NCBI RefSeq assembly: GCF_002934445.1
Contig: NZ_PTJE01000004.1
Span: 124,001 to 188,000 of the forward strand
Origin: Nonlabens xylanidelens
GTDB lineage: Bacteria > Bacteroidota > Bacteroidia > Flavobacteriales > Flavobacteriaceae
Length of the DNA stretch: 64,000 nucleotides
Direction of reading: 5' to 3'
Shown here: piece after piece, positions 1 through 64,000 of the stretch
How the letters are laid out: every line of letters starts with the position of its first letter
Position numbering within the stretch: position 1 is the stretch's first letter
Made by a program: the position numbers and the translations under genes
Notes under the pieces: generated by a model
Databases searched by the model: none
What the model saw: the letters and a program-made list of their open reading frames with translations, nothing else
Told to the model about the DNA's origin: nothing

Positions 1-377
1 TCATATTCTTACCAGGTGTGACTGATCGGTTTAAGGAACAACCATTATTTTTTGCACTTCCTATATTAGCATTTCTAGCAGTGGCAAATGTGCCTCGATT
101 GGTCTCTAAGAAAAAATATTTTCAAGCATTGATCTTTTCATCTTTAACGATGGCCTTTTTATTAATGTTAGTAGCCTTTCAACTATATCCAGTATTATTA
201 CCATCAACGATAGATCCGGCTTTTAGCGTTACTATATACAATGCAGCATCTTCTCAAAAATCATTAGGAATCATGCTTACTATGGTAGTCGTAGGAGCTC
301 CACTTCTTGCTGGATATCTTATCTTTTTATATAAAACATTTAATGGTAAAGTTCAATTAGACGATACCAGTTACTAG
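1..377 (+). CDS. cydB: Cytochrome bd ubiquinol oxidase subunit II, C-terminal part (5' end outside window)
   Basis: This is the last 125 codons of a membrane protein whose reading frame is open to the left edge of the window, so the gene is truncated by the window and not broken. Three hydrophobic segments are visible (roughly residues 13-25, 38-58 and 88-108 of the visible part). The ending, with a YNAASSQKSLGIM stretch, a membrane span and then a short tail containing KVQLDDTSY, is typical of CydB from Bacteroidota. CydB with CydA forms the quinol-oxidising, high-affinity oxygen reductase of the inner membrane. A GTG at position 18 is an internal valine and not the true start. A strong hairpin terminator follows about 50 bases downstream. 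Family assignment is from recognition of the C-terminal pattern and is fairly sure; cydA would be expected just upstream. Confidence 0.85.
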   Translation, partial: IFLPGVTDRFKEQPLFFALPILAFLAVANVPRLVSKKKYFQALIFSSLTMAFLLMLVAFQLYPVLLPSTIDPAFSVTIYNAASSQKSLGIMLTMVVVGAPLLAGYLIFLYKTFNGKVQLDDTSY

Positions 378-396
378 TCATAAAGTGTTATAATTA

Positions 397-412
397 CGCT
401 TTCGCGAAAGCG
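397..412. repeat. 16-bp palindrome, copy 1 (intergenic)
   Basis: Exact copy of CGCTTTCGCGAAAGCG in the gap between cydB and its terminator hairpin. It is a perfect self-complementary 16-mer with no loop, so it is unlikely to act as a terminator itself. Confidence 0.9.
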
Positions 413-424
413 AGATAAATCAAC

Positions 425-458
425 AAAAAGCCATCTATTAATAGGTGGCTTTTTAATT
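425..458 (+). terminator. Rho-independent terminator after cydB
   Basis: Left arm AAAAAGCCATCTATT and right arm AATAGGTGGCTTTTT pair along 15 positions with a single G-T wobble, and the right arm runs into a T tract. It lies 48 bases past the cydB stop and separates it from the efflux operon. Confidence 0.85.
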
Positions 459-469
459 TAAATAAGGTT

Positions 470-487
470 GAGTAACATAGGTTACTC
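470..487. promoter_or_regulatory. Inverted repeat, likely operator of the efflux operon
   Basis: GAGTAAC and GTTACTC are perfect 7-base arms around a 4-base spacer. The element ends 20 bases upstream of a TAAATTTG box and about 45 bases before the TolC gene start. RND efflux operons are often repressed by TetR-type proteins that bind such dyads; no such regulator gene is in the window, so the partner is unknown. Confidence 0.5.
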
Positions 488-507
488 TAGCAAGAAAAAT
501 AGCGAGT

Positions 508-515
508 TAAATTTG
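508..515 (+). promoter_or_regulatory. Candidate -7 box of the RND efflux operon
   Basis: TAAATTTG matches the Bacteroidota sigma-A -7 consensus TAnnTTTG, 18 bases before the ATG of the TolC gene. No clear TTG element sits at the usual distance upstream, so this is a moderate call. Confidence 0.45.
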
Positions 516-533
516 CTTTACTAATCTCTTGTA

Positions 534-1844
534 ATGAAGAAAATCTTATTATTTATAACCTTTAGCATTGCGATATTAACGCAAGCGACAGCACAGCAAA
601 CTACTCTAATTTCAAAAGAAGAAGTTGCTGAAAAAGTGGTTAAAAACAACAATTCTATAAAAATATCTGAGCAAGAATTTCTAGAAGCAAAAGCAGATTT
701 TGATCAGACTAAAGCTGTTTTCTTGCCTAATATAACCGCAAGTCATACTGGTATTATCACCACTAATCCATTGATGGCTTTTGGTTCTAAATTAAATCAA
801 GGAATCTTAACTTCAAACGACTTCAATCCAGATCTTCTTAATGATCCAGATCAGATTCAAAACTTTGCAACTATAATAGAAGTCCAACAACCCTTAATCA
901 ATATAGATGGATTGTACCAACGTAAAGCTGCAAGAGCCTCAATGGAAGCCGTTTTACTTAAAAAACAGCGCACAGAAGAATATCTATCTTTTGAAGTAGA
1001 AAACGCTTACATGCAATTACAACTAGCTTACAAAGGAATTGCGGTGCTAGAAAAAGTTCAAGAAGCCGCTCAAGAGAATTTAAAACTAGCGCAAAACAGA
1101 TTAAAGCAAGGATACCTGCAACGTGCAGATGTATTAAACGTAGAAGTAAGACTTACAGAAGTTCAAAACCAACTACAAACTGCGCGTAGTAACGTGCAAA
1201 ATGCATCTGACTATCTTTCTTATTTAATGGATGACAATGGTTATACCATATACCAGCCTAGTGATAGCTTAACGATTAAAAGCATCACTATAAAGGATAA
1301 TAACTTTTCTGAAAACAGATCAGATATTAAAGCCATGCAGCTTGCTACTACTGCTTATGAAGCAGCAAACAAGGCAGACAAGATGGCTTTTCTACCTAGA
1401 CTTAATGCATTTGGATCCTATGAATTGTATGATGAAAACCTATTTCAAGCAAGTGCAAATGGATATGTGGTAGGTGCACAATTGAGCTGGGATCTTTTTA
1501 AAGGATCACAACGTATCGGTCAGGCTAATAAAAGTAAAGCAACATTAGAGAAATCAAAATTACAATATGAGCAATATGTTTCTAAATCAAAATTAGAAAT
1601 TAATAAAGCGCAGCGCATGCTAAATGATGCAGAAAACAGAATAAAACTAGCACAACTAGCACTGGATCAGTCTAAAGAATCATTACGCATACGTACCAAT
1701 AGATTTAAAGAAGGTCTTGAAAAAACATCAGACCTACTAAATGCCGAAACGCAATTTGCTCAAAAACAATTAGAATATTATCAAACGGTTTTTGAATTCA
1801 ACTATGCACAGGCGTATATCAACTTTTTAACCAAGTCAGAATAA
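534..1844 (+). CDS. TolC-family outer membrane efflux protein
   Basis: A 436-residue protein with a signal peptide (about residues 1-20, ending in ATAQQ) followed by long, Gln/Ala/Lys/Glu-rich helical stretches in two similar halves, the layout of the outer membrane factor of tripartite pumps. The halves hold the usual heptad-like segments (around residues 130-230 and 340-430) and short beta-barrel parts around residues 60-110 and 285-325. It forms the outer membrane channel for the adaptor and RND pump encoded next. The three genes are on the same strand with gaps of 51 and 121 bases and a shared upstream inverted repeat and -7 box, so they probably form one operon. The exported substrate (drug, dye or metal) cannot be told from sequence. 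Length and pattern fit the family well. Confidence 0.9.
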   Translation: MKKILLFITFSIAILTQATAQQTTLISKEEVAEKVVKNNNSIKISEQEFLEAKADFDQTKAVFLPNITASHTGIITTNPLMAFGSKLNQGILTSNDFNPDLLNDPDQIQNFATIIEVQQPLINIDGLYQRKAARASMEAVLLKKQRTEEYLSFEVENAYMQLQLAYKGIAVLEKVQEAAQENLKLAQNRLKQGYLQRADVLNVEVRLTEVQNQLQTARSNVQNASDYLSYLMDDNGYTIYQPSDSLTIKSITIKDNNFSENRSDIKAMQLATTAYEAANKADKMAFLPRLNAFGSYELYDENLFQASANGYVVGAQLSWDLFKGSQRIGQANKSKATLEKSKLQYEQYVSKSKLEINKAQRMLNDAENRIKLAQLALDQSKESLRIRTNRFKEGLEKTSDLLNAETQFAQKQLEYYQTVFEFNYAQAYINFLTKSE

Positions 1845-1895
1845 CAAATCCATCTAATAAAAGAGCCCAAGCTTTTTATTTATAAAATATAAAGA

Positions 1896-2972
1896 ATGAA
1901 AAAATCATATATCCTATTAACCGCAGTCTTTACCTTACTAATAATGAGCTGTGGTGAAAAAGAGTCTCAACCAGTGGTGGACAATTCTCCTGCAATTCCT
2001 GTAACGGTACAGGCAGTAATTGACAACAATAGCAGTCCTTTTCTTGCGGTAAGTGGTAAAGTGCAAGCCGCAAATAGCGCACAATTAAGTACACGCATGA
2101 TGGGATTTGTAAATAATGTTCTAGTTAACGTAGGTGATCCAGTAAAAAAAGGTCAGTTGTTAGTGTCCATTAATAATGCAGATTTACAGGCAAAAAAGGG
2201 ACAAGTAAACGCAAGTATTACCGAAGCTACTGCAGCATTTAATAATGCTCAAAAAGATTACAACAGATTCAAAAACCTGTTTGCAGATAATAGTGCGTCA
2301 CAAAAAGAACTAGATGACATCACGGCAAATTTTAACATGGCCAAGGCTCGTCTAGAAGGTACACAGCAAATGAAAAACGAAATTAATGCTCAGTTTGCTT
2401 ATTCTAATATAACCGCGCCTTTTAATGGTGTTATTACTAGCAAAAACATTAAAAAAGGTGACATGGCAAATCCTGGACAGCCGTTACTTTCAATAGAGGC
2501 GCCTGGCGATTTTGAAGTAATGGCTATGGTACCTGAAACTGAGATCTCTCAAATTAAAAAAGAAACAGAAGTACAGGTAACGATATCTTCCATTCAACAA
2601 ACATTAACTGGTAAGGTAAAAGAAGTAAGTACATCTGCACAACAAACTGGTGGTCAGTATCTAGTAAAAATAACGTTAGATAAAACAGATGTACCGGTTC
2701 TATCTGGCATGTTTGCCACTATTGCTTTCCCAGTTGAAAGAAAAGCTGCAAATCATAATGTTCTAATTCCGTCATCGGCACTTATTACAAAAGGTCAACT
2801 TACTGGTGTGTACACCATCAGCGAGAATAATACTGCTATGCTACGCTGGTTGCGATTAGGTAGAACTCTAGATGATCAAGTAGAAATATTATCAGGACTT
2901 AATGCCGATGAAAAATACATTACCTCATCAAATGGTAAGCTATTTAACGGTGCAAAAGTGACTATACAATAA
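1896..2972 (+). CDS. RND efflux periplasmic adaptor (HlyD/MFP family) lipoprotein
   Basis: A 358-residue membrane fusion protein. The N-terminus has a lipoprotein signal peptide with the lipobox IMSC (Cys19), so it is anchored by lipid. Next come the biotinyl-like half motifs (around residues 60-90 and 165-195, with NITAPFNGVITSKNIKKGD as the second half), a helical hairpin between them (about residues 95-155), and the beta-barrel and membrane-proximal domains to the C-terminus. It bridges the RND pump in the inner membrane to the TolC channel. Position between the two partner genes supports this. It lacks runs of Met or His that would point to a metal-only pump, so the substrate class stays open. 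Confidence 0.9.
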   Translation: MKKSYILLTAVFTLLIMSCGEKESQPVVDNSPAIPVTVQAVIDNNSSPFLAVSGKVQAANSAQLSTRMMGFVNNVLVNVGDPVKKGQLLVSINNADLQAKKGQVNASITEATAAFNNAQKDYNRFKNLFADNSASQKELDDITANFNMAKARLEGTQQMKNEINAQFAYSNITAPFNGVITSKNIKKGDMANPGQPLLSIEAPGDFEVMAMVPETEISQIKKETEVQVTISSIQQTLTGKVKEVSTSAQQTGGQYLVKITLDKTDVPVLSGMFATIAFPVERKAANHNVLIPSSALITKGQLTGVYTISENNTAMLRWLRLGRTLDDQVEILSGLNADEKYITSSNGKLFNGAKVTIQ

Positions 2973-2986
2973 TTCAATATTGCGTT

Positions 2987-3018
2987 AAGGATAGTAGTGA
3001 AAATCCTTTTTGTGGTTT
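2987..3018 (+). terminator. Weak hairpin with T tract between adaptor and pump genes
   Basis: AAGGAT and ATCCTT pair around a 10-base loop and are followed by a T-rich stretch. The stem is short. It might lower read-through into the pump gene (attenuation) and need not be a full stop. Confidence 0.3.
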
Positions 3019-3022
3019 TTTT

Positions 3023-3038
3023 CGCTTTCGCGAAAACT
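3023..3038. repeat. 16-bp palindrome, copy 2 (degenerate, intergenic)
   Basis: CGCTTTCGCGAAAACT differs from the consensus at two positions in its right arm (14 of 16). It sits in the 121-base gap between the adaptor and pump genes, just after a short T-rich hairpin. Confidence 0.7.
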
Positions 3039-3093
3039 GCCTTCAAAAAGATTGTAACGGATAGCCTGTTAAAACGCCCAAAAAATATATCTA

Positions 3094-6000
3094 ATGAAAG
3101 AAGGATTAGCTGGTAAAGTTGCCAAAGTCTTTATGAATTCAAAGCTGACTGTGCTCTTAATGATCGTCTTTATGGTCGTAGGAGTATACAGCTCATTTTT
3201 AATACCACGTGAAGAAGAACCACAGATCGATGTACCTATGGCAGATATCTTTGTAGGTTATCCAGGTGCTAGCCCTACTGAGGTGGAATCTCGTGTTATT
3301 AAACCACTGGAGCAACTTATTTCTAACATCAAAGGTGTCGAGTACGTCTACTCTACTTCTATGAAGGAACAAGGAATGGTGATTGTACAGTTTTATGTAG
3401 GCGAGGATATTGAACGCAGTTTTGTAAAACTCTATAACGAGATCAATAAACACATGGATCAAATGCCTGAAGGCGTGACCATGCCACTGGTAAAAACACG
3501 TGCCATAGATGATGTCCCTATGCTAGGCCTTACTTTATGGAGTGAGAATTATAGTGATTATCAACTAGGACAGATGGCTCATGAATTAGAAGCCGAAATA
3601 AAAAAAATAAATGATGTCGCTATCACACATAAAATAGGTGGTAGAGAACGTCAATTAAGAGTTGTTTTAGATAAGGATAAACTAGCCTCTAGTGGTTTAG
3701 ATTTTATGCAAGTATCTCAAATGATCAAGGCTAATAATGCCCAACTTAATGCTGGTAAATTTGATAAAAACGACACCGAGTTTATCGTTAACACTGGTGA
3801 TTTTCTAGCCAGTACTACTGATGTTGAAAATCTTGTAGTTGGTGTGCAACAAAATCAACCTATCTATTTAAAACAAGTCGCTCAAATAATTGATGGACCA
3901 GAGGTACCTCAAAGTTATGTGAGTTTAGGCTTTGGTCAAGGAAGTGATAAAAAAACCGGTTTCTTATCTGAATATCCAGCGGTAACTATATCTGTTGCAA
4001 AACGTAAAGGTGCAGATGCTATGAAAATTGCAGATGTCATTATTACCAAAGTTGAACACCTGCGTAAGACTTTAATACCAGATGATGTACAAGTAGAAAT
4101 TACACGTAATTATGGCGAGACGGCATCTCATAAAGTGTCAGAATTATTATTGCACCTTATAGGTTCCATTATTGCTGTAACCTTTGTTGTAATGCTAGCG
4201 ATGGGCTGGCGTGGTGGACTCGTTGTATTTCTTTCTGTACCGATCACGTTTGCATTAACTTTATTGAGTTATTACATGCTGGACTACACCTTAAACAGGA
4301 TTACCTTATTTGCATTAGTGTTTGTAACCGGTATTGTAGTTGATGATTCCATCATTATAGCAGAGAATATGCACCGACACTTTAAAATGAAGCGATTGCC
4401 TTTTAAAGATGCTGCCTTATATGCTATAAACGAAGTAGGGAACCCTACTATCCTAGCAACCTTTACGGTAATCGCATCTGTATTACCTATGGCTTTTGTA
4501 TCTGGATTAATGGGACCATATATGGCACCTATGCCTATAGGAGCTTCCATTGCTATGATTTTATCTTTGTTTGTAGCCTTAACCATTACTCCATACTTAG
4601 GTTATATATTCCTAAGAGAAAAAGAGAAAAAAGGTGCTGTTGTAAAAACGGAGAAGCCGCTTGAAGAAACTCTTATTTATCGATTGTATAATAAATTTGA
4701 ACGTCCTTTAATGGAGAATCGTTTCAAACGATGGTTATTTCTAAGTGGTACGTTTGTGATATTATTAGTTACCATGGGATTGTTTTTCACAAATTCTGTT
4801 GCGGTAAAAATGTTGCCATTTGACAATAAAAACGAGTTTCAAGTGGTCATAGATATGCCTGAAGGTACAACTCTAGAACGCACTGGTGTGGTCGCTCAAG
4901 AAATATCTCAGTATTTATCTACTAGACCAGAAGTAGTCAATTATCAAAATTACATCGGGACATCTGCACCTATCACTTTTAACGGACTAGTGCGTCATTA
5001 TGATTTGCGTGGTGGTAGTAATATGGCTGACATACAAGTTAATCTAATTGATAAAGAAAAACGTAGTGCACAAAGTCATGATATCGCTAGCTTATTTCGT
5101 CCTGATATTCAAAAAATCGCTGCGAAGTATAATGCCAATGTAAAACTAGTTGAAGTACCGCCAGGACCACCAGTACTTTCCACAATTGTTGCAGAAATTT
5201 ATGGTCCAGATTATGAGCAACAAATTACTGTAGCAAATGAGGTGCAAAATATTTTAAAGAACACGGATGATGTAGTTGATATAGACTGGATGGTAGAAAA
5301 CGACCAAACTGAATATCAATTTACTATCAACAAAGAAAAGGCAATGTTATATGGCGTGGCACCGCAACAAATAGCCTACACCATGCACCTAGCACTATCT
5401 GATAGACCTGTAACTAATTTATATGATGAAGATGCAGTTCAACAAATAGGTATCGTACTAGCACTAGATGAAAAAGAGAAGTCAACGATTCAAGACATTT
5501 CACAACTTAAAGTTGCTTCTAATCAGGGAACCATGGTACCTATCGCAGACTTAGTAGAGATCAGTGAGTCTATAAGTGCAAAAAGTATTTATCGTAAAAA
5601 TCAAAAAAGAGTCGTATACGTCATGGCAGATATGGCAGGAGAACTAGAAAGTCCTGCATATGCTATCCTAGGCATGGAAGAAAAATTAAAATCAATTCCT
5701 ATGCCTGAAGGCTACAGTATAAGCGAAATGTATTTAGGTCAACCAGATTTTGAAGATGATTATACGGTAAAGTGGGATGGCGAATGGCAAATAACATTAG
5801 AAGTATTTAGAGATCTGGGAATTGCATTTCTAGGTGCCATTATATTAATCTACATATTGATTGTAGGATGGTTTCAAAATTTTAAAGCACCTATCGTTAT
5901 GATGGTGGCCATACCGTTATCCCTAATCGGTATTATTTTAGGTCACTGGATTATGGGTGCTTTCTTTACCGCAACATCTTTTATAGGAATGATAGCCCTA

Positions 6001-6288
6001 GCCGGTATTATGGTTAGGAACTCTGTACTATTAATAGACTTCATTAATTTAAGAACTGCCGAAGGTGTGCCTCTTAAACAGGCTGCTATTGAAGCTGGTG
6101 CGGTACGTACCACTCCTATCTTGCTTACAGCAGGTACAGTTGTTATAGGCGCATTTGTCATACTATTTGACCCTATTTTTCAAGGGTTGGCAATATCATT
6201 AATGGGTGGAACTATTGTGTCTACTGTATTGACCCTACTGGTAGTACCATTAGTTTATTATATGATAGAAAAGAAAAATTATAAATAA
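3094..6288 (+). CDS. RND-family efflux pump, inner membrane permease (AcrB/HAE1-like)
   Basis: A 1064-residue protein of the usual RND length. It has one N-terminal membrane helix (about residues 18-36), a large periplasmic loop, five to six helices near residues 345-510, a short cytoplasmic stretch, a helix near 545-565, a second periplasmic loop, and a final helix group at about 910-1055. The helix-4 motif VVDDSI carries the paired aspartates of the proton relay. The opening IPREEEP motif and the GYPGASPTEVE motif are typical of RND proteins. It drives proton-coupled export through the adaptor and TolC partners encoded just upstream. The 3' neighbour, a DUF2892 protein 12 bases downstream, is probably cotranscribed. 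No sequence feature tells drug from metal export with certainty. Confidence 0.92.
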   Translation: MKEGLAGKVAKVFMNSKLTVLLMIVFMVVGVYSSFLIPREEEPQIDVPMADIFVGYPGASPTEVESRVIKPLEQLISNIKGVEYVYSTSMKEQGMVIVQFYVGEDIERSFVKLYNEINKHMDQMPEGVTMPLVKTRAIDDVPMLGLTLWSENYSDYQLGQMAHELEAEIKKINDVAITHKIGGRERQLRVVLDKDKLASSGLDFMQVSQMIKANNAQLNAGKFDKNDTEFIVNTGDFLASTTDVENLVVGVQQNQPIYLKQVAQIIDGPEVPQSYVSLGFGQGSDKKTGFLSEYPAVTISVAKRKGADAMKIADVIITKVEHLRKTLIPDDVQVEITRNYGETASHKVSELLLHLIGSIIAVTFVVMLAMGWRGGLVVFLSVPITFALTLLSYYMLDYTLNRITLFALVFVTGIVVDDSIIIAENMHRHFKMKRLPFKDAALYAINEVGNPTILATFTVIASVLPMAFVSGLMGPYMAPMPIGASIAMILSLFVALTITPYLGYIFLREKEKKGAVVKTEKPLEETLIYRLYNKFERPLMENRFKRWLFLSGTFVILLVTMGLFFTNSVAVKMLPFDNKNEFQVVIDMPEGTTLERTGVVAQEISQYLSTRPEVVNYQNYIGTSAPITFNGLVRHYDLRGGSNMADIQVNLIDKEKRSAQSHDIASLFRPDIQKIAAKYNANVKLVEVPPGPPVLSTIVAEIYGPDYEQQITVANEVQNILKNTDDVVDIDWMVENDQTEYQFTINKEKAMLYGVAPQQIAYTMHLALSDRPVTNLYDEDAVQQIGIVLALDEKEKSTIQDISQLKVASNQGTMVPIADLVEISESISAKSIYRKNQKRVVYVMADMAGELESPAYAILGMEEKLKSIPMPEGYSISEMYLGQPDFEDDYTVKWDGEWQITLEVFRDLGIAFLGAIILIYILIVGWFQNFKAPIVMMVAIPLSLIGIILGHWIMGAFFTATSFIGMIALAGIMVRNSVLLIDFINLRTAEGVPLKQAAIEAGAVRTTPILLTAGTVVIGAFVILFDPIFQGLAISLMGGTIVSTVLTLLVVPLVYYMIEKKNYK

Positions 6289-6300
6289 TAAAATCAAGCA

Positions 6301-6510
6301 ATGTTAAATACATATTTTAGAGTAATCGTAGGTACCATGGTACTTTTAAGCGTGGTGTTAACCGTTTATGTAAACCCAAACTGGATGTGGTTTACGGTAT
6401 TTATAGGTGTTAACCTTATACAGTCTGCATTTACAAAGTGGTGTTTACTAGAAACTATTCTAGTTAAATTGGGTGTTAAGAAAGAAGCAAAATGTTGTGC
6501 TGTAAAGTAG
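6301..6510 (+). CDS. Small DUF2892-family membrane protein
   Basis: A 69-residue protein with two hydrophobic segments (about residues 7-25 and 29-46) and a cysteine-containing tail (KCCAVK). The pattern of an N-terminal helix, then GVNLIQSAFTKWCLLE, fits the DUF2892 (YgaP-like membrane domain) family, often found beside rhodanese or transporter genes. It starts 12 bases after the RND pump gene, so it is likely the last gene of that operon. Its job is unknown; the paired Cys residues could bind metal or take part in sulfur chemistry, but this is only a guess. Confidence 0.75.
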   Translation: MLNTYFRVIVGTMVLLSVVLTVYVNPNWMWFTVFIGVNLIQSAFTKWCLLETILVKLGVKKEAKCCAVK

Positions 6511-6527
6511 AAATATCAATACAGCAC

Positions 6528-6914
6528 TTAAAATTGTTGTGAAGCCCAAATGATAGCCTCATCTAGTGTAGAACAAATTATAAAAGGCTTTGATAAAAAG
6601 TTTTTTTCAAAACTAGCTGTTTTGATTTTAATTCCATTGTCTGCAACTACAGCCATACCGATTAAATTCTCAACAGCTGCAACCTTAGGGTAAATTAACG
6701 GATTTACTGAATAGGAATACACTCGGTTAGAAATATAAATGAATTTTTGATCGCTGAAATGATTTTCAATCAACGCATGGAAGATATCGATATCATCTAC
6801 TTCAACAGAATATCCCTCTTTAACTTGTACAATTAAATAAAGTTTAAAAATGAATATATCTGCATATCCTATATCGTAATGTTTTATTGATTTCATAAAG
6901 CTAAGTTGGTTCAT
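6528..6914 (-). CDS. Uncharacterised small protein, possibly STAS/SpoIIAA-like
   Basis: A 128-residue soluble protein with no signal peptide or membrane helix. It alternates short hydrophobic strands and helices, and carries a central KFIYISNRVYSYSVNP stretch that I associate with a family of flavobacterial proteins with a possible STAS/SEC14-like fold. I do not know a function. The reading frame is open up to 6989, but the extra N-terminal part would be encoded by the 16-bp palindrome (LSRKR) and looks unlike the family, so I chose the Met at 6914; a Met at 6896 is also possible. It converges on the DUF2892 gene with an 17-base gap. It has no obvious operon partners. Confidence 0.65.
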   Translation of the reverse strand: MNQLSFMKSIKHYDIGYADIFIFKLYLIVQVKEGYSVEVDDIDIFHALIENHFSDQKFIYISNRVYSYSVNPLIYPKVAAVENLIGMAVVADNGIKIKTASFEKNFLSKPFIICSTLDEAIIWASQQF

Positions 6915-6957
6915 AAAGATAGGCTTTTTATTAATTATAGCTATGTGATTTAGGTTC

Positions 6958-6973
6958 CGCTTTCGCGAAAGCG
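6958..6973. repeat. 16-bp palindrome, copy 3
   Basis: Exact copy, extended to an 18-bp palindrome by one C/G pair (6957-6974). It lies about 45 bases upstream of the chosen start of the STAS-like gene, so probably in its leader or promoter region. Confidence 0.9.
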
Positions 6974-7134
6974 GAATTACTACAAACAATTGTCTAAAAA
7001 TGAGAATCTCTCTGTTTTAGTGGCTTCAAATAGAGAAATTAATGAAAACGGTACGATTCTATACTTCATTTAGGACTCTTTAAGACCTAGCTATATCGTT
7101 TTAGTAGGTATCTTGAATTCTCTTAAAACAACCT

Positions 7135-9432
7135 ATGAAAAGAATATTTTTACTAGCGCTAGCCATAGCTTTAATCTCATGTAATGATCAAAAGCTGACT
7201 TCTATAAACGTATCAAATATAGACGAGCTGCAAAGTGCAATTGACGACTCAAAAGCCGGAGATGTTATCACCATGAAAAACGGTATCTGGAAGGATGCTC
7301 AAATCAAATTTCATGGAATGGGAACAGAGCAAAAACCTATAGTTTTAAAAGCAGAAACACCTGGTGAGGTAATCTTAGAAGGACAGTCTTTTTTAAAATT
7401 AAGTGGTGAATATCTAGTTGCCAAAGATCTTTATTTTAAGAATGGATACACACCAGACGAAGCAGTTATAATATTTAGAAACTCCCCTGACTCTATCGCT
7501 TTTAACTGTCGTGTTACTGGTACAGTTATAGAAGAGTTTACACAACCTGATCGTCATAGAAAAGATCACTGGATAGAGTTTTATGGCAAACATAATGAAC
7601 TAGATCACAGTTATATTGCTGGAAAATCTAATGAAGGACCTACTTTAAAGGTATATCTTAATGGTAACGAACATGTAAATAATTATCATAAGATACATGA
7701 CAACCATTTCGGGCCTAGACCTAGAAAAGGTGGTCCTAAGGCTGAGACTATGCAACTAGGTGCTAGTACAACGTCTATGACACCGTCCTATACTCAAGTA
7801 ACTAATAACCTTTTTGAAAAATGTAATGGTGAGGTAGAAATTATTTCTAGTAAATCTAATTTTAATAACTTTTCTAATAACGTATTTCTAGAGAGTGAAG
7901 GATCTGTAGTAACTAGACATGGTAATTATGCAACTATAAGTGGTAACATATTTATAGGTAATGATAACCCTTATGTAGGTGGAATACGTGTTATTAATAC
8001 TGGTCACGTAGTAACTAATAATTATTTCTATAAAATGCGCGGTACAGAATTCCGTAGTGGACTGGCTGTTATGAACGGTATCCCTAAATCTCCTTTAAAT
8101 AGATATAACCAGGTAACTGATGTAGTTATAGCGCACAATAGCTGGATAGACTGTGAACAACCTATACATTTTTCTGTAGGTGTAAACACTGATCAGGCAG
8201 AGGTTTTACCACCGTCTGAAATAAGATCTGCACGTCCTAAAAGAGTCATATTTGCTAATAATCTTGTTTATAATGACAGATTTACTTCTTATCCTATTAA
8301 GGCTTATGATAAAATAGATGGTGTGAAATTTAAAAACAATTTACTGTTAAGTAATAAAAACATGGATTCTGATCGTGAAGATTTCACATTAAAATCTATC
8401 TCTAATACGTTAGGTGACGAGCTTTTTTACACTCCTGCACAGTATGATGGTAAGTTATATGATGGTTATGGTTTTAATGATATCGATGTAGATCTTTTTG
8501 GTAAATCTAGAAACCAAGATCAAAATTACATAGGTGCTATTATCCCACCAGTGAGCGATAAAAAAGCAACGGTAGATTATTCTATTTATGGTGCAAAATG
8601 GTTTACACCTTCTACTGGAAATAAAGATATAAAAACTCATACAGTTACAAATGCGAGTGAGTTCATGGCAGCTATTAAAGATGCTAATTCTGAAGATATT
8701 CTTTCTTTAAAAGAAGGTACTTACTTGATAGATGAAACGATCACACTAGCTAAGGAGTTAAAAATAACATCTGCCAATAAAGATGCTAGAGCAACTATAC
8801 AATTTGATAATTTAAAGACTGCTTTCTTAATGCAACCTAAAGGTATTTTACATTTAGAAAATTTAAATATTCTAGGTACTGCAGACCAAGATTTCTTCAG
8901 GACAGAAGATAAGGATATGTCTAAGGCATATGGTATACATCTTAATGACATAAGTGTTGAAAATTTCAAATCTGTGTTAGATGCGTCTAAAAGTTCATTT
9001 GCAGATGAGATTATAGTTAACAATTCTACTTTTAAAAACTGTATCAACGGATTTTTGCTAGACAAGGAAATAGATGATAAAGGAGATTACAACGTAGAGT
9101 TTCTAACTATAACAAAATCTAATTTTGACAACATATCTAACGAAGTGATAGATTTCTATAGAGGTGGTTATGATGAGTCTACCATAGGAGGTATTTTAAA
9201 CCTTTCTGGCAACACTTTTACCAACTCTGGTAAACTAGATAAAGATGAAATTCTAATCAATACTAGAGGTATCGTAAACGTGACTTTTGAGAACAATACT
9301 TTTACTAATAACGACACTAAGTTTACAGCTGTTTTATGGGGTGCCAAAGGGCAACAACCGGTTAACAATACAGTTACTAACTCTGGTGAAATTAAAGTAG
9401 TTGAAAATATAGAATTGAAACTAGTTTATTAA
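7135..9432 (+). CDS. PL6 family alginate lyase, lipoprotein (first copy)
   Basis: A 765-residue protein with a lipoprotein signal peptide (lipobox LISC, Cys16) and a right-handed beta-helix of the chondroitinase-B/PL6 type over about residues 22-470, followed by a second helix-like region to the end. The presumed catalytic pair is present: Lys240 in EIISSKS and Arg261 in TRHG, 21 residues apart as expected in PL6 lyases. PL6 enzymes cut alginate (often MG or G-rich blocks) by beta-elimination, giving unsaturated oligomers. The lipid anchor suggests an outer membrane place. The gene stands alone on the plus strand, opposite the PL17 operon, and ends at a strong terminator. The preceding 145 bases show no copy of the GntR-type operator found elsewhere in the locus. 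Exact specificity cannot be read from the sequence. Confidence 0.88.
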   Translation: MKRIFLLALAIALISCNDQKLTSINVSNIDELQSAIDDSKAGDVITMKNGIWKDAQIKFHGMGTEQKPIVLKAETPGEVILEGQSFLKLSGEYLVAKDLYFKNGYTPDEAVIIFRNSPDSIAFNCRVTGTVIEEFTQPDRHRKDHWIEFYGKHNELDHSYIAGKSNEGPTLKVYLNGNEHVNNYHKIHDNHFGPRPRKGGPKAETMQLGASTTSMTPSYTQVTNNLFEKCNGEVEIISSKSNFNNFSNNVFLESEGSVVTRHGNYATISGNIFIGNDNPYVGGIRVINTGHVVTNNYFYKMRGTEFRSGLAVMNGIPKSPLNRYNQVTDVVIAHNSWIDCEQPIHFSVGVNTDQAEVLPPSEIRSARPKRVIFANNLVYNDRFTSYPIKAYDKIDGVKFKNNLLLSNKNMDSDREDFTLKSISNTLGDELFYTPAQYDGKLYDGYGFNDIDVDLFGKSRNQDQNYIGAIIPPVSDKKATVDYSIYGAKWFTPSTGNKDIKTHTVTNASEFMAAIKDANSEDILSLKEGTYLIDETITLAKELKITSANKDARATIQFDNLKTAFLMQPKGILHLENLNILGTADQDFFRTEDKDMSKAYGIHLNDISVENFKSVLDASKSSFADEIIVNNSTFKNCINGFLLDKEIDDKGDYNVEFLTITKSNFDNISNEVIDFYRGGYDESTIGGILNLSGNTFTNSGKLDKDEILINTRGIVNVTFENNTFTNNDTKFTAVLWGAKGQQPVNNTVTNSGEIKVVENIELKLVY

Positions 9433-9474
9433 TTTAAAGAATATTGTAGAATTAATTTTTAATTCTCTTAAAGT

Positions 9475-9510
9475 AAAGCCTAATGATTTGAATGTCATTA
9501 GGCTTTTTTT
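9475..9510 (+). terminator. Rho-independent terminator after the first PL6 gene
   Basis: Perfect 12-base arms AAAGCCTAATGA and TCATTAGGCTTT around an 8-base loop, followed by a run of T. Confidence 0.88.
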
Positions 9511-9846
9511 ATGTGCTTTCATATAATCCTAAAATCCATAAACACTAGTAAAATAGCGCCCAATCTTTCTAAATAGATATATATAAATCACTTATAAAGC
9601 TCGTATCGTAAACTATTACCTGCTTTTAGTAAACCTCCCTTATATCTCTTCATAAGGACATCATTGAACATGGTCAATCATTTGTATAATCTTATTCTAT
9701 GCAAATTAAGTTCATGAAACAGCTCTTTCTATAGATTTATATAGCATCATAATACAAGAACACTTTGTACAAACATGGAAGAAAGCCTCTATTTTAAGAT
9801 TTATAGTTCACTATCAAATTGAAAAATAAATCTCAAAATTTTGCAT

Positions 9847-9879
9847 AAAAAAATCCCTGATAGGAAATCTATCAGGGAT
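9847..9879 (-). terminator. Terminator of the PL17-KdgF-MFS-SDR operon
   Basis: Perfect 11-base arms ATCCCTGATAG and CTATCAGGGAT around a 5-base loop. On the minus strand the stem is followed by seven T residues. It sits 70 bases past the stop of the SDR gene. Confidence 0.88.
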
Positions 9880-9948
9880 AATTCTTAAACATGTTGGCTA
9901 ATTTATTGAAAAATCAAATTGATTTTTCAGAATTCATAGTATCTACTA

Positions 9949-10710
9949 TTAGATACCTAATGCCTGACCACCACCTATTTGGATAGTTTCTGCAGTTATG
10001 AATGATGCATCTTTACTAGCTAAGAAAGAAACAACACCAGCAACATCTTCTGGCTGTCCTAGTCTACCTAATAAGATATTATTTGCCCAAGAAGCAAATA
10101 CTTCTGGCTTAGTAGATTTGATTTGCGCATGGAAAGGAGTATCAATAGTACCAGGAGATACTGCATTTACTCTAATTCCATATTCTGCAAGATCCTTTGC
10201 AAGTGCTCTTGTAATAGCATGCACACCAGCTTTAGACGTTCCATAAATACCTGCACCTGGTCCACCAGCATTCCATGCAGCGTTAGAAGTATAGTTAATT
10301 ATAGAAGGGTGTTCTCCATTTTTAAGAAATGGTATAGCTGCTCTTGATGCAAAAAATACAGAATCAAGGTTAAGAGCCATTACAAATCTATAAAACTCAG
10401 TAGTCATCTCTTCAAATCTAGATCTACCACCTAAACCACCAGCGTTGTTTACTAGCACATCAATTCTACCATATTTATTACCTATTTCAGTAATATTAGC
10501 AGTTACAGCATCTTCTTTAGTAACATCAAAACCTAGGTATTCAGCAGTAACACCTTCAGCAGTAAGTTCTTCAACTCTTTTTGCTCCAGCCTCATCATCT
10601 ATACCGTTTAAAACAACCGTATAACCATCTTTACCTAATCTTTTTGCTACTTCAAAACCGATACCACCAGTTGCCCCAGTTACTACCGCTACTTTTCCTT
10701 CAAATTTCAT
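9949..10710 (-). CDS. SDR-family oxidoreductase, likely DEH reductase
   Basis: A 253-residue classical short-chain dehydrogenase. It has the nucleotide-binding TGATGGIG motif (residues 11-18), NNAG (88-91), Ser142, and the YxxxK pair Tyr156/Lys160. As the last gene of an operon with a PL17 alginate lyase, KdgF and a uronate transporter, it most likely reduces 4-deoxy-L-erythro-5-hexoseulose uronate (DEH) to 2-keto-3-deoxygluconate (KDG) with NADH or NADPH, which then enters the kdgK/eda steps encoded at 38.2-39.8 kb. Other SDRs of similar sequence act on sugars or fatty acids, so the substrate is inferred from context. It follows the MFS gene after 38 bases and ends before a strong terminator. 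Confidence 0.85.
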   Translation of the reverse strand: MKFEGKVAVVTGATGGIGFEVAKRLGKDGYTVVLNGIDDEAGAKRVEELTAEGVTAEYLGFDVTKEDAVTANITEIGNKYGRIDVLVNNAGGLGGRSRFEEMTTEFYRFVMALNLDSVFFASRAAIPFLKNGEHPSIINYTSNAAWNAGGPGAGIYGTSKAGVHAITRALAKDLAEYGIRVNAVSPGTIDTPFHAQIKSTKPEVFASWANNILLGRLGQPEDVAGVVSFLASKDASFITAETIQIGGGQALGI

Positions 10711-10748
10711 ATTATTGATTTAGTTTAAATTTATTTTTTTTTAATTTT

Positions 10749-12053
10749 TTAAGCTCTTTGTAATGGCTTAATCTTAGGGATAAGTACCCAAACAGCAAAC
10801 ACAACGATTGCTACAAGTACAGCCCCTATAAGAAATACAAAAGAATACTTATCTGCTGGTAATTTTGAACCTATGTACCATGTTAGTCCTGCAGCAGCAA
10901 ACTTTGCAGACATACCAGCTAGTCCTGATAGCGTACCAACCGATTTACCACTATATAAATCACTAGGTAAAGTTTGAATATTTCCTATCGCAGTTTGGAA
11001 TCCGAATAAAACGACAGCCATGATTAAAACAGCTATTAATGGACTACCAGGATTACTTAATGATAATAATGCAGGAAGCATGATTGCACACCCTACACCT
11101 ATAGTTGTTTTTCTTACCTTGTTAACATCCCATCCTCTATTAAAGAAATTCTTTGCTAACAAACCACCGAACCAAGCACCAATCATAGCACCTAGATAAG
11201 GTATCCATCCATATTTCGTAATACCTTCTATACCCACACCGAATACGTTTACAAGGTAGTTAGGTATCCAGACTACAAAAATCCACCAGATAGGGTCTAT
11301 AGCCGCAGATGCTATAATAACACCCCAACTTTGTTTAAAGCCTAATAATTTACCGTAAGACATACTCTTAGGTTCTACCTCACCTTCTACAGTGGCAACT
11401 TCATTTTTCTGACCATTAAGAATACGATCTTTTTCCTCATCTGTAAGCCAAGGGTGTTTTTTAGGTCCAATTTTCACAACAACTAACCATGGTATTAACC
11501 AAAGAAACCCTAGTAAAGCGATAATCATAAAGATGATGTGCCAATGTAGTTTTTGTGCCATAAATCCAATAAGAGGTATCGATATTAACGCTCCAAAAGA
11601 AGCACCAAAATTAAATATACCTTGGGCGATTGCACGCTCATTAGTAGGGAACCACTCTGCATTACCTTTTGCAGCACCAGGCCAGTTACCAGCTTCAGCT
11701 AGTCCTAAAAGAGATCTCACAAATGTAAAACCTAGAACACCACTTACTAAAGCATGTAAACCAGTCGCTAGTGACCAAAAACCAATAGATAAAGCAAAAC
11801 CAAAACGTGTTCCTAATTTATCAAAAATTCTACCGAATAATGCCTGACCTAAAGCATAGGCGATAATGAAATATGTACCAATACTTCCATATATTTTTTT
11901 TCTACCGTCTGCATCTAATTCAGGGTAAAGCTCATCAGCAATACCTCCTTCAGTTTCCCATAAAACAGAAAACGCCTGTCTGTCTATATAATTTATTACG
12001 GCTGCTAGGGCAATTAACCCTACTACCCACCATCTTAATCCTTTGACTTTCAT
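10749..12053 (-). CDS. MFS transporter, hexuronate/ExuT-like (probable DEH or alginate-monomer uptake)
   Basis: A 434-residue inner membrane protein with about twelve hydrophobic helices and a central cytoplasmic loop near residues 195-235. The N-terminal WWVVGLIALAAVINYIDRQ stretch and the region around GRIFDKLGTR (the MFS loop 2-3 motif) are typical of the anion:cation symporter branch that includes the hexuronate transporter ExuT. In this operon it probably brings unsaturated uronates or DEH from the periplasm into the cytoplasm. It starts 3 bases after kdgF ends, which implies tight cotranscription. A substrate other than DEH is possible. Confidence 0.87.
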   Translation of the reverse strand: MKVKGLRWWVVGLIALAAVINYIDRQAFSVLWETEGGIADELYPELDADGRKKIYGSIGTYFIIAYALGQALFGRIFDKLGTRFGFALSIGFWSLATGLHALVSGVLGFTFVRSLLGLAEAGNWPGAAKGNAEWFPTNERAIAQGIFNFGASFGALISIPLIGFMAQKLHWHIIFMIIALLGFLWLIPWLVVVKIGPKKHPWLTDEEKDRILNGQKNEVATVEGEVEPKSMSYGKLLGFKQSWGVIIASAAIDPIWWIFVVWIPNYLVNVFGVGIEGITKYGWIPYLGAMIGAWFGGLLAKNFFNRGWDVNKVRKTTIGVGCAIMLPALLSLSNPGSPLIAVLIMAVVLFGFQTAIGNIQTLPSDLYSGKSVGTLSGLAGMSAKFAAAGLTWYIGSKLPADKYSFVFLIGAVLVAIVVFAVWVLIPKIKPLQRA

Positions 12054-12056
12054 AGA

Positions 12057-12434
12057 TTATGCCTCTTTGTCTCCAAAATAAGATACACCACTACCATCTA
12101 AAAAATCTTCACGTACAGGTGCAAAAACATCAATTAACATCCCTTCTTCTAGGCATACTGCGCTATGTAAAAGGTTAGGTTCCATATAAACACCGTCTCC
12201 AGCGCTCACTATTTGCTTTACTCCATCAATAATAAATTCAAACTTACCAGCCGCTACATAAGTAGTTTGTGTATGAAAATGTTTGTGTGGCGCTCCTTCA
12301 GCTCCTTTTTCAAACTTTACTTGAACCATCATTATCTGGTTATCGTACCCTAAAAATTTACGAGAAACTCCACCTCCTAGATTTTCCCATTTCATTTCTT
12401 CTGTAAGAATGTACTTTTCACTATATCTTTTCAT
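12057..12434 (-). CDS. kdgF: KdgF-like cupin (unsaturated uronate to DEH/DKI conversion)
   Basis: A 125-residue single-domain cupin. Metal-binding residues are at His50 and His52 in GAPHKHFHTQ, Gln56, and His90 in PNLLHSAV. KdgF proteins open the ring of 4,5-unsaturated monouronates released by exolytic lyases, giving the linear ketouronate (DEH from alginate, DKI from pectin). Length and motif spacing match the family. It lies 3 bases downstream of the PL17 lyase gene, whose product is the expected source of its substrate, and 3 bases upstream of the transporter gene. Cytoplasmic or periplasmic: no signal peptide is visible, so the cytoplasm is likely. Confidence 0.88.
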   Translation of the reverse strand: MKRYSEKYILTEEMKWENLGGGVSRKFLGYDNQIMMVQVKFEKGAEGAPHKHFHTQTTYVAAGKFEFIIDGVKQIVSAGDGVYMEPNLLHSAVCLEEGMLIDVFAPVREDFLDGSGVSYFGDKEA

Positions 12435-12437
12435 GAC

Positions 12438-14663
12438 TTATAATTTTATTAATTGGTGTGTTCCATCCCAAGAATAGGATTTCCCGTTATATTCTATTGT
12501 ATGATTCTTGTTGTTATCTCGCTTTCGCGAAAGCGTATATAAATACATAGCACCGCCAGCATTAAAGGTCACGATATCATAACCATCTTGCTGCTCATGC
12601 TTTAAGTTTGAAATTACAGATTTAGGATAAGTCACTGTCTCTTTAACAGGATCAAAGAATCCATGAGGCTCAATAACACTTGCAAATGTGTGACTAGTTT
12701 TATTCTTAGGCTGTCTTATTAAATACTGTCTCTGTAGGTTTATATTAAATTCAGGATCATTAGCACCAGTTTGGGTAATAAATAGTTGGGTACTAGCATC
12801 AGTAACACTAGTAATACTATAAAAACGTTGTGCTTGTAAGAATGAAAACTGAGTGTTAGTAGCATTTGATTTAGGAGAACCTTGTGCTAATACTTCTAGA
12901 TGATTATAACCATTATCTTTTCCTAAAACCGTTTTGTTAACTGGTCTGCTATAATCAAATTGAGTATCTATAATATCACCAAAGAAAGGATAATTTAAAT
13001 CCATTTGATGACTCGTTTTAGAATCGATGTGATACAAATCAATAAGGAATGGTCTGTTAGAAATTTCTGGTTCATTAATCATGGTTATAGAACGAGACAA
13101 GTTTGTACCATTATATGCTGTTGAATCTGCTGCTATACTTACTTGCAAACGTTCTCCACTCATATCTGTTTTTACAGCATGAGAAACATGTTCTTCAGAA
13201 TATTTTACATTTCCTTTATATTGAGATTTCTCATCTAGAACAACTGCTCCATGTGCAATGGTATGCTGTGCATATGTTTTATTTTCTGGTAGATACCTAC
13301 CACCTCTTTTAGTTTCTATATTTAAAAAACGTGCCGCACCATAATCTGGCATGATCTCGTTACCATAATCATATACAGATAAACTTAATCTATCAAAGTG
13401 TCCATGACCCATTCCTTGAGTAGAAAATTTAAGAACCGCCTGTAGTTGACCTGATGTATTTTGTGGACTGCGCATTAATGCAAGACCACCGCTTTTTCCT
13501 TCTACACCATCTGCTATAAACATACTAGGTCTGTTATAGAAATCTTCTGTATCGTCTGTAATAGCATTGGCAGCTATAACACCAGCGTCAGTGTATGATA
13601 TTTTATTCATCATTTTAATGACTGGTAAAAGACTTGCATCTTTATATTGCTTATAAGCTATGTTAGTGGCAAAGACTACCTCATCACTTTCCCATGTCTT
13701 ACTTTTAATGGCATCATTAATAGGATAAAATCTTCCTTGCTCATCTGTAAGTTGCAGTAATGTAGTTACCGCTTTTCTAAGAATACCATCTCTATGTTCA
13801 AAGATCTTAACCTCTGGTTCATTATTTTCAATAGCTTGAGCAAATGCAATAAAGGGCAAAATAGCATACCTATGGTAATAAGGACCTTCACTATAGAAAC
13901 CGTCGCTAGAGAATAAATGATCTAGTTGTGCAATAAAACCAGTTTTACCATCTTTATTAGATCCATAAATAGATCTTTGTACCATATCATCATCTCCTAA
14001 CACCATACCAGTCATACCGACAGCAGCTACAGACCATGTTCCATGATTGTGGATTTTATTAAAAACCTCATAACTATCTTCACTTAAGAATTTTGCCATA
14101 GGGCGTAATAAATCTTTTTCTATTTTTAAGCGTTCATCTTCGGTTAGATAACCACGAGTAAGATCATATGATTGTATCATATAAAAAAGAGTTACTGCCT
14201 CGTTAAGACCTTGCCAGTATAATTTACCGCCTGGATGATTCTCCTTGTCTTTAGGGTGCATACCTAAGGTAGGATACATATTTGCATATCCATCAAACAT
14301 ATTTCTTATATAAGTAAGCTTATCTTCTTGAGGATCTAAACTTTGAGATAATGCTACTTTATAAAGTTCGGCATAATTTTGTTTGTGTTTTTCATGAGAA
14401 TAACCACCACCTGCATCTACTGGTTGCGGTATCTCTATAGGTGCAGTAAGAATAACATCTACAGATTGTGATAATTCTTTTAAAGTGTTTTTTACAACAT
14501 CACTATTTGAGGATTTAAAATCTGCTATTCCATCGTCGCTTAAAAGCAATTTTGAACTAGAGTTAGTAGCCTCTATCGTTGTAGTATCACCACCTGCAGT
14601 AGTACTGTCCTCGCAAGAGACAACACCTAAAAGGCATACAATTAAAATTAATTTCCAATTCAT
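12438..14663 (-). CDS. PL17 family exolytic oligoalginate lyase, lipoprotein
   Basis: A 741-residue lipoprotein (lipobox VVSC, Cys17) with an alpha/alpha-toroid N-terminal domain and a heparinase II/III-like beta-sheet C-terminal domain, the PL17 layout. The motif HNHGTW holds the expected Asn206/His207, and GPYYHRY holds the expected catalytic Tyr263, 57 residues on as in the well-studied Alg17c enzyme. PL17 releases unsaturated monouronate from the end of alginate oligomers, feeding KdgF encoded next. The 3' coding end carries an exact copy of the 16-bp palindrome, read as LSRKR at about residues 710-714. It is the first gene of the operon and has a GntR-type operator candidate 57-91 bases upstream. 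Confidence 0.9.
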   Translation of the reverse strand: MNWKLILIVCLLGVVSCEDSTTAGGDTTTIEATNSSSKLLLSDDGIADFKSSNSDVVKNTLKELSQSVDVILTAPIEIPQPVDAGGGYSHEKHKQNYAELYKVALSQSLDPQEDKLTYIRNMFDGYANMYPTLGMHPKDKENHPGGKLYWQGLNEAVTLFYMIQSYDLTRGYLTEDERLKIEKDLLRPMAKFLSEDSYEVFNKIHNHGTWSVAAVGMTGMVLGDDDMVQRSIYGSNKDGKTGFIAQLDHLFSSDGFYSEGPYYHRYAILPFIAFAQAIENNEPEVKIFEHRDGILRKAVTTLLQLTDEQGRFYPINDAIKSKTWESDEVVFATNIAYKQYKDASLLPVIKMMNKISYTDAGVIAANAITDDTEDFYNRPSMFIADGVEGKSGGLALMRSPQNTSGQLQAVLKFSTQGMGHGHFDRLSLSVYDYGNEIMPDYGAARFLNIETKRGGRYLPENKTYAQHTIAHGAVVLDEKSQYKGNVKYSEEHVSHAVKTDMSGERLQVSIAADSTAYNGTNLSRSITMINEPEISNRPFLIDLYHIDSKTSHQMDLNYPFFGDIIDTQFDYSRPVNKTVLGKDNGYNHLEVLAQGSPKSNATNTQFSFLQAQRFYSITSVTDASTQLFITQTGANDPEFNINLQRQYLIRQPKNKTSHTFASVIEPHGFFDPVKETVTYPKSVISNLKHEQQDGYDIVTFNAGGAMYLYTLSRKRDNNKNHTIEYNGKSYSWDGTHQLIKL
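12520..12535. repeat. 16-bp palindrome, copy 4 (inside PL17 gene)
   Basis: Exact copy within the 3' part of the PL17 lyase gene, read in the LSRKR frame about 28 residues before the protein end. Confidence 0.9.
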
Positions 14664-14719
14664 AATCTTCTAGAAGGTTAATTGAGTAAAAACCAATAGT
14701 ATTATCAAAAGATAAAGAT

Positions 14720-14754
14720 AAATTGGTTGACCAATCTGGTTGCCCAAATTAAAG
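14720..14754 (-). promoter_or_regulatory. Candidate GntR operator upstream of PL17 operon
   Basis: A 35-base element identical at 34 positions to one at 38039-38073. It contains the dyad TTGGT-TG-ACCAA followed two bases later by a similar but imperfect TGGTTGCCCA dyad, so two adjacent sites are likely. It lies 57-91 bases upstream of the PL17 start. FadR-type GntR repressors bind short dyads of this kind; a protein of that type is encoded at 37315-38034. Confidence 0.75.
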
Positions 14755-14885
14755 ACAATAAATGCGAATTTGCAAATTAAACTATAGTTTGTTTAAGGAA
14801 TTATAGACACAAAGGCATCTATCTTAAGAAAGAGATGTATTATTTGTGAAACACTAGGAATTAACTCATTAAAAATAAGAGTGTT

Positions 14886-15734
14886 TTAGCTTACTTTTCT
14901 TGACTTGTAAAAGATATTAAGTAATAATCCTGCAATGACCATCACCATACCTAAAATAGCCCATATCGTATAGGTTTCCATAAACCAGAACGCGCCTATA
15001 AGGACAGTAAAAATAACTTCTAGATATTTAAGAGGTGCAACTTGATTTGTAGATGCTATTTGAAAAGCTTTGGTCATAAAAAGTTGCCCTACAAAGCCTA
15101 CAACACCTAGACTACTTAAAATAATCCACTCATTACCTTGAGGAGTCCTCCAATCATTGAGAGCCAAAACACCTCCTAGCAAAGTTCCTATCGCCATAAA
15201 ATAATTAATGATTACAATAGGGTGATCTTGCTTACCTATTTTAGAAATAGTTACAAATACGATTCCCATTACCAATGCAGATGAAAATATCAAGACGAGA
15301 CCAATTAAACTAAGGTCGTTATCAAAACCTTTCATTACTAACACACCAGAAAAAGCTAATAGAAAGAACAACCATTGAATAGGTCTTATTTTTTCCTTGA
15401 GCCATATCACAGCAAAAATAGCTGCAAATACAGGTGATAAGTACCTAAGTACAACGGCAGTCCCTACAGGTAAATACTTTAAAGAAAGAAAAAATAATAT
15501 TAAAGAAACAGCACCAGCAATACCTCTAGTTACTAATAAACTTCTTTTATTCCCTAATATTGGTATTTTCTTATAAAGTAAGAACACCATAGTAAGAATT
15601 AAAGTCCCTAGCGATCTAAAAAACACTAATTCATAGGCACTGAAATCTATCAAATATTTTACAAGTCCATTCATAACTGCAAATGCCAGTGTACTGAACA
15701 ACATGTAAACAATAGCTTTTTGTAGGTCTTTCAC
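14886..15734 (-). CDS. EamA/DMT-family transporter
   Basis: A 282-residue membrane protein with about ten hydrophobic helices in two similar halves, each an EamA domain (roughly residues 5-135 and 150-275), as in drug/metabolite transporter family members. The motif around residues 85-100 (VGTAVVLRYLSPVFAAIFA) and the second-half counterpart near 230-250 are typical. It sits between the PL17 operon and the second SusC/SusD pair, on the same strand as both, with gaps of over 200 bases on each side, so it is probably its own unit. The substrate is unknown; many relatives export amino acids or metabolites. A link to alginate use is not supported by anything except position. Confidence 0.85.
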   Translation of the reverse strand: MKDLQKAIVYMLFSTLAFAVMNGLVKYLIDFSAYELVFFRSLGTLILTMVFLLYKKIPILGNKRSLLVTRGIAGAVSLILFFLSLKYLPVGTAVVLRYLSPVFAAIFAVIWLKEKIRPIQWLFFLLAFSGVLVMKGFDNDLSLIGLVLIFSSALVMGIVFVTISKIGKQDHPIVIINYFMAIGTLLGGVLALNDWRTPQGNEWIILSSLGVVGFVGQLFMTKAFQIASTNQVAPLKYLEVIFTVLIGAFWFMETYTIWAILGMVMVIAGLLLNIFYKSRKVS

Positions 15735-15893
15735 TTTAAATAAAATAAAACATCAATGATGTTGAGTTATTAATAATATACTAGTCAATTATACAGCCGA
15801 CAAAACTACAACGTCTAGTTTTATTATGACTTTTAATTCTCTAATTAAATGGATAAAAATAAATAGCTTTGATAAATGCTACTTAAATTTAAG

Positions 15894-15930
15894 CAAACAA
15901 AAATCCCAACGAATTAACATCGTTGGGATT
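15894..15930 (-). terminator. Terminator of the HTCS-linked SusC/SusD unit
   Basis: Perfect 11-base arms AATCCCAACGA and TCGTTGGGATT around a 7-base loop; on the minus strand the stem runs into TTTTTG. It lies 28 bases past the SusD stop codon. Confidence 0.88.
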
Positions 15931-15958
15931 AAAGCAATTGGCTATTTCAATCTTCTAT

Positions 15959-17482
15959 TTAGTAACCTGGATTTTGAGGTAATAAATTAGGATTTCTAGA
16001 AAGTTCATCTGCTGGAAGAGGCAATAAATAATCTTGCGCTGGATCAAATCCAGGAACAAGACCTTCATAACCGGTAGATCCGAATACCTCACTACCATTT
16101 CTTAATCTAGCTATATCATACCATCTTTTAAACTCAAAAGCTAATTCTAATCTTCTCTCATCTATAATAACATCTCTTAAATCATCTTGATTTAATCCAG
16201 ATACATCTGCTGGAAAAGCAGAACCATTACCACTACGAGCTCTTGCCCTAACACGATTAACATACCCCATAGCTTCATCACTACCACCACTAACTTCATT
16301 TAAAGCTTCTGCTGCGATCAAAAGAACCTCGGCATAGCGCATAAAATGGTAGTTATGGCTAGAGTTTCTACCATTACCATTACCTGTTAGACCAGTAAAT
16401 CTCGTGTATTTTGCTATATGCGGTCTATTCACTGCTCGAGAATCTAAACTTTGAAAAATCGTGAAAGAATTTTCTACATCGTCTACTATGTTAGTATCAT
16501 CAAAACTCACTTCTTTTCTGTAATCATTATCATCCCAGTCATTATATACAGCTAGAGTAGGCACCCCTACTGACCAACCGCCACCTGTTACATTAGGTTC
16601 ATATTGCTCATCACCTCTTATTCCTGTTAATGCTGGCATGTAATCTCTTCCATCATCACTAGGACTAAAACCGTTAAAGTCTAAAGAAAAGATAGGCTCT
16701 ACAGAAGAATCTACTGCATCTGCATTAAATAAGTTTTGAAAATCAGGATCTAAATCTAAGTTGTAAGCACCTTCATTACTAATTACTTCAAATGCCCAAT
16801 CATAAGCAGGCTGATGCTCTCCACGTGTTAAATAAACAAGAGCAAGGTATGACTGCGCTGCAGATTTTGCCGGCAGGGATCTTGCAGGTTGTGTATCTGG
16901 TAACCACTGCTCTGCAAATTCTAAGTCAGCAATAATATTTGCGTATACATCGTCAACTGAAGTCTTACTGATACTATTGGCCGCTTGAACATCTGTTACC
17001 GGTTCACTTAAATAAGGTATCGCACCAAATTGCCTAACGAGATGAAAATAGGTAAACGCCCTTGCAAAATATGCTTGAGCAACGATAGGGTTTTTATTCT
17101 CATCAGTATCAGCTACCAACTCTGCTCCGGCGATAGCGTTATTTGCAGCAGCAATAATTTGATACGTTCTATTCCAGTATCCTGAAATCATACCATTATC
17201 TGCAGGAACGTTGAATTGGTCATGCTCAATTCTTCGGGATGAGGTTGTCGGATCTCCTATGGCAACCATGTCACTACGAAGCATTAAGGTTAAGGACATC
17301 TTACGCCCCCAAAAATCTTCATGCAACATATGACCATAAGTTCCATTTACCGCAGTCTGAATATCTTGTGTTGACTGAAAGAATCCTTCTGGAGCAAGCA
17401 GTCCTACAGGTTCCTCTTCTAGATCTGAACAACCCAATATCGACAATCCTATAACTAGGAATATATATTTATAAGCTTTCAT
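15959..17482 (-). CDS. SusD/RagB-family outer membrane lipoprotein (unit with HTCS)
   Basis: A 507-residue lipoprotein with lipobox ILGC (Cys18) followed by SDLEEEP, an acidic stretch of the kind linked with surface export of lipoproteins in Bacteroidota. The protein has the SusD-type TPR-like helices and the typical C-terminal block LDERRLELAFEFKRWYD-like region near residues 425-445 (here IDERRLELAFEFKRW) and the closing YLLPLPADELSRNPNL motif. SusD caps the SusC porin and binds glycan. It starts 27 bases after its SusC partner ends. The substrate cannot be read directly; the pair is next to a hybrid two-component regulator and inside an alginate locus. Confidence 0.9.
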   Translation of the reverse strand: MKAYKYIFLVIGLSILGCSDLEEEPVGLLAPEGFFQSTQDIQTAVNGTYGHMLHEDFWGRKMSLTLMLRSDMVAIGDPTTSSRRIEHDQFNVPADNGMISGYWNRTYQIIAAANNAIAGAELVADTDENKNPIVAQAYFARAFTYFHLVRQFGAIPYLSEPVTDVQAANSISKTSVDDVYANIIADLEFAEQWLPDTQPARSLPAKSAAQSYLALVYLTRGEHQPAYDWAFEVISNEGAYNLDLDPDFQNLFNADAVDSSVEPIFSLDFNGFSPSDDGRDYMPALTGIRGDEQYEPNVTGGGWSVGVPTLAVYNDWDDNDYRKEVSFDDTNIVDDVENSFTIFQSLDSRAVNRPHIAKYTRFTGLTGNGNGRNSSHNYHFMRYAEVLLIAAEALNEVSGGSDEAMGYVNRVRARARSGNGSAFPADVSGLNQDDLRDVIIDERRLELAFEFKRWYDIARLRNGSEVFGSTGYEGLVPGFDPAQDYLLPLPADELSRNPNLLPQNPGY

Positions 17483-17509
17483 ATTTCTATTTATTTTGAT
17501 GTTATTTTA

Positions 17510-20500
17510 TTAAAATTTAATATTTGCACTGAAGTTAAACGATCTTAATGTAGGATAGTTACCAAAATCAAAACCTCTCGTTGTATTTGAATCTCTGTTT
17601 GAAACTGAGCCAGCACCGAAATAACTAGCTTCAGGATCAAGACCAGAATAATTAGTTATAGTAAACAGATTTTGCGCACTAATTGCTAACCTAACACTAC
17701 TGACCCCCATTTTTTCCACAAACGTATTAGGAAAAGTATAACCCACAGAGATATTTTTAAGTCTCACATAACTTCCATCTTCTAAGAATTGAGACGAAAT
17801 TCTCTTTGTTCTTAAAGCAACACTAGGAATATTTGTATTCGTATTTGAAGGAGTCCAAGCATTTAAAATATCGGTAGAAGCATTAGAATCACCACTATTA
17901 AGTTGTAAAGCTGTTAAATTCATAATATCTCCACCGACCGCACCTTGAAAGAATATATTCATATCAAAATTCTTATAAGTAAAATTATTACTGAAACCAA
18001 AAGAAAAATCCGGATTAGGATCACCTAGAATTTTACGATCAGCTGTCGTAATCTCACCATCTATCATTCCATCTTCATTAGGTATATCAGTATACAAAGG
18101 ATCTCCAGCTACAGAACCACTGAAAACTGCGGTTCCTTCAGGAAGAGCACCTCCTTGATACACACCTCTATATTCATATCCATAAAAAGCTCCAGTCGAT
18201 TCTCCTTCTCTTAAAACATGAGTCTCATCAATATTAAAATATCCTGGAGAAGCGTCTAAGAAAATATCTTCACCATTAAGTAATGTGCTAACTTCATTAC
18301 GATTTGTAGAGATATTAAAATCTGTAGACCAAGTAAAATTCTCACCAACAATATTCCTACTATTAATATTAAATTCAAATCCTTTATTATTAACCTCTCC
18401 AATATTACGTAAACTGGCGGTAGTCAAGAAACCTAGGTATTCTGCTTGACTGTCATCAGCAATAATTAAATCCTCTGTATCAATATTATAATAATCCGCA
18501 GATAAAGTTATTCTATCATTTAATAAACCTACATCTAGACCTACATTTGTTTGATAAGATGTTTCCCACTTAAGATTTGGATTTGCCGGCTGATCTGGAA
18601 CCACATTATTAACTGCATCACCATTGATTACAGCATAAACGCTATTAAACCTAGCAAGCGATTGGAAAGCAGAAATCCCTTGATTACCTGTAGCACCATA
18701 ACTTGCTCGCAACTTTAATTCAGAAATATTATTTACGTTAGCAAAGAAAGGTTCATTTGAAATTTTCCATCCAATCGCCCCAGAAGGAAAAACCGCATGC
18801 TTTTCATTTTCTGCAAAATTTGAAGCACCATCACGACGTATGGTAGCTGTTATTAAATATTTATCATCATAATCATAATTGACACGACCGAATTGCGACT
18901 GAATTTCAGAAACGGTTCTTGAAGATGATGGTATCAATTGAACAGAACCACCACCTAGATTGAAGTAAGAGAATGAATCAGAAATAAATTGCTGAGCACC
19001 AGCTGCATAATTCTGATTTGTTAAATTTTGATAAGAATATCCACCTAGTAAAGTTAGATCTCCTTTTCCTATTTCACGCTTGTAAGTAAGGAAGTTCTCA
19101 CTCAATAAATTAGATCGTTTAAAACTACTTATTGCAGCTACTCCACCTACTCCACCAGCAGTAATAGTTAATGAAGATGGTCTGAATACTCCAGCAGTTT
19201 CATTTTCTGACTCATAACCTAAGGATGATCTAAAAGTTAAACCTTCAATTATTTCATAATTAAGAGACAAGTTAGCACGATATAAATCATTTTTGGTTTC
19301 ATTAACACTTTGTGTTGCTACAGCAAATGGGTTGTCAATATCATCACCTACAGAATTCACTGTAAAGTTTCCATCTGTATCAAAGACACCTAAATCTGGT
19401 GCAAATCTAAATGAAGATGCAACTACATCATCTCCACCACCGTTAGCCAGATTACCGTTTGATTGAGTAGGTACACCGTTTTGAGTTCCTCTGCTTGCAA
19501 ATAAATTCAGTCCTAATTTTAATTTGTCATTTACTTGAGCATCAAGATTAGATAAGAATGTAAACCTTTCAAAGTCAGAATTCACAACCACACCTTCTTG
19601 ATCAAAGTAATTTGCAGAAGCATAGAAATTTATATCCTCAGTTCCTCCTGAGAATGAAAATTGATGTTGTTGAATGTTTCCATTTTGATAAATCAAATCT
19701 TGCCAATCTGTATTAGATCCATTTGAAACATATGCTGGATTAATTATCTGCTGATAAGTCGTAAATTGATCTGCATTTAATAAATCTAACTCATTTGCGG
19801 TTCTTTGGTTAGAATAATTAAAATTATATTCAACACTTATTTTTCCAACCTTACCTCTCTTAGTAGTAACAAGTACAACACCGTTAGAACCACGAGAACC
19901 GTAAATTGCAGTTGCTGACGCATCTTTTAACACCTCTATGGAAGCAATATCTGCTGGTTGTGGAAAATTAGCTCCTACAAATCCATCAACAACTATTAAA
20001 GGACTACTACTAGCGTTTATAGATGTATTACCTCTAATACGTATATTAATGGGCGCGCCAGGCTCACCACCATTATTTGTTTGCACCTCAACTCCTGCCG
20101 CACGACCTTGAAGAGCCTGAGCAGCATCTAATACTGGGAAAGCATTAAGTTCTTCTGATTTTACAGAACTAACGGCGCCAGTTACATCACTTTTTTTACG
20201 AGTACCATAACCTATAACTACTACTTGGTCTAGTAAAGCTAGATCATCTTGTAAAGTAACATTAATTACAGTCTGTCCGTTAACAGGAACATCTAACGTA
20301 GTGTAACCTATAGAACTAAACATTAATACAGCCTCTGCATTAGGAACTGTTATCGTATAATCACCATTAAAATCTGTAGATGTACCTGTAGATGTACCTT
20401 TTATAGAAACACTCACACCTAATAGCTCTTCTCCTTCAGTACTCACAACTTTACCTGTTATTGTAGAAGTTTGCGCATAGGTTAAGAATGAACCAAAAAT

Positions 20501-20554
20501 GCAAATTAGCAAGAGTCCATATCTTAATAATTGCGGTTTGTTTTTTTGTTGCAT
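17510..20554 (-). CDS. SusC/RagA-family TonB-dependent outer membrane receptor (unit with HTCS)
   Basis: A 1014-residue outer membrane protein. After a signal peptide (ends near residue 28, TYAQ) comes a carboxypeptidase-D-like domain (about residues 30-110), a TonB-box/plug region with the SusC signature VVIGYGTRKKSDVTGAVSS (near 112-130) and the IRIRGNTSINASSSPLIVVDG block, then a 22-strand beta-barrel to the end. It imports oligosaccharides into the periplasm with its SusD lid, powered by TonB. Its upstream gap of 209 bases follows the HTCS gene, and the HTCS probably controls it. It is clearly different from the second SusC in this locus (1050 residues) and so may handle a different oligomer. 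Confidence 0.92.
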   Translation of the reverse strand: MQQKNKPQLLRYGLLLICIFGSFLTYAQTSTITGKVVSTEGEELLGVSVSIKGTSTGTSTDFNGDYTITVPNAEAVLMFSSIGYTTLDVPVNGQTVINVTLQDDLALLDQVVVIGYGTRKKSDVTGAVSSVKSEELNAFPVLDAAQALQGRAAGVEVQTNNGGEPGAPINIRIRGNTSINASSSPLIVVDGFVGANFPQPADIASIEVLKDASATAIYGSRGSNGVVLVTTKRGKVGKISVEYNFNYSNQRTANELDLLNADQFTTYQQIINPAYVSNGSNTDWQDLIYQNGNIQQHQFSFSGGTEDINFYASANYFDQEGVVVNSDFERFTFLSNLDAQVNDKLKLGLNLFASRGTQNGVPTQSNGNLANGGGDDVVASSFRFAPDLGVFDTDGNFTVNSVGDDIDNPFAVATQSVNETKNDLYRANLSLNYEIIEGLTFRSSLGYESENETAGVFRPSSLTITAGGVGGVAAISSFKRSNLLSENFLTYKREIGKGDLTLLGGYSYQNLTNQNYAAGAQQFISDSFSYFNLGGGSVQLIPSSSRTVSEIQSQFGRVNYDYDDKYLITATIRRDGASNFAENEKHAVFPSGAIGWKISNEPFFANVNNISELKLRASYGATGNQGISAFQSLARFNSVYAVINGDAVNNVVPDQPANPNLKWETSYQTNVGLDVGLLNDRITLSADYYNIDTEDLIIADDSQAEYLGFLTTASLRNIGEVNNKGFEFNINSRNIVGENFTWSTDFNISTNRNEVSTLLNGEDIFLDASPGYFNIDETHVLREGESTGAFYGYEYRGVYQGGALPEGTAVFSGSVAGDPLYTDIPNEDGMIDGEITTADRKILGDPNPDFSFGFSNNFTYKNFDMNIFFQGAVGGDIMNLTALQLNSGDSNASTDILNAWTPSNTNTNIPSVALRTKRISSQFLEDGSYVRLKNISVGYTFPNTFVEKMGVSSVRLAISAQNLFTITNYSGLDPEASYFGAGSVSNRDSNTTRGFDFGNYPTLRSFNFSANIKF

Positions 20555-20693
20555 AAGATTTTCTTTAAGTTGAAATATTTTAAGTTAGTTTTTAAAAAAA
20601 TGTCCTACATCGTTTGCGAAAACCATGCGGCAGAGAACACCTCTTTAACGTTGTGATAAAATTAACTTAACCTTAGCGATCAATAATTCAGAA

Positions 20694-20720
20694 AAGGGTA
20701 TACAAAAATCCGAAACCCTT
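20694..20720 (-). terminator. Weak hairpin after the HTCS gene
   Basis: AAGGGT and ACCCTT can pair around a 15-base loop, followed on the minus strand by TTC and AT-rich DNA. It lies in the 209-base gap between the HTCS stop and the SusC start, which must also hold the SusC promoter and any HTCS binding site; no clear -7 box was found there. Confidence 0.3.
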
Positions 20721-20763
20721 AAAAATATAGGCTTCACGGTGAAAAATTTACATTTTCCGTAAA

Positions 20764-23700
20764 TTACTCTGAGAATTTCTTTGAATAATTAGAAGGCGTT
20801 TCTCCATATGCTTTTTGGAAGCATTTACTGAAATATTTTGGGTTTCTAAACCCAACTTTATAACTCACTTCAGAAATATTAAGAGTTCCTAATTCAAGAA
20901 GTTGAGCCGCTCTTTTCATTCTAAAATGTTGAATAAATTCATTAGGAGTAAAATTAGTCCATGCCTTTACTTTAATAAATAACATGGTACGACTTACACC
21001 TAATTCAGAACTGAATGATGGAATATCAAATTGTTCATTAGGAATGTTCTCCTCGACTATAGCAATGGCTTTTTTAAGTAATTGCTCATCTACAGAGGTT
21101 ACATTTATCTCCTCGGGAGAGAAGTCATTTGAAGAACCAAATTTTTCTTTCAGTTTTGCCTTACTATGCAGTAAGTTTTTAATACGTAATTGAAACTCAT
21201 TTATATTAAACGGTTTACTTATATAATCATCTGCACCACTTTCTAGTCCCTCAAGTTTATATATTAAAGAAGATCTAGATGTTAAAAGAATCACCTGTAT
21301 ATGGCTAGTTCTAATATCCTTTTTAACATTTGCACATAGCTCTGTACCTGCCATCTTAGGCATCACCACATCACTTACTATTAAGTCTGGACTGTTTTTA
21401 ATAGCTAGTTTAAAAGCGTCTTCTCCATTATCTGCTTCGATAACATTAAAATCTGGTTTTAATAAATTAACCATAAAAGAAAGTAATGAGTGGTTGTCTT
21501 CCACAACTAGTATGGTAGGCTTATCATCGTCACTTAATAGATCTAGATCTTCACTATTTGAAAATGTAGGAAGTTCACTTAACTGCGATGTATATTGAGA
21601 TAGGTCGTCACTAAATTTAAAATCTTTTAAAATCTCATGATCTTCAAGGTGCTCTCTTCCCAATTTTAAAGCAACTTTAAAACTAGATCCCTGACCTTTT
21701 TCACTTTCTATGATTATCGTACCATGATGTAATTCTACTATGTTCTTTGCAATATTTAAACCTATACCGGTACCTTGATGGTATGGAGAAGGTTTTTCTC
21801 TATCTGCTTCTACCTCATAAAACCTATCAAATACTTTATCTTGTTCTACTGGTGATATCCCTATACCAGTGTCATTAATAGACACAAATATTTCTCGATC
21901 ACTTTTAGTCACTTTAATATCAATGGCACCGCCTTTGTCCGTATATTTAAATGCATTAGAAATAAGGTTAAAGAAAACTCTTTCTAGCTTTTTTCTATCA
22001 TAATAAACTAAAATCTCATCTTCTACAGACTCAAAGCTGTAGTCGTACTCTCCTACTTTAGCATATTCATTAAAACTAAGATAGATCTCTTCTAGAAATT
22101 TAACAATATTACCTCGAGCGCTTTGTAGCTCAAATTGATTTTGTTCTAGCTTTCTAAAATCCATTAATCTATTAATCAATTGTAAGAGATGATTTGCATT
22201 GCTCTCTACAACGAGTAATTTTTTGTACATCTTATTACTTCCCTTATAATCGGCAAGTAATTGCTGCAATGGACCTAAAATGAGCGTAAGAGGTGTTCTA
22301 AACTCGTGAGAAATGTTTGTAAAGAATTTTAATTTTGCCTCGTTTATACCGCGATCTCTTTCTTTCTGTAATTGCTCGAATTTAAGCTCTTGCTGTAATC
22401 GAGTTTTAGATTTTAACACGTTAAGAATAAAATAAATCGCTATCCCTAGGACTAACGCATATCCTAATAAAGCCCACCAGCTCAACCACGGAGTAGGTTT
22501 TGCAGCCACATCTAGTCTAGTAATACCGCTTTTTGCTCCATCTCCATTAATACCTCTTACTTCAAAAACATAATTTCCAGAATTTTGTAATGTATAGGTA
22601 GCCGCATTTTGACTAGTCGTATTCCAGTTTTCTTCTAGACCATTTAATCTATACTCATAAGTATTGCTCGATGCGTTATGAAAGCTAGGCATAGCAAATT
22701 CTATAGTAAAATTACGTTGATGATGATCTAGTTTTACCGCTTTCGCGAAAGCGATATTATCAACAACATCTCCCTCATATTCTAAGATCGGTTTACTGTC
22801 ATAACCTGTAGAAAAACCAGTTATCAAAACTGAAGGGACGAAAGAATCTTTAAACAATCTAGCGGTGTTAAAACGTGTAATCCCAGATATACCGCCAAAG
22901 AGTAAATCGTCATTAAACAATTTAATGGCAGATCCATTGCTAAACTCGTTTCCGACCAAACCATCCTTTTTACCTTTAAGTGCAATTACCTTTTGTTCTA
23001 CAACATCATACTGTAACACGCCTTGATTACTACTTAACCATAAATAACCATCTTTATCTTGTAGAATAGCGTGAATGGTCGTTATATCATTTCCTTCATA
23101 ATTAAGAGGCACCTGATTAAATGTGTCGTTAGATTTCACAAAAAGTCCATGAGCCTTAGTACCTACCCATAACTTATTATCAAAAGACTGGAAGACAGTT
23201 AATATATTAAAACCAGCCGCTTGATTACTGTTGTACAAATAGCTTTTTATATTTTTATTCTCATCAAGAGCATTTAATCCATTTTCTGTTCCTATCCACA
23301 AAGTTTTATTATTGTCTAGCAATAAGGTTCTCACAATATTGCTACTCAAACCATTGTTTTTATTAAAAAATGACACTTCTGCATCTAGCAGGGTAGACAC
23401 CACACCTATTCCTTTACCAGCAGTACCTATAAATAACTGGTCTTGATCTTTGGCAAAAGCATAAACCCCTGTACTAAGCAAAGAATCATTTATCGCAGCA
23501 AATCTATCTTCCTTTTCAAATGAGTTGGTATTGATATTATAGATTTGAAAACCATGAGATAAAGTACCGATAAACAATCTATTTTTATCCAGATAGCTGG
23601 ATTTTATATTATCATCCAACAACTCACTATTTGCTGTGGTTAGATAAGAGAAAAGTTCTGTCTGTAGATCAAGGATATTTAATCCTCCTTGTTCTGTGCC

Positions 23701-24792
23701 TATAAATAAATATTTATCATTTGCTTGTAACGAGCTTACGACAGAATAGTTGAGACCAGACTTTTCACCATTGTTTATATAATTTCTAAAATTACCATTT
23801 GTAGCGTTCCAAATATTTGCACCTCCATAATAGGTTCCTACCCATATAGATCCACTAGAGTCTTTATGCAGTGATTTTACCAAATTTTTTGAGAGGCTAT
23901 TTTTATCTTCTAGATTATTTTGGAGATGAGTTACTATGCCGTCTTCATAAATATAGATACCGTTATCGGTACCGATCCATAATCGTCCAGAATTATCCAC
24001 CCTTAATTTTCTAATTTCATCAATCTTTTGAACTTTATTGATAGGATGTGGAACTATTGCTTTGGTATTTTTATTATAAATTAAAACCCCAGAGCTGTTA
24101 GTGGCAAGTAAATAATCATCTCCACCAGCAGGAATTAAATCTGATATATGTTCATCTTTAAAAACTGGTATTTTTTGGGCGTCATATTTACCTTTATTTT
24201 GCTTTATAATTAGCCATAGCCCCTTATTAGAAGCTACTAAATAAGAATCGTTTTCTAATTCTAAAACACTTTCTACTTTTATTGAAGAGTGATTTACATT
24301 AAAAACATCATTATAAAAGACATTTTCTTGAGGGTTATATATAGAAAGCCCCTTAGAAGTACCTAACCATATATGACCATCTTTTGTAGCGTAAACTTCT
24401 TGTATTCTATTACTTAGAATAGAATTAATTCCTTCTTGTGCAAAAAATCGAGTAAACAACTCTGTCCTAGGATCATAATTATTTAATCCATTATACGTAC
24501 CTATCCATAATTTACCATCTAGACCTGTTTCTAATGATAATATATCGCTACTACTTAAAGAATTATCATTTCCATCTTCTGTTTTAAATACAGAAATTTT
24601 ATGACCATCATAGCGATTAAGACCATCTCTAGTGGCTATCCATACTTGCCCTAAATTATCTTGTTCTATGGCAGTAGCGCTACTTTGAGACAGACCGTCA
24701 TCTGTAGACAAATGTTTAAATTGAAAACGACCGGTCTGGGCAGTCGCAATACAAGAAAAAATAAATATAATGGCGCAAAGCGATCTACACAT
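20764..24792 (-). CDS. Hybrid two-component system regulator (HTCS)
   Basis: A 1342-residue one-protein signalling system of the type used by Bacteroidota to sense glycan breakdown products. In order: signal peptide; two seven-bladed propellers of repeated WIGT-type units (about residues 25-660); a Y_Y_Y domain (about 690-760); one membrane helix (about 770-795); a histidine kinase with [11 protein letters not shown] (His near 828) and ATP-binding [18 protein letters not shown] and [11 protein letters not shown] motifs; a receiver domain from about 1090 with [11 protein letters not shown] around the phosphoacceptor Asp; and an AraC-type HTH near 1235-1340 ending in [25 protein letters not shown]. 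It lies just upstream of a SusC/SusD pair and near an esterase, which are the likely targets. An exact 16-bp palindrome is read as AFAKA near residue 680. Confidence 0.93.
22738..22753. repeat. 16-bp palindrome, copy 5 (inside HTCS gene)
   Basis: Exact copy, read as AFAKA between the last propeller blade and the Y_Y_Y domain of the HTCS. Confidence 0.9.
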
Positions 24793-24811
24793 AAAGAGTA
24801 AAATAAGTTGG

Positions 24812-24846
24812 GGTTTAAAAATAGTTAAATAGTTTGATTTTAAACC
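24812..24846. repeat. Inverted repeat upstream of the HTCS gene
   Basis: Perfect 9-base arms GGTTTAAAA and TTTTAAACC around a 17-base spacer, 20-54 bases before the HTCS start codon. It could be an operator or a hairpin in the leader. Confidence 0.4.
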
Positions 24847-25079
24847 ATTTTACTGTAAGCTTAGATAAACTACTATGTAATAAGTTAGTTGTCTATTTTT
24901 TTATTTAATTCTTATTGATTCCAACGGTTACACAATTGACATTACTTATGAAAATTAGTATAAATGTATTGCGCAAATAGAAAACAAATTGCGACTTTTA
25001 GGTATCTAATTTAACTAGCGTTGCCGTGTTAAAAAGACAGGTATAGCGATTAATATCATAGAATACATACCACTCTTAA

Positions 25080-25106
25080 GATAAACACAGAAATCCCTGT
25101 GTTATC
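25080..25106 (-). terminator. Possible terminator hairpin after the esterase gene
   Basis: GATAAACACAG pairs with CTGTGTTATC with a single bulge. It lacks a good T tract on the minus strand, so it may instead act as an RNA 3'-end stabiliser. Confidence 0.35.
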
Positions 25107-25136
25107 AAAATCAAATTATCTAATATAGGTTGAGGA

Positions 25137-26420
25137 TTAATATCCAGACACTTTAATTTTTTTGAACAACCATTTTTTACCTTGTTGTTGTACTTCTGGG
25201 TACATCCAGTGGGCAGCATCATATGCGATCTCTATGGTTTTCTTTGCTTTTATCTCCTGTAACATAGCGGTAACAGAGCTGGCCGGAACTATATTGTCAT
25301 TATAACCATAAGCATAATAACCTGGCGTTTTAAGATTTCTAGCAAAATTCACGATGTCATAATATCTAGCTACTGCTCTTTTTTCTTCTGTAAAATCAAA
25401 TCCTCTTTCAAAAATTCTAGGCCAGCCACCTGCGCGCCCATTATTAAAACCATCTAGATCTGCTAGAGCCGGATAAAATGCCGCAATAGCATCTACCCTA
25501 TCATCTAGAGCAGCTGTCATTATAGTAAGCGCTCCACCTTGAGATCCACCCATTACTGCTAGGTTATCACCATCAAATTTATCAATCGTATGAATAAAAT
25601 CTATCGCTCTAATACAAGCAGTGTACACACGCTTGTAATAATACGCATCACGGTCGTCCATTCTATTCCAGTAATATTTATATAAAGCTCCTTTATCAAG
25701 GTTATCATAAACATCGCTGCCATATAAGTTTACTGGTATACCATGAATACCTATTTGTAAAGAAATAACGTCATCACTCTTATTAGTGCCTTTATAAGAA
25801 CGCACACCTGCACCTGGAACAGTTAACACAGCTGGATAAATCCCTTCTTTTTTAGGCATCATTAAAATTCCATATATGTAAGACTTCTTACCGTGATTAA
25901 ATCTTATATGATAAGCAAGGTTCTTATCTGTATCCTGCTCTGGAAGTCTTGTATACTGGGGATTCAGTTCTATTTTACGAGCTTGTCTTATCGCTTTTTT
26001 CCAAAAAGAATCAAAATCTGCTGGCATTTGAGTAAAGGTCTTGATATTATCCACATCTATTCCTGCTGTGGCAGTATTAGAAAAAGTCTTGCCATTCTCT
26101 TTATAATTTACCGTTAACCTTAAAAAACCTGGTTGATCCATCTTAATTCCCTCTATAGTACCATGACCTGTTTTAAGTGTAATGGTAGAATTAATAGTAG
26201 GTAACATTTGTTCTTCAGCAATGGTATATTGAACCTTTGCATTCTTTACTAATTTACCATATTTAAAAATAGAGATCTCAAAGTCTGCTCTTTCACCTAC
26301 TTCATATTCATAACTATCACTTACCGGAGCGACTAGAATTCTAATAAGATCTTCTTTCTGTGATTGACACACTCCAGATAAACTTGACATTAATAGTACT
26401 AGTATAATATAAATCCTCAT
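25137..26420 (-). CDS. AXE1/CE7-like acetyl esterase (secreted)
   Basis: A 427-residue protein with a signal peptide (MRIYIILVLLMSSLSGVCQS) when started at 26420; the frame is open to 26453, but the extra 11 residues would spoil the signal peptide. A beta-sandwich-like N-terminal part (to about residue 125) precedes an alpha/beta-hydrolase domain of the acetylxylan esterase/cephalosporin deacetylase family, with the nucleophile motif GGSQGG, an acid in YGYNDNIVP, and the histidine in AAHWMYPE. Such enzymes remove O-acetyl groups from sugars. Its place next to the HTCS and SusC/SusD pair suggests it trims acetyl groups from the glycan imported there, for example acetylated alginate of bacterial origin, but acetylated xylan or pectin fragments are equally possible from sequence. 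Confidence 0.82.
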   Translation of the reverse strand: MRIYIILVLLMSSLSGVCQSQKEDLIRILVAPVSDSYEYEVGERADFEISIFKYGKLVKNAKVQYTIAEEQMLPTINSTITLKTGHGTIEGIKMDQPGFLRLTVNYKENGKTFSNTATAGIDVDNIKTFTQMPADFDSFWKKAIRQARKIELNPQYTRLPEQDTDKNLAYHIRFNHGKKSYIYGILMMPKKEGIYPAVLTVPGAGVRSYKGTNKSDDVISLQIGIHGIPVNLYGSDVYDNLDKGALYKYYWNRMDDRDAYYYKRVYTACIRAIDFIHTIDKFDGDNLAVMGGSQGGALTIMTAALDDRVDAIAAFYPALADLDGFNNGRAGGWPRIFERGFDFTEEKRAVARYYDIVNFARNLKTPGYYAYGYNDNIVPASSVTAMLQEIKAKKTIEIAYDAAHWMYPEVQQQGKKWLFKKIKVSGY

Positions 26421-26597
26421 GTTAATAATTTTAAACTTGTTATAATTAAACATTCCATTTCACTTTCTCATTCCATAACCGATCATAGCTGTTGAGCATA
26501 TTGAGCCCTATACAAAACCATTGTTAGTATGTAAAACATCGTTTCATCTCACTACATAAACCAGTAATAATTATAGATATGGATTTTGTGGGTATCT

Positions 26598-26613
26598 CGC
26601 TTTCGCGAAAGCG
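26598..26613. repeat. 16-bp palindrome, copy 6 (intergenic)
   Basis: Exact copy, about 180 bases upstream of the esterase start and outside any credible gene. Confidence 0.9.
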
Positions 26614-26867
26614 TAACCTTCAAACTACTTCTTCCTAGAATAATTAGATCCGAAAGTTTTAAATAACTTTCTGAACCTACACCTTCAATTACTCGGCACT
26701 TAACAAATATCGAATGTTTATATTTCAATAGTATCACATCGTATAAAAGTTATTACCATTGTATCTTAAATTGCTATTATTAGTTTCAAATCTCATGAAT
26801 TACTAATATATTCTACCACTAGCCATTGAAATTTAAAACATCATTAAGACATATCTAGTAATCTTAA

Positions 26868-26911
26868 ATAAAAACAGCCTTATCCTACTTAAAAAGTAAA
26901 GATAAGGCTGT
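26868..26911 (-). terminator. Terminator of the second PL6/SusCD operon
   Basis: Perfect 11-base arms ACAGCCTTATC and GATAAGGCTGT; the 16-base loop can extend the stem through TACTT/AAGTA. On the minus strand the stem is followed by TTTTATTT. It lies 27 bases past the lamin-tail stop codon. Confidence 0.85.
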
Positions 26912-26937
26912 GATTAACATCACTATTTAAGTGAACT

Positions 26938-28482
26938 TTATTTAACTAGAAACTGTATAGTTTCAGATCCTTGCGTTGCATTAACTTTTACAAAATATGT
27001 ACCTGTATTTAAAGAAGTAACGTTTACTCTTTCTGTATAGTTAGTAACATTCATTACAACCTGACCAGTTACATTATAAACTTGCAAAGTATCCCACTGA
27101 CCATTATCCATAGTAATAGAAATAAAATCTTGAGAAGGGTTAGGGTATAATTTAATAGTTCCTAAAGTAGCAGTAGACACACTTAATGTATTTCTTACAC
27201 CAGGAGTACCTTGTTGCAAAGTACTTCTACTACCATAAGTAGCAGTAGCTCTATCCCATGCTGAAGACATATCGTTTGCTACATTATCAAATGTATTTGA
27301 TTCCCAACTAGCACCTCCAGAAGTACCTTGAGCTGGCCAGCCTATAGGCGCAGTACCATAACCATAATCATAAAGCGCCTCGTCAATTACAAGACCAGTG
27401 TCAGAGGTAAGTATGATACCATCAGTTTCATTATCTGTTTGATCTGAATCGTTAAAAGAAGATTCATTATTGAATCTAGGGAAACTAGTACCCATTAAAT
27501 TTACTGGACCACCTACTGGTGAGTCAAAACCATATGCATAAGCCACGTTTGTAATCCCATCATTAAGTGTCGCATCAGAAGTAGGTGAGAATACAGCATA
27601 TGAACCTGGCGCTACTATTACTGAAGTAGTAATTTCATGAATACGGCTACTAGAAGATTCATCACCTATAGTCCATCCCATCATGTCAATAGGATTAGAC
27701 GTAGTATTATAAACTTCAAACCATTCCGTGTTTGCTTCAGTACCGTCTGGGTCTATCATCATTTCTGTAATAACAATATCTCCAGCATTAATAGCTGCTG
27801 TACCACCTGCAGAGAAATTTGCTAATCCTGGAGTCCCTACAGCTCCATCTGTACCATAAGAAGCAGTGCTTTCTAACCAGTTTGCAGCAACATCATTAGA
27901 AGCACTATCTAGTGTAGAGGCATCTAACTGGTAACTTGTAAACTGTGGAGCACCTTGTGCTGGCCATGCATTAAGACCTGCATAGCCAAAACCGTAAAGA
28001 ATTTCATCTATCAAAACTCCTGACGCTGTTTCTAGTCCGATACCATCGTCATTTGTAGATCCACCAGAATACGTTGTTTCATTGTTCCATGTAGGCCAGT
28101 CTGTTCCTACACCTGGAGTTGCTGGTCCACCTACTGGGCTATTGTAACTGTATACATATATAATATTATTTGTGGCAGCAGTCATACCGCCATTTAATAA
28201 TACATCTGTACTATTTGCTAATACAGCATACTCTCCCGCTGGAACCATCACTGGTGTAGCAGAAGTGATAACGTGAGCTCTACCGTTACTAGATTTATCT
28301 AAAATGGTCCATCCATTCATGTCAATGGCAGTAGAAGTTGTGTTGTAAACTTCAAACCATTCTCTTACTCTCTCATCACCGTTAGGATCGATCATGATCT
28401 CTGAAACAATGATATCTCCTGGAAGTTGCGCAAAAGCAAACATTCCAAAAAGCATAGCTATTAAAGGTAATTTTGTTTTCAT
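26938..28482 (-). CDS. Secreted protein with two lamin-tail domains and a T9SS sorting domain
   Basis: A 514-residue protein with a signal peptide (ending AFAQ, about residue 18), two similar lamin-tail (LTD) domains at about residues 20-200 and 230-410 (each with an EIMIDPxG...EWFEVYNTTS motif and an Asp/Asn-rich turn), and a C-terminal type IX secretion sorting domain from about residue 438 (LYPNPSQDFISI ... GTYFVKV). It should be exported by the T9SS and either released or attached to the surface. It follows the glycan-binding protein of the alginate operon on the same strand after a 167-base gap. LTD domains occur in many secreted bacterial proteins, often with hydrolases; I know no defined role in alginate use. 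A carbohydrate-binding or DNA-binding role is possible. Confidence 0.85.
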   Translation of the reverse strand: MKTKLPLIAMLFGMFAFAQLPGDIIVSEIMIDPNGDERVREWFEVYNTTSTAIDMNGWTILDKSSNGRAHVITSATPVMVPAGEYAVLANSTDVLLNGGMTAATNNIIYVYSYNSPVGGPATPGVGTDWPTWNNETTYSGGSTNDDGIGLETASGVLIDEILYGFGYAGLNAWPAQGAPQFTSYQLDASTLDSASNDVAANWLESTASYGTDGAVGTPGLANFSAGGTAAINAGDIVITEMMIDPDGTEANTEWFEVYNTTSNPIDMMGWTIGDESSSSRIHEITTSVIVAPGSYAVFSPTSDATLNDGITNVAYAYGFDSPVGGPVNLMGTSFPRFNNESSFNDSDQTDNETDGIILTSDTGLVIDEALYDYGYGTAPIGWPAQGTSGGASWESNTFDNVANDMSSAWDRATATYGSRSTLQQGTPGVRNTLSVSTATLGTIKLYPNPSQDFISITMDNGQWDTLQVYNVTGQVVMNVTNYTERVNVTSLNTGTYFVKVNATQGSETIQFLVK

Positions 28483-28570
28483 AAATAAATATGGATTAAA
28501 TTAAAATGACACCAAAATAGTATAGCTTCTACAGCATGAACTGTATAGAGTAATAATCTTTTTTTTACTT

Positions 28571-28598
28571 AAAGCGGCATTTTAAACAATACCGCTTT
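28571..28598. terminator. Hairpin between glycan-binding protein and lamin-tail genes
   Basis: AAAGCGG and CCGCTTT pair, extended inward by ATT/AAT across one mismatch. On the minus strand it lacks a T tract, so it may only partly reduce transcription into the lamin-tail gene or protect the upstream mRNA. Confidence 0.35.
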
Positions 28599-28649
28599 TA
28601 CTATATATTTTGATTTAAAAAATATTTTCTTTTTACAATAGAGCTAAGT

Positions 28650-30086
28650 CTATCCTGCTGGTCTAAAGTCATCAGTTACATCTACTGCACCAAATTCAGT
28701 AAGTACTCTATCAGTAACAATCAACCAATCAAAATTGAAATAAGCTGGTACTGCTGCACTACTACTACCTGGTGTAATTCTTAATTCAAAAACATTAGCT
28801 ACACTAGACTGATTTGGAATAAATCCATTAAGTCTTACGGCGTGAAGTTTCCAGTTATTACCAGTATTTGCCTCAGCTCCTTGAAGACTACGTCTATTAG
28901 CAGAACCTGTACCACCAAGGTATATTTTAAATGCCATCTCAGTATCTTCAGTATTCATCCAGAAGTGTAGTACTGGATTATCACCGTAGTTACCAGCGTC
29001 TAGAATATTATTGAATGTTGCGCTAGTCGTAGTATCATGAATTTTTGCTCTACCTACTGTAGAACTAGTAGATGTGTTCATCTCTAGTGCATAATAATTG
29101 TTACCAGGAAATGGAGGTTGTGGCACATTACCATTAACTGTTACTACTGCTAGTGGATCTTTAGAAGCATCAATTGCAAAAACAGATGCAGAATCTGAAT
29201 CAAATTCATATAATTGCTCAAACTGACCGTTAATATATGGTAAACCTGTTTGCGATATAGTACCACCTCCTTGAAAGTTAAGATTAACGTCTACATATCC
29301 AGTAACGATTGAAGTAGGCACATTAAATCTTACTTCTGTAGGTGTTTGTGTTGTAAAAACAACATTAGTACCATTAACATTACCATCAGTAATAAGGTTC
29401 ATATCTTGACCTGTAACGATTACTTCATTATCACGAGTTAACACAGATGGAAAACCTCCTATTGTAGGCTGTGGAAGAATTACTTCAAAACCTGTTGCTA
29501 TAATTGTAGATTCAGGGCCGGTAGAAGATAAATAGTTAATAGCTACATCCACAAATCCTACGTTATTAGGAACACGAATTACTAAAGCTTGATCTTCTTG
29601 AAATTCAATAACTGCTGGAGTACCTCCAAAAGAAACTTCTGTTACACCAGCTAGATCAGTACCAGTTAAATTAATAACAGAATTCACATCGCCTGCCGCA
29701 GGTAAAGTATTAGTCACTGCAGGAACAGGATAAGTAACTGTTAGACCGTCTGCGCTTTCAGCTTCTTTCCCTTGCTCTGTTACGATCTTAATCACTCCAC
29801 TCGTTGCATTATTAGGTACTTGAATTTGTAATGTTTCACCTGTAATTCTAGATGTAATAACTGCTTCAACATCATTGATATAAGCTTCTGTAGCAAAGTT
29901 CAAAAATGTACCTTCTACTGTAACAATAGAGTTTACTGCAGCTGTACCAGGTGAAAAAGAAGTAATGGTAGGCTGTGCCGACTGGATCTCCTCTACTGTT
30001 TGGTCTATCTCAACATCTGCATCACAAGCGATAAACACTCCAGCAAATATGGTCAAAACAACAAGTAATTTGTATATGTTTTTCAT
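28650..30086 (-). CDS. TIG/IPT-domain surface glycan-binding lipoprotein
   Basis: A 478-residue lipoprotein (lipobox FIAC, Cys21) followed by DADVEID, an acidic start consistent with surface export. It holds three tandem immunoglobulin-like TIG/IPT units (about residues 38-120, 122-205 and 207-285, each with a TIxxFxPxxA/GxVNSxVTVEG-like start) and a C-terminal domain of about 190 residues. This layout matches the surface glycan-binding proteins that sit downstream of SusC/SusD pairs in polysaccharide loci. Its position after SusC, SusD and a PL6 lyase suggests it binds alginate chains at the cell surface. The C-terminal domain would be the binding module; I cannot name its family. It follows the PL6 gene after 19 bases. 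Confidence 0.82.
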   Translation of the reverse strand: MKNIYKLLVVLTIFAGVFIACDADVEIDQTVEEIQSAQPTITSFSPGTAAVNSIVTVEGTFLNFATEAYINDVEAVITSRITGETLQIQVPNNATSGVIKIVTEQGKEAESADGLTVTYPVPAVTNTLPAAGDVNSVINLTGTDLAGVTEVSFGGTPAVIEFQEDQALVIRVPNNVGFVDVAINYLSSTGPESTIIATGFEVILPQPTIGGFPSVLTRDNEVIVTGQDMNLITDGNVNGTNVVFTTQTPTEVRFNVPTSIVTGYVDVNLNFQGGGTISQTGLPYINGQFEQLYEFDSDSASVFAIDASKDPLAVVTVNGNVPQPPFPGNNYYALEMNTSTSSTVGRAKIHDTTTSATFNNILDAGNYGDNPVLHFWMNTEDTEMAFKIYLGGTGSANRRSLQGAEANTGNNWKLHAVRLNGFIPNQSSVANVFELRITPGSSSAAVPAYFNFDWLIVTDRVLTEFGAVDVTDDFRPAG

Positions 30087-30105
30087 GATTTGAATTTTTA
30101 ATTTC

Positions 30106-32502
30106 CTATTTAATTAATCCGATATTCTTTTGATCTGTTCCTGCATTTAAAAGCTCAGAATTACTTTTTAATGAGAAAGACTCTAAACTATCCCACTTAG
30201 GGTTAGTTCTTAATATATTATTATCTGAAGCGCCTCCCGTGATTTTCACTTTACCGCTATTATAAATAACACAATTTTCAATTTTTTGATTAGCACCTTT
30301 TAACTGAATGATACTTTCAGTATTTCTAGAATTATCAATGATTGAATTTTTAATGCTAACATTTTCTATTCCTTGGACTTTTATAATTCTACCTTTTTCA
30401 GAATCATCTACTCTATAAAAGACACAATGATCTATTAAAAGGTTTCCACCAGTAGTCCCCAATTCTTTACCTTTTCTAGAATAGTTAATTGCAAACTCTT
30501 CTATATCTGTAAACGAACTGTTGAAAATCATTATATTTTCTGCATTATACTTACCGTCAGAACTTTTTTCATAAGAAAGATTCAGACCTCTAAAAGCGTT
30601 CTTAATATGTGTATTTGAAAAAGAGATTGTATCTGCCTTAGTACCTTTATAAGCTTTATAGACAGCGCCTCCATCAGAATTATTAAAATTATCCAACCTT
30701 ACATTGTGAACAAAAAGGTTATAAATTTGAGTAGTAGCATTATTAGGAGAAGTAAACGCATACTTCACAGCATCGTTTCCTTCATTAGCACCGTCGATAC
30801 TAACATCTTGAACAGTCAAAGACTTTGAACCATCCATTCTAAAAATATATTGAGGTGTTTTCTCTACATTTTCAGCTATCTTAATAAATGTTTTATCTAT
30901 CCCTGCACCTTTAATAGTAATTTCATTGGCTATTTTATTCCCTTTAGAAAGAGAGTAAATACCTTCTTCAAGAATAATTGTAGTGGGACCTATCGTATTT
31001 TTAATTGCTTTTTCTAGCGTACGTTCTCCTGGAGCGACTTTAACAACCACTTCAGACACCTTCTCAGCAATAGCTCTCATCTCTGCTATACTGATAAAAC
31101 TTACACCTGCTTCAGACACTAAGGCCAATGGTGGCTTAAAGTTACCTGGTACAACTGCACCAGCTCTCAGATTAGATCTAAGAGTTCCTGTAGCGTCAAC
31201 ACGTACTTTAGGTTTCGTTTTTACTCCTACAAGTAATGAATCAAATTCTCTAGACGGCACAGCAATACCATTAACCGCAGTCATCTTAAAATCTATCGTC
31301 TTTATTCCTTTAAAATCCTGAATAACAAACGTACTTGCGACATTACCGTCCATATGAATACCAGTTACATCTCCAAAGGCAGCTGCAACTAACGATCTAT
31401 CATCACTATAAAAAAGATTATTTAAAAACTTAGTATTCAGTGGTGCGGCATCAGCTCCTTTTCTGGAATTAATTGCTAGTGCAACTGGTGCAGAGTTAAT
31501 GATAGTATTGTTTTGAATAATACCGTTTTCAACCTGATGGTAGCCATTCAACTCAGTATTAGGAATTCCATTCATGATAACTAAAGGTGCTCGATATTCC
31601 TTTCCTTTTATTCCTATTAAGATGTTATTCTGAACGATATTACCTTTATTAATCATTCTGATACCACCAGACTTAGGTACATTGTTACCTATAATGACGT
31701 TACCATCAATTAAATTATTATTACCATGACGTAGAGTAATAGTCCCTTCACTTCCTAGAATTAAATTGTTACGTACAATGTTATTCCCAGATTTAATAGA
31801 GATAATTTCTATTTCACCATTACACTTTTCAAAAAAATTATTCTCTACTATAGTACGAGAAGATTCCATCGAGTAAGTAGAAGTACCTATACGTATAGTC
31901 TCGCCACCATTAAACCCTAACGGTATGCGTTCACCAAAATAATTATGGTCAATCCTATGTTGATTATCGGCACCATTTTTAAGTCTAACAGCTACCGTAG
32001 GTCCCTTATTAGTTTTACCTAAAAAAGCACAATGATCTACTCTATTATTCTTACCATGTAATGCTACATAATAAGAAGTAATATCTCTTTGCTCTGGTCC
32101 TACACCTATTATGGCACAATTAGTCAGTCTACTATATCTCGCAGGCGTATCTGAGTCTGCCTCAAATCTGATGACATTATTTTTTCCGGTATCTCCACCA
32201 TCAAACCATAATCCATGAACCTCTAGATAATCTCCTCCTATTCTCAATGAAGAGCTACCTGTTAATTTTACTTTACCAGGTGTTTGGGCTCTAAGAACAA
32301 CTGGTTTATCAGCAGTACCATTAGATTTAAATTTAATGTCTATATCACGCCATTCTTGATCTGCCATGATAATAGTATCACCTGGCACAGCTTTTTTAAT
32401 AGCTGCATTAAGAGATTGAGAATTATCTACTGGTATATTTTGCGCTTTCGCGAAAGCGAAACACAAAACAAACCATATGATTATGTTAACTCTAATCTTC
32501 AT
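30106..32502 (-). CDS. PL6 family alginate lyase (second copy, in SusCD operon)
   Basis: A 798-residue protein with a cleavable signal peptide (about residues 1-20) and no usable lipobox, unlike the first PL6 enzyme. A parallel beta-helix of PL6 type covers about residues 25-400, with the presumed catalytic Lys237 in EIISIKS and Arg258 in TLRHG, again 21 residues apart; a second helix-like domain fills about 480-790. The signal peptidase site is AFAKA followed by Gln, and these five residues are encoded by an exact copy of the 16-bp palindrome. The start codon overlaps the stop of the SusD gene by one base, so translation is probably coupled. Likely endo- or exo-cleavage of alginate in the periplasm or at the surface. 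Confidence 0.9.
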   Translation of the reverse strand: MKIRVNIIIWFVLCFAFAKAQNIPVDNSQSLNAAIKKAVPGDTIIMADQEWRDIDIKFKSNGTADKPVVLRAQTPGKVKLTGSSSLRIGGDYLEVHGLWFDGGDTGKNNVIRFEADSDTPARYSRLTNCAIIGVGPEQRDITSYYVALHGKNNRVDHCAFLGKTNKGPTVAVRLKNGADNQHRIDHNYFGERIPLGFNGGETIRIGTSTYSMESSRTIVENNFFEKCNGEIEIISIKSGNNIVRNNLILGSEGTITLRHGNNNLIDGNVIIGNNVPKSGGIRMINKGNIVQNNILIGIKGKEYRAPLVIMNGIPNTELNGYHQVENGIIQNNTIINSAPVALAINSRKGADAAPLNTKFLNNLFYSDDRSLVAAAFGDVTGIHMDGNVASTFVIQDFKGIKTIDFKMTAVNGIAVPSREFDSLLVGVKTKPKVRVDATGTLRSNLRAGAVVPGNFKPPLALVSEAGVSFISIAEMRAIAEKVSEVVVKVAPGERTLEKAIKNTIGPTTIILEEGIYSLSKGNKIANEITIKGAGIDKTFIKIAENVEKTPQYIFRMDGSKSLTVQDVSIDGANEGNDAVKYAFTSPNNATTQIYNLFVHNVRLDNFNNSDGGAVYKAYKGTKADTISFSNTHIKNAFRGLNLSYEKSSDGKYNAENIMIFNSSFTDIEEFAINYSRKGKELGTTGGNLLIDHCVFYRVDDSEKGRIIKVQGIENVSIKNSIIDNSRNTESIIQLKGANQKIENCVIYNSGKVKITGGASDNNILRTNPKWDSLESFSLKSNSELLNAGTDQKNIGLIK
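32443..32458. repeat. 16-bp palindrome, copy 7 (inside PL6 signal peptide)
   Basis: Exact copy, read as AFAKA at residues 16-20 of the second PL6 lyase, forming its signal-peptidase recognition site. Confidence 0.92.
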
Positions 32503-33986
32503 TAATAACCTACGTTTTGTGCAACTGACGGATTTAAATCGATCTCATACTGAGGAATAGGAAGCAAAGTCTGAAACTGTTGAATAGGCGCAGTATTGAA
32601 AAATGGTGCGTCTGGATCATTGTATTGAAAATCTGTTGCAAAGTGATTATTCATTACTGTAACAGCTCTATTATTACGAACTAAATCAAACCATCTGTGA
32701 TTTTCAAATGCAAATTCTTTACGTCTTTCCTCTTCTAGCGCTAACTTAAATTCAAAGAAAGTATCCACATCTGTTGCAACTGCGTCTGGTTGGTTTGCTC
32801 TATTTTTCACAAGGTTTAATAAATCTACAGCTTCTGTAGTTGGACCTGAATTTTCATTGATTGTTTCAGCAAGAAGTAAAACAGCATCTGCATAGCGGCT
32901 GATAACCCAGTCGTTAGGAGCGTCATCTACATTACCAAAATCAGAATTATATTTACTGATGAAACGTTCAAAATTTGTATTACCAACATTATCAACCCAT
33001 GAAGTTGAAAAGTTAACACCAGCTCTAGGATCATTTGCAGCATAAAGAGATTCCATACCTTCTGTAGGAACGTTAAACTCATCTCCACCACCGAATACTA
33101 CAGAATTTTCACTCGCTCTAGGTGAGAATAAATTTGCAAATGGAGCACCTAAACCTACTAGGCCTGATTGATAACGAACTGCAAAGAATATCTCGTCATT
33201 CATTTCATTATTGGTATCAAATACATCTTCATAATTATCTAACAGACGTCCACCACTAGAGGAAACTACATCACGTAAAACAATCTCTGCTCTTACTTTA
33301 CTATCACTAGTCCCTAATGTTAGTAATGCTTTACCTAATTCTAAACCTGCAGCCCATTTGGTTGCTCTACCTGCTTGATCAGAACCATAACTGTCCGGTA
33401 AATTGTTATAAGCAAATTCTAGGTCTTCTATAATAACTGTATAAGCCTCTTCAATACTTTTACGCTCTAGGTTTCTAGCCTGAGAAGCATCAACTGTTTC
33501 TGTAACTATAAATACACCACCGTATAATCTAACTAAATTAAATAAAGAGTGACCTCTTAAAAATCTTGCCTCGCCTTCATACTGTGCTGCAAGAGTTGCA
33601 TCTTCTACTACATCTATCGCTTCAATTACGTGATTACTTAAACCTATAGTTTTATAAGATGCTCTCCAGTAGCTAGAAGTAAATTCATTTAATGGGTTAG
33701 AAACGAACTGGTCTAACTGACGGTAAGGTACGTTTGCATTTTGTGAATTATCAAAACTTAATTGAGTATTATCACTACGCAATTCTGTAACCACCCATTC
33801 ATCAAATTGTTTTTCTTGTAAAGAGTTATAAGCTCCTATTATACCAAGATTTACCTGATCTGCATTGGCATAAAAACCATCAGCACCGATGTCTGATATA
33901 GGTTCTAAATCTATGGCGTCCTCACATGAGTGTAATGCAGTTGCAATTACTATTAAGGCGGCTATTTTATAAATATATGTCTTCAT
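32502..33986 (-). CDS. SusD/RagB-family lipoprotein (alginate operon)
   Basis: A 494-residue lipoprotein (Cys21 in ALHSC, followed by EDAIDLEP). It has the SusD-type helical repeat scaffold and the C-terminal block EERRKEFAFENHRWFDLVRN (about residues 418-437) and TLLPIPQYEIDLNP near the end. It should form the lid of the SusC porin encoded 11 bases upstream and bind alginate oligomers. Its 3' end overlaps the start of the PL6 lyase gene by one base. The operon order SusC-SusD-PL6-TIG lipoprotein is the classic form of an alginate locus in marine flavobacteria. Confidence 0.92.
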   Translation of the reverse strand: MKTYIYKIAALIVIATALHSCEDAIDLEPISDIGADGFYANADQVNLGIIGAYNSLQEKQFDEWVVTELRSDNTQLSFDNSQNANVPYRQLDQFVSNPLNEFTSSYWRASYKTIGLSNHVIEAIDVVEDATLAAQYEGEARFLRGHSLFNLVRLYGGVFIVTETVDASQARNLERKSIEEAYTVIIEDLEFAYNNLPDSYGSDQAGRATKWAAGLELGKALLTLGTSDSKVRAEIVLRDVVSSSGGRLLDNYEDVFDTNNEMNDEIFFAVRYQSGLVGLGAPFANLFSPRASENSVVFGGGDEFNVPTEGMESLYAANDPRAGVNFSTSWVDNVGNTNFERFISKYNSDFGNVDDAPNDWVISRYADAVLLLAETINENSGPTTEAVDLLNLVKNRANQPDAVATDVDTFFEFKLALEEERRKEFAFENHRWFDLVRNNRAVTVMNNHFATDFQYNDPDAPFFNTAPIQQFQTLLPIPQYEIDLNPSVAQNVGY

Positions 33987-33997
33987 CCTGCTACTTT

Positions 33998-36900
33998 TTA
34001 AAATGTAATATCAATTCCTACTGCAAACTGTCTGCTTAATGGGTCAGCACCTCTCTGGTATCCAGAAACTAAAGGTGAAGCATACTGTCCTGACGTACGT
34101 ACTTCTTCAGGATTATTACCATAATAATCATCGGCAAAAATGTAAAATAAGTTTTGTGCCGAAGCAAAGATTCTAAAAGATTCAATACCCATAGACTCTG
34201 TTACTTTATCTGTAAAAGTGTAACCTAAAACAGCTTCTCTTAATGCTACATAACTAGCATCTTGAATTAACTGATCTGTTGCTGTCCACTCACGACCTAC
34301 ACGACCAGTAGGCTGACTAGCTGGTACGTCTGCATGTACCCAACGATCTTCTAAGAAGTCTGCATGTAATGCTCTAGTTTCAATATAGAATCCATCACCA
34401 TAAAACACTTCAGCACCATGGCTACCTTGTAACAAGAAGTATAAGTCAAATCCTTTATACTTAAACGTGTTAGACACACCCCAAGTAAAGTCAGGGAAAG
34501 GACTACCTAAAGTAGTTCTATCTGCTGTTGTTATAACACCATCTTCGTTAATATCAGCTACTCTTATTCCTCCTGGCGCGTCTTCTGCAGAACTAGGATT
34601 TGCATCAATTTCTGCTTGACTTTGCCATACACCTATAGATTGATATCCATAAAACTGAATAGCTTCTTCACCTACTCTAGAAATGTATTGATCTTCTCTT
34701 TCTCCGTTATTAATAAATTGCTCTTCTCCACCTAGAGATATTAATTTATTACTATTAGAACTTATGTTACCTGAGAATACCCAGTTAAGATCACCAAAAT
34801 CAAAATCAGTAGAAACTGCAAATTCAATACCTTGATTTTGAATTTTACCAACATTATTTATGAAATTATCATGACCAGTAGCAAAAGAAACATTTTGATT
34901 AAGCAATAGATCTTTTGTGATCGAATAATAATAATCTGCAGTAAATCTTACCCTTTTATCTAAGATAGCTGCATCGATACCTAAATCGTAAGAATCTGTT
35001 TGCTCCCAACTGATACTTCTGTTTGCAAGAGTATTTCCACTCTCTGCAAGACCAGAAACAATCGCTCCAGGTCCATCACCTAATGAATAGTTTGATGGGA
35101 ATAATAAGTTAGTAAATGAATAGTTGTCAATATTATTATTACCTACAACACCATAACTAGCTCTCATTTTTAATTGATTGAAGAAAGGAACTTTTTCATT
35201 GAAAAAATCTTCATTATGAATATTCCATCCCGCACTAGCTGAAGGGAAGAAACCATATCTATTCTCAGGACCAAATAAAGAACTACCATCTGCTCTAGCA
35301 GCAACAGAAATCAAATATTTGTTATCATAATTATAGTTTACACGAGCAAGACCAGAAAGTAAACCTATCTCTTCTTTAAGAGTAAATGTATCATTTGCAT
35401 CAATAATAGTAGCTGCATTAATTGTCTCAATAAAGTCTGTTGGGAAATTGTTACCCAAAATGCTTGAAGTTTTTAAGAAAGTATACTCATAAGTACCACC
35501 TGCTAAAAAGTCAAAATTATGATCACCAGTTTTGTAGTTATAATCAAATGTATGCTCAGTTACTACACGGTTTCTTATGCTATTCACATCTTCACCAAAA
35601 GACTGCCCATTACTATTACCTTCAGATGTTCTAAAACGCTCATCAACTCTTAATCTGAAATAAGCACCTACTCTACCTTGATAATTAAAATTCTTTGCAA
35701 TTTTCCAATCTAGCTTACCATCTGCTACAAAACGGTATTCATAACGTACTCTTTTATCTTCTAATAATCTAGATAATGGATTGTTATTACTAGAACCCCA
35801 AATACTAGACTGTGTAAAGTCTTGTTGTTGACCTTCGTCATCTACATAACTTAAATCTAAGTTTGTAAAATGTCTAGGGTGTGCATAACTACCTACAGGC
35901 TGTCCTGTTAAATTACTACTGAACTCATTGTGATAAGGAGCAAAGAAATTATAATTTCTAGAAAAATTTGAGAAATCTAATGCAGTACGTTGCTGTCTAG
36001 AATAAGAAGGTCTAAAGTTAACACCTAACTTCACCTTGTCGTTTAATTTAGTATTAAAACGTGCCTGAAGGTTCAACGCTTTATAATCCATACCTTTTAC
36101 TAATCCTTCATCCTGTATATACTGACCAGAGAAATAGTATTTAGTTAAACGACTACCACCACCTACATCAAATTGATAATTCTGTATAGTCACATCATCT
36201 GCCTTAGCCTCTTCTAACCAGTCTGTACCATCTGTACTCCCACTTGTTCCTTGAGCAATGATACGACGAGCAAGTTCTAAATTAGAAAAACCAATTGAAG
36301 CTGGATCACGACCTTCACTCAATGCAGTTGCATTTTCTGCTATTTGTCTTTCATTTCTTGTTAACTCAGTAAACTCAGTAGTATTTAAAATCTCAGGCAA
36401 TCTTAAAACAGATTTTACACCTGTAAATGCTTTGAAACTAAACTTAGGCTCACCGTCTCCATCTTTAGTAGTAACTAAAATAACACCGTTAGCACCACGA
36501 GAACCATAAAGAGCAGCAGAACTAGCGTCTTTAAGAACCTCAATAGATTTAATAGAACTAGGATTGATAAACTCTAACGCATCTGCGATAGGAAAACCAT
36601 CTACCACTATTAAAGGTGTACCACTAGCAGTAATAGAAGATAAACCACGAATACTAATCTCTGGGGCATCACCTACTTGACCTGATGTGTTCTTAATTTG
36701 CACCCCTGCCAACTTACCTTTTAAAGCGTCACCTACACCTGAGTAAGTTAATTCATCAAGGTTTTCATTTTTAAGCTGACTTACAGAGTTAGTAAGGTTA
36801 CTTCTGGAAGACTTACCGTAAGCGACTACTATTACTTCATCTAAAGTTTCTTCATCTTCTTGCATGATGATTTCAAATGTAGTTTTATCACCTACAATAA

Positions 36901-37150
36901 TGTTTTGAGTCTTAAAACCCAAAGAACTAATAACCAGAACATCTTCTGGACTTGCCATAATTTTAAATTTCCCATCTAAATCTGTAACAGCAGCTCTATT
37001 GGTATTTAAAATTTGGACAGTAGCGCCTAAAATAGACTCTAAATCTGCTCCAGATGTCACAGTACCAGTGACTTCCTTACCACTTTGCGCAATCGATATA
37101 GTGGGTAAACAAAGTAAGCAGAAAATAAAAAGTATCTTTCTCATATTCAT
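33998..37150 (-). CDS. SusC/RagA-family TonB-dependent receptor (alginate operon)
   Basis: A 1050-residue outer membrane importer with a signal peptide (ending near residue 21, SIAQ), a carboxypeptidase-like domain (about 25-105), the SusC signature region VIVVAYGKSSRSNLTNSVSQ (near 108-127), a plug, and a beta-barrel ending in an aromatic residue (FAVGIDITF). It imports oligosaccharides with its SusD partner. The next genes encode SusD, a PL6 lyase and a glycan-binding protein, so alginate oligomers are the likely cargo. The 165 bases upstream hold a strong terminator of the GntR gene and a small AAAGAGT/ACTCTTT hairpin (37246-37262); I found no copy of the 35-base GntR operator there. Confidence 0.92.
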   Translation of the reverse strand: MNMRKILFIFCLLCLPTISIAQSGKEVTGTVTSGADLESILGATVQILNTNRAAVTDLDGKFKIMASPEDVLVISSLGFKTQNIIVGDKTTFEIIMQEDEETLDEVIVVAYGKSSRSNLTNSVSQLKNENLDELTYSGVGDALKGKLAGVQIKNTSGQVGDAPEISIRGLSSITASGTPLIVVDGFPIADALEFINPSSIKSIEVLKDASSAALYGSRGANGVILVTTKDGDGEPKFSFKAFTGVKSVLRLPEILNTTEFTELTRNERQIAENATALSEGRDPASIGFSNLELARRIIAQGTSGSTDGTDWLEEAKADDVTIQNYQFDVGGGSRLTKYYFSGQYIQDEGLVKGMDYKALNLQARFNTKLNDKVKLGVNFRPSYSRQQRTALDFSNFSRNYNFFAPYHNEFSSNLTGQPVGSYAHPRHFTNLDLSYVDDEGQQQDFTQSSIWGSSNNNPLSRLLEDKRVRYEYRFVADGKLDWKIAKNFNYQGRVGAYFRLRVDERFRTSEGNSNGQSFGEDVNSIRNRVVTEHTFDYNYKTGDHNFDFLAGGTYEYTFLKTSSILGNNFPTDFIETINAATIIDANDTFTLKEEIGLLSGLARVNYNYDNKYLISVAARADGSSLFGPENRYGFFPSASAGWNIHNEDFFNEKVPFFNQLKMRASYGVVGNNNIDNYSFTNLLFPSNYSLGDGPGAIVSGLAESGNTLANRSISWEQTDSYDLGIDAAILDKRVRFTADYYYSITKDLLLNQNVSFATGHDNFINNVGKIQNQGIEFAVSTDFDFGDLNWVFSGNISSNSNKLISLGGEEQFINNGEREDQYISRVGEEAIQFYGYQSIGVWQSQAEIDANPSSAEDAPGGIRVADINEDGVITTADRTTLGSPFPDFTWGVSNTFKYKGFDLYFLLQGSHGAEVFYGDGFYIETRALHADFLEDRWVHADVPASQPTGRVGREWTATDQLIQDASYVALREAVLGYTFTDKVTESMGIESFRIFASAQNLFYIFADDYYGNNPEEVRTSGQYASPLVSGYQRGADPLSRQFAVGIDITF

Positions 37151-37285
37151 TTTTAAAATATTTGTTAAGACACTTTAACTTAAAATCATCAAAATAAGCA
37201 TCACATTCTTATAAAAAATGCGCCTAAATTGTTAATTTCGCTATTAAAGAGTCTTACTCTTTTTGTTGATTATTTTAATTTTCAT

Positions 37286-37316
37286 AAAAAGCATGAGTGG
37301 CAGCTCGTGCTTTTTT
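37286..37316 (-). terminator. Terminator of the GntR regulator gene
   Basis: AAAAAGCATGAG and CTCGTGCTTTTT pair over 12 positions with one G-T wobble around a 6-base loop. It touches the stop codon of the regulator gene and keeps it separate from the SusC transcript. Confidence 0.85.
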
Positions 37317-38034
37317 ATTTTTTAATGTATTCTCTCAAGGCGGTAAAATGAATCTCCATTGCTTTTAAAGCTTCTTCTGGATTTTTATCTTTTATCCCTT
37401 TTAAAATAGCATTGTGTTCTTTATTCAATTTCACAGCCTCAGATCTATCACATATATGCTCCTTATTAAAGTGACCGATAATACCTGGAACAATAATTTT
37501 CATAAGGCCATATATTACTGTATTCTCACTACATTTAACTATAGCAAGATGAAATTTCAAATCTTCAATTACAGAAGGTTCTCCATTAAGTATTTTCTCT
37601 TGAAAATCTAATTGAGCTTCTTCTAATTCTTTTAAAGACTCTTCACTACGTCTAACAGCTGCTAGTTTTATAGCTTGCGTCTCTATAATGACTCTCGTTT
37701 CTACTAAAGATCTAAAATCTGGTAACTCTAGGTCTAGAATATCTGTCATCATACTATTGATAGATGGCATTCCTATACCTGTAATTACAGAACCACTTTG
37801 AGGCATTGTTTTAATAATACCATAAAACTCTAATTTTTGAATCGCTGCACGTATCTGATTACGTGATACACTAAGCTTTTCAGAAAGCTTTCGTTCTGAG
37901 GGTAACTTATCTCCAACCTCTAATTGATGTTTTTCAATTAGTGCTTTTATTTTATTCATAACCTCAACGTCGCGATCTACATCGTTATCGTTATCAGTTA
38001 TTAAATTTACAAGTTGTAGACCGTGTTCTAGCAT
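37315..38034 (-). CDS. FadR-type GntR-family transcription regulator of the alginate locus
   Basis: A 239-residue regulator with an N-terminal winged helix (about residues 22-90, with GDKLPSERKLSEKLSVSRNQ) and a C-terminal FCD effector domain (about 95-235, with the metal-binding type residues in FHLAIVK and NKEHNAIL). Proteins of this family in marine flavobacteria (AusR of Zobellia, as I recall) control alginate genes and are thought to sense KDG-pathway metabolites. A 35-base element containing TTGGT-N2-ACCAA lies 4 bases upstream of its start codon and recurs upstream of the PL17 operon, implying self-control and control of that operon. Whether the effector is KDG, DEH or another compound is not known from sequence. 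Confidence 0.88.
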   Translation of the reverse strand: MLEHGLQLVNLITDNDNDVDRDVEVMNKIKALIEKHQLEVGDKLPSERKLSEKLSVSRNQIRAAIQKLEFYGIIKTMPQSGSVITGIGMPSINSMMTDILDLELPDFRSLVETRVIIETQAIKLAAVRRSEESLKELEEAQLDFQEKILNGEPSVIEDLKFHLAIVKCSENTVIYGLMKIIVPGIIGHFNKEHICDRSEAVKLNKEHNAILKGIKDKNPEEALKAMEIHFTALREYIKK

Positions 38035-38038
38035 TCAA

Positions 38039-38073
38039 AAATTGGTTTACCAATCTGGTTGCCCAAATTAAAG
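38039..38073 (-). promoter_or_regulatory. Candidate GntR operator, autoregulatory copy
   Basis: Second copy of the 35-base element at 14720-14754; it differs at one base (T for G in the spacer of the first dyad). It lies only 4-39 bases before the regulator start codon, so binding would directly block its own transcription or start. Confidence 0.75.
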
Positions 38074-38164
38074 TGAATAGTTAGAGATATGCAAATATTC
38101 TAAGCCAAAAATTTTTAGATTTAGTAATATTTGCATTTTTAGATGAACATATGTCAATAAAAGG

Positions 38165-38821
38165 CTACATATTTATCGTTTTCGCAACTTCTACCGCGAT
38201 TGATATATCTTTCTCTAATCCTTCAAAGTCGCCACTGCTTATTTTCTTTTTATCAAAAAGCTGACTTCCCATTCCTACACAATTTACTCCTGCATTAAAC
38301 CATTCTCCCATAGAGTCGCTGGTAGGCTCTACACCTCCTGTAGGCATAATTGCTAAGTGAGGCATAACTGATTTTACCGCTTTCGCGAAAGCGGAACCAA
38401 TAACATTTGCTGGAAATATCTTAATCATCTCACAACCTAAGTGCATAGCAGTGATCGTTTCTGTAATAGTAGCAACTCCAGGAATGTAAGCAATATTACT
38501 TTCCTTACAATACTCACCCAGTTCAATAACAAGGCCAGGCGAAACAATAAATTGCGCTCCACTCTCGATAAAAGTTTGAGCTGTTTGAGAATCATAAATA
38601 GTTCCCACACCTAGAATTAAATCGGTTAAATCAGAAAAATGCTTAGAAACCTTTTTAAAAGTTTCTAAACCATTTGTACCACGATTTACAAATTCAAAAA
38701 TCCTAACTCCTCCATTATAAGAGGCTTGTATCGTTTTGATCACAACGTCACTGTTTTCATTAAAAAAAACAGGCACTATTTTATGATCTTCTGTAAGTTT
38801 TATAAAATTTTTAGTATCCAT
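38165..38821 (-). CDS. eda: KDPG/KHG aldolase
   Basis: A 218-residue class I aldolase that splits 2-keto-3-deoxy-6-phosphogluconate to pyruvate and glyceraldehyde-3-phosphate, the last step of alginate monomer breakdown. The Schiff-base lysine is Lys134 in CEMIKIFPANVIG, the acid/base Glu43 lies in FEFVNRG, and the GVGTI and PTGG loops of the TIM barrel are present. Length is normal for the family. The palindrome copy at 38378-38393 is read as AFAKA at residues 144-148, next to the active-site loop. It overlaps the KDG kinase gene by one base, so the two are translated as a pair. Confidence 0.92.
   Translation of the reverse strand: MDTKNFIKLTEDHKIVPVFFNENSDVVIKTIQASYNGGVRIFEFVNRGTNGLETFKKVSKHFSDLTDLILGVGTIYDSQTAQTFIESGAQFIVSPGLVIELGEYCKESNIAYIPGVATITETITAMHLGCEMIKIFPANVIGSAFAKAVKSVMPHLAIMPTGGVEPTSDSMGEWFNAGVNCVGMGSQLFDKKKISSGDFEGLEKDISIAVEVAKTINM
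38378..38393. repeat. 16-bp palindrome, copy 8 (inside eda)
   Basis: Exact copy, extended to 18 bp by a flanking C/G pair. It is read as AFAKA in KDPG aldolase, ten residues after the catalytic lysine. Confidence 0.92.
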
Positions 38822-39816
38822 TATCTTAAAAGTCTTCCTACACTATTACCACTAACTAGTTCTTCTACTTCTTCTTTACTGCTCAAGTTCACATCACCTA
38901 TTGTACTGTGTTTTAAAACAGAGGCTGCTATTGCAAACTCTACAGTTTGTTGCTCTTCTAAATTTAGTAATCCATAAATTAAGCCTGCCATGAACGCATC
39001 TCCACCACCTATACGGTCTACAATGTTTTTCATTTCATAGGTCTTAGATGTATACATCTTACCGTCTTTATACATTACTGCTGTCAGTTCATTTCTAGAA
39101 GCAGACATTGCATTACGTATAGTTTTAGAAAAAGCCTTTATGTGAGGATATTTTTCCTGTACCATTTTACAATTAGTCTCCCAGTCTTCATTAACTATAC
39201 CTAAACAGTTTTCTAGATCTACACGTCCACCTACTACCACATCTGTAAGTTCTACAAGACCAGGCATTACATCTAGCGGCTGCTTACCATATTGCCATAA
39301 ATTTCTTCGATAGTTGATATCCCCACTAGTCGTTATACCTCTTTTACGAGCTTCTTTTAAAGCGCGTAGAGTAACATCTGCAGCTTTTTGAGAAATAGCT
39401 GGTGTAATACCACTGTAATGAAACCAGTCAGCACCTTTAAAAACTACATCCCAATTTACTTCTGACTCATCTAGATCTCCAAAAGTGGTGTCAAAACGGT
39501 CATAAACTATCCTAGAAGGTCTTTGCATTGCGCCAGATTCTAAATAATAGATACCTAAACGTCCTTCTTTACGGACCACTCCTTTATTACTTACACCATT
39601 TAATTTTAGAAAACGAGAAACGCGCTCTCCTAAATCATTATGAGGTAAAGCGGTTATGTGTGTAGCTTTTAATCCAAAATGAGCAAGAGAAACACCTACG
39701 TTAGCCTCTGAACCACCAAAGGTCACATCAAAATTGACAGTTTGAAATAATCTTTTATTATTAGGCACGGTTAATCTCATCAAAACCTCACCTAGAGTTA
39801 CTACTTTTTGTGACAT
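38821..39816 (-). CDS. kdgK: 2-keto-3-deoxygluconate kinase (PfkB family)
   Basis: A 331-residue PfkB-type sugar kinase when started at the Met at 39816, which fits the usual family start (SQKVVTLGEVLMRL). The frame stays open to 39879, but that extension crosses the promoter and has no family likeness. N-terminal substrate residues lie in VTFGGSEANVGVSLAHFG, and the C-terminal PfkB signature DRIGGGDAFMAGL holds the catalytic Asp. It phosphorylates KDG made by the SDR reductase, giving KDPG for the aldolase encoded next with a one-base overlap. A promoter with both boxes (39837-39868) sits just upstream, without the GntR operator. Confidence 0.9.
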   Translation of the reverse strand: MSQKVVTLGEVLMRLTVPNNKRLFQTVNFDVTFGGSEANVGVSLAHFGLKATHITALPHNDLGERVSRFLKLNGVSNKGVVRKEGRLGIYYLESGAMQRPSRIVYDRFDTTFGDLDESEVNWDVVFKGADWFHYSGITPAISQKAADVTLRALKEARKRGITTSGDINYRRNLWQYGKQPLDVMPGLVELTDVVVGGRVDLENCLGIVNEDWETNCKMVQEKYPHIKAFSKTIRNAMSASRNELTAVMYKDGKMYTSKTYEMKNIVDRIGGGDAFMAGLIYGLLNLEEQQTVEFAIAASVLKHSTIGDVNLSSKEEVEELVSGNSVGRLLR

Positions 39817-39836
39817 AATTTCTTTTAGTTGAGGCA

Positions 39837-39868
39837 CAAACTTAAGGCATATCAATAGATTTGTGCAA
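39837..39868 (-). promoter_or_regulatory. Promoter of kdgK-eda
   Basis: On the minus strand a TTG (39866-39868) stands 21 bases before TAAGTTTG (39837-39844), matching the Bacteroidota -33/-7 layout. The -7 box lies about 20 bases upstream of the chosen kdgK start, which supports that start. Confidence 0.6.
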
Positions 39869-39962
39869 TAATTATACAATCCTGTACCTAATGAGTATAA
39901 TTTTCTCTATCAATAATGCGTCTTAATCACCTATTAATACAAGCAATTACAGAAATTTACAC

Positions 39963-39998
39963 AAAAAAAAAAGGCTGCGAGAGATTGCAGCCTTTTTT
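39963..39998 (-). terminator. Terminator after the YqeY gene (end of dcw region)
   Basis: AAAAAAGGCTGC and GCAGCCTTTTTT form a perfect 12-base stem with an 8-base loop and A/T tracts on both sides, so it could work in both directions. It lies about 20 bases past the YqeY stop. Confidence 0.88.
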
Positions 39999-40018
39999 AC
40001 AAAATAATTTTAAATAGG

Positions 40019-40462
40019 TTATGTAAGCTGTGCTTTTACTACAGTACTTATAGTTCTACCATCTGCTTTACCAGCAAGTTCTTTGTTTGCCATGCCCATT
40101 ACTTTACCCATATCTTTCATACCAGTTGCTCCAGTCTTAGAAATAATTTCCTTGACTATGGCAGCAACATCTTCTTCACTTAATTGCTCTGGCAAGAATT
40201 TTTCTAATACAGCCGCTTGAGCTAGTTCTGGCTCAGAAAGATCTTCTCTATTTTGTTCAGAAAATATACGAGCGCTATCCTTGCGTTGCTTAACTAGTTT
40301 TTGGACAATTTTGATTTCATCTTCCTCGGTTAATTCTCCACCTCCAGATGTTTTTGATAATAACAACTCGCTTTTTACCGCTCTTAAAGACGCCAGTGCA
40401 ACTTGATCTTTTGCTTTCATGGCTTCTTTCATAGCTGCCATTATATCTTTTTCTAAACTCAT
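40019..40462 (-). CDS. GatB/YqeY domain protein
   Basis: A 147-residue soluble protein of the YqeY family, with the helical tail also found at the C-terminus of GatB. Typical features are the N-terminal MKEAMKAKDQVALASLRAVKSEL stretch and the closing TGATGMKDMGKVMGMANKEL region (about residues 108-131). YqeY proteins may affect tRNA amidation or other tRNA-linked steps; function is not settled. It follows ftsZ after 157 bases, with a terminator and its own -7 box between, so it is likely a separate unit although the adjacency to ftsZ is common in flavobacteria. Confidence 0.88.
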   Translation of the reverse strand: MSLEKDIMAAMKEAMKAKDQVALASLRAVKSELLLSKTSGGGELTEEDEIKIVQKLVKQRKDSARIFSEQNREDLSEPELAQAAVLEKFLPEQLSEEDVAAIVKEIISKTGATGMKDMGKVMGMANKELAGKADGRTISTVVKAQLT

Positions 40463-40537
40463 AATTTTATTATCTATTCACCGCTGTACATTTAATCCGT
40501 CACAACGATTATGTTTTATATAGCTCTTAATACCTTT

Positions 40538-40545
40538 CAAAAATA
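40538..40545 (-). promoter_or_regulatory. Candidate -7 box of the YqeY gene
   Basis: Reads TATTTTTG on the minus strand, a match to TAnnTTTG, about 75 bases upstream of the gene start. A TTG lies 24 bases further upstream, slightly wider than usual. Confidence 0.45.
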
Positions 40546-40561
40546 CGAATTTGAATTGCAT

Positions 40562-40593
40562 AAAAAAACCCAAATACCATTACAGTATTTGGG
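40562..40593 (-). terminator. Terminator of ftsZ / dcw operon
   Basis: Perfect 9-base arms CCCAAATAC and GTATTTGGG with a 7-base loop; on the minus strand the stem is followed by TTTTTTTATG. It lies 27 bases past the ftsZ stop codon. Confidence 0.88.
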
Positions 40594-40619
40594 CTATGTG
40601 CATTTAGGGGAAAATGCTT

Positions 40620-42644
40620 CTAGTCTACATTATCATGTAGAAAAGAATTATTGTTAGATCTGAACTGGATTTCATTATTCTCATCTGTAGAAAGAGTGGT
40701 TCTAGACCTTTCTCCTTCTTTAGGTAATTTATCCAATTCAACACCTTGTCTCAAATATGCTGGCTGCTTTTCTATCTCATCTAATCTATGAGAGTTTTTA
40801 AATTTATAATTATAAGCATGCATTTTACGTTTACGTTCTTCTGCTCTTTGCACTAAAACCTCATTAAGCGGTAAATCTGTAGGATCTACATCTTTATCTA
40901 GTATTTCAGTTTTAGATTCTTGCGGTGTTACAGGGGCAGTTTTAGAAACGATTTTAATCTCAGGTTCTGGCTCTACAACCACTTCCTTCTCTTCAATTCT
41001 ATGTTGTGGCTTTGCATTATTTAAACGCTCTTCTTCTTCAGCATAATCTTCTAGAGAATAAACTGTAACACCTTCTTTAGTATCATCATTAACAGGGACA
41101 ACATTAATCGGCTCGTTAACTTCAATATCTTCTAATTGATGATACTTCTTTGCTGGTGGCGTTTGCTCTTCTTCTTTTAATTGAGCAGATAATGGCATGT
41201 CAAAGTCTAAAAAGAACTGATCTTCATCCTCCTCTTTTACTTCAATTTCTTCCTTAATTACCATCTGTTCTTCGGTCTCTACTTTTTCTGCAGATACTTC
41301 TTTGATCACGAAGTCTTGAGTTTGATCTAAAACTTCTTCATAAACCACATTTAAGTTATTTATAAACTCTGTAGTAGGTATCAAAACATTTTCTTCAACA
41401 ACTGGAATAGCGGCTTCTTCTGGCTCTTCTTCACCTAATTCATGAACAATAACTAAAGGTTTTTCAGGCTCCGCTGGCACAGGAATTGGTTCTGGTTCCG
41501 CTTCCGCGAAAGCGATATCCTCAACCACCTCTTCTTCAAGGTCCATGATAAGCTCACCTGCAACAATATCGCTGTTTGCCTCGTCCAGGATAGCCGTAGC
41601 ACGTTGCTCTTCTTCTAGCGTATGGATAATTCTTTTTGCCTCAGTATTTGAGATCTCATTTTGCTGTTCTACATCAAAACCAGTAGCAATAACCGTAATA
41701 GAGATGGCGTCTCCCAGAGCTTCATCTTCACCTACACCCATAATAATGTTTGCGACACCACCAGCTTCATTTTGAATGTGCTCGTTTACTTCACCTATTT
41801 CATCAATAGTAATCTCTTCTGTACCAGAAACTATTAACAGCAACACGTTCTTTGCTCCAGATATTTTATTATCATTTAAAAGTGGAGAATCTAATGCTTT
41901 AAGAATCCCTTCTTGAGCACGGTTAGAACCAGTAGACTGTGCACTACCCATGATAGCAGTACCACTATTAGCGAGTACTGTTTTTGCATCACGTAAATCA
42001 ATGTTTTGAGTGTAGTGATTTGTAATAACCTCTGCAATACCGCGAGAGGCAGTAGCAAGTACCTCATCTGCTTTTGAGAATCCTGCTTTGAAACCTAAGT
42101 TTCCATACACATCTCTCAGTTTATTGTTATTGATAATTATTAGAGAATCTACACTACTGCGGAATTTTTCAATTCCCTTTTGCGCTTGTTCATTACGTAC
42201 TTTTCCTTCAAACTGAAACGGTGTTGTAACTATACCTACTGTAAGTATGTCCATATCACGAGCAATTTGAGCGATAACTGGCGCAGCACCTGTACCAGTA
42301 CCACCACCCATTCCTGCTGTGATGAAAACCATCTTAGTATTACTATCTAATAATGCTCTAACGTCTTCTATACTTTCTTTTGCTGCATGCTCTCCTACCT
42401 CTGGATTTGCTCCAGCACCTAGACCTTCTGTTAAGGTAACACCTAGCTGTATTTTATTAGGCACAGGGCTATTATCTAGTGCCTGAGAATCTGTATTACA
42501 GATTACAAAATCCACTCCTTTAATTCCCTGCTGGTACATGTGTTTGATAGCATTACTACCACCACCACCTACACCGATGACTTTGATTACGTTAGATTTG
42601 TTTTTAGGCAAATCAAACGCGATGCTGTTAAATTCTTCACTCAT
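40620..42644 (-). CDS. ftsZ: Cell division protein FtsZ, with long C-terminal tail
   Basis: A 674-residue FtsZ. The first 320-330 residues are the normal tubulin-like GTPase, with GGGGSNAI (residues 26-33) and the T-loop GGGTGTGAA (113-121). The remaining about 340 residues are an acidic, low-complexity tail rich in Glu and Pro, much longer than the 50-150 residues seen in most bacteria; long tails are usual in Flavobacteriia. The protein ends in [10 protein letters not shown] rather than a clear conserved FtsA-binding peptide like that of E. coli. A degenerate palindrome copy lies in the tail (AFAEA near residue 380). FtsZ forms the division ring; it is the last gene of the dcw run, 98 bases after ftsA, and is followed by a terminator. 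Confidence 0.96.
41499..41514. repeat. 16-bp palindrome, copy 9 (degenerate, inside ftsZ)
   Basis: CGCTTCCGCGAAAGCG, one mismatch from the consensus, in the FtsZ tail (AFAEA). The change breaks the perfect palindrome at one position. Confidence 0.8.
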
Positions 42645-42742
42645 AATATTGCTACTTTATGGTTTAAGCTTGTGGCTCTAACACCACGGTATTTTTCTTT
42701 TTCTTTCTTTTTCAATCTACAAAATTAACTATCAATAGATCG

Positions 42743-44089
42743 TTATTCTGCTTTATCTAAGAACTCTTTGAACTTAGTTGCCCAAGAATCAAAAATCCCT
42801 TTACTTTTATTTTCTTGAGGTGTGGTATTTTCTTCTTGCTCCTCTTCTACTACTTTCTCTTCTTCCTCTTCTACAACCTCTTCTACTTCAGGTTCAATCA
42901 CCTCTTCTTCCTCTACCACTTCTTCTTGTTGTGCATCTAGACCTTTCATCACTAATCCTACTGCGGTTGCAAATAAAGGACTTGTGTTTTCTGTATCACT
43001 ACCACCAGCAAGATGCTCGTTAGGATATCCAATTCTACTAGGCATTCCTGTTACATACTCTGCCAGTTGCTTGATATGCTTTAACTGGCTACCACCACCT
43101 GTTAAAACCACGCCGGCTATCAATTGCTTTTTAGGCTCTTCATGACCATAGTTTTTTATCTCAACAAAAACTGTTTCTAAAATTTCAATGACACGAGCAT
43201 GAATAATCTTACTTAAATTTTTAAGTGTAATTTCTTTAGGCTCGCGACCTCTTAATCCAGGAATGGAAACTATTTCATTTTCTTTATTCTCTCCAGGCCA
43301 CGCACTACCGAATTTAGTTTTGAGCAATTCTGCCTGCTTTTCAATTATAGAACAACCTTCTTTAATATCTTGAGTAATGATATTACCTCCTTGAGGGATT
43401 ACAGCTGTATGACGTATAATACCATCTTTAAAAATAGCAAGATCTGTAGTACCACCACCTATATCGATAAGCGCAACACCGGCTTCTTTTTCTTCTTGAC
43501 TCAATACAGCGTCTGCACTAGCAAGAGGTTCTAATGTAATAGCTTTCAGTCCTAAATTAGCACTTTTAACACAACGATAAATATTGCGTATAGAAGCCAC
43601 CTGACCTACAACAACATGAAAATTTGCCTCTAAGCGACCGCCGTACATCCCGACAGGCTCTTTAACGTCTGACTGCCCGTCTATTTTATATTCTTGAGGT
43701 AAAACATGTATAATCTCTTCACCAGGTAACATGACTAATTTTAAAACCTGATTACATAATTTTGTAATATCCTCTTGATCAATTACTGTCTCGCTATCTC
43801 CACGTGTGATATAATCACTGTGTTGCAAGCTGCGTATGTGCTGTCCTGCTATACCTACAGTAACATCATTTATTTTTATACCACTCACACCTTCGGCCTG
43901 ACTAACCGCCTGCTGTATAGATGTTATAGTTTGTGTGATGTTATTCACTACACCTCTGTGTACTCCTAAACTTTTTGACTTACCTACACCTAGAATCTCA
44001 AGTTTGCCGTATTCATTCTTGCGACCTATCATAGCTACAATCTTTGTTGTACCTATATCCAGACCTACTGCATATTCTTGTTGTTCCAT
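42743..44089 (-). CDS. ftsA: Cell division protein FtsA
   Basis: A 448-residue actin-like protein that tethers FtsZ to the membrane. ATPase motifs are visible: GLDIGTTKI near residue 8, DIGGGTTDLAIF near 202-213, and GVVLTGGGSQLKHI near 330-343. The end has a strongly acidic run of Glu and Val (about residues 383-425) and then a short amphipathic helix (GIFDSWATKFKEFLDKAE) that should bind the membrane. The acidic run is unusual in length. It starts 4 bases after ftsQ ends. Confidence 0.96.
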   Translation of the reverse strand: MEQQEYAVGLDIGTTKIVAMIGRKNEYGKLEILGVGKSKSLGVHRGVVNNITQTITSIQQAVSQAEGVSGIKINDVTVGIAGQHIRSLQHSDYITRGDSETVIDQEDITKLCNQVLKLVMLPGEEIIHVLPQEYKIDGQSDVKEPVGMYGGRLEANFHVVVGQVASIRNIYRCVKSANLGLKAITLEPLASADAVLSQEEKEAGVALIDIGGGTTDLAIFKDGIIRHTAVIPQGGNIITQDIKEGCSIIEKQAELLKTKFGSAWPGENKENEIVSIPGLRGREPKEITLKNLSKIIHARVIEILETVFVEIKNYGHEEPKKQLIAGVVLTGGGSQLKHIKQLAEYVTGMPSRIGYPNEHLAGGSDTENTSPLFATAVGLVMKGLDAQQEEVVEEEEVIEPEVEEVVEEEEEKVVEEEQEENTTPQENKSKGIFDSWATKFKEFLDKAE

Positions 44090-44093
44090 TTCC

Positions 44094-44810
44094 CTACCTT
44101 TTTGTTACTACTACTTGATTATCAAATCTCAAGTCTATTGTTTTAATATCACCTAGTTGTTTATCTTTTTGCATTTTTGTTAGAAACGCTTTGTAATTGA
44201 TCATCTTATGATCTAGTTTTTCAACTCTCCCCAGCTTCACTTTAAAATCTAAAGCTCTTACAGAAAGTGTTACTTCTTCTCTTTTATCAAATTTGATTTG
44301 AGTAAAAGATGCTTTTAATAACTCGTCATTTCTAATAAAATTGATCAGCTCAAATGTTTTATCCTGCACATTTTCAGTAAAACCGTAAACGAGAGGCACA
44401 TTAACAGTGTGTTCTTTTGATAACGGCATCATTAAATTATCCTGATCTAGATAAGCATCTGGCGTACCCATAATCCTTGCAATAGGCTTTCTAGGGCGCA
44501 CAACAGCTTTAAGCAATCCATCGAGAGAAACGGAAACCTCTGCATCTCTGATCATTGCGTTTTGAACAAGTCGTAATTCACTCTTATTCAAATCTAGATT
44601 TTCTATCGTCAAGTTCTCTATAGAATCGTTATTTTGTATCAACAATTTATTAACGTTCTTTTCAGATATCAAAGGATCACTATAATCTGTAAATGTGATA
44701 CTTACATCTTTAAGCTTTCTAGCTTCATATCTATTTGACGCAAATGCGTAAAGACTGATTACCAACACGATAACCAACACCAATTTTATGATGTTTTTTA
44801 TTTTATGCAT
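44094..44810 (-). CDS. ftsQ: Cell division protein FtsQ
   Basis: A 238-residue bitopic protein with one N-terminal membrane helix (about residues 8-25) and a periplasmic part containing a POTRA-like region (about 35-105) and the FtsQ beta domain to the end. Sequence is weakly conserved in this family, so the call also rests on its place between murC and ftsA. It overlaps murC by 8 bases. FtsQ scaffolds FtsL and FtsB at the septum; no ftsB gene was seen in the window. Confidence 0.88.
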   Translation of the reverse strand: MHKIKNIIKLVLVIVLVISLYAFASNRYEARKLKDVSITFTDYSDPLISEKNVNKLLIQNNDSIENLTIENLDLNKSELRLVQNAMIRDAEVSVSLDGLLKAVVRPRKPIARIMGTPDAYLDQDNLMMPLSKEHTVNVPLVYGFTENVQDKTFELINFIRNDELLKASFTQIKFDKREEVTLSVRALDFKVKLGRVEKLDHKMINYKAFLTKMQKDKQLGDIKTIDLRFDNQVVVTKR

Positions 44811-46164
44811 TGGACCACTTTTCAGTTAATTTATTTATCTCCACTCCTATATCTCCAGCACCTAACATAATAACAATTCTCGTGCCCATATCGTTAATAA
44901 ACTCTTCTATATCGTCTTTTTCTACAACGGTAACCACCTCAGGTGATTGCTCTAGTGCATTAATCTTTCTGCATAGCAACTCTGACGTTATACCCTCTAT
45001 AGGCAATTCTCTAGCTGGATAAATGTCTAGAAGAGCTACTTTATCAAACTTACTCAACGATAATGCAAATTCATCTATAAAATCTCGTGTTCTAGAAAAC
45101 AAATGCGGCTGAAAAACTACTAGCTTTTCTTGCTCAGGATACATTTCTGTAACCGCTTGATAAACTGCATCTATCTCCTTAGGGTGATGTGCATAATCAT
45201 CAATTAAAACCCTACGCTCATTATCAACCCTGTAAGTAAATCTACGTTTCACACCTGGAAATGATGCGAGTGCATATTTTAATTTTTCAGGATTTGCACC
45301 TTGCTCTAATGCGACAGCCATAGCTAGTATAGCATTACTCAAGTTATGTTTACCTGGTAATTTTAAAAGACATTTATCTATTTTACCTTGCGGTGTTATC
45401 AAATCAAAATGATAAGCACCATCTATGATGACCTCATCGACAGCCTCATAATCACCAGAATCTAATCCTACTTTTAAACCTTGAAGGTCTAATTTTTCAT
45501 TTAATAGCAAGGTTTTACCATCGAGTAAACCGGCAAAATCATGGAAAGTCTTTTCAAAAGTCGCAGCATCTCCATAAATATCAAGATGGTCTGCATCCAT
45601 TGATGTTATTCCTGCGATATCCGGATCTAACTGCATGAAAGACCTATCAAACTCGTCTGCTTCTACCACCATAACATCTGTACCAGAACACAAATAATTA
45701 GTGTCGTAGCCTTCTAGAATCCCACCTAAAAAGGCAGTTACCTTAACGTCACTCTTATAAAGCAAGTGCGCTAGTATAGCACTAGTTGTTGTTTTACCAT
45801 GCGTTCCTGCAATTGCAAGACAGGTCATGGTTCTAGAAATCTGACCTAATAATTGGGCACGTTTTAAGATGTTAATTCCGCTTTCGCGAAAGCGAACTAA
45901 TTCTCCAAAATCTGCTGGAACAGCTGGTGTATAAATTACTTGTGCCGTTTCTATGTTTTTAAACTCTTCAGGTATTTTACCAAAACTATCAGAATAATGA
46001 ATGGAGATACCTTCATCCTCCAACTTTTTAGAAAGAGCTGTCACGACGCGGTCATAACCAGCCACGTGCTTACCTTGATCATTTAAGTAACGAGCAAGCG
46101 CACTCATACCTATCCCACCGATACCGATGAAATAAAAATGCGATATGTGTTCTAGTTCTTTCAT
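44803..46164 (-). CDS. murC: UDP-N-acetylmuramate--L-alanine ligase MurC
   Basis: A 453-residue Mur ligase that adds L-Ala to UDP-MurNAc in the cytoplasm. The N-terminal [11 protein letters not shown] (residues 14-24) and the ATP-binding [10 protein letters not shown] (residues 120-129) motifs are clear, with the DDYAHHP motif (about 320-326) in the later part. An exact palindrome copy is read as RFRES at residues 91-95, a frame used nowhere else in the window. It overlaps murG by 4 bases and ftsQ by 8. Confidence 0.96.
45879..45894. repeat. 16-bp palindrome, copy 10 (inside murC)
   Basis: Exact copy, read as RFRES in MurC, between the nucleotide-sugar-binding and ATP-binding parts. Confidence 0.92.
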
Positions 46165-47249
46165 TTTAATAATTGCTCTAACTCGTTAACTATAGTTTTA
46201 GTAGCATCTGGAAGTGCTTGTTTCTTTATATTTTCAGAAAGTTTTTTCTGCAATTCTATATTTGATAATAAACCGGTCCATAAGGTTTTAAAGTTTTGAT
46301 CTAGATCTACTTCTTTAATCATTAAGGCAGCATCCTGAGCAGTGATTGCTTGTGCATTTTTGGTTTGGTGATCTTCAGCAACGTGAGGTGAAGGAATAAA
46401 AACTACCGGTTTACCTACTATACATAATTCTGAAATAGAGCCTGCACCTGCTCTCGAGATAATAAAATCTGCAGCGGCATATGCCAGGTCCATTCTGTTT
46501 AAAAATGCATGTACCTGAATTCCTGGTTGTGCCTTTTCTTTATATTCTTGATAATAAAACTTACCACATTGCCAGATTACTTGAACATTTTCTTTTGTAA
46601 ACAACTCTAGATTACTATCTATTAATTGATTTACTCTTCTTGCTCCTAGACTACCACCCAGAACAAGTAATGTTTTTTTACTTGCGTCTAGATTATAATG
46701 CGATAAAGCTTCTGCTCTTAAAGAGTCAACGTTAAGTAAGTCCTGACGTACAGGGTTACCAGTTAAAACTATCTTTTCCTTTGGGAAAAATCGCTCCAGA
46801 CCTGTACTCGCGACACATATTTTATTTACTTTCTTACTCAGCAATTTATTAGTAATTCCAGGATAAGAATTTTGCTCTTGTATCAATGTAGGGATCCCTT
46901 TTTTATTTGCCATGAAAAGTAAAGGACCGCTAGCAAATCCTCCAGTACCTATAGCAATATCTGGTTGAAAAGATTTAATAATCTTACCAGCATCATATAA
47001 ACTCTTTATTACTTTAAGCGGAAAAGCAAGGTTCTTGAGCGACAAGCTTCTTTGAATACCACTTATCCACAATCCCTTAATGTCATAACCAGCTGCAGGG
47101 ACTTTTTCCATCTCCATACGATCGCTTGCTCCTACAAAAAGTATCTCACAGTCTGCCCACCTTCTCCTGCATTCATTTGCAATAGAAATAGCTGGATAGA
47201 TGTGACCACCTGTTCCTCCTCCTGATATGATTATTTTAAATGGCTTCAC
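46161..47249 (-). CDS. murG: Lipid II synthase MurG (N-acetylglucosaminyltransferase)
   Basis: A 362-residue GT-B enzyme that adds GlcNAc to lipid I on the inner face of the membrane. It has the N-terminal [13 protein letters not shown] motif (residues 8-20), GTGGFASGP near 101-109, and the UDP-GlcNAc-binding [12 protein letters not shown] near 263-274. Length is normal. It overlaps ftsW by 14 bases at its 5' end and murC by 4 at its 3' end. Confidence 0.96.
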
Positions 47250-48438
47250 TAAGTACGTCTAAAGGGTTCATTTCATCTTCTTTTATTTTCTCTCGGGCTT
47301 TCACCTCTTCTCTTTGCGCGCTTACACTTAACACTATCCCAACTGCCATACAAGTCATCAAAATAGAAGTACCACCGCTACTTATTAATGGTAGCGTCTG
47401 TCCTGTAACCGGTATTAAATTTACCGCCACAGCCATATTAGTCAGTGCCTGAAAAACAATAGGGAATCCTACGCCTATAACCAGCAACTGCCCAAAAACA
47501 GAAGCAGCCTTTGTTGATATTATTATAAGCCTAAACAAGAAGAATAGGTACAAAGACAGAATAATTAAACCACCTATAATTCCAAATTCTTCTAGGATAA
47601 TAGCAAATATAAAATCACTAGCAGACTGCGGTAACACATGCTTTGTAACACTTTTACCTGGACCTACTCCTACTATATAACCATTTGCGATAGCTGTTTT
47701 TGCTCGCTCTACTTGATATGTAGAATCTGAATCTCCCTCACCACCGAATGTAGCAATACGCGACACCCAAGTATCTACACGATTAGGGAATACACCAGGA
47801 AAAGCTTTAGCAGTTAAAACGAATAAAGTAAGCGCTACAAACCCTACACCTAACATCGCTAGTAAATACTTTAAAGGATACCCACCTACAAAACAAATCA
47901 ATAAAATCATCGCAAAAATGAGTACAGCAGTAGACAGATTAAAAGGAACGATAAGCATCAAAATAATCCCTACAGGAACCCACAATGGTAGTATAGATTC
48001 TTTAAACGTTACTACTTTATCCTTAATTGAGGCTAGATATTTTGCCACATATGCCATAAGTACTACAAAGGCAAACGTACTGGTCTGAAATTTCATTCCT
48101 ATAACAGGAACTGTCATCCATCTACTTGCGCTAGCACCACCCATAACGGTGCCTTGCATAGCAGTGTAACCTAGTAAAATTATCACCACCGGAAGTAGCA
48201 ATACACTCAATCCTCTAAAATATCTATAAGGGATTTTATGTACAGAGTACAAAAGCCCCAAACCTATAACTACATGACCAAAATGCTTTACCAAAAATTT
48301 GGTAGTATTACCTGTTCCCTTACCTATGTAGGCAAGATTTGCACTTGCGCTATATACAGGCAGGAAAGAAAACACCAGCAATATGATTACTAGCGCCCAC
48401 AAAAAGGTATCTCCAGATATGTAGTTTTTAATCCTCAA
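47236..48438 (-). CDS. ftsW: Peptidoglycan polymerase FtsW (SEDS family)
   Basis: A 400-residue inner membrane protein with ten hydrophobic helices and the SEDS-family region with [13 protein letters not shown] (about residues 277-289) and a closing [10 protein letters not shown] motif (about 346-355). It polymerises glycan strands with its partner FtsI, encoded six genes upstream. It lies 1 base after murD ends and overlaps murG by 14 bases. Confidence 0.95.
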
Positions 48439-48439
48439 T

Positions 48440-49801
48440 TTATAATCCTCTTACTGCATTTTTAAACTGACGTCCACGATCTTCATAGTTTTTGAAAAGA
48501 TCAAAACTTGCACAAGCAGGACTCAATAATACGTTATCACCAGCCTGAGCTAATTTATAAGCTACTCTAACTGCGTCTTCCATACTACTAGTCTCTACCA
48601 TTTGCTCTACACAATTGCCAAAAGCCTCTACTATCTTAGAGTTATCTTCTCCTAAACATACGATTGCTTTTACATTACGATTTACCAGACTATAAAGTTC
48701 TGAATAATTGTTTCCTTTATCAACACCTCCTACTATCCATACCGTAGGTTGCTCCATAGTATCTAGCGCATAATAAGTAGCATTTACATTAGTAGCCTTA
48801 GAATCATTGATGTATTGAACCTTATTGATTTTCAACACATTTTCCAGGCGGTGCTCCACTCCTTCAAATGAAGTAAGACTTTGTCTAATAGTCTCTTTTC
48901 TTATCTGTAAAAGTTTTGACGCAGTAGAAGCTGCCATTGCATTTGCAGTGTTGTGCTTCCCTTTAATTGATAATTTTTCTGTAGGCATAGTAAATACTGA
49001 GTTATGGGTGTTAATATGTATGTTGTTATCGAGCAAACACGCTCCTGTTTTTAATTCTCTTTCCATTGAAAAAGGAATGAGTTGTGCTTTAATATCTAAT
49101 TTTTCTATCGCGTCTGTAATTGCTATATCATCGATATTGTAAATGAGGTAATCGTTCTCATCTTGATTCATCGTAATACGCATTTTACTAGCGACATAGT
49201 TTTCAAACTTGTAATCATACCTATCCAGATGATCTGGAGTGATATTTAAAATAATCGCGATGTGAGGTTTAAAACTGGTTATTCCATCTAATTGAAAACT
49301 ACTCACTTCTAGTAATCTATTCTCTGATTCACCTTCAAATACTTGCTGAGCAAAACTCTTACCGATATTCCCACCGGTAGTATGATCTAACTCCGCCACA
49401 TTTAAAATATGATCTATGAGACTAGTAACGGTAGTCTTACCATTTGCTCCTGTCACAGCAATAATATTTTCTTCAGTAAACCTAGACGCAAATTCTATTT
49501 CAGAAATTACTTCAATACCTTCAGATTTAATCTTTAAAATCATCGCGGCGGTATCTGGTATCCCAGGACTTTTTACCACTAGAGATGCATCAAGAATCTT
49601 ATCCATAGAATGCCCTCCAGATTCATAGGTAATAGAATGTTTTTGTAACGCTTTCGCGAAAGCGGAACCTAAATCACCTCCATCACTTAAAAAAACATCG
49701 TAGCCTTTTTGAGCCCCTAACATTGCCGCTCCCATGCCACTGATTCCACCACCTAGAATAACCAGGCGTTTTCTATCGATATGTTTTTGCGATTGATTCA
49801 T
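48440..49801 (-). CDS. murD: UDP-N-acetylmuramoylalanine--D-glutamate ligase MurD
   Basis: A 453-residue Mur ligase adding D-Glu. N-terminal GGGISGMGAA (residues 17-26), ATP-binding GANGKTTVTS near 115-124, and the C-terminal INDSKATN motif near 320-327 are present. The exact palindrome copy is read as AFAKA at residues 47-51, in the UDP-binding domain, without a visible insertion. It overlaps mraY by one base and stands 1 base from ftsW. Confidence 0.95.
   Translation of the reverse strand: MNQSQKHIDRKRLVILGGGISGMGAAMLGAQKGYDVFLSDGGDLGSAFAKALQKHSITYESGGHSMDKILDASLVVKSPGIPDTAAMILKIKSEGIEVISEIEFASRFTEENIIAVTGANGKTTVTSLIDHILNVAELDHTTGGNIGKSFAQQVFEGESENRLLEVSSFQLDGITSFKPHIAIILNITPDHLDRYDYKFENYVASKMRITMNQDENDYLIYNIDDIAITDAIEKLDIKAQLIPFSMERELKTGACLLDNNIHINTHNSVFTMPTEKLSIKGKHNTANAMAASTASKLLQIRKETIRQSLTSFEGVEHRLENVLKINKVQYINDSKATNVNATYYALDTMEQPTVWIVGGVDKGNNYSELYSLVNRNVKAIVCLGEDNSKIVEAFGNCVEQMVETSSMEDAVRVAYKLAQAGDNVLLSPACASFDLFKNYEDRGRQFKNAVRGL
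49649..49664. repeat. 16-bp palindrome, copy 11 (inside murD)
   Basis: Exact copy, read as AFAKA in the N-terminal domain of MurD. Confidence 0.92.
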
Positions 49802-51033
49802 TATCGCATTTTAAGGGTTACCACACTTATGATCGCAAGTAAAATACCAACGATCCAAAATCTCACGACTATTTTACTTTCATGAATACCACGTTTTTGA
49901 TAATGATGGTGTAAAGGTGACATCAAGAATATACGGCGGCCTTCTCCATGTCTCTTTTTAGTATACTTAAACCAACTTACTTGCATCATAACAGAAAGAT
50001 TTTCCATTAAGAAAACCCCACAAAGAATAGGTATTAATAATTCTTTTCTAGTAGCAATAGCCAGTACCGCAATGATTCCACCTATAGTTAAACTACCAGT
50101 ATCTCCCATAAATACTTGCGCAGGGAAAGTATTGTACCATAAAAAACCAACTAAAGCACCAGCAAATGCGGTAATAAAAACTACCATCTCACCAGAGTTA
50201 GGTATATACATAACATTGAGATAATCTGAAAAAACGATATTTCCTGAAATCCATGCAAACAATGCCAGAGTTATCACAACTATAGCACTGGTTCCTGCAG
50301 CAAGCCCATCTATACCGTCTGTAAGATTTGCACCGTTAGAAACTGCTGTCACTATTATGATTACTATAGGTATAAAAACTAACCAAGCCCAGTTAGCAAG
50401 ACTAGGATCTATCCAATCGATTAAGCTCGCATAATCAAACTCATTATCTCTTACAAAAGGAATAGTCGTTTTTGTAGACTTTTTTGCAGCTTCAAACTCG
50501 ATAGGTGAGTTTTGAGTAATTAATTCCTGTGAGTTCTTTGGGTTTACTTTTTCTTCTTTTATAGTAACCCCATCATGAAAAAACATAATAGAACCTATAA
50601 TAGCACCTAAACCTACCTGACCTATTACTTTAAATATACCTTTAAGACCACCCTTATCTTTTTTAAAGATTTTAATATAATCGTCTGTAAAACCTATTAG
50701 CCCCATCCATACTGTAGTGATGATAAGCATAACCACATAAATGTTATCTAGTTGACATAATAGAAATACCGGTATTAAAGTCGCTAGTATAATTATAATA
50801 CCACCCATGGTAGGCGTACCAGCCTTTTGCGCCTGACCTTCTAGTCCAAGATCACGAACAGTCTCGCCCACTTGTTGTCTTTGTAAAAATGTAATAATAC
50901 GCTTACCATAAATGGTAGAAAATGCTAAAGAAAGAACAAATGCTATGGCAGCTCTAAAGGTTATGAACCCAAAAAGTGATGCCCCTGGCATATTAAATTC
51001 TTCTTCAAAATATTTAAATAAATAATATAACAT
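49801..51033 (-). CDS. mraY: Phospho-MurNAc-pentapeptide transferase MraY
   Basis: A 410-residue membrane enzyme that makes lipid I. It has about ten membrane helices, the paired aspartates in [20 protein letters not shown], the GDTGSL motif, and the [12 protein letters not shown] histidine motif near residue 372. A 40-residue-longer loop near residues 150-210 compared with E. coli (which has 360 residues) is typical of Bacteroidota. It lies 3 bases after murE. Confidence 0.96.
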
Positions 51034-51036
51034 TTG

Positions 51037-52503
51037 TTACTTGTTGAGTTTATTAAGGATATCGGCTATTATTTTACGATCATCAAAATCAGATCGTACA
51101 CCATTTATCTCTTGGTATGTTTCGTGACCTTTTCCTGCTATTAGAATAATGTCATTTTTATCTGCCATTTTTGCTGCCGCTTTAATAGCCTGACTTCTAT
51201 CTAGAATAGTTATAGTTTTTTTATAATCCTGTGGCTCTACTCCTGCTTCCATATCATCAAGAATCAATTGTGGATCTTCTGTACGAGGATTATCACTTGT
51301 GAAAATAACTTGGTCACTTAAAGCAGCAGCTATGTGAGCCATTTTAGGCCTTTTTGATGTATCACGATCGCCACCACAACCTACTACTGTTATTACAGTC
51401 TCATTTCTAGTACGTATAGAATTAATAGTTTCTAATACATTCTTGAGAGCGTCTGGTGTATGGGCATAATCTACAATGGCAGTAATTCTATTCTCTACCG
51501 TAGTAAAATATTGAAACCTACCTGACACACCTTCTAACTGGGAGATCACTTCTAACACCTCTATCTCTTCTAGTCCTAATTCTATAGCACAAGCATAAAT
51601 AGCCAAAACATTATAGGCATTAAATTCACCTACCATTTTAGACCACACTTCATGCTCATTGATCTTTAACAACAAACCACCGAACTGATTTTCTATAATC
51701 TGAGCGCGATAGTCTGTAAATGTCTTTAATGCATACCCCAGCTTTTTAGCCTTTGTATTTTGCAGCATCACAGCTCCATTCTTATCGTCTAGATTTGTTA
51801 ATGCAAATGCATCTTTAGGCAACTGATCAAAGAATCTTTTCTTCACATCTCGATATTCTGCAAAAGTGCTGTGGTAATCTAAATGATCATGAGTAAGGTT
51901 AGTAAACACTCCTCCTGCAAACTCAAGGCCTGTCACTCTTTCTTGCGCTATTCCATGACTACTTACCTCCATAAAACAATAATCTACACCTATCGCAACC
52001 ATAGCTGCAAGATGTTTATTAATGGTCATAGGATCTGGAGTTGTATGCTTTGTCGCAACTACTTTCTCATCAATTAAAATCTCTACGGTAGAAATTAAAC
52101 CTGTCTTAAAACCGGACTTTTTAAAAAGCTGGTATAATAAAGATGTTGTAGTCGTTTTACCATTTGTTCCAGTAACTCCTACCAACTTTAGTTGTCTAGA
52201 TGGGTTTTCATAAAAGTTAGCAGCCATTAAAGCCAGCGCTTTATGTGCGTTCTCAACTTTTATATAAGTCACATTTTCATCTTGATAATCTGGCATTACC
52301 TCAAGAACGACAGCTTTAGCCCCTTGTGACACTGCTTTTTCAATGTAATCATGACCATCTACAGCTGTTCCTTTAATAGCCACAAAAAGATCATTCTCTT
52401 TTACAGCTCTAGAATCAAAATGTATATCATTGATCTGAACATCTGTTGAGCCAATAACTATATCTAGACCGACTTTATATAATATGTCTTTTAGAATCAT
52501 CAT
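51037..52503 (-). CDS. murE: UDP-MurNAc-tripeptide synthetase MurE (meso-DAP type)
   Basis: A 488-residue Mur ligase with ATP-binding GTNGKTTTTS (near 111-120) and the SDNPRTEDP motif near residues 405-413. The DNPR form points to meso-diaminopimelate as the third peptide residue, as expected for this phylum. It overlaps ftsI by 4 bases. Two adjacent Met codons open the frame; either could be used. murF does not follow, unlike in E. coli. Confidence 0.95.
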   Translation of the reverse strand: MMILKDILYKVGLDIVIGSTDVQINDIHFDSRAVKENDLFVAIKGTAVDGHDYIEKAVSQGAKAVVLEVMPDYQDENVTYIKVENAHKALALMAANFYENPSRQLKLVGVTGTNGKTTTTSLLYQLFKKSGFKTGLISTVEILIDEKVVATKHTTPDPMTINKHLAAMVAIGVDYCFMEVSSHGIAQERVTGLEFAGGVFTNLTHDHLDYHSTFAEYRDVKKRFFDQLPKDAFALTNLDDKNGAVMLQNTKAKKLGYALKTFTDYRAQIIENQFGGLLLKINEHEVWSKMVGEFNAYNVLAIYACAIELGLEEIEVLEVISQLEGVSGRFQYFTTVENRITAIVDYAHTPDALKNVLETINSIRTRNETVITVVGCGGDRDTSKRPKMAHIAAALSDQVIFTSDNPRTEDPQLILDDMEAGVEPQDYKKTITILDRSQAIKAAAKMADKNDIILIAGKGHETYQEINGVRSDFDDRKIIADILNKLNK

Positions 52504-54491
52504 ATCAATGTTAGAGTTACTTTATCTGATGGAGATATTTTAGTACCTGCTTTTAGACTTTGTGATTTTACTTTTCCAGAACCTTTTAGAATAACATTAG
52601 CTCCTAAATTTTCTACTATTGCAATGGCATCCATCGCTTCCATACCTATCAAACTAGGAATCTTCATGGAAGAAACTTCATTTTGGGCATGAGCTTTACT
52701 TAAATAAGAATCTGTTGAAACAACCATTTGTGTTGGAATAGCCTGTTGCAACTCTAGCTGATCTATTAAAGGATTGTTAGCATATATTTTTTGCGCAATT
52801 GTTTTAAAAACAGGTCCAGCAACTATATTACCGTAATACCCTTTTCTAACACTAGGTTTTGTTATCACCACTATGCAGCTATATTTAGGCTTATCTGCCG
52901 GAAAATACCCTGCAAAAGAAGCTATATAATTACCTGAAGACTTCCAGTATTCTGTCTGACATGTCCCTGTTTTACCAGCCATAGAAAAGTTTTCACTATA
53001 CAGGTTATCTGCAGTCCCTCTTTTCACCACATTCTCCATCATTACTTTTACCTTATCAATTGTATTCTGAGAACATATCGCAGGGTTTATTATCTCTCGA
53101 TCAAATTTTTCAATGACCTTTTCCTTTGACTTCACTTCTCTAATTAATCTAGGCTTTACCATTACACCATTATTTGCAACAGCATTATAAAATGTAAGAG
53201 TTTGCAAAGGCGTTAATTGCACCCCATAACCAAACCCCATCCACGGCAAGGATAATCCACTCCAGTTCTTATCATCTGGGTGAGGTATCATAGGAACACC
53301 TTCTCCTTTAATAGGCAGGCTCAACTTCTCGTTAAGATTCATACTATATAATCTATCCACATAATCTTCTGGATTAGATTTATAATTATTCTGTATCATT
53401 TGCACAAGTGCTGTATTTGAAGAAACCTCAAAGGCTTTAGCCACGCTTATTTTACCATAACCACCATATTTAGAATCGCGTACATTACGGCCGTAATAAG
53501 AAATCTTACCGCCTTTTGTATCAAACACAGTACTGGTATCTACTACTTTATCTTCTAGCGCAGCGATAACACTCATCAATTTAAATGTAGAACCAGGTTC
53601 ATGAGATTCCCATACAGCATAATTTCTCTTTTCAAAATACTTACCGTTATCTCCTCTACCTAGATTAGATAACGCCTTAATCTCACCTGTTGCAACCTCC
53701 ATTACTACCGCAGTACCATGATCTGCTTCAAAATATTCTAATTGTTTTAGTAATGCATGATGCGCAACATCCTGCATATTCACATCTATGGTCGTGTATA
53801 CGTCAAAACCATCATTAGGATCTAATTCATTCTCGCTATTAATGGGTTTCCATTGATTTTTACCTATTTTCTGCTCTAACTTAACACCATCACTACCTCT
53901 CAAATATGGAGCAAAAGCACCTTCCAATCCTACAGGAGCACTTCCTCTGCGATCATAACCCACGATACGCTCTGCCATTTTACCTAACGGATGCTCGCGC
54001 ACTATTCTTTTCTCTACTATTAAACCACCACGGTAAGGCCCTTTTTCAAAAAGAGGAAATTCTCTTATCTCTTTATAATCTCCATAATTGAGATTTTTTG
54101 CAATAAGCATGTAACGATTTTTGTTACTATGCGCTTTTCTTAATTTCTGTAAATAATAACTTTTAGATTTGTCAAATTTCTTTCCCAACTCCTCAGCAAG
54201 AGCAGCTATATTCTCATTAAAATCTTTACTAGATGGCGCTAAAGCATCAAATCGTATATCGTACTTACTTATAGAAGTTGCTAGCAACTGTCCATTTGCA
54301 TCATATAAATTACCTCTAGTAGAAGGAATAGTGTCGTTTCTAAAAACGCGTTGCTCTGCTTTGGCACGGTAATCATCTCCTTCAATAAATTGAATATTGA
54401 TAATTTGAACCACTACCAATAACGCAACAACAACAAACAGTGCACTCACCAAGTACATCTTGTTCAATATATTTTTATTAGTTGTTGCCAT
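52500..54491 (-). CDS. ftsI: Septal transpeptidase FtsI (PBP3) with PASTA domain
   Basis: A 663-residue penicillin-binding protein with one N-terminal membrane helix (about residues 12-32), a dimerisation domain, and a transpeptidase domain with SxxK in EPGSTFKL (near 303-310), SSN in VSSNTALV (near 359) and KTG in AGKTGTCQT (near 509). The last about 65 residues form one PASTA domain (MKIPSLIGMEAMDAI onward). It crosslinks septal peptidoglycan with FtsW. It overlaps ftsL by 14 bases. Confidence 0.95.
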   Translation of the reverse strand: MATTNKNILNKMYLVSALFVVVALLVVVQIINIQFIEGDDYRAKAEQRVFRNDTIPSTRGNLYDANGQLLATSISKYDIRFDALAPSSKDFNENIAALAEELGKKFDKSKSYYLQKLRKAHSNKNRYMLIAKNLNYGDYKEIREFPLFEKGPYRGGLIVEKRIVREHPLGKMAERIVGYDRRGSAPVGLEGAFAPYLRGSDGVKLEQKIGKNQWKPINSENELDPNDGFDVYTTIDVNMQDVAHHALLKQLEYFEADHGTAVVMEVATGEIKALSNLGRGDNGKYFEKRNYAVWESHEPGSTFKLMSVIAALEDKVVDTSTVFDTKGGKISYYGRNVRDSKYGGYGKISVAKAFEVSSNTALVQMIQNNYKSNPEDYVDRLYSMNLNEKLSLPIKGEGVPMIPHPDDKNWSGLSLPWMGFGYGVQLTPLQTLTFYNAVANNGVMVKPRLIREVKSKEKVIEKFDREIINPAICSQNTIDKVKVMMENVVKRGTADNLYSENFSMAGKTGTCQTEYWKSSGNYIASFAGYFPADKPKYSCIVVITKPSVRKGYYGNIVAGPVFKTIAQKIYANNPLIDQLELQQAIPTQMVVSTDSYLSKAHAQNEVSSMKIPSLIGMEAMDAIAIVENLGANVILKGSGKVKSQSLKAGTKISPSDKVTLTLI

Positions 54492-54807
54492 CTTTGCTTT
54501 TTACAATTACTATTTTCTGCGGCGGACTCTTAGCCGGAGCAATCCCTTTATTTCCTATTTTTCTTGCAATGGTAGACTCCATTTGCATAAACATTAATCT
54601 TCTTTCTAAATCTGTATACTCGCTATGCAGCTCTGTCACTTGTTCATTAACAGCAGCTAGCTTATGCACTTTTCTCTCATAACTATGACCAGTAAAAATC
54701 ATAGCAATTGCAAGTACCGCAGCAAATAATATGAAACGCCAGTTTTTAAAAGCGTCGTCATTAGTTAAGAAACTACCCTTTAATATGTCATATACTTTGG
54801 TAGCCAT
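54478..54807 (-). CDS. ftsL: FtsL-like cell division protein
   Basis: A 109-residue protein with one membrane helix (about residues 25-42) and a following coiled-coil-like stretch (about 48-85). Sequence similarity in this family is low; position between rsmH and ftsI and the topology make the FtsL call likely. FtsL works with FtsQ and FtsB to switch on FtsW/FtsI. It starts directly after rsmH ends (adjacent bases). Confidence 0.82.
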   Translation of the reverse strand: MATKVYDILKGSFLTNDDAFKNWRFILFAAVLAIAMIFTGHSYERKVHKLAAVNEQVTELHSEYTDLERRLMFMQMESTIARKIGNKGIAPAKSPPQKIVIVKSKDGNN

Positions 54808-55725
54808 TTATTCTCTCTCTATTTTTTCTGCTATACGCAACTTGGCACTTCTTGCCCTATTATTCATTTTTATCTCTTCTTTAGAAGGGATAATCATTTT
54901 ACCTATCCTTTTAAAAGGAACACTAGATCTACCGAAAACATCCTTCTCTGGTTCTCCTTCAAAAAGACCATTGCGCATAAACCTTTTTACAGGCCTATCT
55001 TCTAAAGAGTGATAAGAAATAACACTCAATCTACCACCCACTTTAAGCACCTCTTCTGACTGTCTTAAAAAATCATACAGCACCTCCATTTCCTTATTCA
55101 CTTCTATACGTATAGCCTGAAACACTTGAGCCATTAACTTATGCTCAATTCTCTCCGGCACAAGTGGTGAACAAATCTCTTTAAGGTCTGCGACGGTTAA
55201 TATCTCAGCCTCTGCTCTAGCACTTACTATTCTTCTAGCTAGTTTATGCGCAATACGCAACTCTCCATAAGCCTTAAAAATCCTTACGAGATCTTCTTCA
55301 TCATACTCATTAACTACGACTACAGCGTCTAACTCTTGTTCTTGATTCATACGCATATCAAGTCTAGCGTCAAATCGAGTAGAAAAACCACGCGCAGCCT
55401 CGTCAAATTGATGAGAACTAACACCCAAGTCAGCAAGAATACCATCCACCTCTTTAGCTCCATAAAGCCTTAAAAACCTTTTCATGTAACCAAAATTTTG
55501 ATTGATCAACATAAAACGATCGTCATCAATGGCATTTGCCAGCGCATCTGTATCTTGATCAAATGCAAACAGTCTTCCATCCGGACCTAAACGTGAGAGA
55601 ATCTCACGGGAGTGACCACCACCACCAAAGGTGACGTCCACATACGTTCCTGACGGATTAATATTTAATCCATCTACGGTCTCTTTTAAAAGAACCGGAT
55701 TATGATAAGAGGTCGATTGTGTCAT
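54808..55725 (-). CDS. rsmH: 16S rRNA m4C1402 methyltransferase RsmH
   Basis: A 305-residue SAM-dependent methyltransferase. The motif NPVLLKETVDGL at the start, the SAM-binding VDVTFGGGGHSREIL (about residues 28-42) and the ADLGVSSHQFDEAARGFS block near 96-113 are typical. It methylates N4 of C1402 in 16S rRNA. It overlaps mraZ by 26 bases, which suggests linked translation. Confidence 0.96.
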   Translation of the reverse strand: MTQSTSYHNPVLLKETVDGLNINPSGTYVDVTFGGGGHSREILSRLGPDGRLFAFDQDTDALANAIDDDRFMLINQNFGYMKRFLRLYGAKEVDGILADLGVSSHQFDEAARGFSTRFDARLDMRMNQEQELDAVVVVNEYDEEDLVRIFKAYGELRIAHKLARRIVSARAEAEILTVADLKEICSPLVPERIEHKLMAQVFQAIRIEVNKEMEVLYDFLRQSEEVLKVGGRLSVISYHSLEDRPVKRFMRNGLFEGEPEKDVFGRSSVPFKRIGKMIIPSKEEIKMNNRARSAKLRIAEKIERE

Positions 55726-56167
55726 TTCCCATTACTTCTTCAGCGAGATCAGCAAAGTCATCTAGCGAGTCATCTATAGCCGCTTCATACTTTTGCTTAT
55801 CCCAGATTTCTAATATATTCACCGCACTCGACACGGTTACTTCTTTTGTAATTCCAGCAAAGGTTATAAGATCCTTAGGTATAAGTAATCGTCCATTTGC
55901 ATCTACCTCAACAGTTTTAACTCCTGCTGTAAAACGACGTATAAAATCATTATGCTTTCTATTGAAACGATTTAAACCGTTCAATTTTTCCATCATTTTA
56001 TTCCACTGACTCATAGGATAGAGCTCTAAACAAGGCTGAAAAACAGCTCGTTTAATCACAAAACCATCCTGAACGACCGGTGTCATTTGCTTTTTTAAAG
56101 CAGCTGGCATCATAAATCGCCCTTTGGCGTCAGTTTTACACTCGTATGTACCTATAAAATTGTTCAC
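55700..56167 (-). CDS. mraZ: Transcription regulator MraZ
   Basis: A 155-residue protein with two SpoVT/AbrB-like motifs (around residues 9-50 with GRFMMPAALKK, and 85-125 with NGRLLIPKDLITFAGI), the MraZ layout. MraZ forms ring-shaped oligomers and represses its own dcw operon by binding direct repeats in the promoter; three such repeats with 10-base spacing are present 48-72 bases upstream. It is the first gene of the division and cell wall operon. Confidence 0.95.
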   Translation of the reverse strand: MNNFIGTYECKTDAKGRFMMPAALKKQMTPVVQDGFVIKRAVFQPCLELYPMSQWNKMMEKLNGLNRFNRKHNDFIRRFTAGVKTVEVDANGRLLIPKDLITFAGITKEVTVSSAVNILEIWDKQKYEAAIDDSLDDFADLAEEVMGNDTIDLLS

Positions 56168-56195
56168 TAGAAATAGCTGTTTAGCGCTATTAAAT

Positions 56196-56203
56196 CAAAA
56201 ATA
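56196..56203 (-). promoter_or_regulatory. -7 box of the mraZ/dcw operon promoter
   Basis: Reads TATTTTTG on the minus strand, matching TAnnTTTG, 29 bases upstream of the mraZ start. The MraZ-type repeats begin 12 bases further upstream, where the -33 region would be. Confidence 0.6.
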
Positions 56204-56214
56204 AGAAATTAAAT

Positions 56215-56239
56215 ACCACTTTTTACCACATTTTACCAC
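56215..56239 (-). promoter_or_regulatory. MraZ box (three direct repeats)
   Basis: On the minus strand GTGGT occurs three times with exact 10-base spacing (56235-56239, 56225-56229, 56215-56219), separated by AAAAT, AAAAA. This matches the known arrangement of MraZ sites: short G-rich direct repeats with a 10-bp period in the mraZ promoter. Protein binding is inferred from family knowledge. Confidence 0.75.
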
Positions 56240-56330
56240 ATTGTTGATAAGTGAGCCTTATTCTGAATAACTACCCTAGTTATTAACAATTTAAGAATCG
56301 GTACTTAATATTCAAAAAGGATGTTAATTC

Positions 56331-56346
56331 CGCTTTCGCGAAAGCG
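56331..56346. repeat. 16-bp palindrome, copy 12 (intergenic)
   Basis: Exact copy in the 293-base divergent gap between mraZ and the alpha/beta hydrolase gene, about 90 bases from the MraZ box. Confidence 0.92.
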
Positions 56347-56417
56347 AGACAGCAACATTTAATATTTTAAATGAAAACTGAATTTTCTCTTTAAAAACTA
56401 AAGAAATTGAGGCATCT

Positions 56418-56444
56418 TGCTACATTCAAAACAACTATATTTGC
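56418..56444 (+). promoter_or_regulatory. Promoter of the alpha/beta hydrolase gene
   Basis: TTG at 56418-56420 and TATATTTG at 56437-56444 with a 16-base gap, close to the Bacteroidota pattern. The box ends 16 bases before the ATG, so the leader is very short. Confidence 0.55.
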
Positions 56445-56460
56445 CACTTAGAATTACCCT

Positions 56461-57228
56461 ATGACGCACGACTTAATCAAAGACGGTAAATTTGAATATT
56501 ACATTACAGGAGAAGGAACACCTATAATCATACTTCATGGTTTAATGGGTGGATTGAGTAATTTCCAGGGTGTGATCGATTATTTCCCCTCAAAAGGTTA
56601 TCAAGTAGTTGTGCCTACTTTACCGCTGTACACCACGCCACTTATTAAAACTAGCGTCGGTACATTTGCAAAGCACATCAACGCCTTTATCGACCATATG
56701 GGCTGGAAAGAGGTTATTTTACTAGGCAATTCTCTAGGAGGCCATATCGGACTAGTTACTACAAAGTTATTCCCTGAAAAAATTAAAGCCCTTATAATCA
56801 CCGGTAGTTCTGGCCTTTATGAAAGCGCGATGGGTGAGAGTTATCCTAAAAAAGGAAATTACGACTACATCAAAGAAAAAAGTCAAGACGTATTTTATGA
56901 TCCTGCTGTCGCTACTAAAGAAATAGTAGACGAAGTATTTGCCACGGTTAACGATCGCAATAAACTGCTTAAAACACTAGCCATAGCAAAAAGTGCTATT
57001 AGACATAACATGTCTAAGGATTTACCTAACATGACAACTCCGGTTTGTATCATATGGGGTAAACAAGATAGCGTGACACCACCTGCAGTTGCAGACGAGT
57101 TTCATGAAAAACTTGCAGACAGCGACCTGTACTGGATAGATAAATGTGGGCATGCAGCCATGATGGAACACCCTGATGAGTTCAATGAAATTCTTAATAG
57201 CTGGCTAGTAAAAAGAAATTTATTATAA
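56461..57228 (+). CDS. Alpha/beta-fold hydrolase
   Basis: A 255-residue cytoplasmic hydrolase. It has the oxyanion-hole motif HGLMGG (residues 26-31), nucleophile Ser91 in GNSLGGH, a likely acid in GKQDSVTPP (about 198-206), and the catalytic His in KCGHAAMMEHP (about 232). The order and spacing are those of small alpha/beta hydrolases such as esterases or C-C bond hydrolases; substrate unknown. It is transcribed away from the dcw operon and towards engB, 101 bases downstream, from a promoter of its own. Adjacent placement next to engB and mraZ is common in flavobacteria, so it is part of a conserved neighbourhood but not clearly tied to cell division. Confidence 0.9.
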   Translation: MTHDLIKDGKFEYYITGEGTPIIILHGLMGGLSNFQGVIDYFPSKGYQVVVPTLPLYTTPLIKTSVGTFAKHINAFIDHMGWKEVILLGNSLGGHIGLVTTKLFPEKIKALIITGSSGLYESAMGESYPKKGNYDYIKEKSQDVFYDPAVATKEIVDEVFATVNDRNKLLKTLAIAKSAIRHNMSKDLPNMTTPVCIIWGKQDSVTPPAVADEFHEKLADSDLYWIDKCGHAAMMEHPDEFNEILNSWLVKRNLL

Positions 57229-57317
57229 AGAAATATTTTTCCATTATTAATCCATAGTCATCGTGAATCAAACAGTTACTATACACTGTCTGATCATAAA
57301 TCTAGCCGACTAATCAT

Positions 57318-57325
57318 TACCTTTG
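57318..57325 (+). promoter_or_regulatory. -7 box of engB (possible leaderless start)
   Basis: TACCTTTG matches TAnnTTTG and ends only 4 bases before the ATG of engB. If used, transcription would start at or next to the A of the start codon. Confidence 0.5.
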
Positions 57326-57329
57326 CCAT

Positions 57330-57929
57330 ATGAAAATTACTAGCGCAGAATTTGTTATATCTAACCAAGACGTAAAAAGATGTCCTAACTCTGGAATTCC
57401 AGAATATGCATTTATAGGTAGATCTAACGTAGGAAAATCTTCTTTAATCAACATGCTTACAAACAAGAAGAGCCTAGCAAAAACATCTGGCAGACCTGGA
57501 AAAACGCAATTAATCAACCATTTTCTAATCAATAAATCTTGGCACCTAGTCGATTTACCTGGTTATGGATATGCGAGAGTTTCTAAGACTAGCAAAGCAA
57601 AGTTTCAAAAATTTATCACTAAATATTTTGAACAGCGCAAGCAGTTAATCTCAGGATTTGTATTAGTAGATGTAAGACATGAGCCACAACCTATAGACGT
57701 TGAATTCATGGAATGGCTAGGCGAGAGTGGTATTCCTTTTAGTATCATTTTTACCAAAGCTGACAAATTAAAGCCTAATGCTTTAGAACGTAATGTAGAG
57801 GCTTACAAAAAGTACCTTACTGAAGGATCTTGGGAAGAAATGCCTCCATACTTTGTCACTAGCTCTTCAAACAATCAAGGAAAAGAAGAACTATTAGAAT
57901 ACATAGGAGGTATAAACGATAGCTTATAA
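57330..57929 (+). CDS. engB: Ribosome biogenesis GTPase EngB (YsxC/YihA)
   Basis: A 199-residue Era/Obg-type GTPase needed for large ribosomal subunit assembly. G1 is [12 protein letters not shown] (about residues 31-42), G3 [10 protein letters not shown] near 75-84, G4 TKADKL near 146-151, and G5 VTSSSN near 176-181. Length is normal for the family. It ends in a convergent arrangement with the DUF3820 gene, 5 bases apart, with a terminator that overlaps the other gene's end. Confidence 0.95.
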
Positions 57930-57930
57930 G

Positions 57931-57967
57931 ACCGTTAAAAAACTGGTCTATCATTAACGGTATTTTT
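57931..57967 (+). terminator. Terminator of engB, overlapping the end of the convergent gene
   Basis: Perfect 8-base arms ACCGTTAA and TTAACGGT with a 15-base loop, then ATTTTTAC. An inner AGACC/GGTCT pairing is an alternative. The right arm is within the last codons of the DUF3820 gene. Confidence 0.7.
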
Positions 57968-58186
57968 ACGTATCTCACGTAAGATATCCTCGATACCATT
58001 TACTTTCATATCAAAAACAGTCGTCATATAGTTACCTAATTTACCTTTAGGAAACCCCTGCCTTCTAAACCAGACATAATACGACTCCGGTAACTCACTA
58101 AGGAATTTACCTTTGTGAGCACCGAAGGGCATTTTATACCATGACATTTCTATCAATAGATTGTGATCAAATAATGGTTCTTCCAT
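57935..58186 (-). CDS. DUF3820 family protein
   Basis: An 83-residue protein with the DUF3820 pattern: MPFGAHKGKFLSELPESYYVWFRRQGFP, then KGKLGNYMTTVFDMKVNGIEDIL. Members are small cytoplasmic proteins of unknown function that were once linked with a quorum-related virulence factor; a nucleic-acid-related role is possible. It is the third gene of a run with gldB and gldC, 13 bases after gldC, and is probably cotranscribed with them. Confidence 0.85.
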   Translation of the reverse strand: MEEPLFDHNLLIEMSWYKMPFGAHKGKFLSELPESYYVWFRRQGFPKGKLGNYMTTVFDMKVNGIEDILREIRKNTVNDRPVF

Positions 58187-58199
58187 TTATTTAAAAGAG

Positions 58200-58544
58200 T
58201 TACTTACTCTCTTTAAGGTTTAATTTTTCTGCAAAATAATCGCAAAAATCAATCATCGTATCTCTCATTTTATCATCATTTGTAGCACGATGATAAGTGT
58301 CTGCCATAGAAACAAGTGTCTGATGAAAAAAGACTCTCATCTCATCCACAGGCATATCTTTGGTCCATAAATCTATACGGAAAGACTCCTTCTCTACACT
58401 ATTCCACATAGAAACCATCATAGCCTTAGCCTCTGCAGCATCTACACCACCATCTGGCGCACTCCATCTTATGTGTTCTGGCACTCTATTTTCATCTAGC
58501 TCGATCCCTATCTTAATAGTAGATCTATTTTTATTATCTGACAT
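58200..58544 (-). CDS. gldC: Gliding motility protein GldC
   Basis: A 114-residue cytoplasmic protein recognised by its flavobacterial GldC pattern, with IKIGIELDENRVPEHIRWSAPDG near the start and a Trp/Met-rich central part. GldC assists gliding in Flavobacterium but is not strictly needed. It overlaps the gldB gene by one base at its 5' end, as in other flavobacteria. Confidence 0.9.
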   Translation of the reverse strand: MSDNKNRSTIKIGIELDENRVPEHIRWSAPDGGVDAAEAKAMMVSMWNSVEKESFRIDLWTKDMPVDEMRVFFHQTLVSMADTYHRATNDDKMRDTMIDFCDYFAEKLNLKESK

Positions 58545-59521
58545 TATTGTAATGGTTTGTATTTAGATCGTTTAAAAATTTCTTCTGGTTTTAATTGAAT
58601 CATTGTTTCTATATCCACCTCGTTATTCTCCATAAATGATTTCACCATTCTGTATCCTATATAGCGACCTACACCACCTGGCGTCTGCTGGTCTACCTCT
58701 AGATAGAATTTAGAAAAAGGTGCTGGTAGTATGAAACGAGATAATAATTTTGAATCTGTATCGTATAATAACTCGTTATCTATAAAATACCTCCACATCT
58801 CACCTTCATTCTCAACAGTAAAAGCATATTTCTCAGGAGTATAACTAAACAACTGATCACCAGTTGCGTTAGGCGCAAATAATTCTTGTAGATAATGTAA
58901 CTTACCGTGATAAATCATATTACCCAGTAAACTACGTTCCATACTAGGCTCAACAAAGAGTCGCGCATACGCTAGAGAAGCATCAGCCGGTAGCTGTTCT
59001 ATGTTTAAATTCTCCCTCTGATACTTATTAATCCCTATGTACAACTCATGGTCCTTACCTAAATAAGTATCTATAGAAACTATTAATTGACTTGCAGTAG
59101 GTATCACCTTCTGTCTATAATTCACATCTGACAGGACTGTTACAACAAGAGTGGGCTCAAAATCTGGAAAATAATACACCACGTGTCGCATCACATCTTC
59201 TAACTCTTCTTCTATTTCTACATAATTAAAATCAGCGTCGTCTACGGCTTTTTCTAATACATTATGTATAGAATCTTTACCTTCCATTTTTGCCATCCAC
59301 ACGCTATCAGGCACTGTTACTGGAAAAAACAGTGGATATTCTCCTTTCATCGTAGACAAATCTGCTTTTTGAGCATCTGCAAATTCCTCATGAAACTTCA
59401 CGAACTCTACATCTAGAGGTATATTAGAAATCTCATCTTCTACTTTTGAACTAGATGTACATGAGGTTATCGCTTTCGCGAAAGCGACAATAACAAAAAA
59501 CTTAAATAACTTAATCTTCAT
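58544..59521 (-). CDS. gldB: Gliding motility lipoprotein GldB
   Basis: A 325-residue lipoprotein with lipobox ITSC (Cys21). The palindrome copy at 59471-59486 is read as AFAKA at residues 13-17, in the hydrophobic part of the signal peptide, so the motif shapes the signal sequence itself. The rest follows the GldB family, with a zinc-protease-like fold reported for it but no obvious metal motif visible here. GldB is needed for surface gliding and for stable machinery in Flavobacterium. The gene starts the run gldB-gldC-DUF3820. A -7 box TATTTTTG lies about 40 bases upstream. Confidence 0.92.
   Translation of the reverse strand: MKIKLFKFFVIVAFAKAITSCTSSSKVEDEISNIPLDVEFVKFHEEFADAQKADLSTMKGEYPLFFPVTVPDSVWMAKMEGKDSIHNVLEKAVDDADFNYVEIEEELEDVMRHVVYYFPDFEPTLVVTVLSDVNYRQKVIPTASQLIVSIDTYLGKDHELYIGINKYQRENLNIEQLPADASLAYARLFVEPSMERSLLGNMIYHGKLHYLQELFAPNATGDQLFSYTPEKYAFTVENEGEMWRYFIDNELLYDTDSKLLSRFILPAPFSKFYLEVDQQTPGGVGRYIGYRMVKSFMENNEVDIETMIQLKPEEIFKRSKYKPLQ
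59471..59486. repeat. 16-bp palindrome, copy 13 (inside gldB signal peptide)
   Basis: Exact copy, read as AFAKA four residues before the lipid-anchored Cys region of GldB. Confidence 0.92.
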
Positions 59522-59562
59522 ACATCAATAACTCGCTATTATTTTATTTATTTTTAGGCTTG

Positions 59563-59570
59563 CAAAAATA
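59563..59570 (-). promoter_or_regulatory. -7 box of the gldB-gldC operon
   Basis: Reads TATTTTTG on the minus strand, 42 bases upstream of the gldB start. It overlaps the leader of the divergent nadE gene. No clear TTG partner at the usual distance. Confidence 0.45.
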
Positions 59571-59575
59571 CGATT

Positions 59576-60364
59576 ATGAAAACTGATAAAGTTACTGATT
59601 ATATAGTAAAATGGTTAAAAGATTATGCTACGAAAGCCGGAGTTAAAGGTTATGTGGTAGGCGTAAGTGGCGGTATAGATAGCGCCGTTACCTCTACTTT
59701 ATGCGCAATGACCGGGCTAGATCTACTTTGCGTAGAAATGCCTATCCACCAGCATGAAGATCATGTGACAAGAGCTCAAGAACACATAGAGCAACTAAAA
59801 AATCGTTTCAGCAATGTTAGCGATGTACGTAGTGACCTAACACCTGTTTTTGATATTTTCAAATCAAACATGCCTAGCATAGACAGCACTCCACAGGTAG
59901 AACTAACTCTAGGAAACACTAGAGCAAGATTGAGAATGACCACACTCTATTATCATGGAGGTGTAAATGGCTTATTAGTTGCTGGAACAGGTAATAAAGT
60001 AGAAGATTTTGGAGTTGGTTTTTACACTAAATATGGCGACGGCGGTGTGGACGTTAGTCCTATTGCAGATTTAATGAAAAGTGAGGTTTATGCCATCGGT
60101 AAACTGGTAAACGTACCTGAAAGCATTATGAAAGCAGCACCTAGTGACGGTCTTTATGGAGCTGAAAAAACAGACGAAGACCAAATAGGAGCCAGTTATG
60201 ACGAGCTAGAATGGGCTATGAATCAAATAGATAAAGGTCATAATGTTGAAGATTTAAGCGATAGAGAGCAAGAAGTGTTAAACATTTATTTATCATTTAA
60301 CAGAAGGAATCAACACAAGATGAACCCTATTCCCGTGTGCGAAATACCCTCTAATTTTAGGTAA
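59576..60364 (+). CDS. nadE: Ammonia-dependent NAD synthetase
   Basis: A 262-residue enzyme that turns nicotinate adenine dinucleotide into NAD using ammonia and ATP. The PP-loop ATP-binding motif SGGIDSAV is at residues 30-37; GTGNKVEDFGVGFYTKYGDGGVDV (split by function into substrate and metal sites) lies near 139-162. It lacks the N-terminal glutaminase domain of longer NadE, which fits its length and ammonia use. It is divergent from gldB, with overlapping promoter regions of 54 bases, and lies upstream of the LuxR-type regulator gene. Confidence 0.94.
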   Translation: MKTDKVTDYIVKWLKDYATKAGVKGYVVGVSGGIDSAVTSTLCAMTGLDLLCVEMPIHQHEDHVTRAQEHIEQLKNRFSNVSDVRSDLTPVFDIFKSNMPSIDSTPQVELTLGNTRARLRMTTLYYHGGVNGLLVAGTGNKVEDFGVGFYTKYGDGGVDVSPIADLMKSEVYAIGKLVNVPESIMKAAPSDGLYGAEKTDEDQIGASYDELEWAMNQIDKGHNVEDLSDREQEVLNIYLSFNRRNQHKMNPIPVCEIPSNFR

Positions 60365-60413
60365 TTTTTAACACCTAATTCTCTGTGATGTAAGGCAATA
60401 CGCACACTTGATT

Positions 60414-60445
60414 TTGTAAGAATTACTATGAGCTGTATATATTTG
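60414..60445 (+). promoter_or_regulatory. Promoter of the LuxR-type regulator gene
   Basis: TTG at 60414-60416 (part of TTTTG) and TATATTTG at 60438-60445 with a 21-base gap, a good match to the Bacteroidota -33/-7 pattern, 22 bases before the ATG. Confidence 0.65.
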
Positions 60446-60467
60446 TAGATACAATAATTAATAAGAA

Positions 60468-61091
60468 ATGGACATTTTATTAGCAGACCATCATCCCATC
60501 TTTAATAAAGGGTTAAAAGCTATGATGAAAGACTATAAAGACTTTCAATTTGTAGGCAAAATAGATGACGGTAAAGATCTTATTTCTGGTATCACAAAAC
60601 ACGATCCCGATGTGCTAATTCTCGAAGTCGATTTACCCAATTCTAACGGTGTGGGATCCCTTAGAGAAATAAGGTCTCATTTTCCAAATATCAAAATTCT
60701 AGTTGTAAGCTGTCATCCTGAAGAAATATACGCTATAAGCTCAGTAAAGGCAGGCGCAAATGGCTACATAGCAAAAACGCGTTCTGTAAAAGAAATAAGA
60801 AAATCATTACTTACTGTTGCCAGTGGAGAAACATTCCTCTCTGAGGATATTAAAAATCAATTAAACAACAAGCAAACTAGTAATATTCTTAAATTCAAAA
60901 AACTATCTACTAGAGAGATAGAGGTCTTAAACTTATTATCTAGAGGTAAGCGTAATAAAGAAATAGCTCAACAACTATCTATCAATGAGAAAACAGTAAG
61001 TACTTATAAAACTAGATTACTTAAAAAACTAAACGTTGATAATATAGCAGACTTAATACATCAGTCACGCTTATTACAAATCACTAGCTAA
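60468..61091 (+). CDS. NarL/FixJ-type response regulator with unusual receiver site
   Basis: A 207-residue regulator with a receiver domain (about residues 1-120) and a LuxR-type HTH (about 143-207, with LSTREIEVLNLLSRGKRNKE and SINEKTVSTYKTRL). In the receiver, the usual phosphoacceptor Asp, four residues before the conserved Pro, is Glu53 (LEVDLP), and the acidic pair is reduced to Asp7-His8. Lys103 and Ser81 are kept. Such a site may not be phosphorylated normally and could mimic the active state. No kinase gene is next to it. It overlaps the end of dnaG by 8 bases in convergent order. Targets unknown. Confidence 0.9.
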   Translation: MDILLADHHPIFNKGLKAMMKDYKDFQFVGKIDDGKDLISGITKHDPDVLILEVDLPNSNGVGSLREIRSHFPNIKILVVSCHPEEIYAISSVKAGANGYIAKTRSVKEIRKSLLTVASGETFLSEDIKNQLNNKQTSNILKFKKLSTREIEVLNLLSRGKRNKEIAQQLSINEKTVSTYKTRLLKKLNVDNIADLIHQSRLLQITS

Positions 61092-63081
61092 ACAAGAACC
61101 TACTTAAACCATCAGAAGGTATAACCGTTCTGTTTTTTAAATCAATTTTAGTCCTTAACAAATTATAATCCATTACTTGCCTTAAAGCCTCTTGATTATC
61201 AATTTCAGGGGAGTTTTTTGCTATAATCCTATTAATATTCTCCACTAGATCATAAATAAGAAACTGCCTAAAATGCAATAGAACTTGACTAGTATATTCC
61301 GACACAGACTGATCTTTGTGTTTAGGAAAAATCTGATTACGCTCCCAATCATGAAGACTATACTTATCATCTGACATGGTAATATCTGCGATAACACTTG
61401 CATATTGCCCCTCAAAAGCAGATAGTATCAATTGAACGTCCAGCTTTTGCTCTAATAGTAGAACATCAATTATTTTAGTATATATCGCCTGAAAATCAGG
61501 ATTAGCAAACTTAATCTCATCAGAGTGTAGGTCCATGTATATTTTCTCATAAACACGTTGCTCTCCTTTTACTGTTTCATATTCGACTTCTACACCACTA
61601 CCATCCTGAATATATTCATCTTCAAAAACTTCATCTTTTCCTCCGTATAATAACAAGATAGCAATAATAGAGCGTTCTAACAATCCTCTACGGTCTACAT
61701 TTAAGTTCTCTGGAGAAATCTCCACTTTAGTCATAGGCGCTTGCGCTTTTTCTTTGACCTGCTTCTTTTTTTGCTCTATTAGTCCAGAATTGCGTACTTG
61801 TGCTAGGGTAGAAAACAACACATCTTCACCTATATCTAGAATAGCAGCACTTTCTCTAACATATATCTCTCTAGATATATCATCAGGTATTTTTGCTATA
61901 CTATTTACTATATCCCTAATCATATCAGCTTTCTTAATGGGATCACCAGCAGCTTCTTCTTTAAGAAGGTTTGATTTAAACGAAATAAAATCACGAGCAT
62001 TATTAGTAAGAAAATCTACTATTTCAGATTCCGTATGAGATTTTGCAAAAGAGTCTGGATCCTCACCATCAGGAAAAGTGCAAACACGTACATTCATTCC
62101 GGTTTCTAATATAAGATCAGTACCTCTTATGGCCGCTCTCATACCAGCCGCATCACCATCATATAATACAGTAATATTCTTTGTAAGTCGCTGTATTAAT
62201 CTAATTTGTTGACTAGTCAGCGCAGTACCAGAACTAGAAACCACATTCTTAACTCCTGCCTGATGCAATTGAATTACATCAGTATAACCCTCAACTAGAT
62301 AACAGAGATCTTCTTTTGCTATAGCCTGCTTTGCCTCATATATACCGTAAAGAACATTTGATTTATCATAAATCTCACTCTGTGGAGAATTGAGATATTT
62401 AGCCGCTTTTTTCTCATTATTGAGAATTCTACCTCCAAAACCTAAAACTCGCCCAGAAAGACTACGTATAGGAAACATAACACGACCTTTGAATCGATCA
62501 AATTTCTTGTCCTCCTTAACAATTGAAACACCTGTCTTATTTAAAAACTCTAGTTGATAACCTGCTTTTATAGCTGCGTCGGTAAAAGCACTCCATTGAT
62601 CTGGATTATAACCTAACTGAAAATAATCTATCGTTTCATCTGTAAAGCCACGCTCTTTAAAATAGCTATATCCTATCGCTTTACCTTCATCAGTTTTTAA
62701 CTGCCCATGAAACCAATCTGCTGCATACTTAGAAACCAGAAACATAGACTCTTTCTCATTTTGAACCTGTTTCTGCTCATCAGTTTGTTGTGTTTCTTCG
62801 ATTTCAATGCCATACTTTTTTGCCAGCCATTTTATCGCTTCAGGAAACGTAAAATGCTCATGTTCCATAATAAAAGTAACCGCATTACCACCCTTACCAG
62901 AACTAAAGTCTTTCCAAATTTGCTTAACCGGACTAACCATAAAACTAGGCGATCGTTCTTCGGTAAAAGGACTTAATCCTTTAAAATTAGAACCAGACTT
63001 CTTTAATTGAACAAAATCACCGATCACCTCCTCTACACGAGCAGCGTCAAATACAGCATCTACAGTTGTTCTTGAAATCAT
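61084..63081 (-). CDS. dnaG: DNA primase DnaG (zinc ligands replaced)
   Basis: A 665-residue primase. The N-terminal CHC2-type domain aligns with the normal motif but the four zinc ligands are replaced: Ser37 and Thr40 in LSPFT (where Cys and His are usual), Asp58 and Ser61 in KDFSSG (where two Cys are usual). The TOPRIM domain keeps its acidic residues in LVEGYTDV (about residues 262-269) and LYDGDAAG (about 308-315). The C-terminal about 180 residues should bind DnaB. The gene is full length, so it is not decayed; loss of zinc ligands seems normal for flavobacterial DnaG as I recall. It is convergent with the response regulator gene. Confidence 0.94.
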   Translation of the reverse strand: MISRTTVDAVFDAARVEEVIGDFVQLKKSGSNFKGLSPFTEERSPSFMVSPVKQIWKDFSSGKGGNAVTFIMEHEHFTFPEAIKWLAKKYGIEIEETQQTDEQKQVQNEKESMFLVSKYAADWFHGQLKTDEGKAIGYSYFKERGFTDETIDYFQLGYNPDQWSAFTDAAIKAGYQLEFLNKTGVSIVKEDKKFDRFKGRVMFPIRSLSGRVLGFGGRILNNEKKAAKYLNSPQSEIYDKSNVLYGIYEAKQAIAKEDLCYLVEGYTDVIQLHQAGVKNVVSSSGTALTSQQIRLIQRLTKNITVLYDGDAAGMRAAIRGTDLILETGMNVRVCTFPDGEDPDSFAKSHTESEIVDFLTNNARDFISFKSNLLKEEAAGDPIKKADMIRDIVNSIAKIPDDISREIYVRESAAILDIGEDVLFSTLAQVRNSGLIEQKKKQVKEKAQAPMTKVEISPENLNVDRRGLLERSIIAILLLYGGKDEVFEDEYIQDGSGVEVEYETVKGEQRVYEKIYMDLHSDEIKFANPDFQAIYTKIIDVLLLEQKLDVQLILSAFEGQYASVIADITMSDDKYSLHDWERNQIFPKHKDQSVSEYTSQVLLHFRQFLIYDLVENINRIIAKNSPEIDNQEALRQVMDYNLLRTKIDLKNRTVIPSDGLSRFLFS

Positions 63082-63150
63082 TTGAAAAATATTCTAATAT
63101 AAAAATAGTGTTTTCCCATAAAAGCGGGCCGCACTTAAATATATAAAACC

Positions 63151-63180
63151 AAAAAAAGCCCTTGATTTCTCAAGAGCTTT
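63151..63180 (-). terminator. Terminator after the initiator tRNA gene
   Basis: AAAGCCCTTG and CAAGAGCTTT pair with one mismatch around a 6-base loop; on the minus strand the stem continues into a T tract (A run at 63151-63157). It lies 10 bases downstream of the tRNA 3' end. Confidence 0.75.
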
Positions 63181-63190
63181 CTTTTCTTAG

Positions 63191-63263
<73 letters not shown>

Positions 63264-63385
63264 ATTTAAAAACGATCAGTTACTTGTTTTACAACCTCAG
63301 ATCATTACTCTGACAACTTCCTGTTCTAATGGGCTGCAAATATACGCAGCCTTTAAACCTTACACAAGCTTTTTTGAAAAAACTT

Positions 63386-63565
63386 TTACTGCCCAATCTC
63401 TCTAGCCTCAAAATCAGACATTTCACCATCAAAAAAAGTTACTTTTAACTCAATAGGATTACAACACACTTCACAATCCTCGACATAAACCTGTGAATAA
63501 GCCGGATCTAATAACATAGATATCTCTTGCCAGCAATGAGGACACATGAAAAAATGTTCTATCAT
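63386..63565 (-). CDS. CPXCG motif-containing cysteine-rich protein
   Basis: A 59-residue protein with CPHC at residues 8-11 and CEVCC at 31-35, two Cys pairs that likely bind a metal such as zinc. The start MIEHFFMCPHCWQEISMLLD and the ending ELKVTFFDGEMSDFEAREIG match a small family named for its CPXCG motif; function unknown. Its ATG overlaps the stop of the TolC-like gene upstream by four bases (ATGA), which suggests coupled translation. It is followed by about 120 bases before the tRNA. Confidence 0.85.
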   Translation of the reverse strand: MIEHFFMCPHCWQEISMLLDPAYSQVYVEDCEVCCNPIELKVTFFDGEMSDFEAREIGQ

Positions 63566-64000
63566 AAAGGGATATTAAGCAATTGACCAGCTAGTTGTAG
63601 CAATTGATACTCCGCTAGTTTTGCATCATATTTTGCTAGATTCTCAATAGTTTTTGCATTTAACAAGTTTACTTGCGCCTGTCTAAACTCGATACTTGAA
63701 ACCTGTCCCAACTTAAATTGCTCTTCAGTTCTTTCAAAATTACTATTATTAGTGAGCACATTTTGCTGCTGCATTCTATAAATAGCAAGGGCATTGGTAT
63801 AATTGCCTTTGGCATTTGCTATATCTCTACCTACCTCTTGCTCTACTTGCTTCTTAAAAAACTCTTCATTCTTAAAAGCTATTTTTGCATTGCGCAGTCC
63901 AGTAATACTTCTACCACCATCAAAAATATCCCATGTTAGAGTTGCTCCTACTCTCAAAGAACCACTTGTTCTAGTAGTAGCAGGAAAAAACGCACTAGAT
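63562..64000 (-). CDS. TolC-family outer membrane protein, C-terminal part (5' end outside window)
   Basis: The last 145 codons of a TolC-like outer membrane factor; the frame is open to the right edge, so the gene is cut by the window. The LTWDIFDGGRS motif starts a second repeat half, followed by a long helical region rich in Gln and Asn (QVEQEVGRDIANAKGNYTNAL) and the EEQFKLGQVSSIEFRQAQ repeat end. It is not the same as the TolC gene at 534-1844. Such proteins form export channels; its partner genes would lie upstream, outside the window. It shares a four-base overlap with the CPXCG gene. Confidence 0.85.
   Translation of the reverse strand, partial: SSAFFPATTRTSGSLRVGATLTWDIFDGGRSITGLRNAKIAFKNEEFFKKQVEQEVGRDIANAKGNYTNALAIYRMQQQNVLTNNSNFERTEEQFKLGQVSSIEFRQAQVNLLNAKTIENLAKYDAKLAEYQLLQLAGQLLNIPL

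Follow-up and report, generated by a model that had tools for sequence, protein, structure and literature searches.

What is a hybrid two-component sensor-regulator (HTCS) with its own SusC/SusD pair, but with no lyase, doing in the middle of an alginate locus? The question arises from a stretch of 64,000 nucleotides from Nonlabens xylanidelens, which we call the window. In it, intact open reading frames (ORFs) for SusD, SusC, an HTCS, and a CE7-like esterase lie on the minus strand amid alginate genes (Table 1). The ORFs and their domain matches confirmed this arrangement, which had been predicted from the DNA alone, at the same positions. Among ORFs of at least 100 amino acids between positions 15959 and 26453, there was no lyase.

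Gene content of the segment

The genes on either side make up an alginate polysaccharide utilization locus (PUL), with PL6 and PL17 lyases, SusCD, a GntR regulator, and the KDG pathway. One flank holds PL17, PL6a, an MFS transporter, and an SDR gene, while the other holds a TIG lipoprotein, PL6, SusD/SusC, GntR, KDPG aldolase, and KDG kinase. The alginate locus adjoins an ftsZ-ftsA-mur cell-division cluster (40620-56167). Within the segment, the HTCS combines a periplasmic propeller sensor with a kinase, a receiver, and an AraC helix-turn-helix, which is the makeup of the regulator in HTCS-controlled SusCD PULs. Its nearest solved sensor is 4a2l (313 bits), which we take to be BT4663, and its HEFRTP (at 829) and VSDVVMP (at 1139) motifs presumably contain the phospho-acceptors. 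Neither 15959-24792 nor the gaps around it hold a dedicated carbohydrate-active enzyme to go with SusC2 and SusD2; relatives possess such enzymes. The window sequence is free of N, and the genome (3.28 Mb) is 99.96% complete.

Table 1. Genes, candidate regulatory sites, and joins, by position in the window
Feature	Position	Strand	Description
Weaker HTCS-type site (candidate)	7051-7080	+	54 bp before PL6a
PL6a alginate lyase	7135-9432	+	PF14592, 609 bits; nearest solved 8bwk alginate lyase, 408 bits
PL17	12438-14663		Flanking alginate gene
GntR-type operator (candidate), before PL17	14723-14754		32-bp sequence
EamA-type permease	14886-15734	-	PF00892
GH88-GH2 deletion footprint	15775-15856		82 bp replacing 3.85-kb L031 segment
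SusD2	15959-17482	-	PF07980 (120 bits) and PF14322; surface lipoprotein lid
SusC2	17510-20554	-	TIGR04056, 880 bits; TonB-dependent transporter
Switch point	20204-20215 (susC2 nt 339-350)	-	Informative-site change point; just after TonB-box-like LDQVVV (nt 321-339)
HTCS-type 30-bp direct-repeat motif (candidate)	20682-20711	-	127 bp before susC2 start
HTCS	20764-24792	-	Reg_prop propeller, Y_Y_Y, HisKA, HATPase, receiver, AraC HTH
Uxu-Kdu-DUF4861-TRAP-UxaC footprint	24891-25136		246 bp replacing 11.1-kb block of G010/L115
CE7/AXE1 esterase	25137-26453 (end 26420 from second ATG)	-	PF05448, 130 bits
GntR-type operator (candidate), before gntR	38042-38073		32-bp sequence

Ancestry of the HTCS, SusC2, and SusD2

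To place these genes, we searched with the HTCS and obtained 68 loci in named genomes, of which 35 were labeled (L031 to L065); 28 of the 35 carry an HTCS at 40% identity or more. Counting genes at 45% identity or more, GH88 occurs in 26 of these 28 loci, GH2 in 25, and SusC2 in 22. The loci end at about 24 kb, so that the counts for outer genes are lower bounds (UxuA in at least 18, UxuB in at least 17, and KduI in at least 16). GH88 and a glucuronidase-like GH2 gene are both present in all 22 named loci that have HTCS and SusC2. Six of the 28 loci have the HTCS without SusC2, and four of the six keep GH88. A PL38-like gene accompanies GH88, GH2, UxuA, and KduI in 10 of the 28. The nearest solved structures are 3wiw for the relatives' GH88 (314 bits) and the beta-glucuronidase 6d7j for their GH2 (636 bits).

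A search of 397 genomes of the family, starting from the transporter, gave a consistent result. By visual comparison of their positions, a GH88 relative lies within about 5 kb of 26 of the 38 SusC genes found at 50% identity or more; one copy, in G132, has an internal stop. Where 1.5-kb flanks were examined (30 of the 38), an HTCS accompanies 18 SusC2 genes besides that of the window, and GH88 is nearby in all 18. The 12 SusC genes without GH88 are that of the window and 11 others; for 7 of these 11, the stretch fetched includes PL6 or PL17. Within Nonlabens, SusC2 occurs at 58% identity or more in 8 of 23 genomes; GH88 is adjacent in 7, the window being the exception. In a quick tree, the SusC2 of the window groups with GH88-linked transporters (fork with SH-aLRT 92), outside the mainly alginate clade.

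The complete composite locus is preserved in G405, in the same order as in the window: PL6a, SDR, PL17, EamA, GH2, GH88, SusD2, SusC2, and HTCS; then beta-helix, UxuB, UxuA, KduI, KduD-like, DUF4861, TRAP, UxaC, PL7, and CE7; and then a 270-amino-acid gene, two LTD genes, TIG, PL6b, SusD1, SusC1, GntR, KDPG aldolase, and KDG kinase. Relative to G405, the window lacks GH2-GH88, the block from beta-helix to UxaC, PL7, the 270-amino-acid gene, and one LTD gene, and it has an extra MFS gene. This transporter gene (10749-12053) sits between SDR and PL17; it is absent from G405, G404, and G394, where SDR and PL17 are spaced by about 410 bp. Synteny thus shows that HTCS-SusC2-SusD2 is the core, for sensing and import, of a glucuronate-glycan PUL that lies inside the Nonlabens alginate/KDG locus, and the gene content of relatives indicates descent from a PUL of the GH88-GH2-UxuA-KduI type. 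A PUL of this kind adjoins alginate-type genes (PL6, PL17, GntR, SDR, or KDG) in other genera as well (L041, L043, L050, L053, L054, and L055), so the linkage recurs.

Two candidate clues to the substrate were set aside. The beta-helix gene (558 amino acids in L032) gave a model with a pLDDT of 75 from nine sequences, and TM-scores were at most 0.49 among the best 50 matches listed, with phage depolymerases at the top. The nearest solved SusC belongs to a dextran utilisome (8aa4, 531 bits); few SusCs have been solved, and the genome context is one of uronates.

Loss of enzymes

In the window, GH88, GH2, and the Uxu/Kdu/TRAP block are reduced to short joins. The first join is bounded by 15600-15774, matching L031:22744-22917, and by 15857-16034, matching L031:18718-18889; the EamA-type permease next to it directly follows GH2 in most Nonlabens relatives. 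The second is bounded by 24701-24890 (L115:2376-2567) and 25137-25250 (L115:13664-13777). Because relatives retain the genes, their absence reflects loss rather than non-acquisition. A translated search of four intergenic gaps for gene remnants returned nothing better than an E value of 0.03 apart from flanking genes. Nor were the enzymes found elsewhere in the genome: GH88, UxuA, and KduI had no matches, leaving it short of a glucuronate-glycan PUL; the GH2 TIM-barrel search returned a single weak, partial match (29.6 bits); and PF05426 matched nothing except PL17.

Exchange of the SusC2-SusD2 cassette

The transporter has a history of its own. Compared with L031, the window is native through the HTCS, the promoter, and SusC up to about residue 113, after which it resembles L034, from N. 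ulvanivorans PLR, to just past SusD. Over its first 108 residues, SusC2 shares 97% identity with L031 and 50% with L034; the barrel shares 91% with L034 and 55% with L031, and SusD2 shares 92% with L034 and 55% with L031. The 5' switch was located by a two-change-point model, which did not place the 3' edge; that edge is read from sliding identity only. Thus, SusC2 from the TonB box onward, together with SusD2, is a cassette that was exchanged for a homologous version, and the promoter, signal peptide, and N-terminal extension are native. With sharp breakpoints and a SusCD history in conflict with that of the flanking genes, the locus has the marks of allelic SusCD exchange. The window and L034 cassettes differ by about one synonymous change per site, and therefore L034 is not a recent donor. 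L034 itself switches at nt 305-351, likewise at a TonB-box-like LDQVVV, and compared with L048, also from N. ulvanivorans, its extension is 99% and its barrel 60% identical. In Hyunsoonleella, two species (L041 and L037) have GH88 genes that are 97% identical and SusC barrels that are 64% identical, probably another cassette exchange.

Across 27 loci, barrel identity followed that of the plug (Spearman's ρ = 0.82) and SusD (0.80) far more closely than that of the HTCS (0.34) or GH88 (0.18). Identity of the SusC extension, by comparison, followed the HTCS (0.63) more than the barrel (0.37) and was only weakly related to GH88 (0.31). Cassette types also cross genera in the SusC2 tree. With slightly more doubt than conviction, we propose that in flavobacterial uronan PULs the region that begins at the TonB box and ends with SusD is a cassette that sets specificity and can be interchanged. 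It would pass from one species to another, and from glucuronate PULs to alginate PULs or the reverse, through recombination at the TonB-box sequence. The N-terminal extension would be a host- or locus-matched adaptor that stays with the local HTCS and is not matched to substrate, and the window would represent a case where the gate was swapped, the locus's own enzymes were lost, and the sensor was rewired to an alginate lyase. This proposal is weakened because the extension is not clearly retained outside Nonlabens, where pairs with different barrel types have extensions (41 to 73% identity) about as divergent as their barrels (60 to 67%). Among the literature matches listed, in a search with subscription papers mostly outside its reach, there was no earlier report of such a TonB-box cassette. 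The function of the extension (PF13715) is described as unknown in the available text of Gray et al. (2021, PMC7782687), where its deletion stopped growth on levan. Nonlabens offers a natural experiment on this domain, which tracks the sensor while the remainder of the transporter is exchanged.

Candidate regulatory sites

Two sets of candidate sites separate the segment from its surroundings. The alginate genes had been predicted to be under a GntR protein, and this gains support from a 32-bp sequence before PL17 and gntR, which GntR would be expected to bind. At three or fewer mismatches, these are the only two sites in the window, compared with none in 100 shuffles, and five other genomes carry its 26-bp core, in six stretches altogether. 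It is the longer form that stands out, as the short palindrome TTGGTNNACCAA alone had 2 matches versus 2.5 expected by chance. No GntR-type operator was found at the HTCS-SusC2-SusD2 triad at the same threshold.

Instead, a 30-bp direct repeat of a type linked to HTCS precedes susC2. It is the sole window match at three or fewer mismatches (none in 100 shuffles) and scores 34.2 to 34.5 bits with matrices built without the window and L031. The motif reaches 17 bits within 300 bp of 23 of 27 HTCS-linked susC2 genes versus 1 of 15 susC2 genes without HTCS; in the remaining 4 it lies farther out, within 450 bp (27 of 27 in a 700-bp range), the 15 controls having been scanned to 300 bp. Because the HTCS-linked genes were used to train the matrix, the independent results are the window score and the 15 controls. 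Upstream of GH88, a site of at least 14 bits occurs in 15 of 34 cases, 14 of them in HTCS loci. The separate module of the original prediction therefore stands for HTCS-SusCD, set apart from the GntR-linked alginate genes by different promoter motifs, but not for the esterase, which synteny places elsewhere (see below).

A weaker site before PL6a raises the possibility of a link between the two systems. Judged by matrix, it scores 13.4 bits, the second best in the window (9.6 bits and sixth with an earlier matrix), and lies within the range of maxima of a 64-kb null (mean, 12.4; maximum, 17.5); a degenerate pattern was written after the site had been seen, and its chance estimate is not independent, so that the matrix gives the fairer test. 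Stronger sites lie 63 bp before PL6a in J394, J404, and L033. Among seven PL6a upstreams with an HTCS in the locus, three reach 16 bits, two of them from near relatives, and J405, L050, and L054, with HTCS present, have no HTCS-type site before PL6a. The L033 locus has kept the HTCS and the PL6a site, while SusCD, GH88, and GH2 are missing. The HTCS may thus have been drawn into alginate use, with PL6a as a candidate member of its regulon, and the site in the window itself is suggestive only. The "shared lyases" that had been proposed for the segment gain some support from it.

The CE7 esterase

By synteny, the esterase is part of the alginate operon and not of the HTCS unit. We group it with the alginate genes because it lies beside PL7 and the LTD-side alginate genes in G405, N. 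xiamenensis (L119), and L033, and because the HTCS PULs of N. ulvanivorans and G394 have no CE7 close by. In N. xiamenensis, CE7 and the HTCS PUL share a contig, some 45 to 55 kb apart, and in G010, which lacks PL17, it lies between UxaC and KDPG aldolase. CE7 was found in none of the non-Nonlabens HTCS-SusC2 stretches fetched (each at most 24 kb), and there is no HTCS-type site before it (-0.6 bits). The protein has a GGSQGG motif and aligns with the deacetylase 1l7a over residues 140-433, with matching Ser, Asp, and His columns that we take to be the catalytic triad. Within the alginate operon, it may deacetylate acetylated alginate.

With CE7 outside the unit, O-acetylated alginate is no longer supported as the target of HTCS-SusCD, as had been suggested. 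Of the alternative offered, a different acetylated glycan, the ancestry supports a different uronate glycan, but not the link of HTCS-SusCD to acetylation. We found no paper joining acetylated alginate, an esterase, and polysaccharide utilization in our literature search. CE7 was rejected as a marker of HTCS-type PULs: homologs at 37 to 46% identity occur in 25 of 397 family genomes, and the 19 of 25 stretches fetched had no common PUL context (9 are near an mfd-like gene, those of L134 and L135 lie beside SusCD genes, and that of L127 has a GH88 relative nearby), and thus give little information on substrate. In L033, a Nonlabens metagenome-assembled genome, three TGA codons interrupt the CE7 match (3518-4826) in the locus that also lacks SusC2, SusD2, GH88, and GH2. 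The 270-amino-acid gene beside CE7 (L033:2724-3533; J405 40393-41208), missing from the window, has a subthreshold match to PF14099 (Polysacc_lyase; 24.5 bits in the L033 copy).

Function of the remaining genes

What, then, do the three genes do without enzymes of their own? The most likely explanation, and one we consider probable, is that they form a second, reduced arm of uptake that serves acidic oligosaccharides, is induced by oligosaccharides, and is now tied to alginate. The HTCS would sense a periplasmic uronate oligosaccharide and then switch on SusC2 and SusD2, perhaps along with the alginate lyase PL6a. Once imported, beta-uronan oligosaccharides would be substrates for PL6 and PL17, the lyases of the GntR-linked alginate pathway. 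Use is favored by low omega on the window branch (0.055 for SusC2, 0.068 for SusD2, and 0.079 for the HTCS) and by the exact promoter site. Consistent with this are the SusC2 relatives in alginate PULs, those 7 of 11 stretches without GH88 that have PL6 or PL17; counting against it are the grouping of SusC2 with GH88-linked transporters and a PL6a site within the null. The only difference between beta-1,4-glucuronan and polymannuronate is at C2. This small difference, together with PL17 and PL38 lyases for both polymers, would make re-use for alginate oligosaccharides a chemically modest step. Both families hold such lyases according to the available text of PMC5966431 and PMC13027841.

The strongest competitor to a second uptake arm, though clearly less probable, is that HTCS-SusC2-SusD2 lost its function along with its enzymes and that decay is not yet visible. 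The dedicated enzymes are gone, as both the genome searches and the footprints attest; this state was seen in only one of the eight Nonlabens genomes with SusC2; and in L033 the locus lacks SusCD as well. Omega in SusC2 and SusD2 is slightly raised, being highest on the window branch among the three taxa compared, but it is still low, the three long ORFs are intact, and the promoter site has been kept exactly. The low omega may, however, reflect the period before enzyme loss. We regard it as unlikely that a glucuronan-like glycan containing glucuronate (GlcA) is still imported and degraded by enzymes that went unrecognized here. The ancestral GH88 and GH2 partners, the GH88-linked position of SusC2, and the inclusion of a glucuronan lyase in the PL17 family (PMC5966431, available text) would fit such a role, but the genome is without UxuA, KduI, or GH88, its lone GH2 match is weak, and PF05426 finds only PL17. 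Least probable of all is the single HTCS-SusCD-CE7 module of the original prediction, dedicated to acetylated alginate or another acetylated glycan. The genes are adjacent in the window, and the esterase looks like a deacetylase; in other genomes, though, CE7 keeps company with PL7 and alginate genes, HTCS PULs occur without a close CE7, and CE7 lacks the HTCS-type site upstream.

As a reduced uptake arm, the segment is an example of a polysaccharide system that has been taken apart and perhaps put to new use: the enzymes went, and the sensor and gate stayed. It also calls for caution in annotation: the presence of alginate lyases beside a SusCD pair does not mean that the pair originated as an alginate transporter, and the CE7 gene here belongs with the alginate operon.

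Comparison with known systems

The available text of PMC3878776 describes heparin (BT4663) and hyaluronan (BT3334) HTCS regulons in Bacteroides thetaiotaomicron, with direct repeats as HTCS motifs. The window shares with these PULs the HTCS architecture, the direct-repeat promoter motif, the SusC/SusD target, and uronate chemistry, but its HTCS-SusCD has no dedicated enzyme as a neighbor. The alginate PULs known from marine Flavobacteriia and from gut Bacteroides have PL6 and PL17 lyases and SusCD, and that of B. eggerthii also has an MFS transporter, a GntR regulator, and a CE20 esterase (PMC6298971 and PMC11381880, as far as their text is available). The window resembles them in all of these components except that its esterase is CE7, not CE20, and that it holds a second, HTCS-linked SusCD from another PUL.

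In the degradation of glucuronan and GlcA-containing glycans, the lyases belong to PL38 and PL17 (PMC13027841 and PMC5966431, available text). The HTCS loci of relatives are similar in having GH88, GH2, UxuA, KduI, and, in 10 of 28, the PL38-like gene; the window is without these enzymes, and the substrate of the flavobacterial PUL is putative. Finally, allelic variation has reportedly been seen in the fructan SusCD of B. thetaiotaomicron strains and in RagAB of Porphyromonas gingivalis (PMC11817032). As in those cases, the transporter pair varies from strain to strain within an otherwise conserved locus; in contrast, the switch here lies at the TonB box, the extension remains native in Nonlabens, and the cassette types cross genera.
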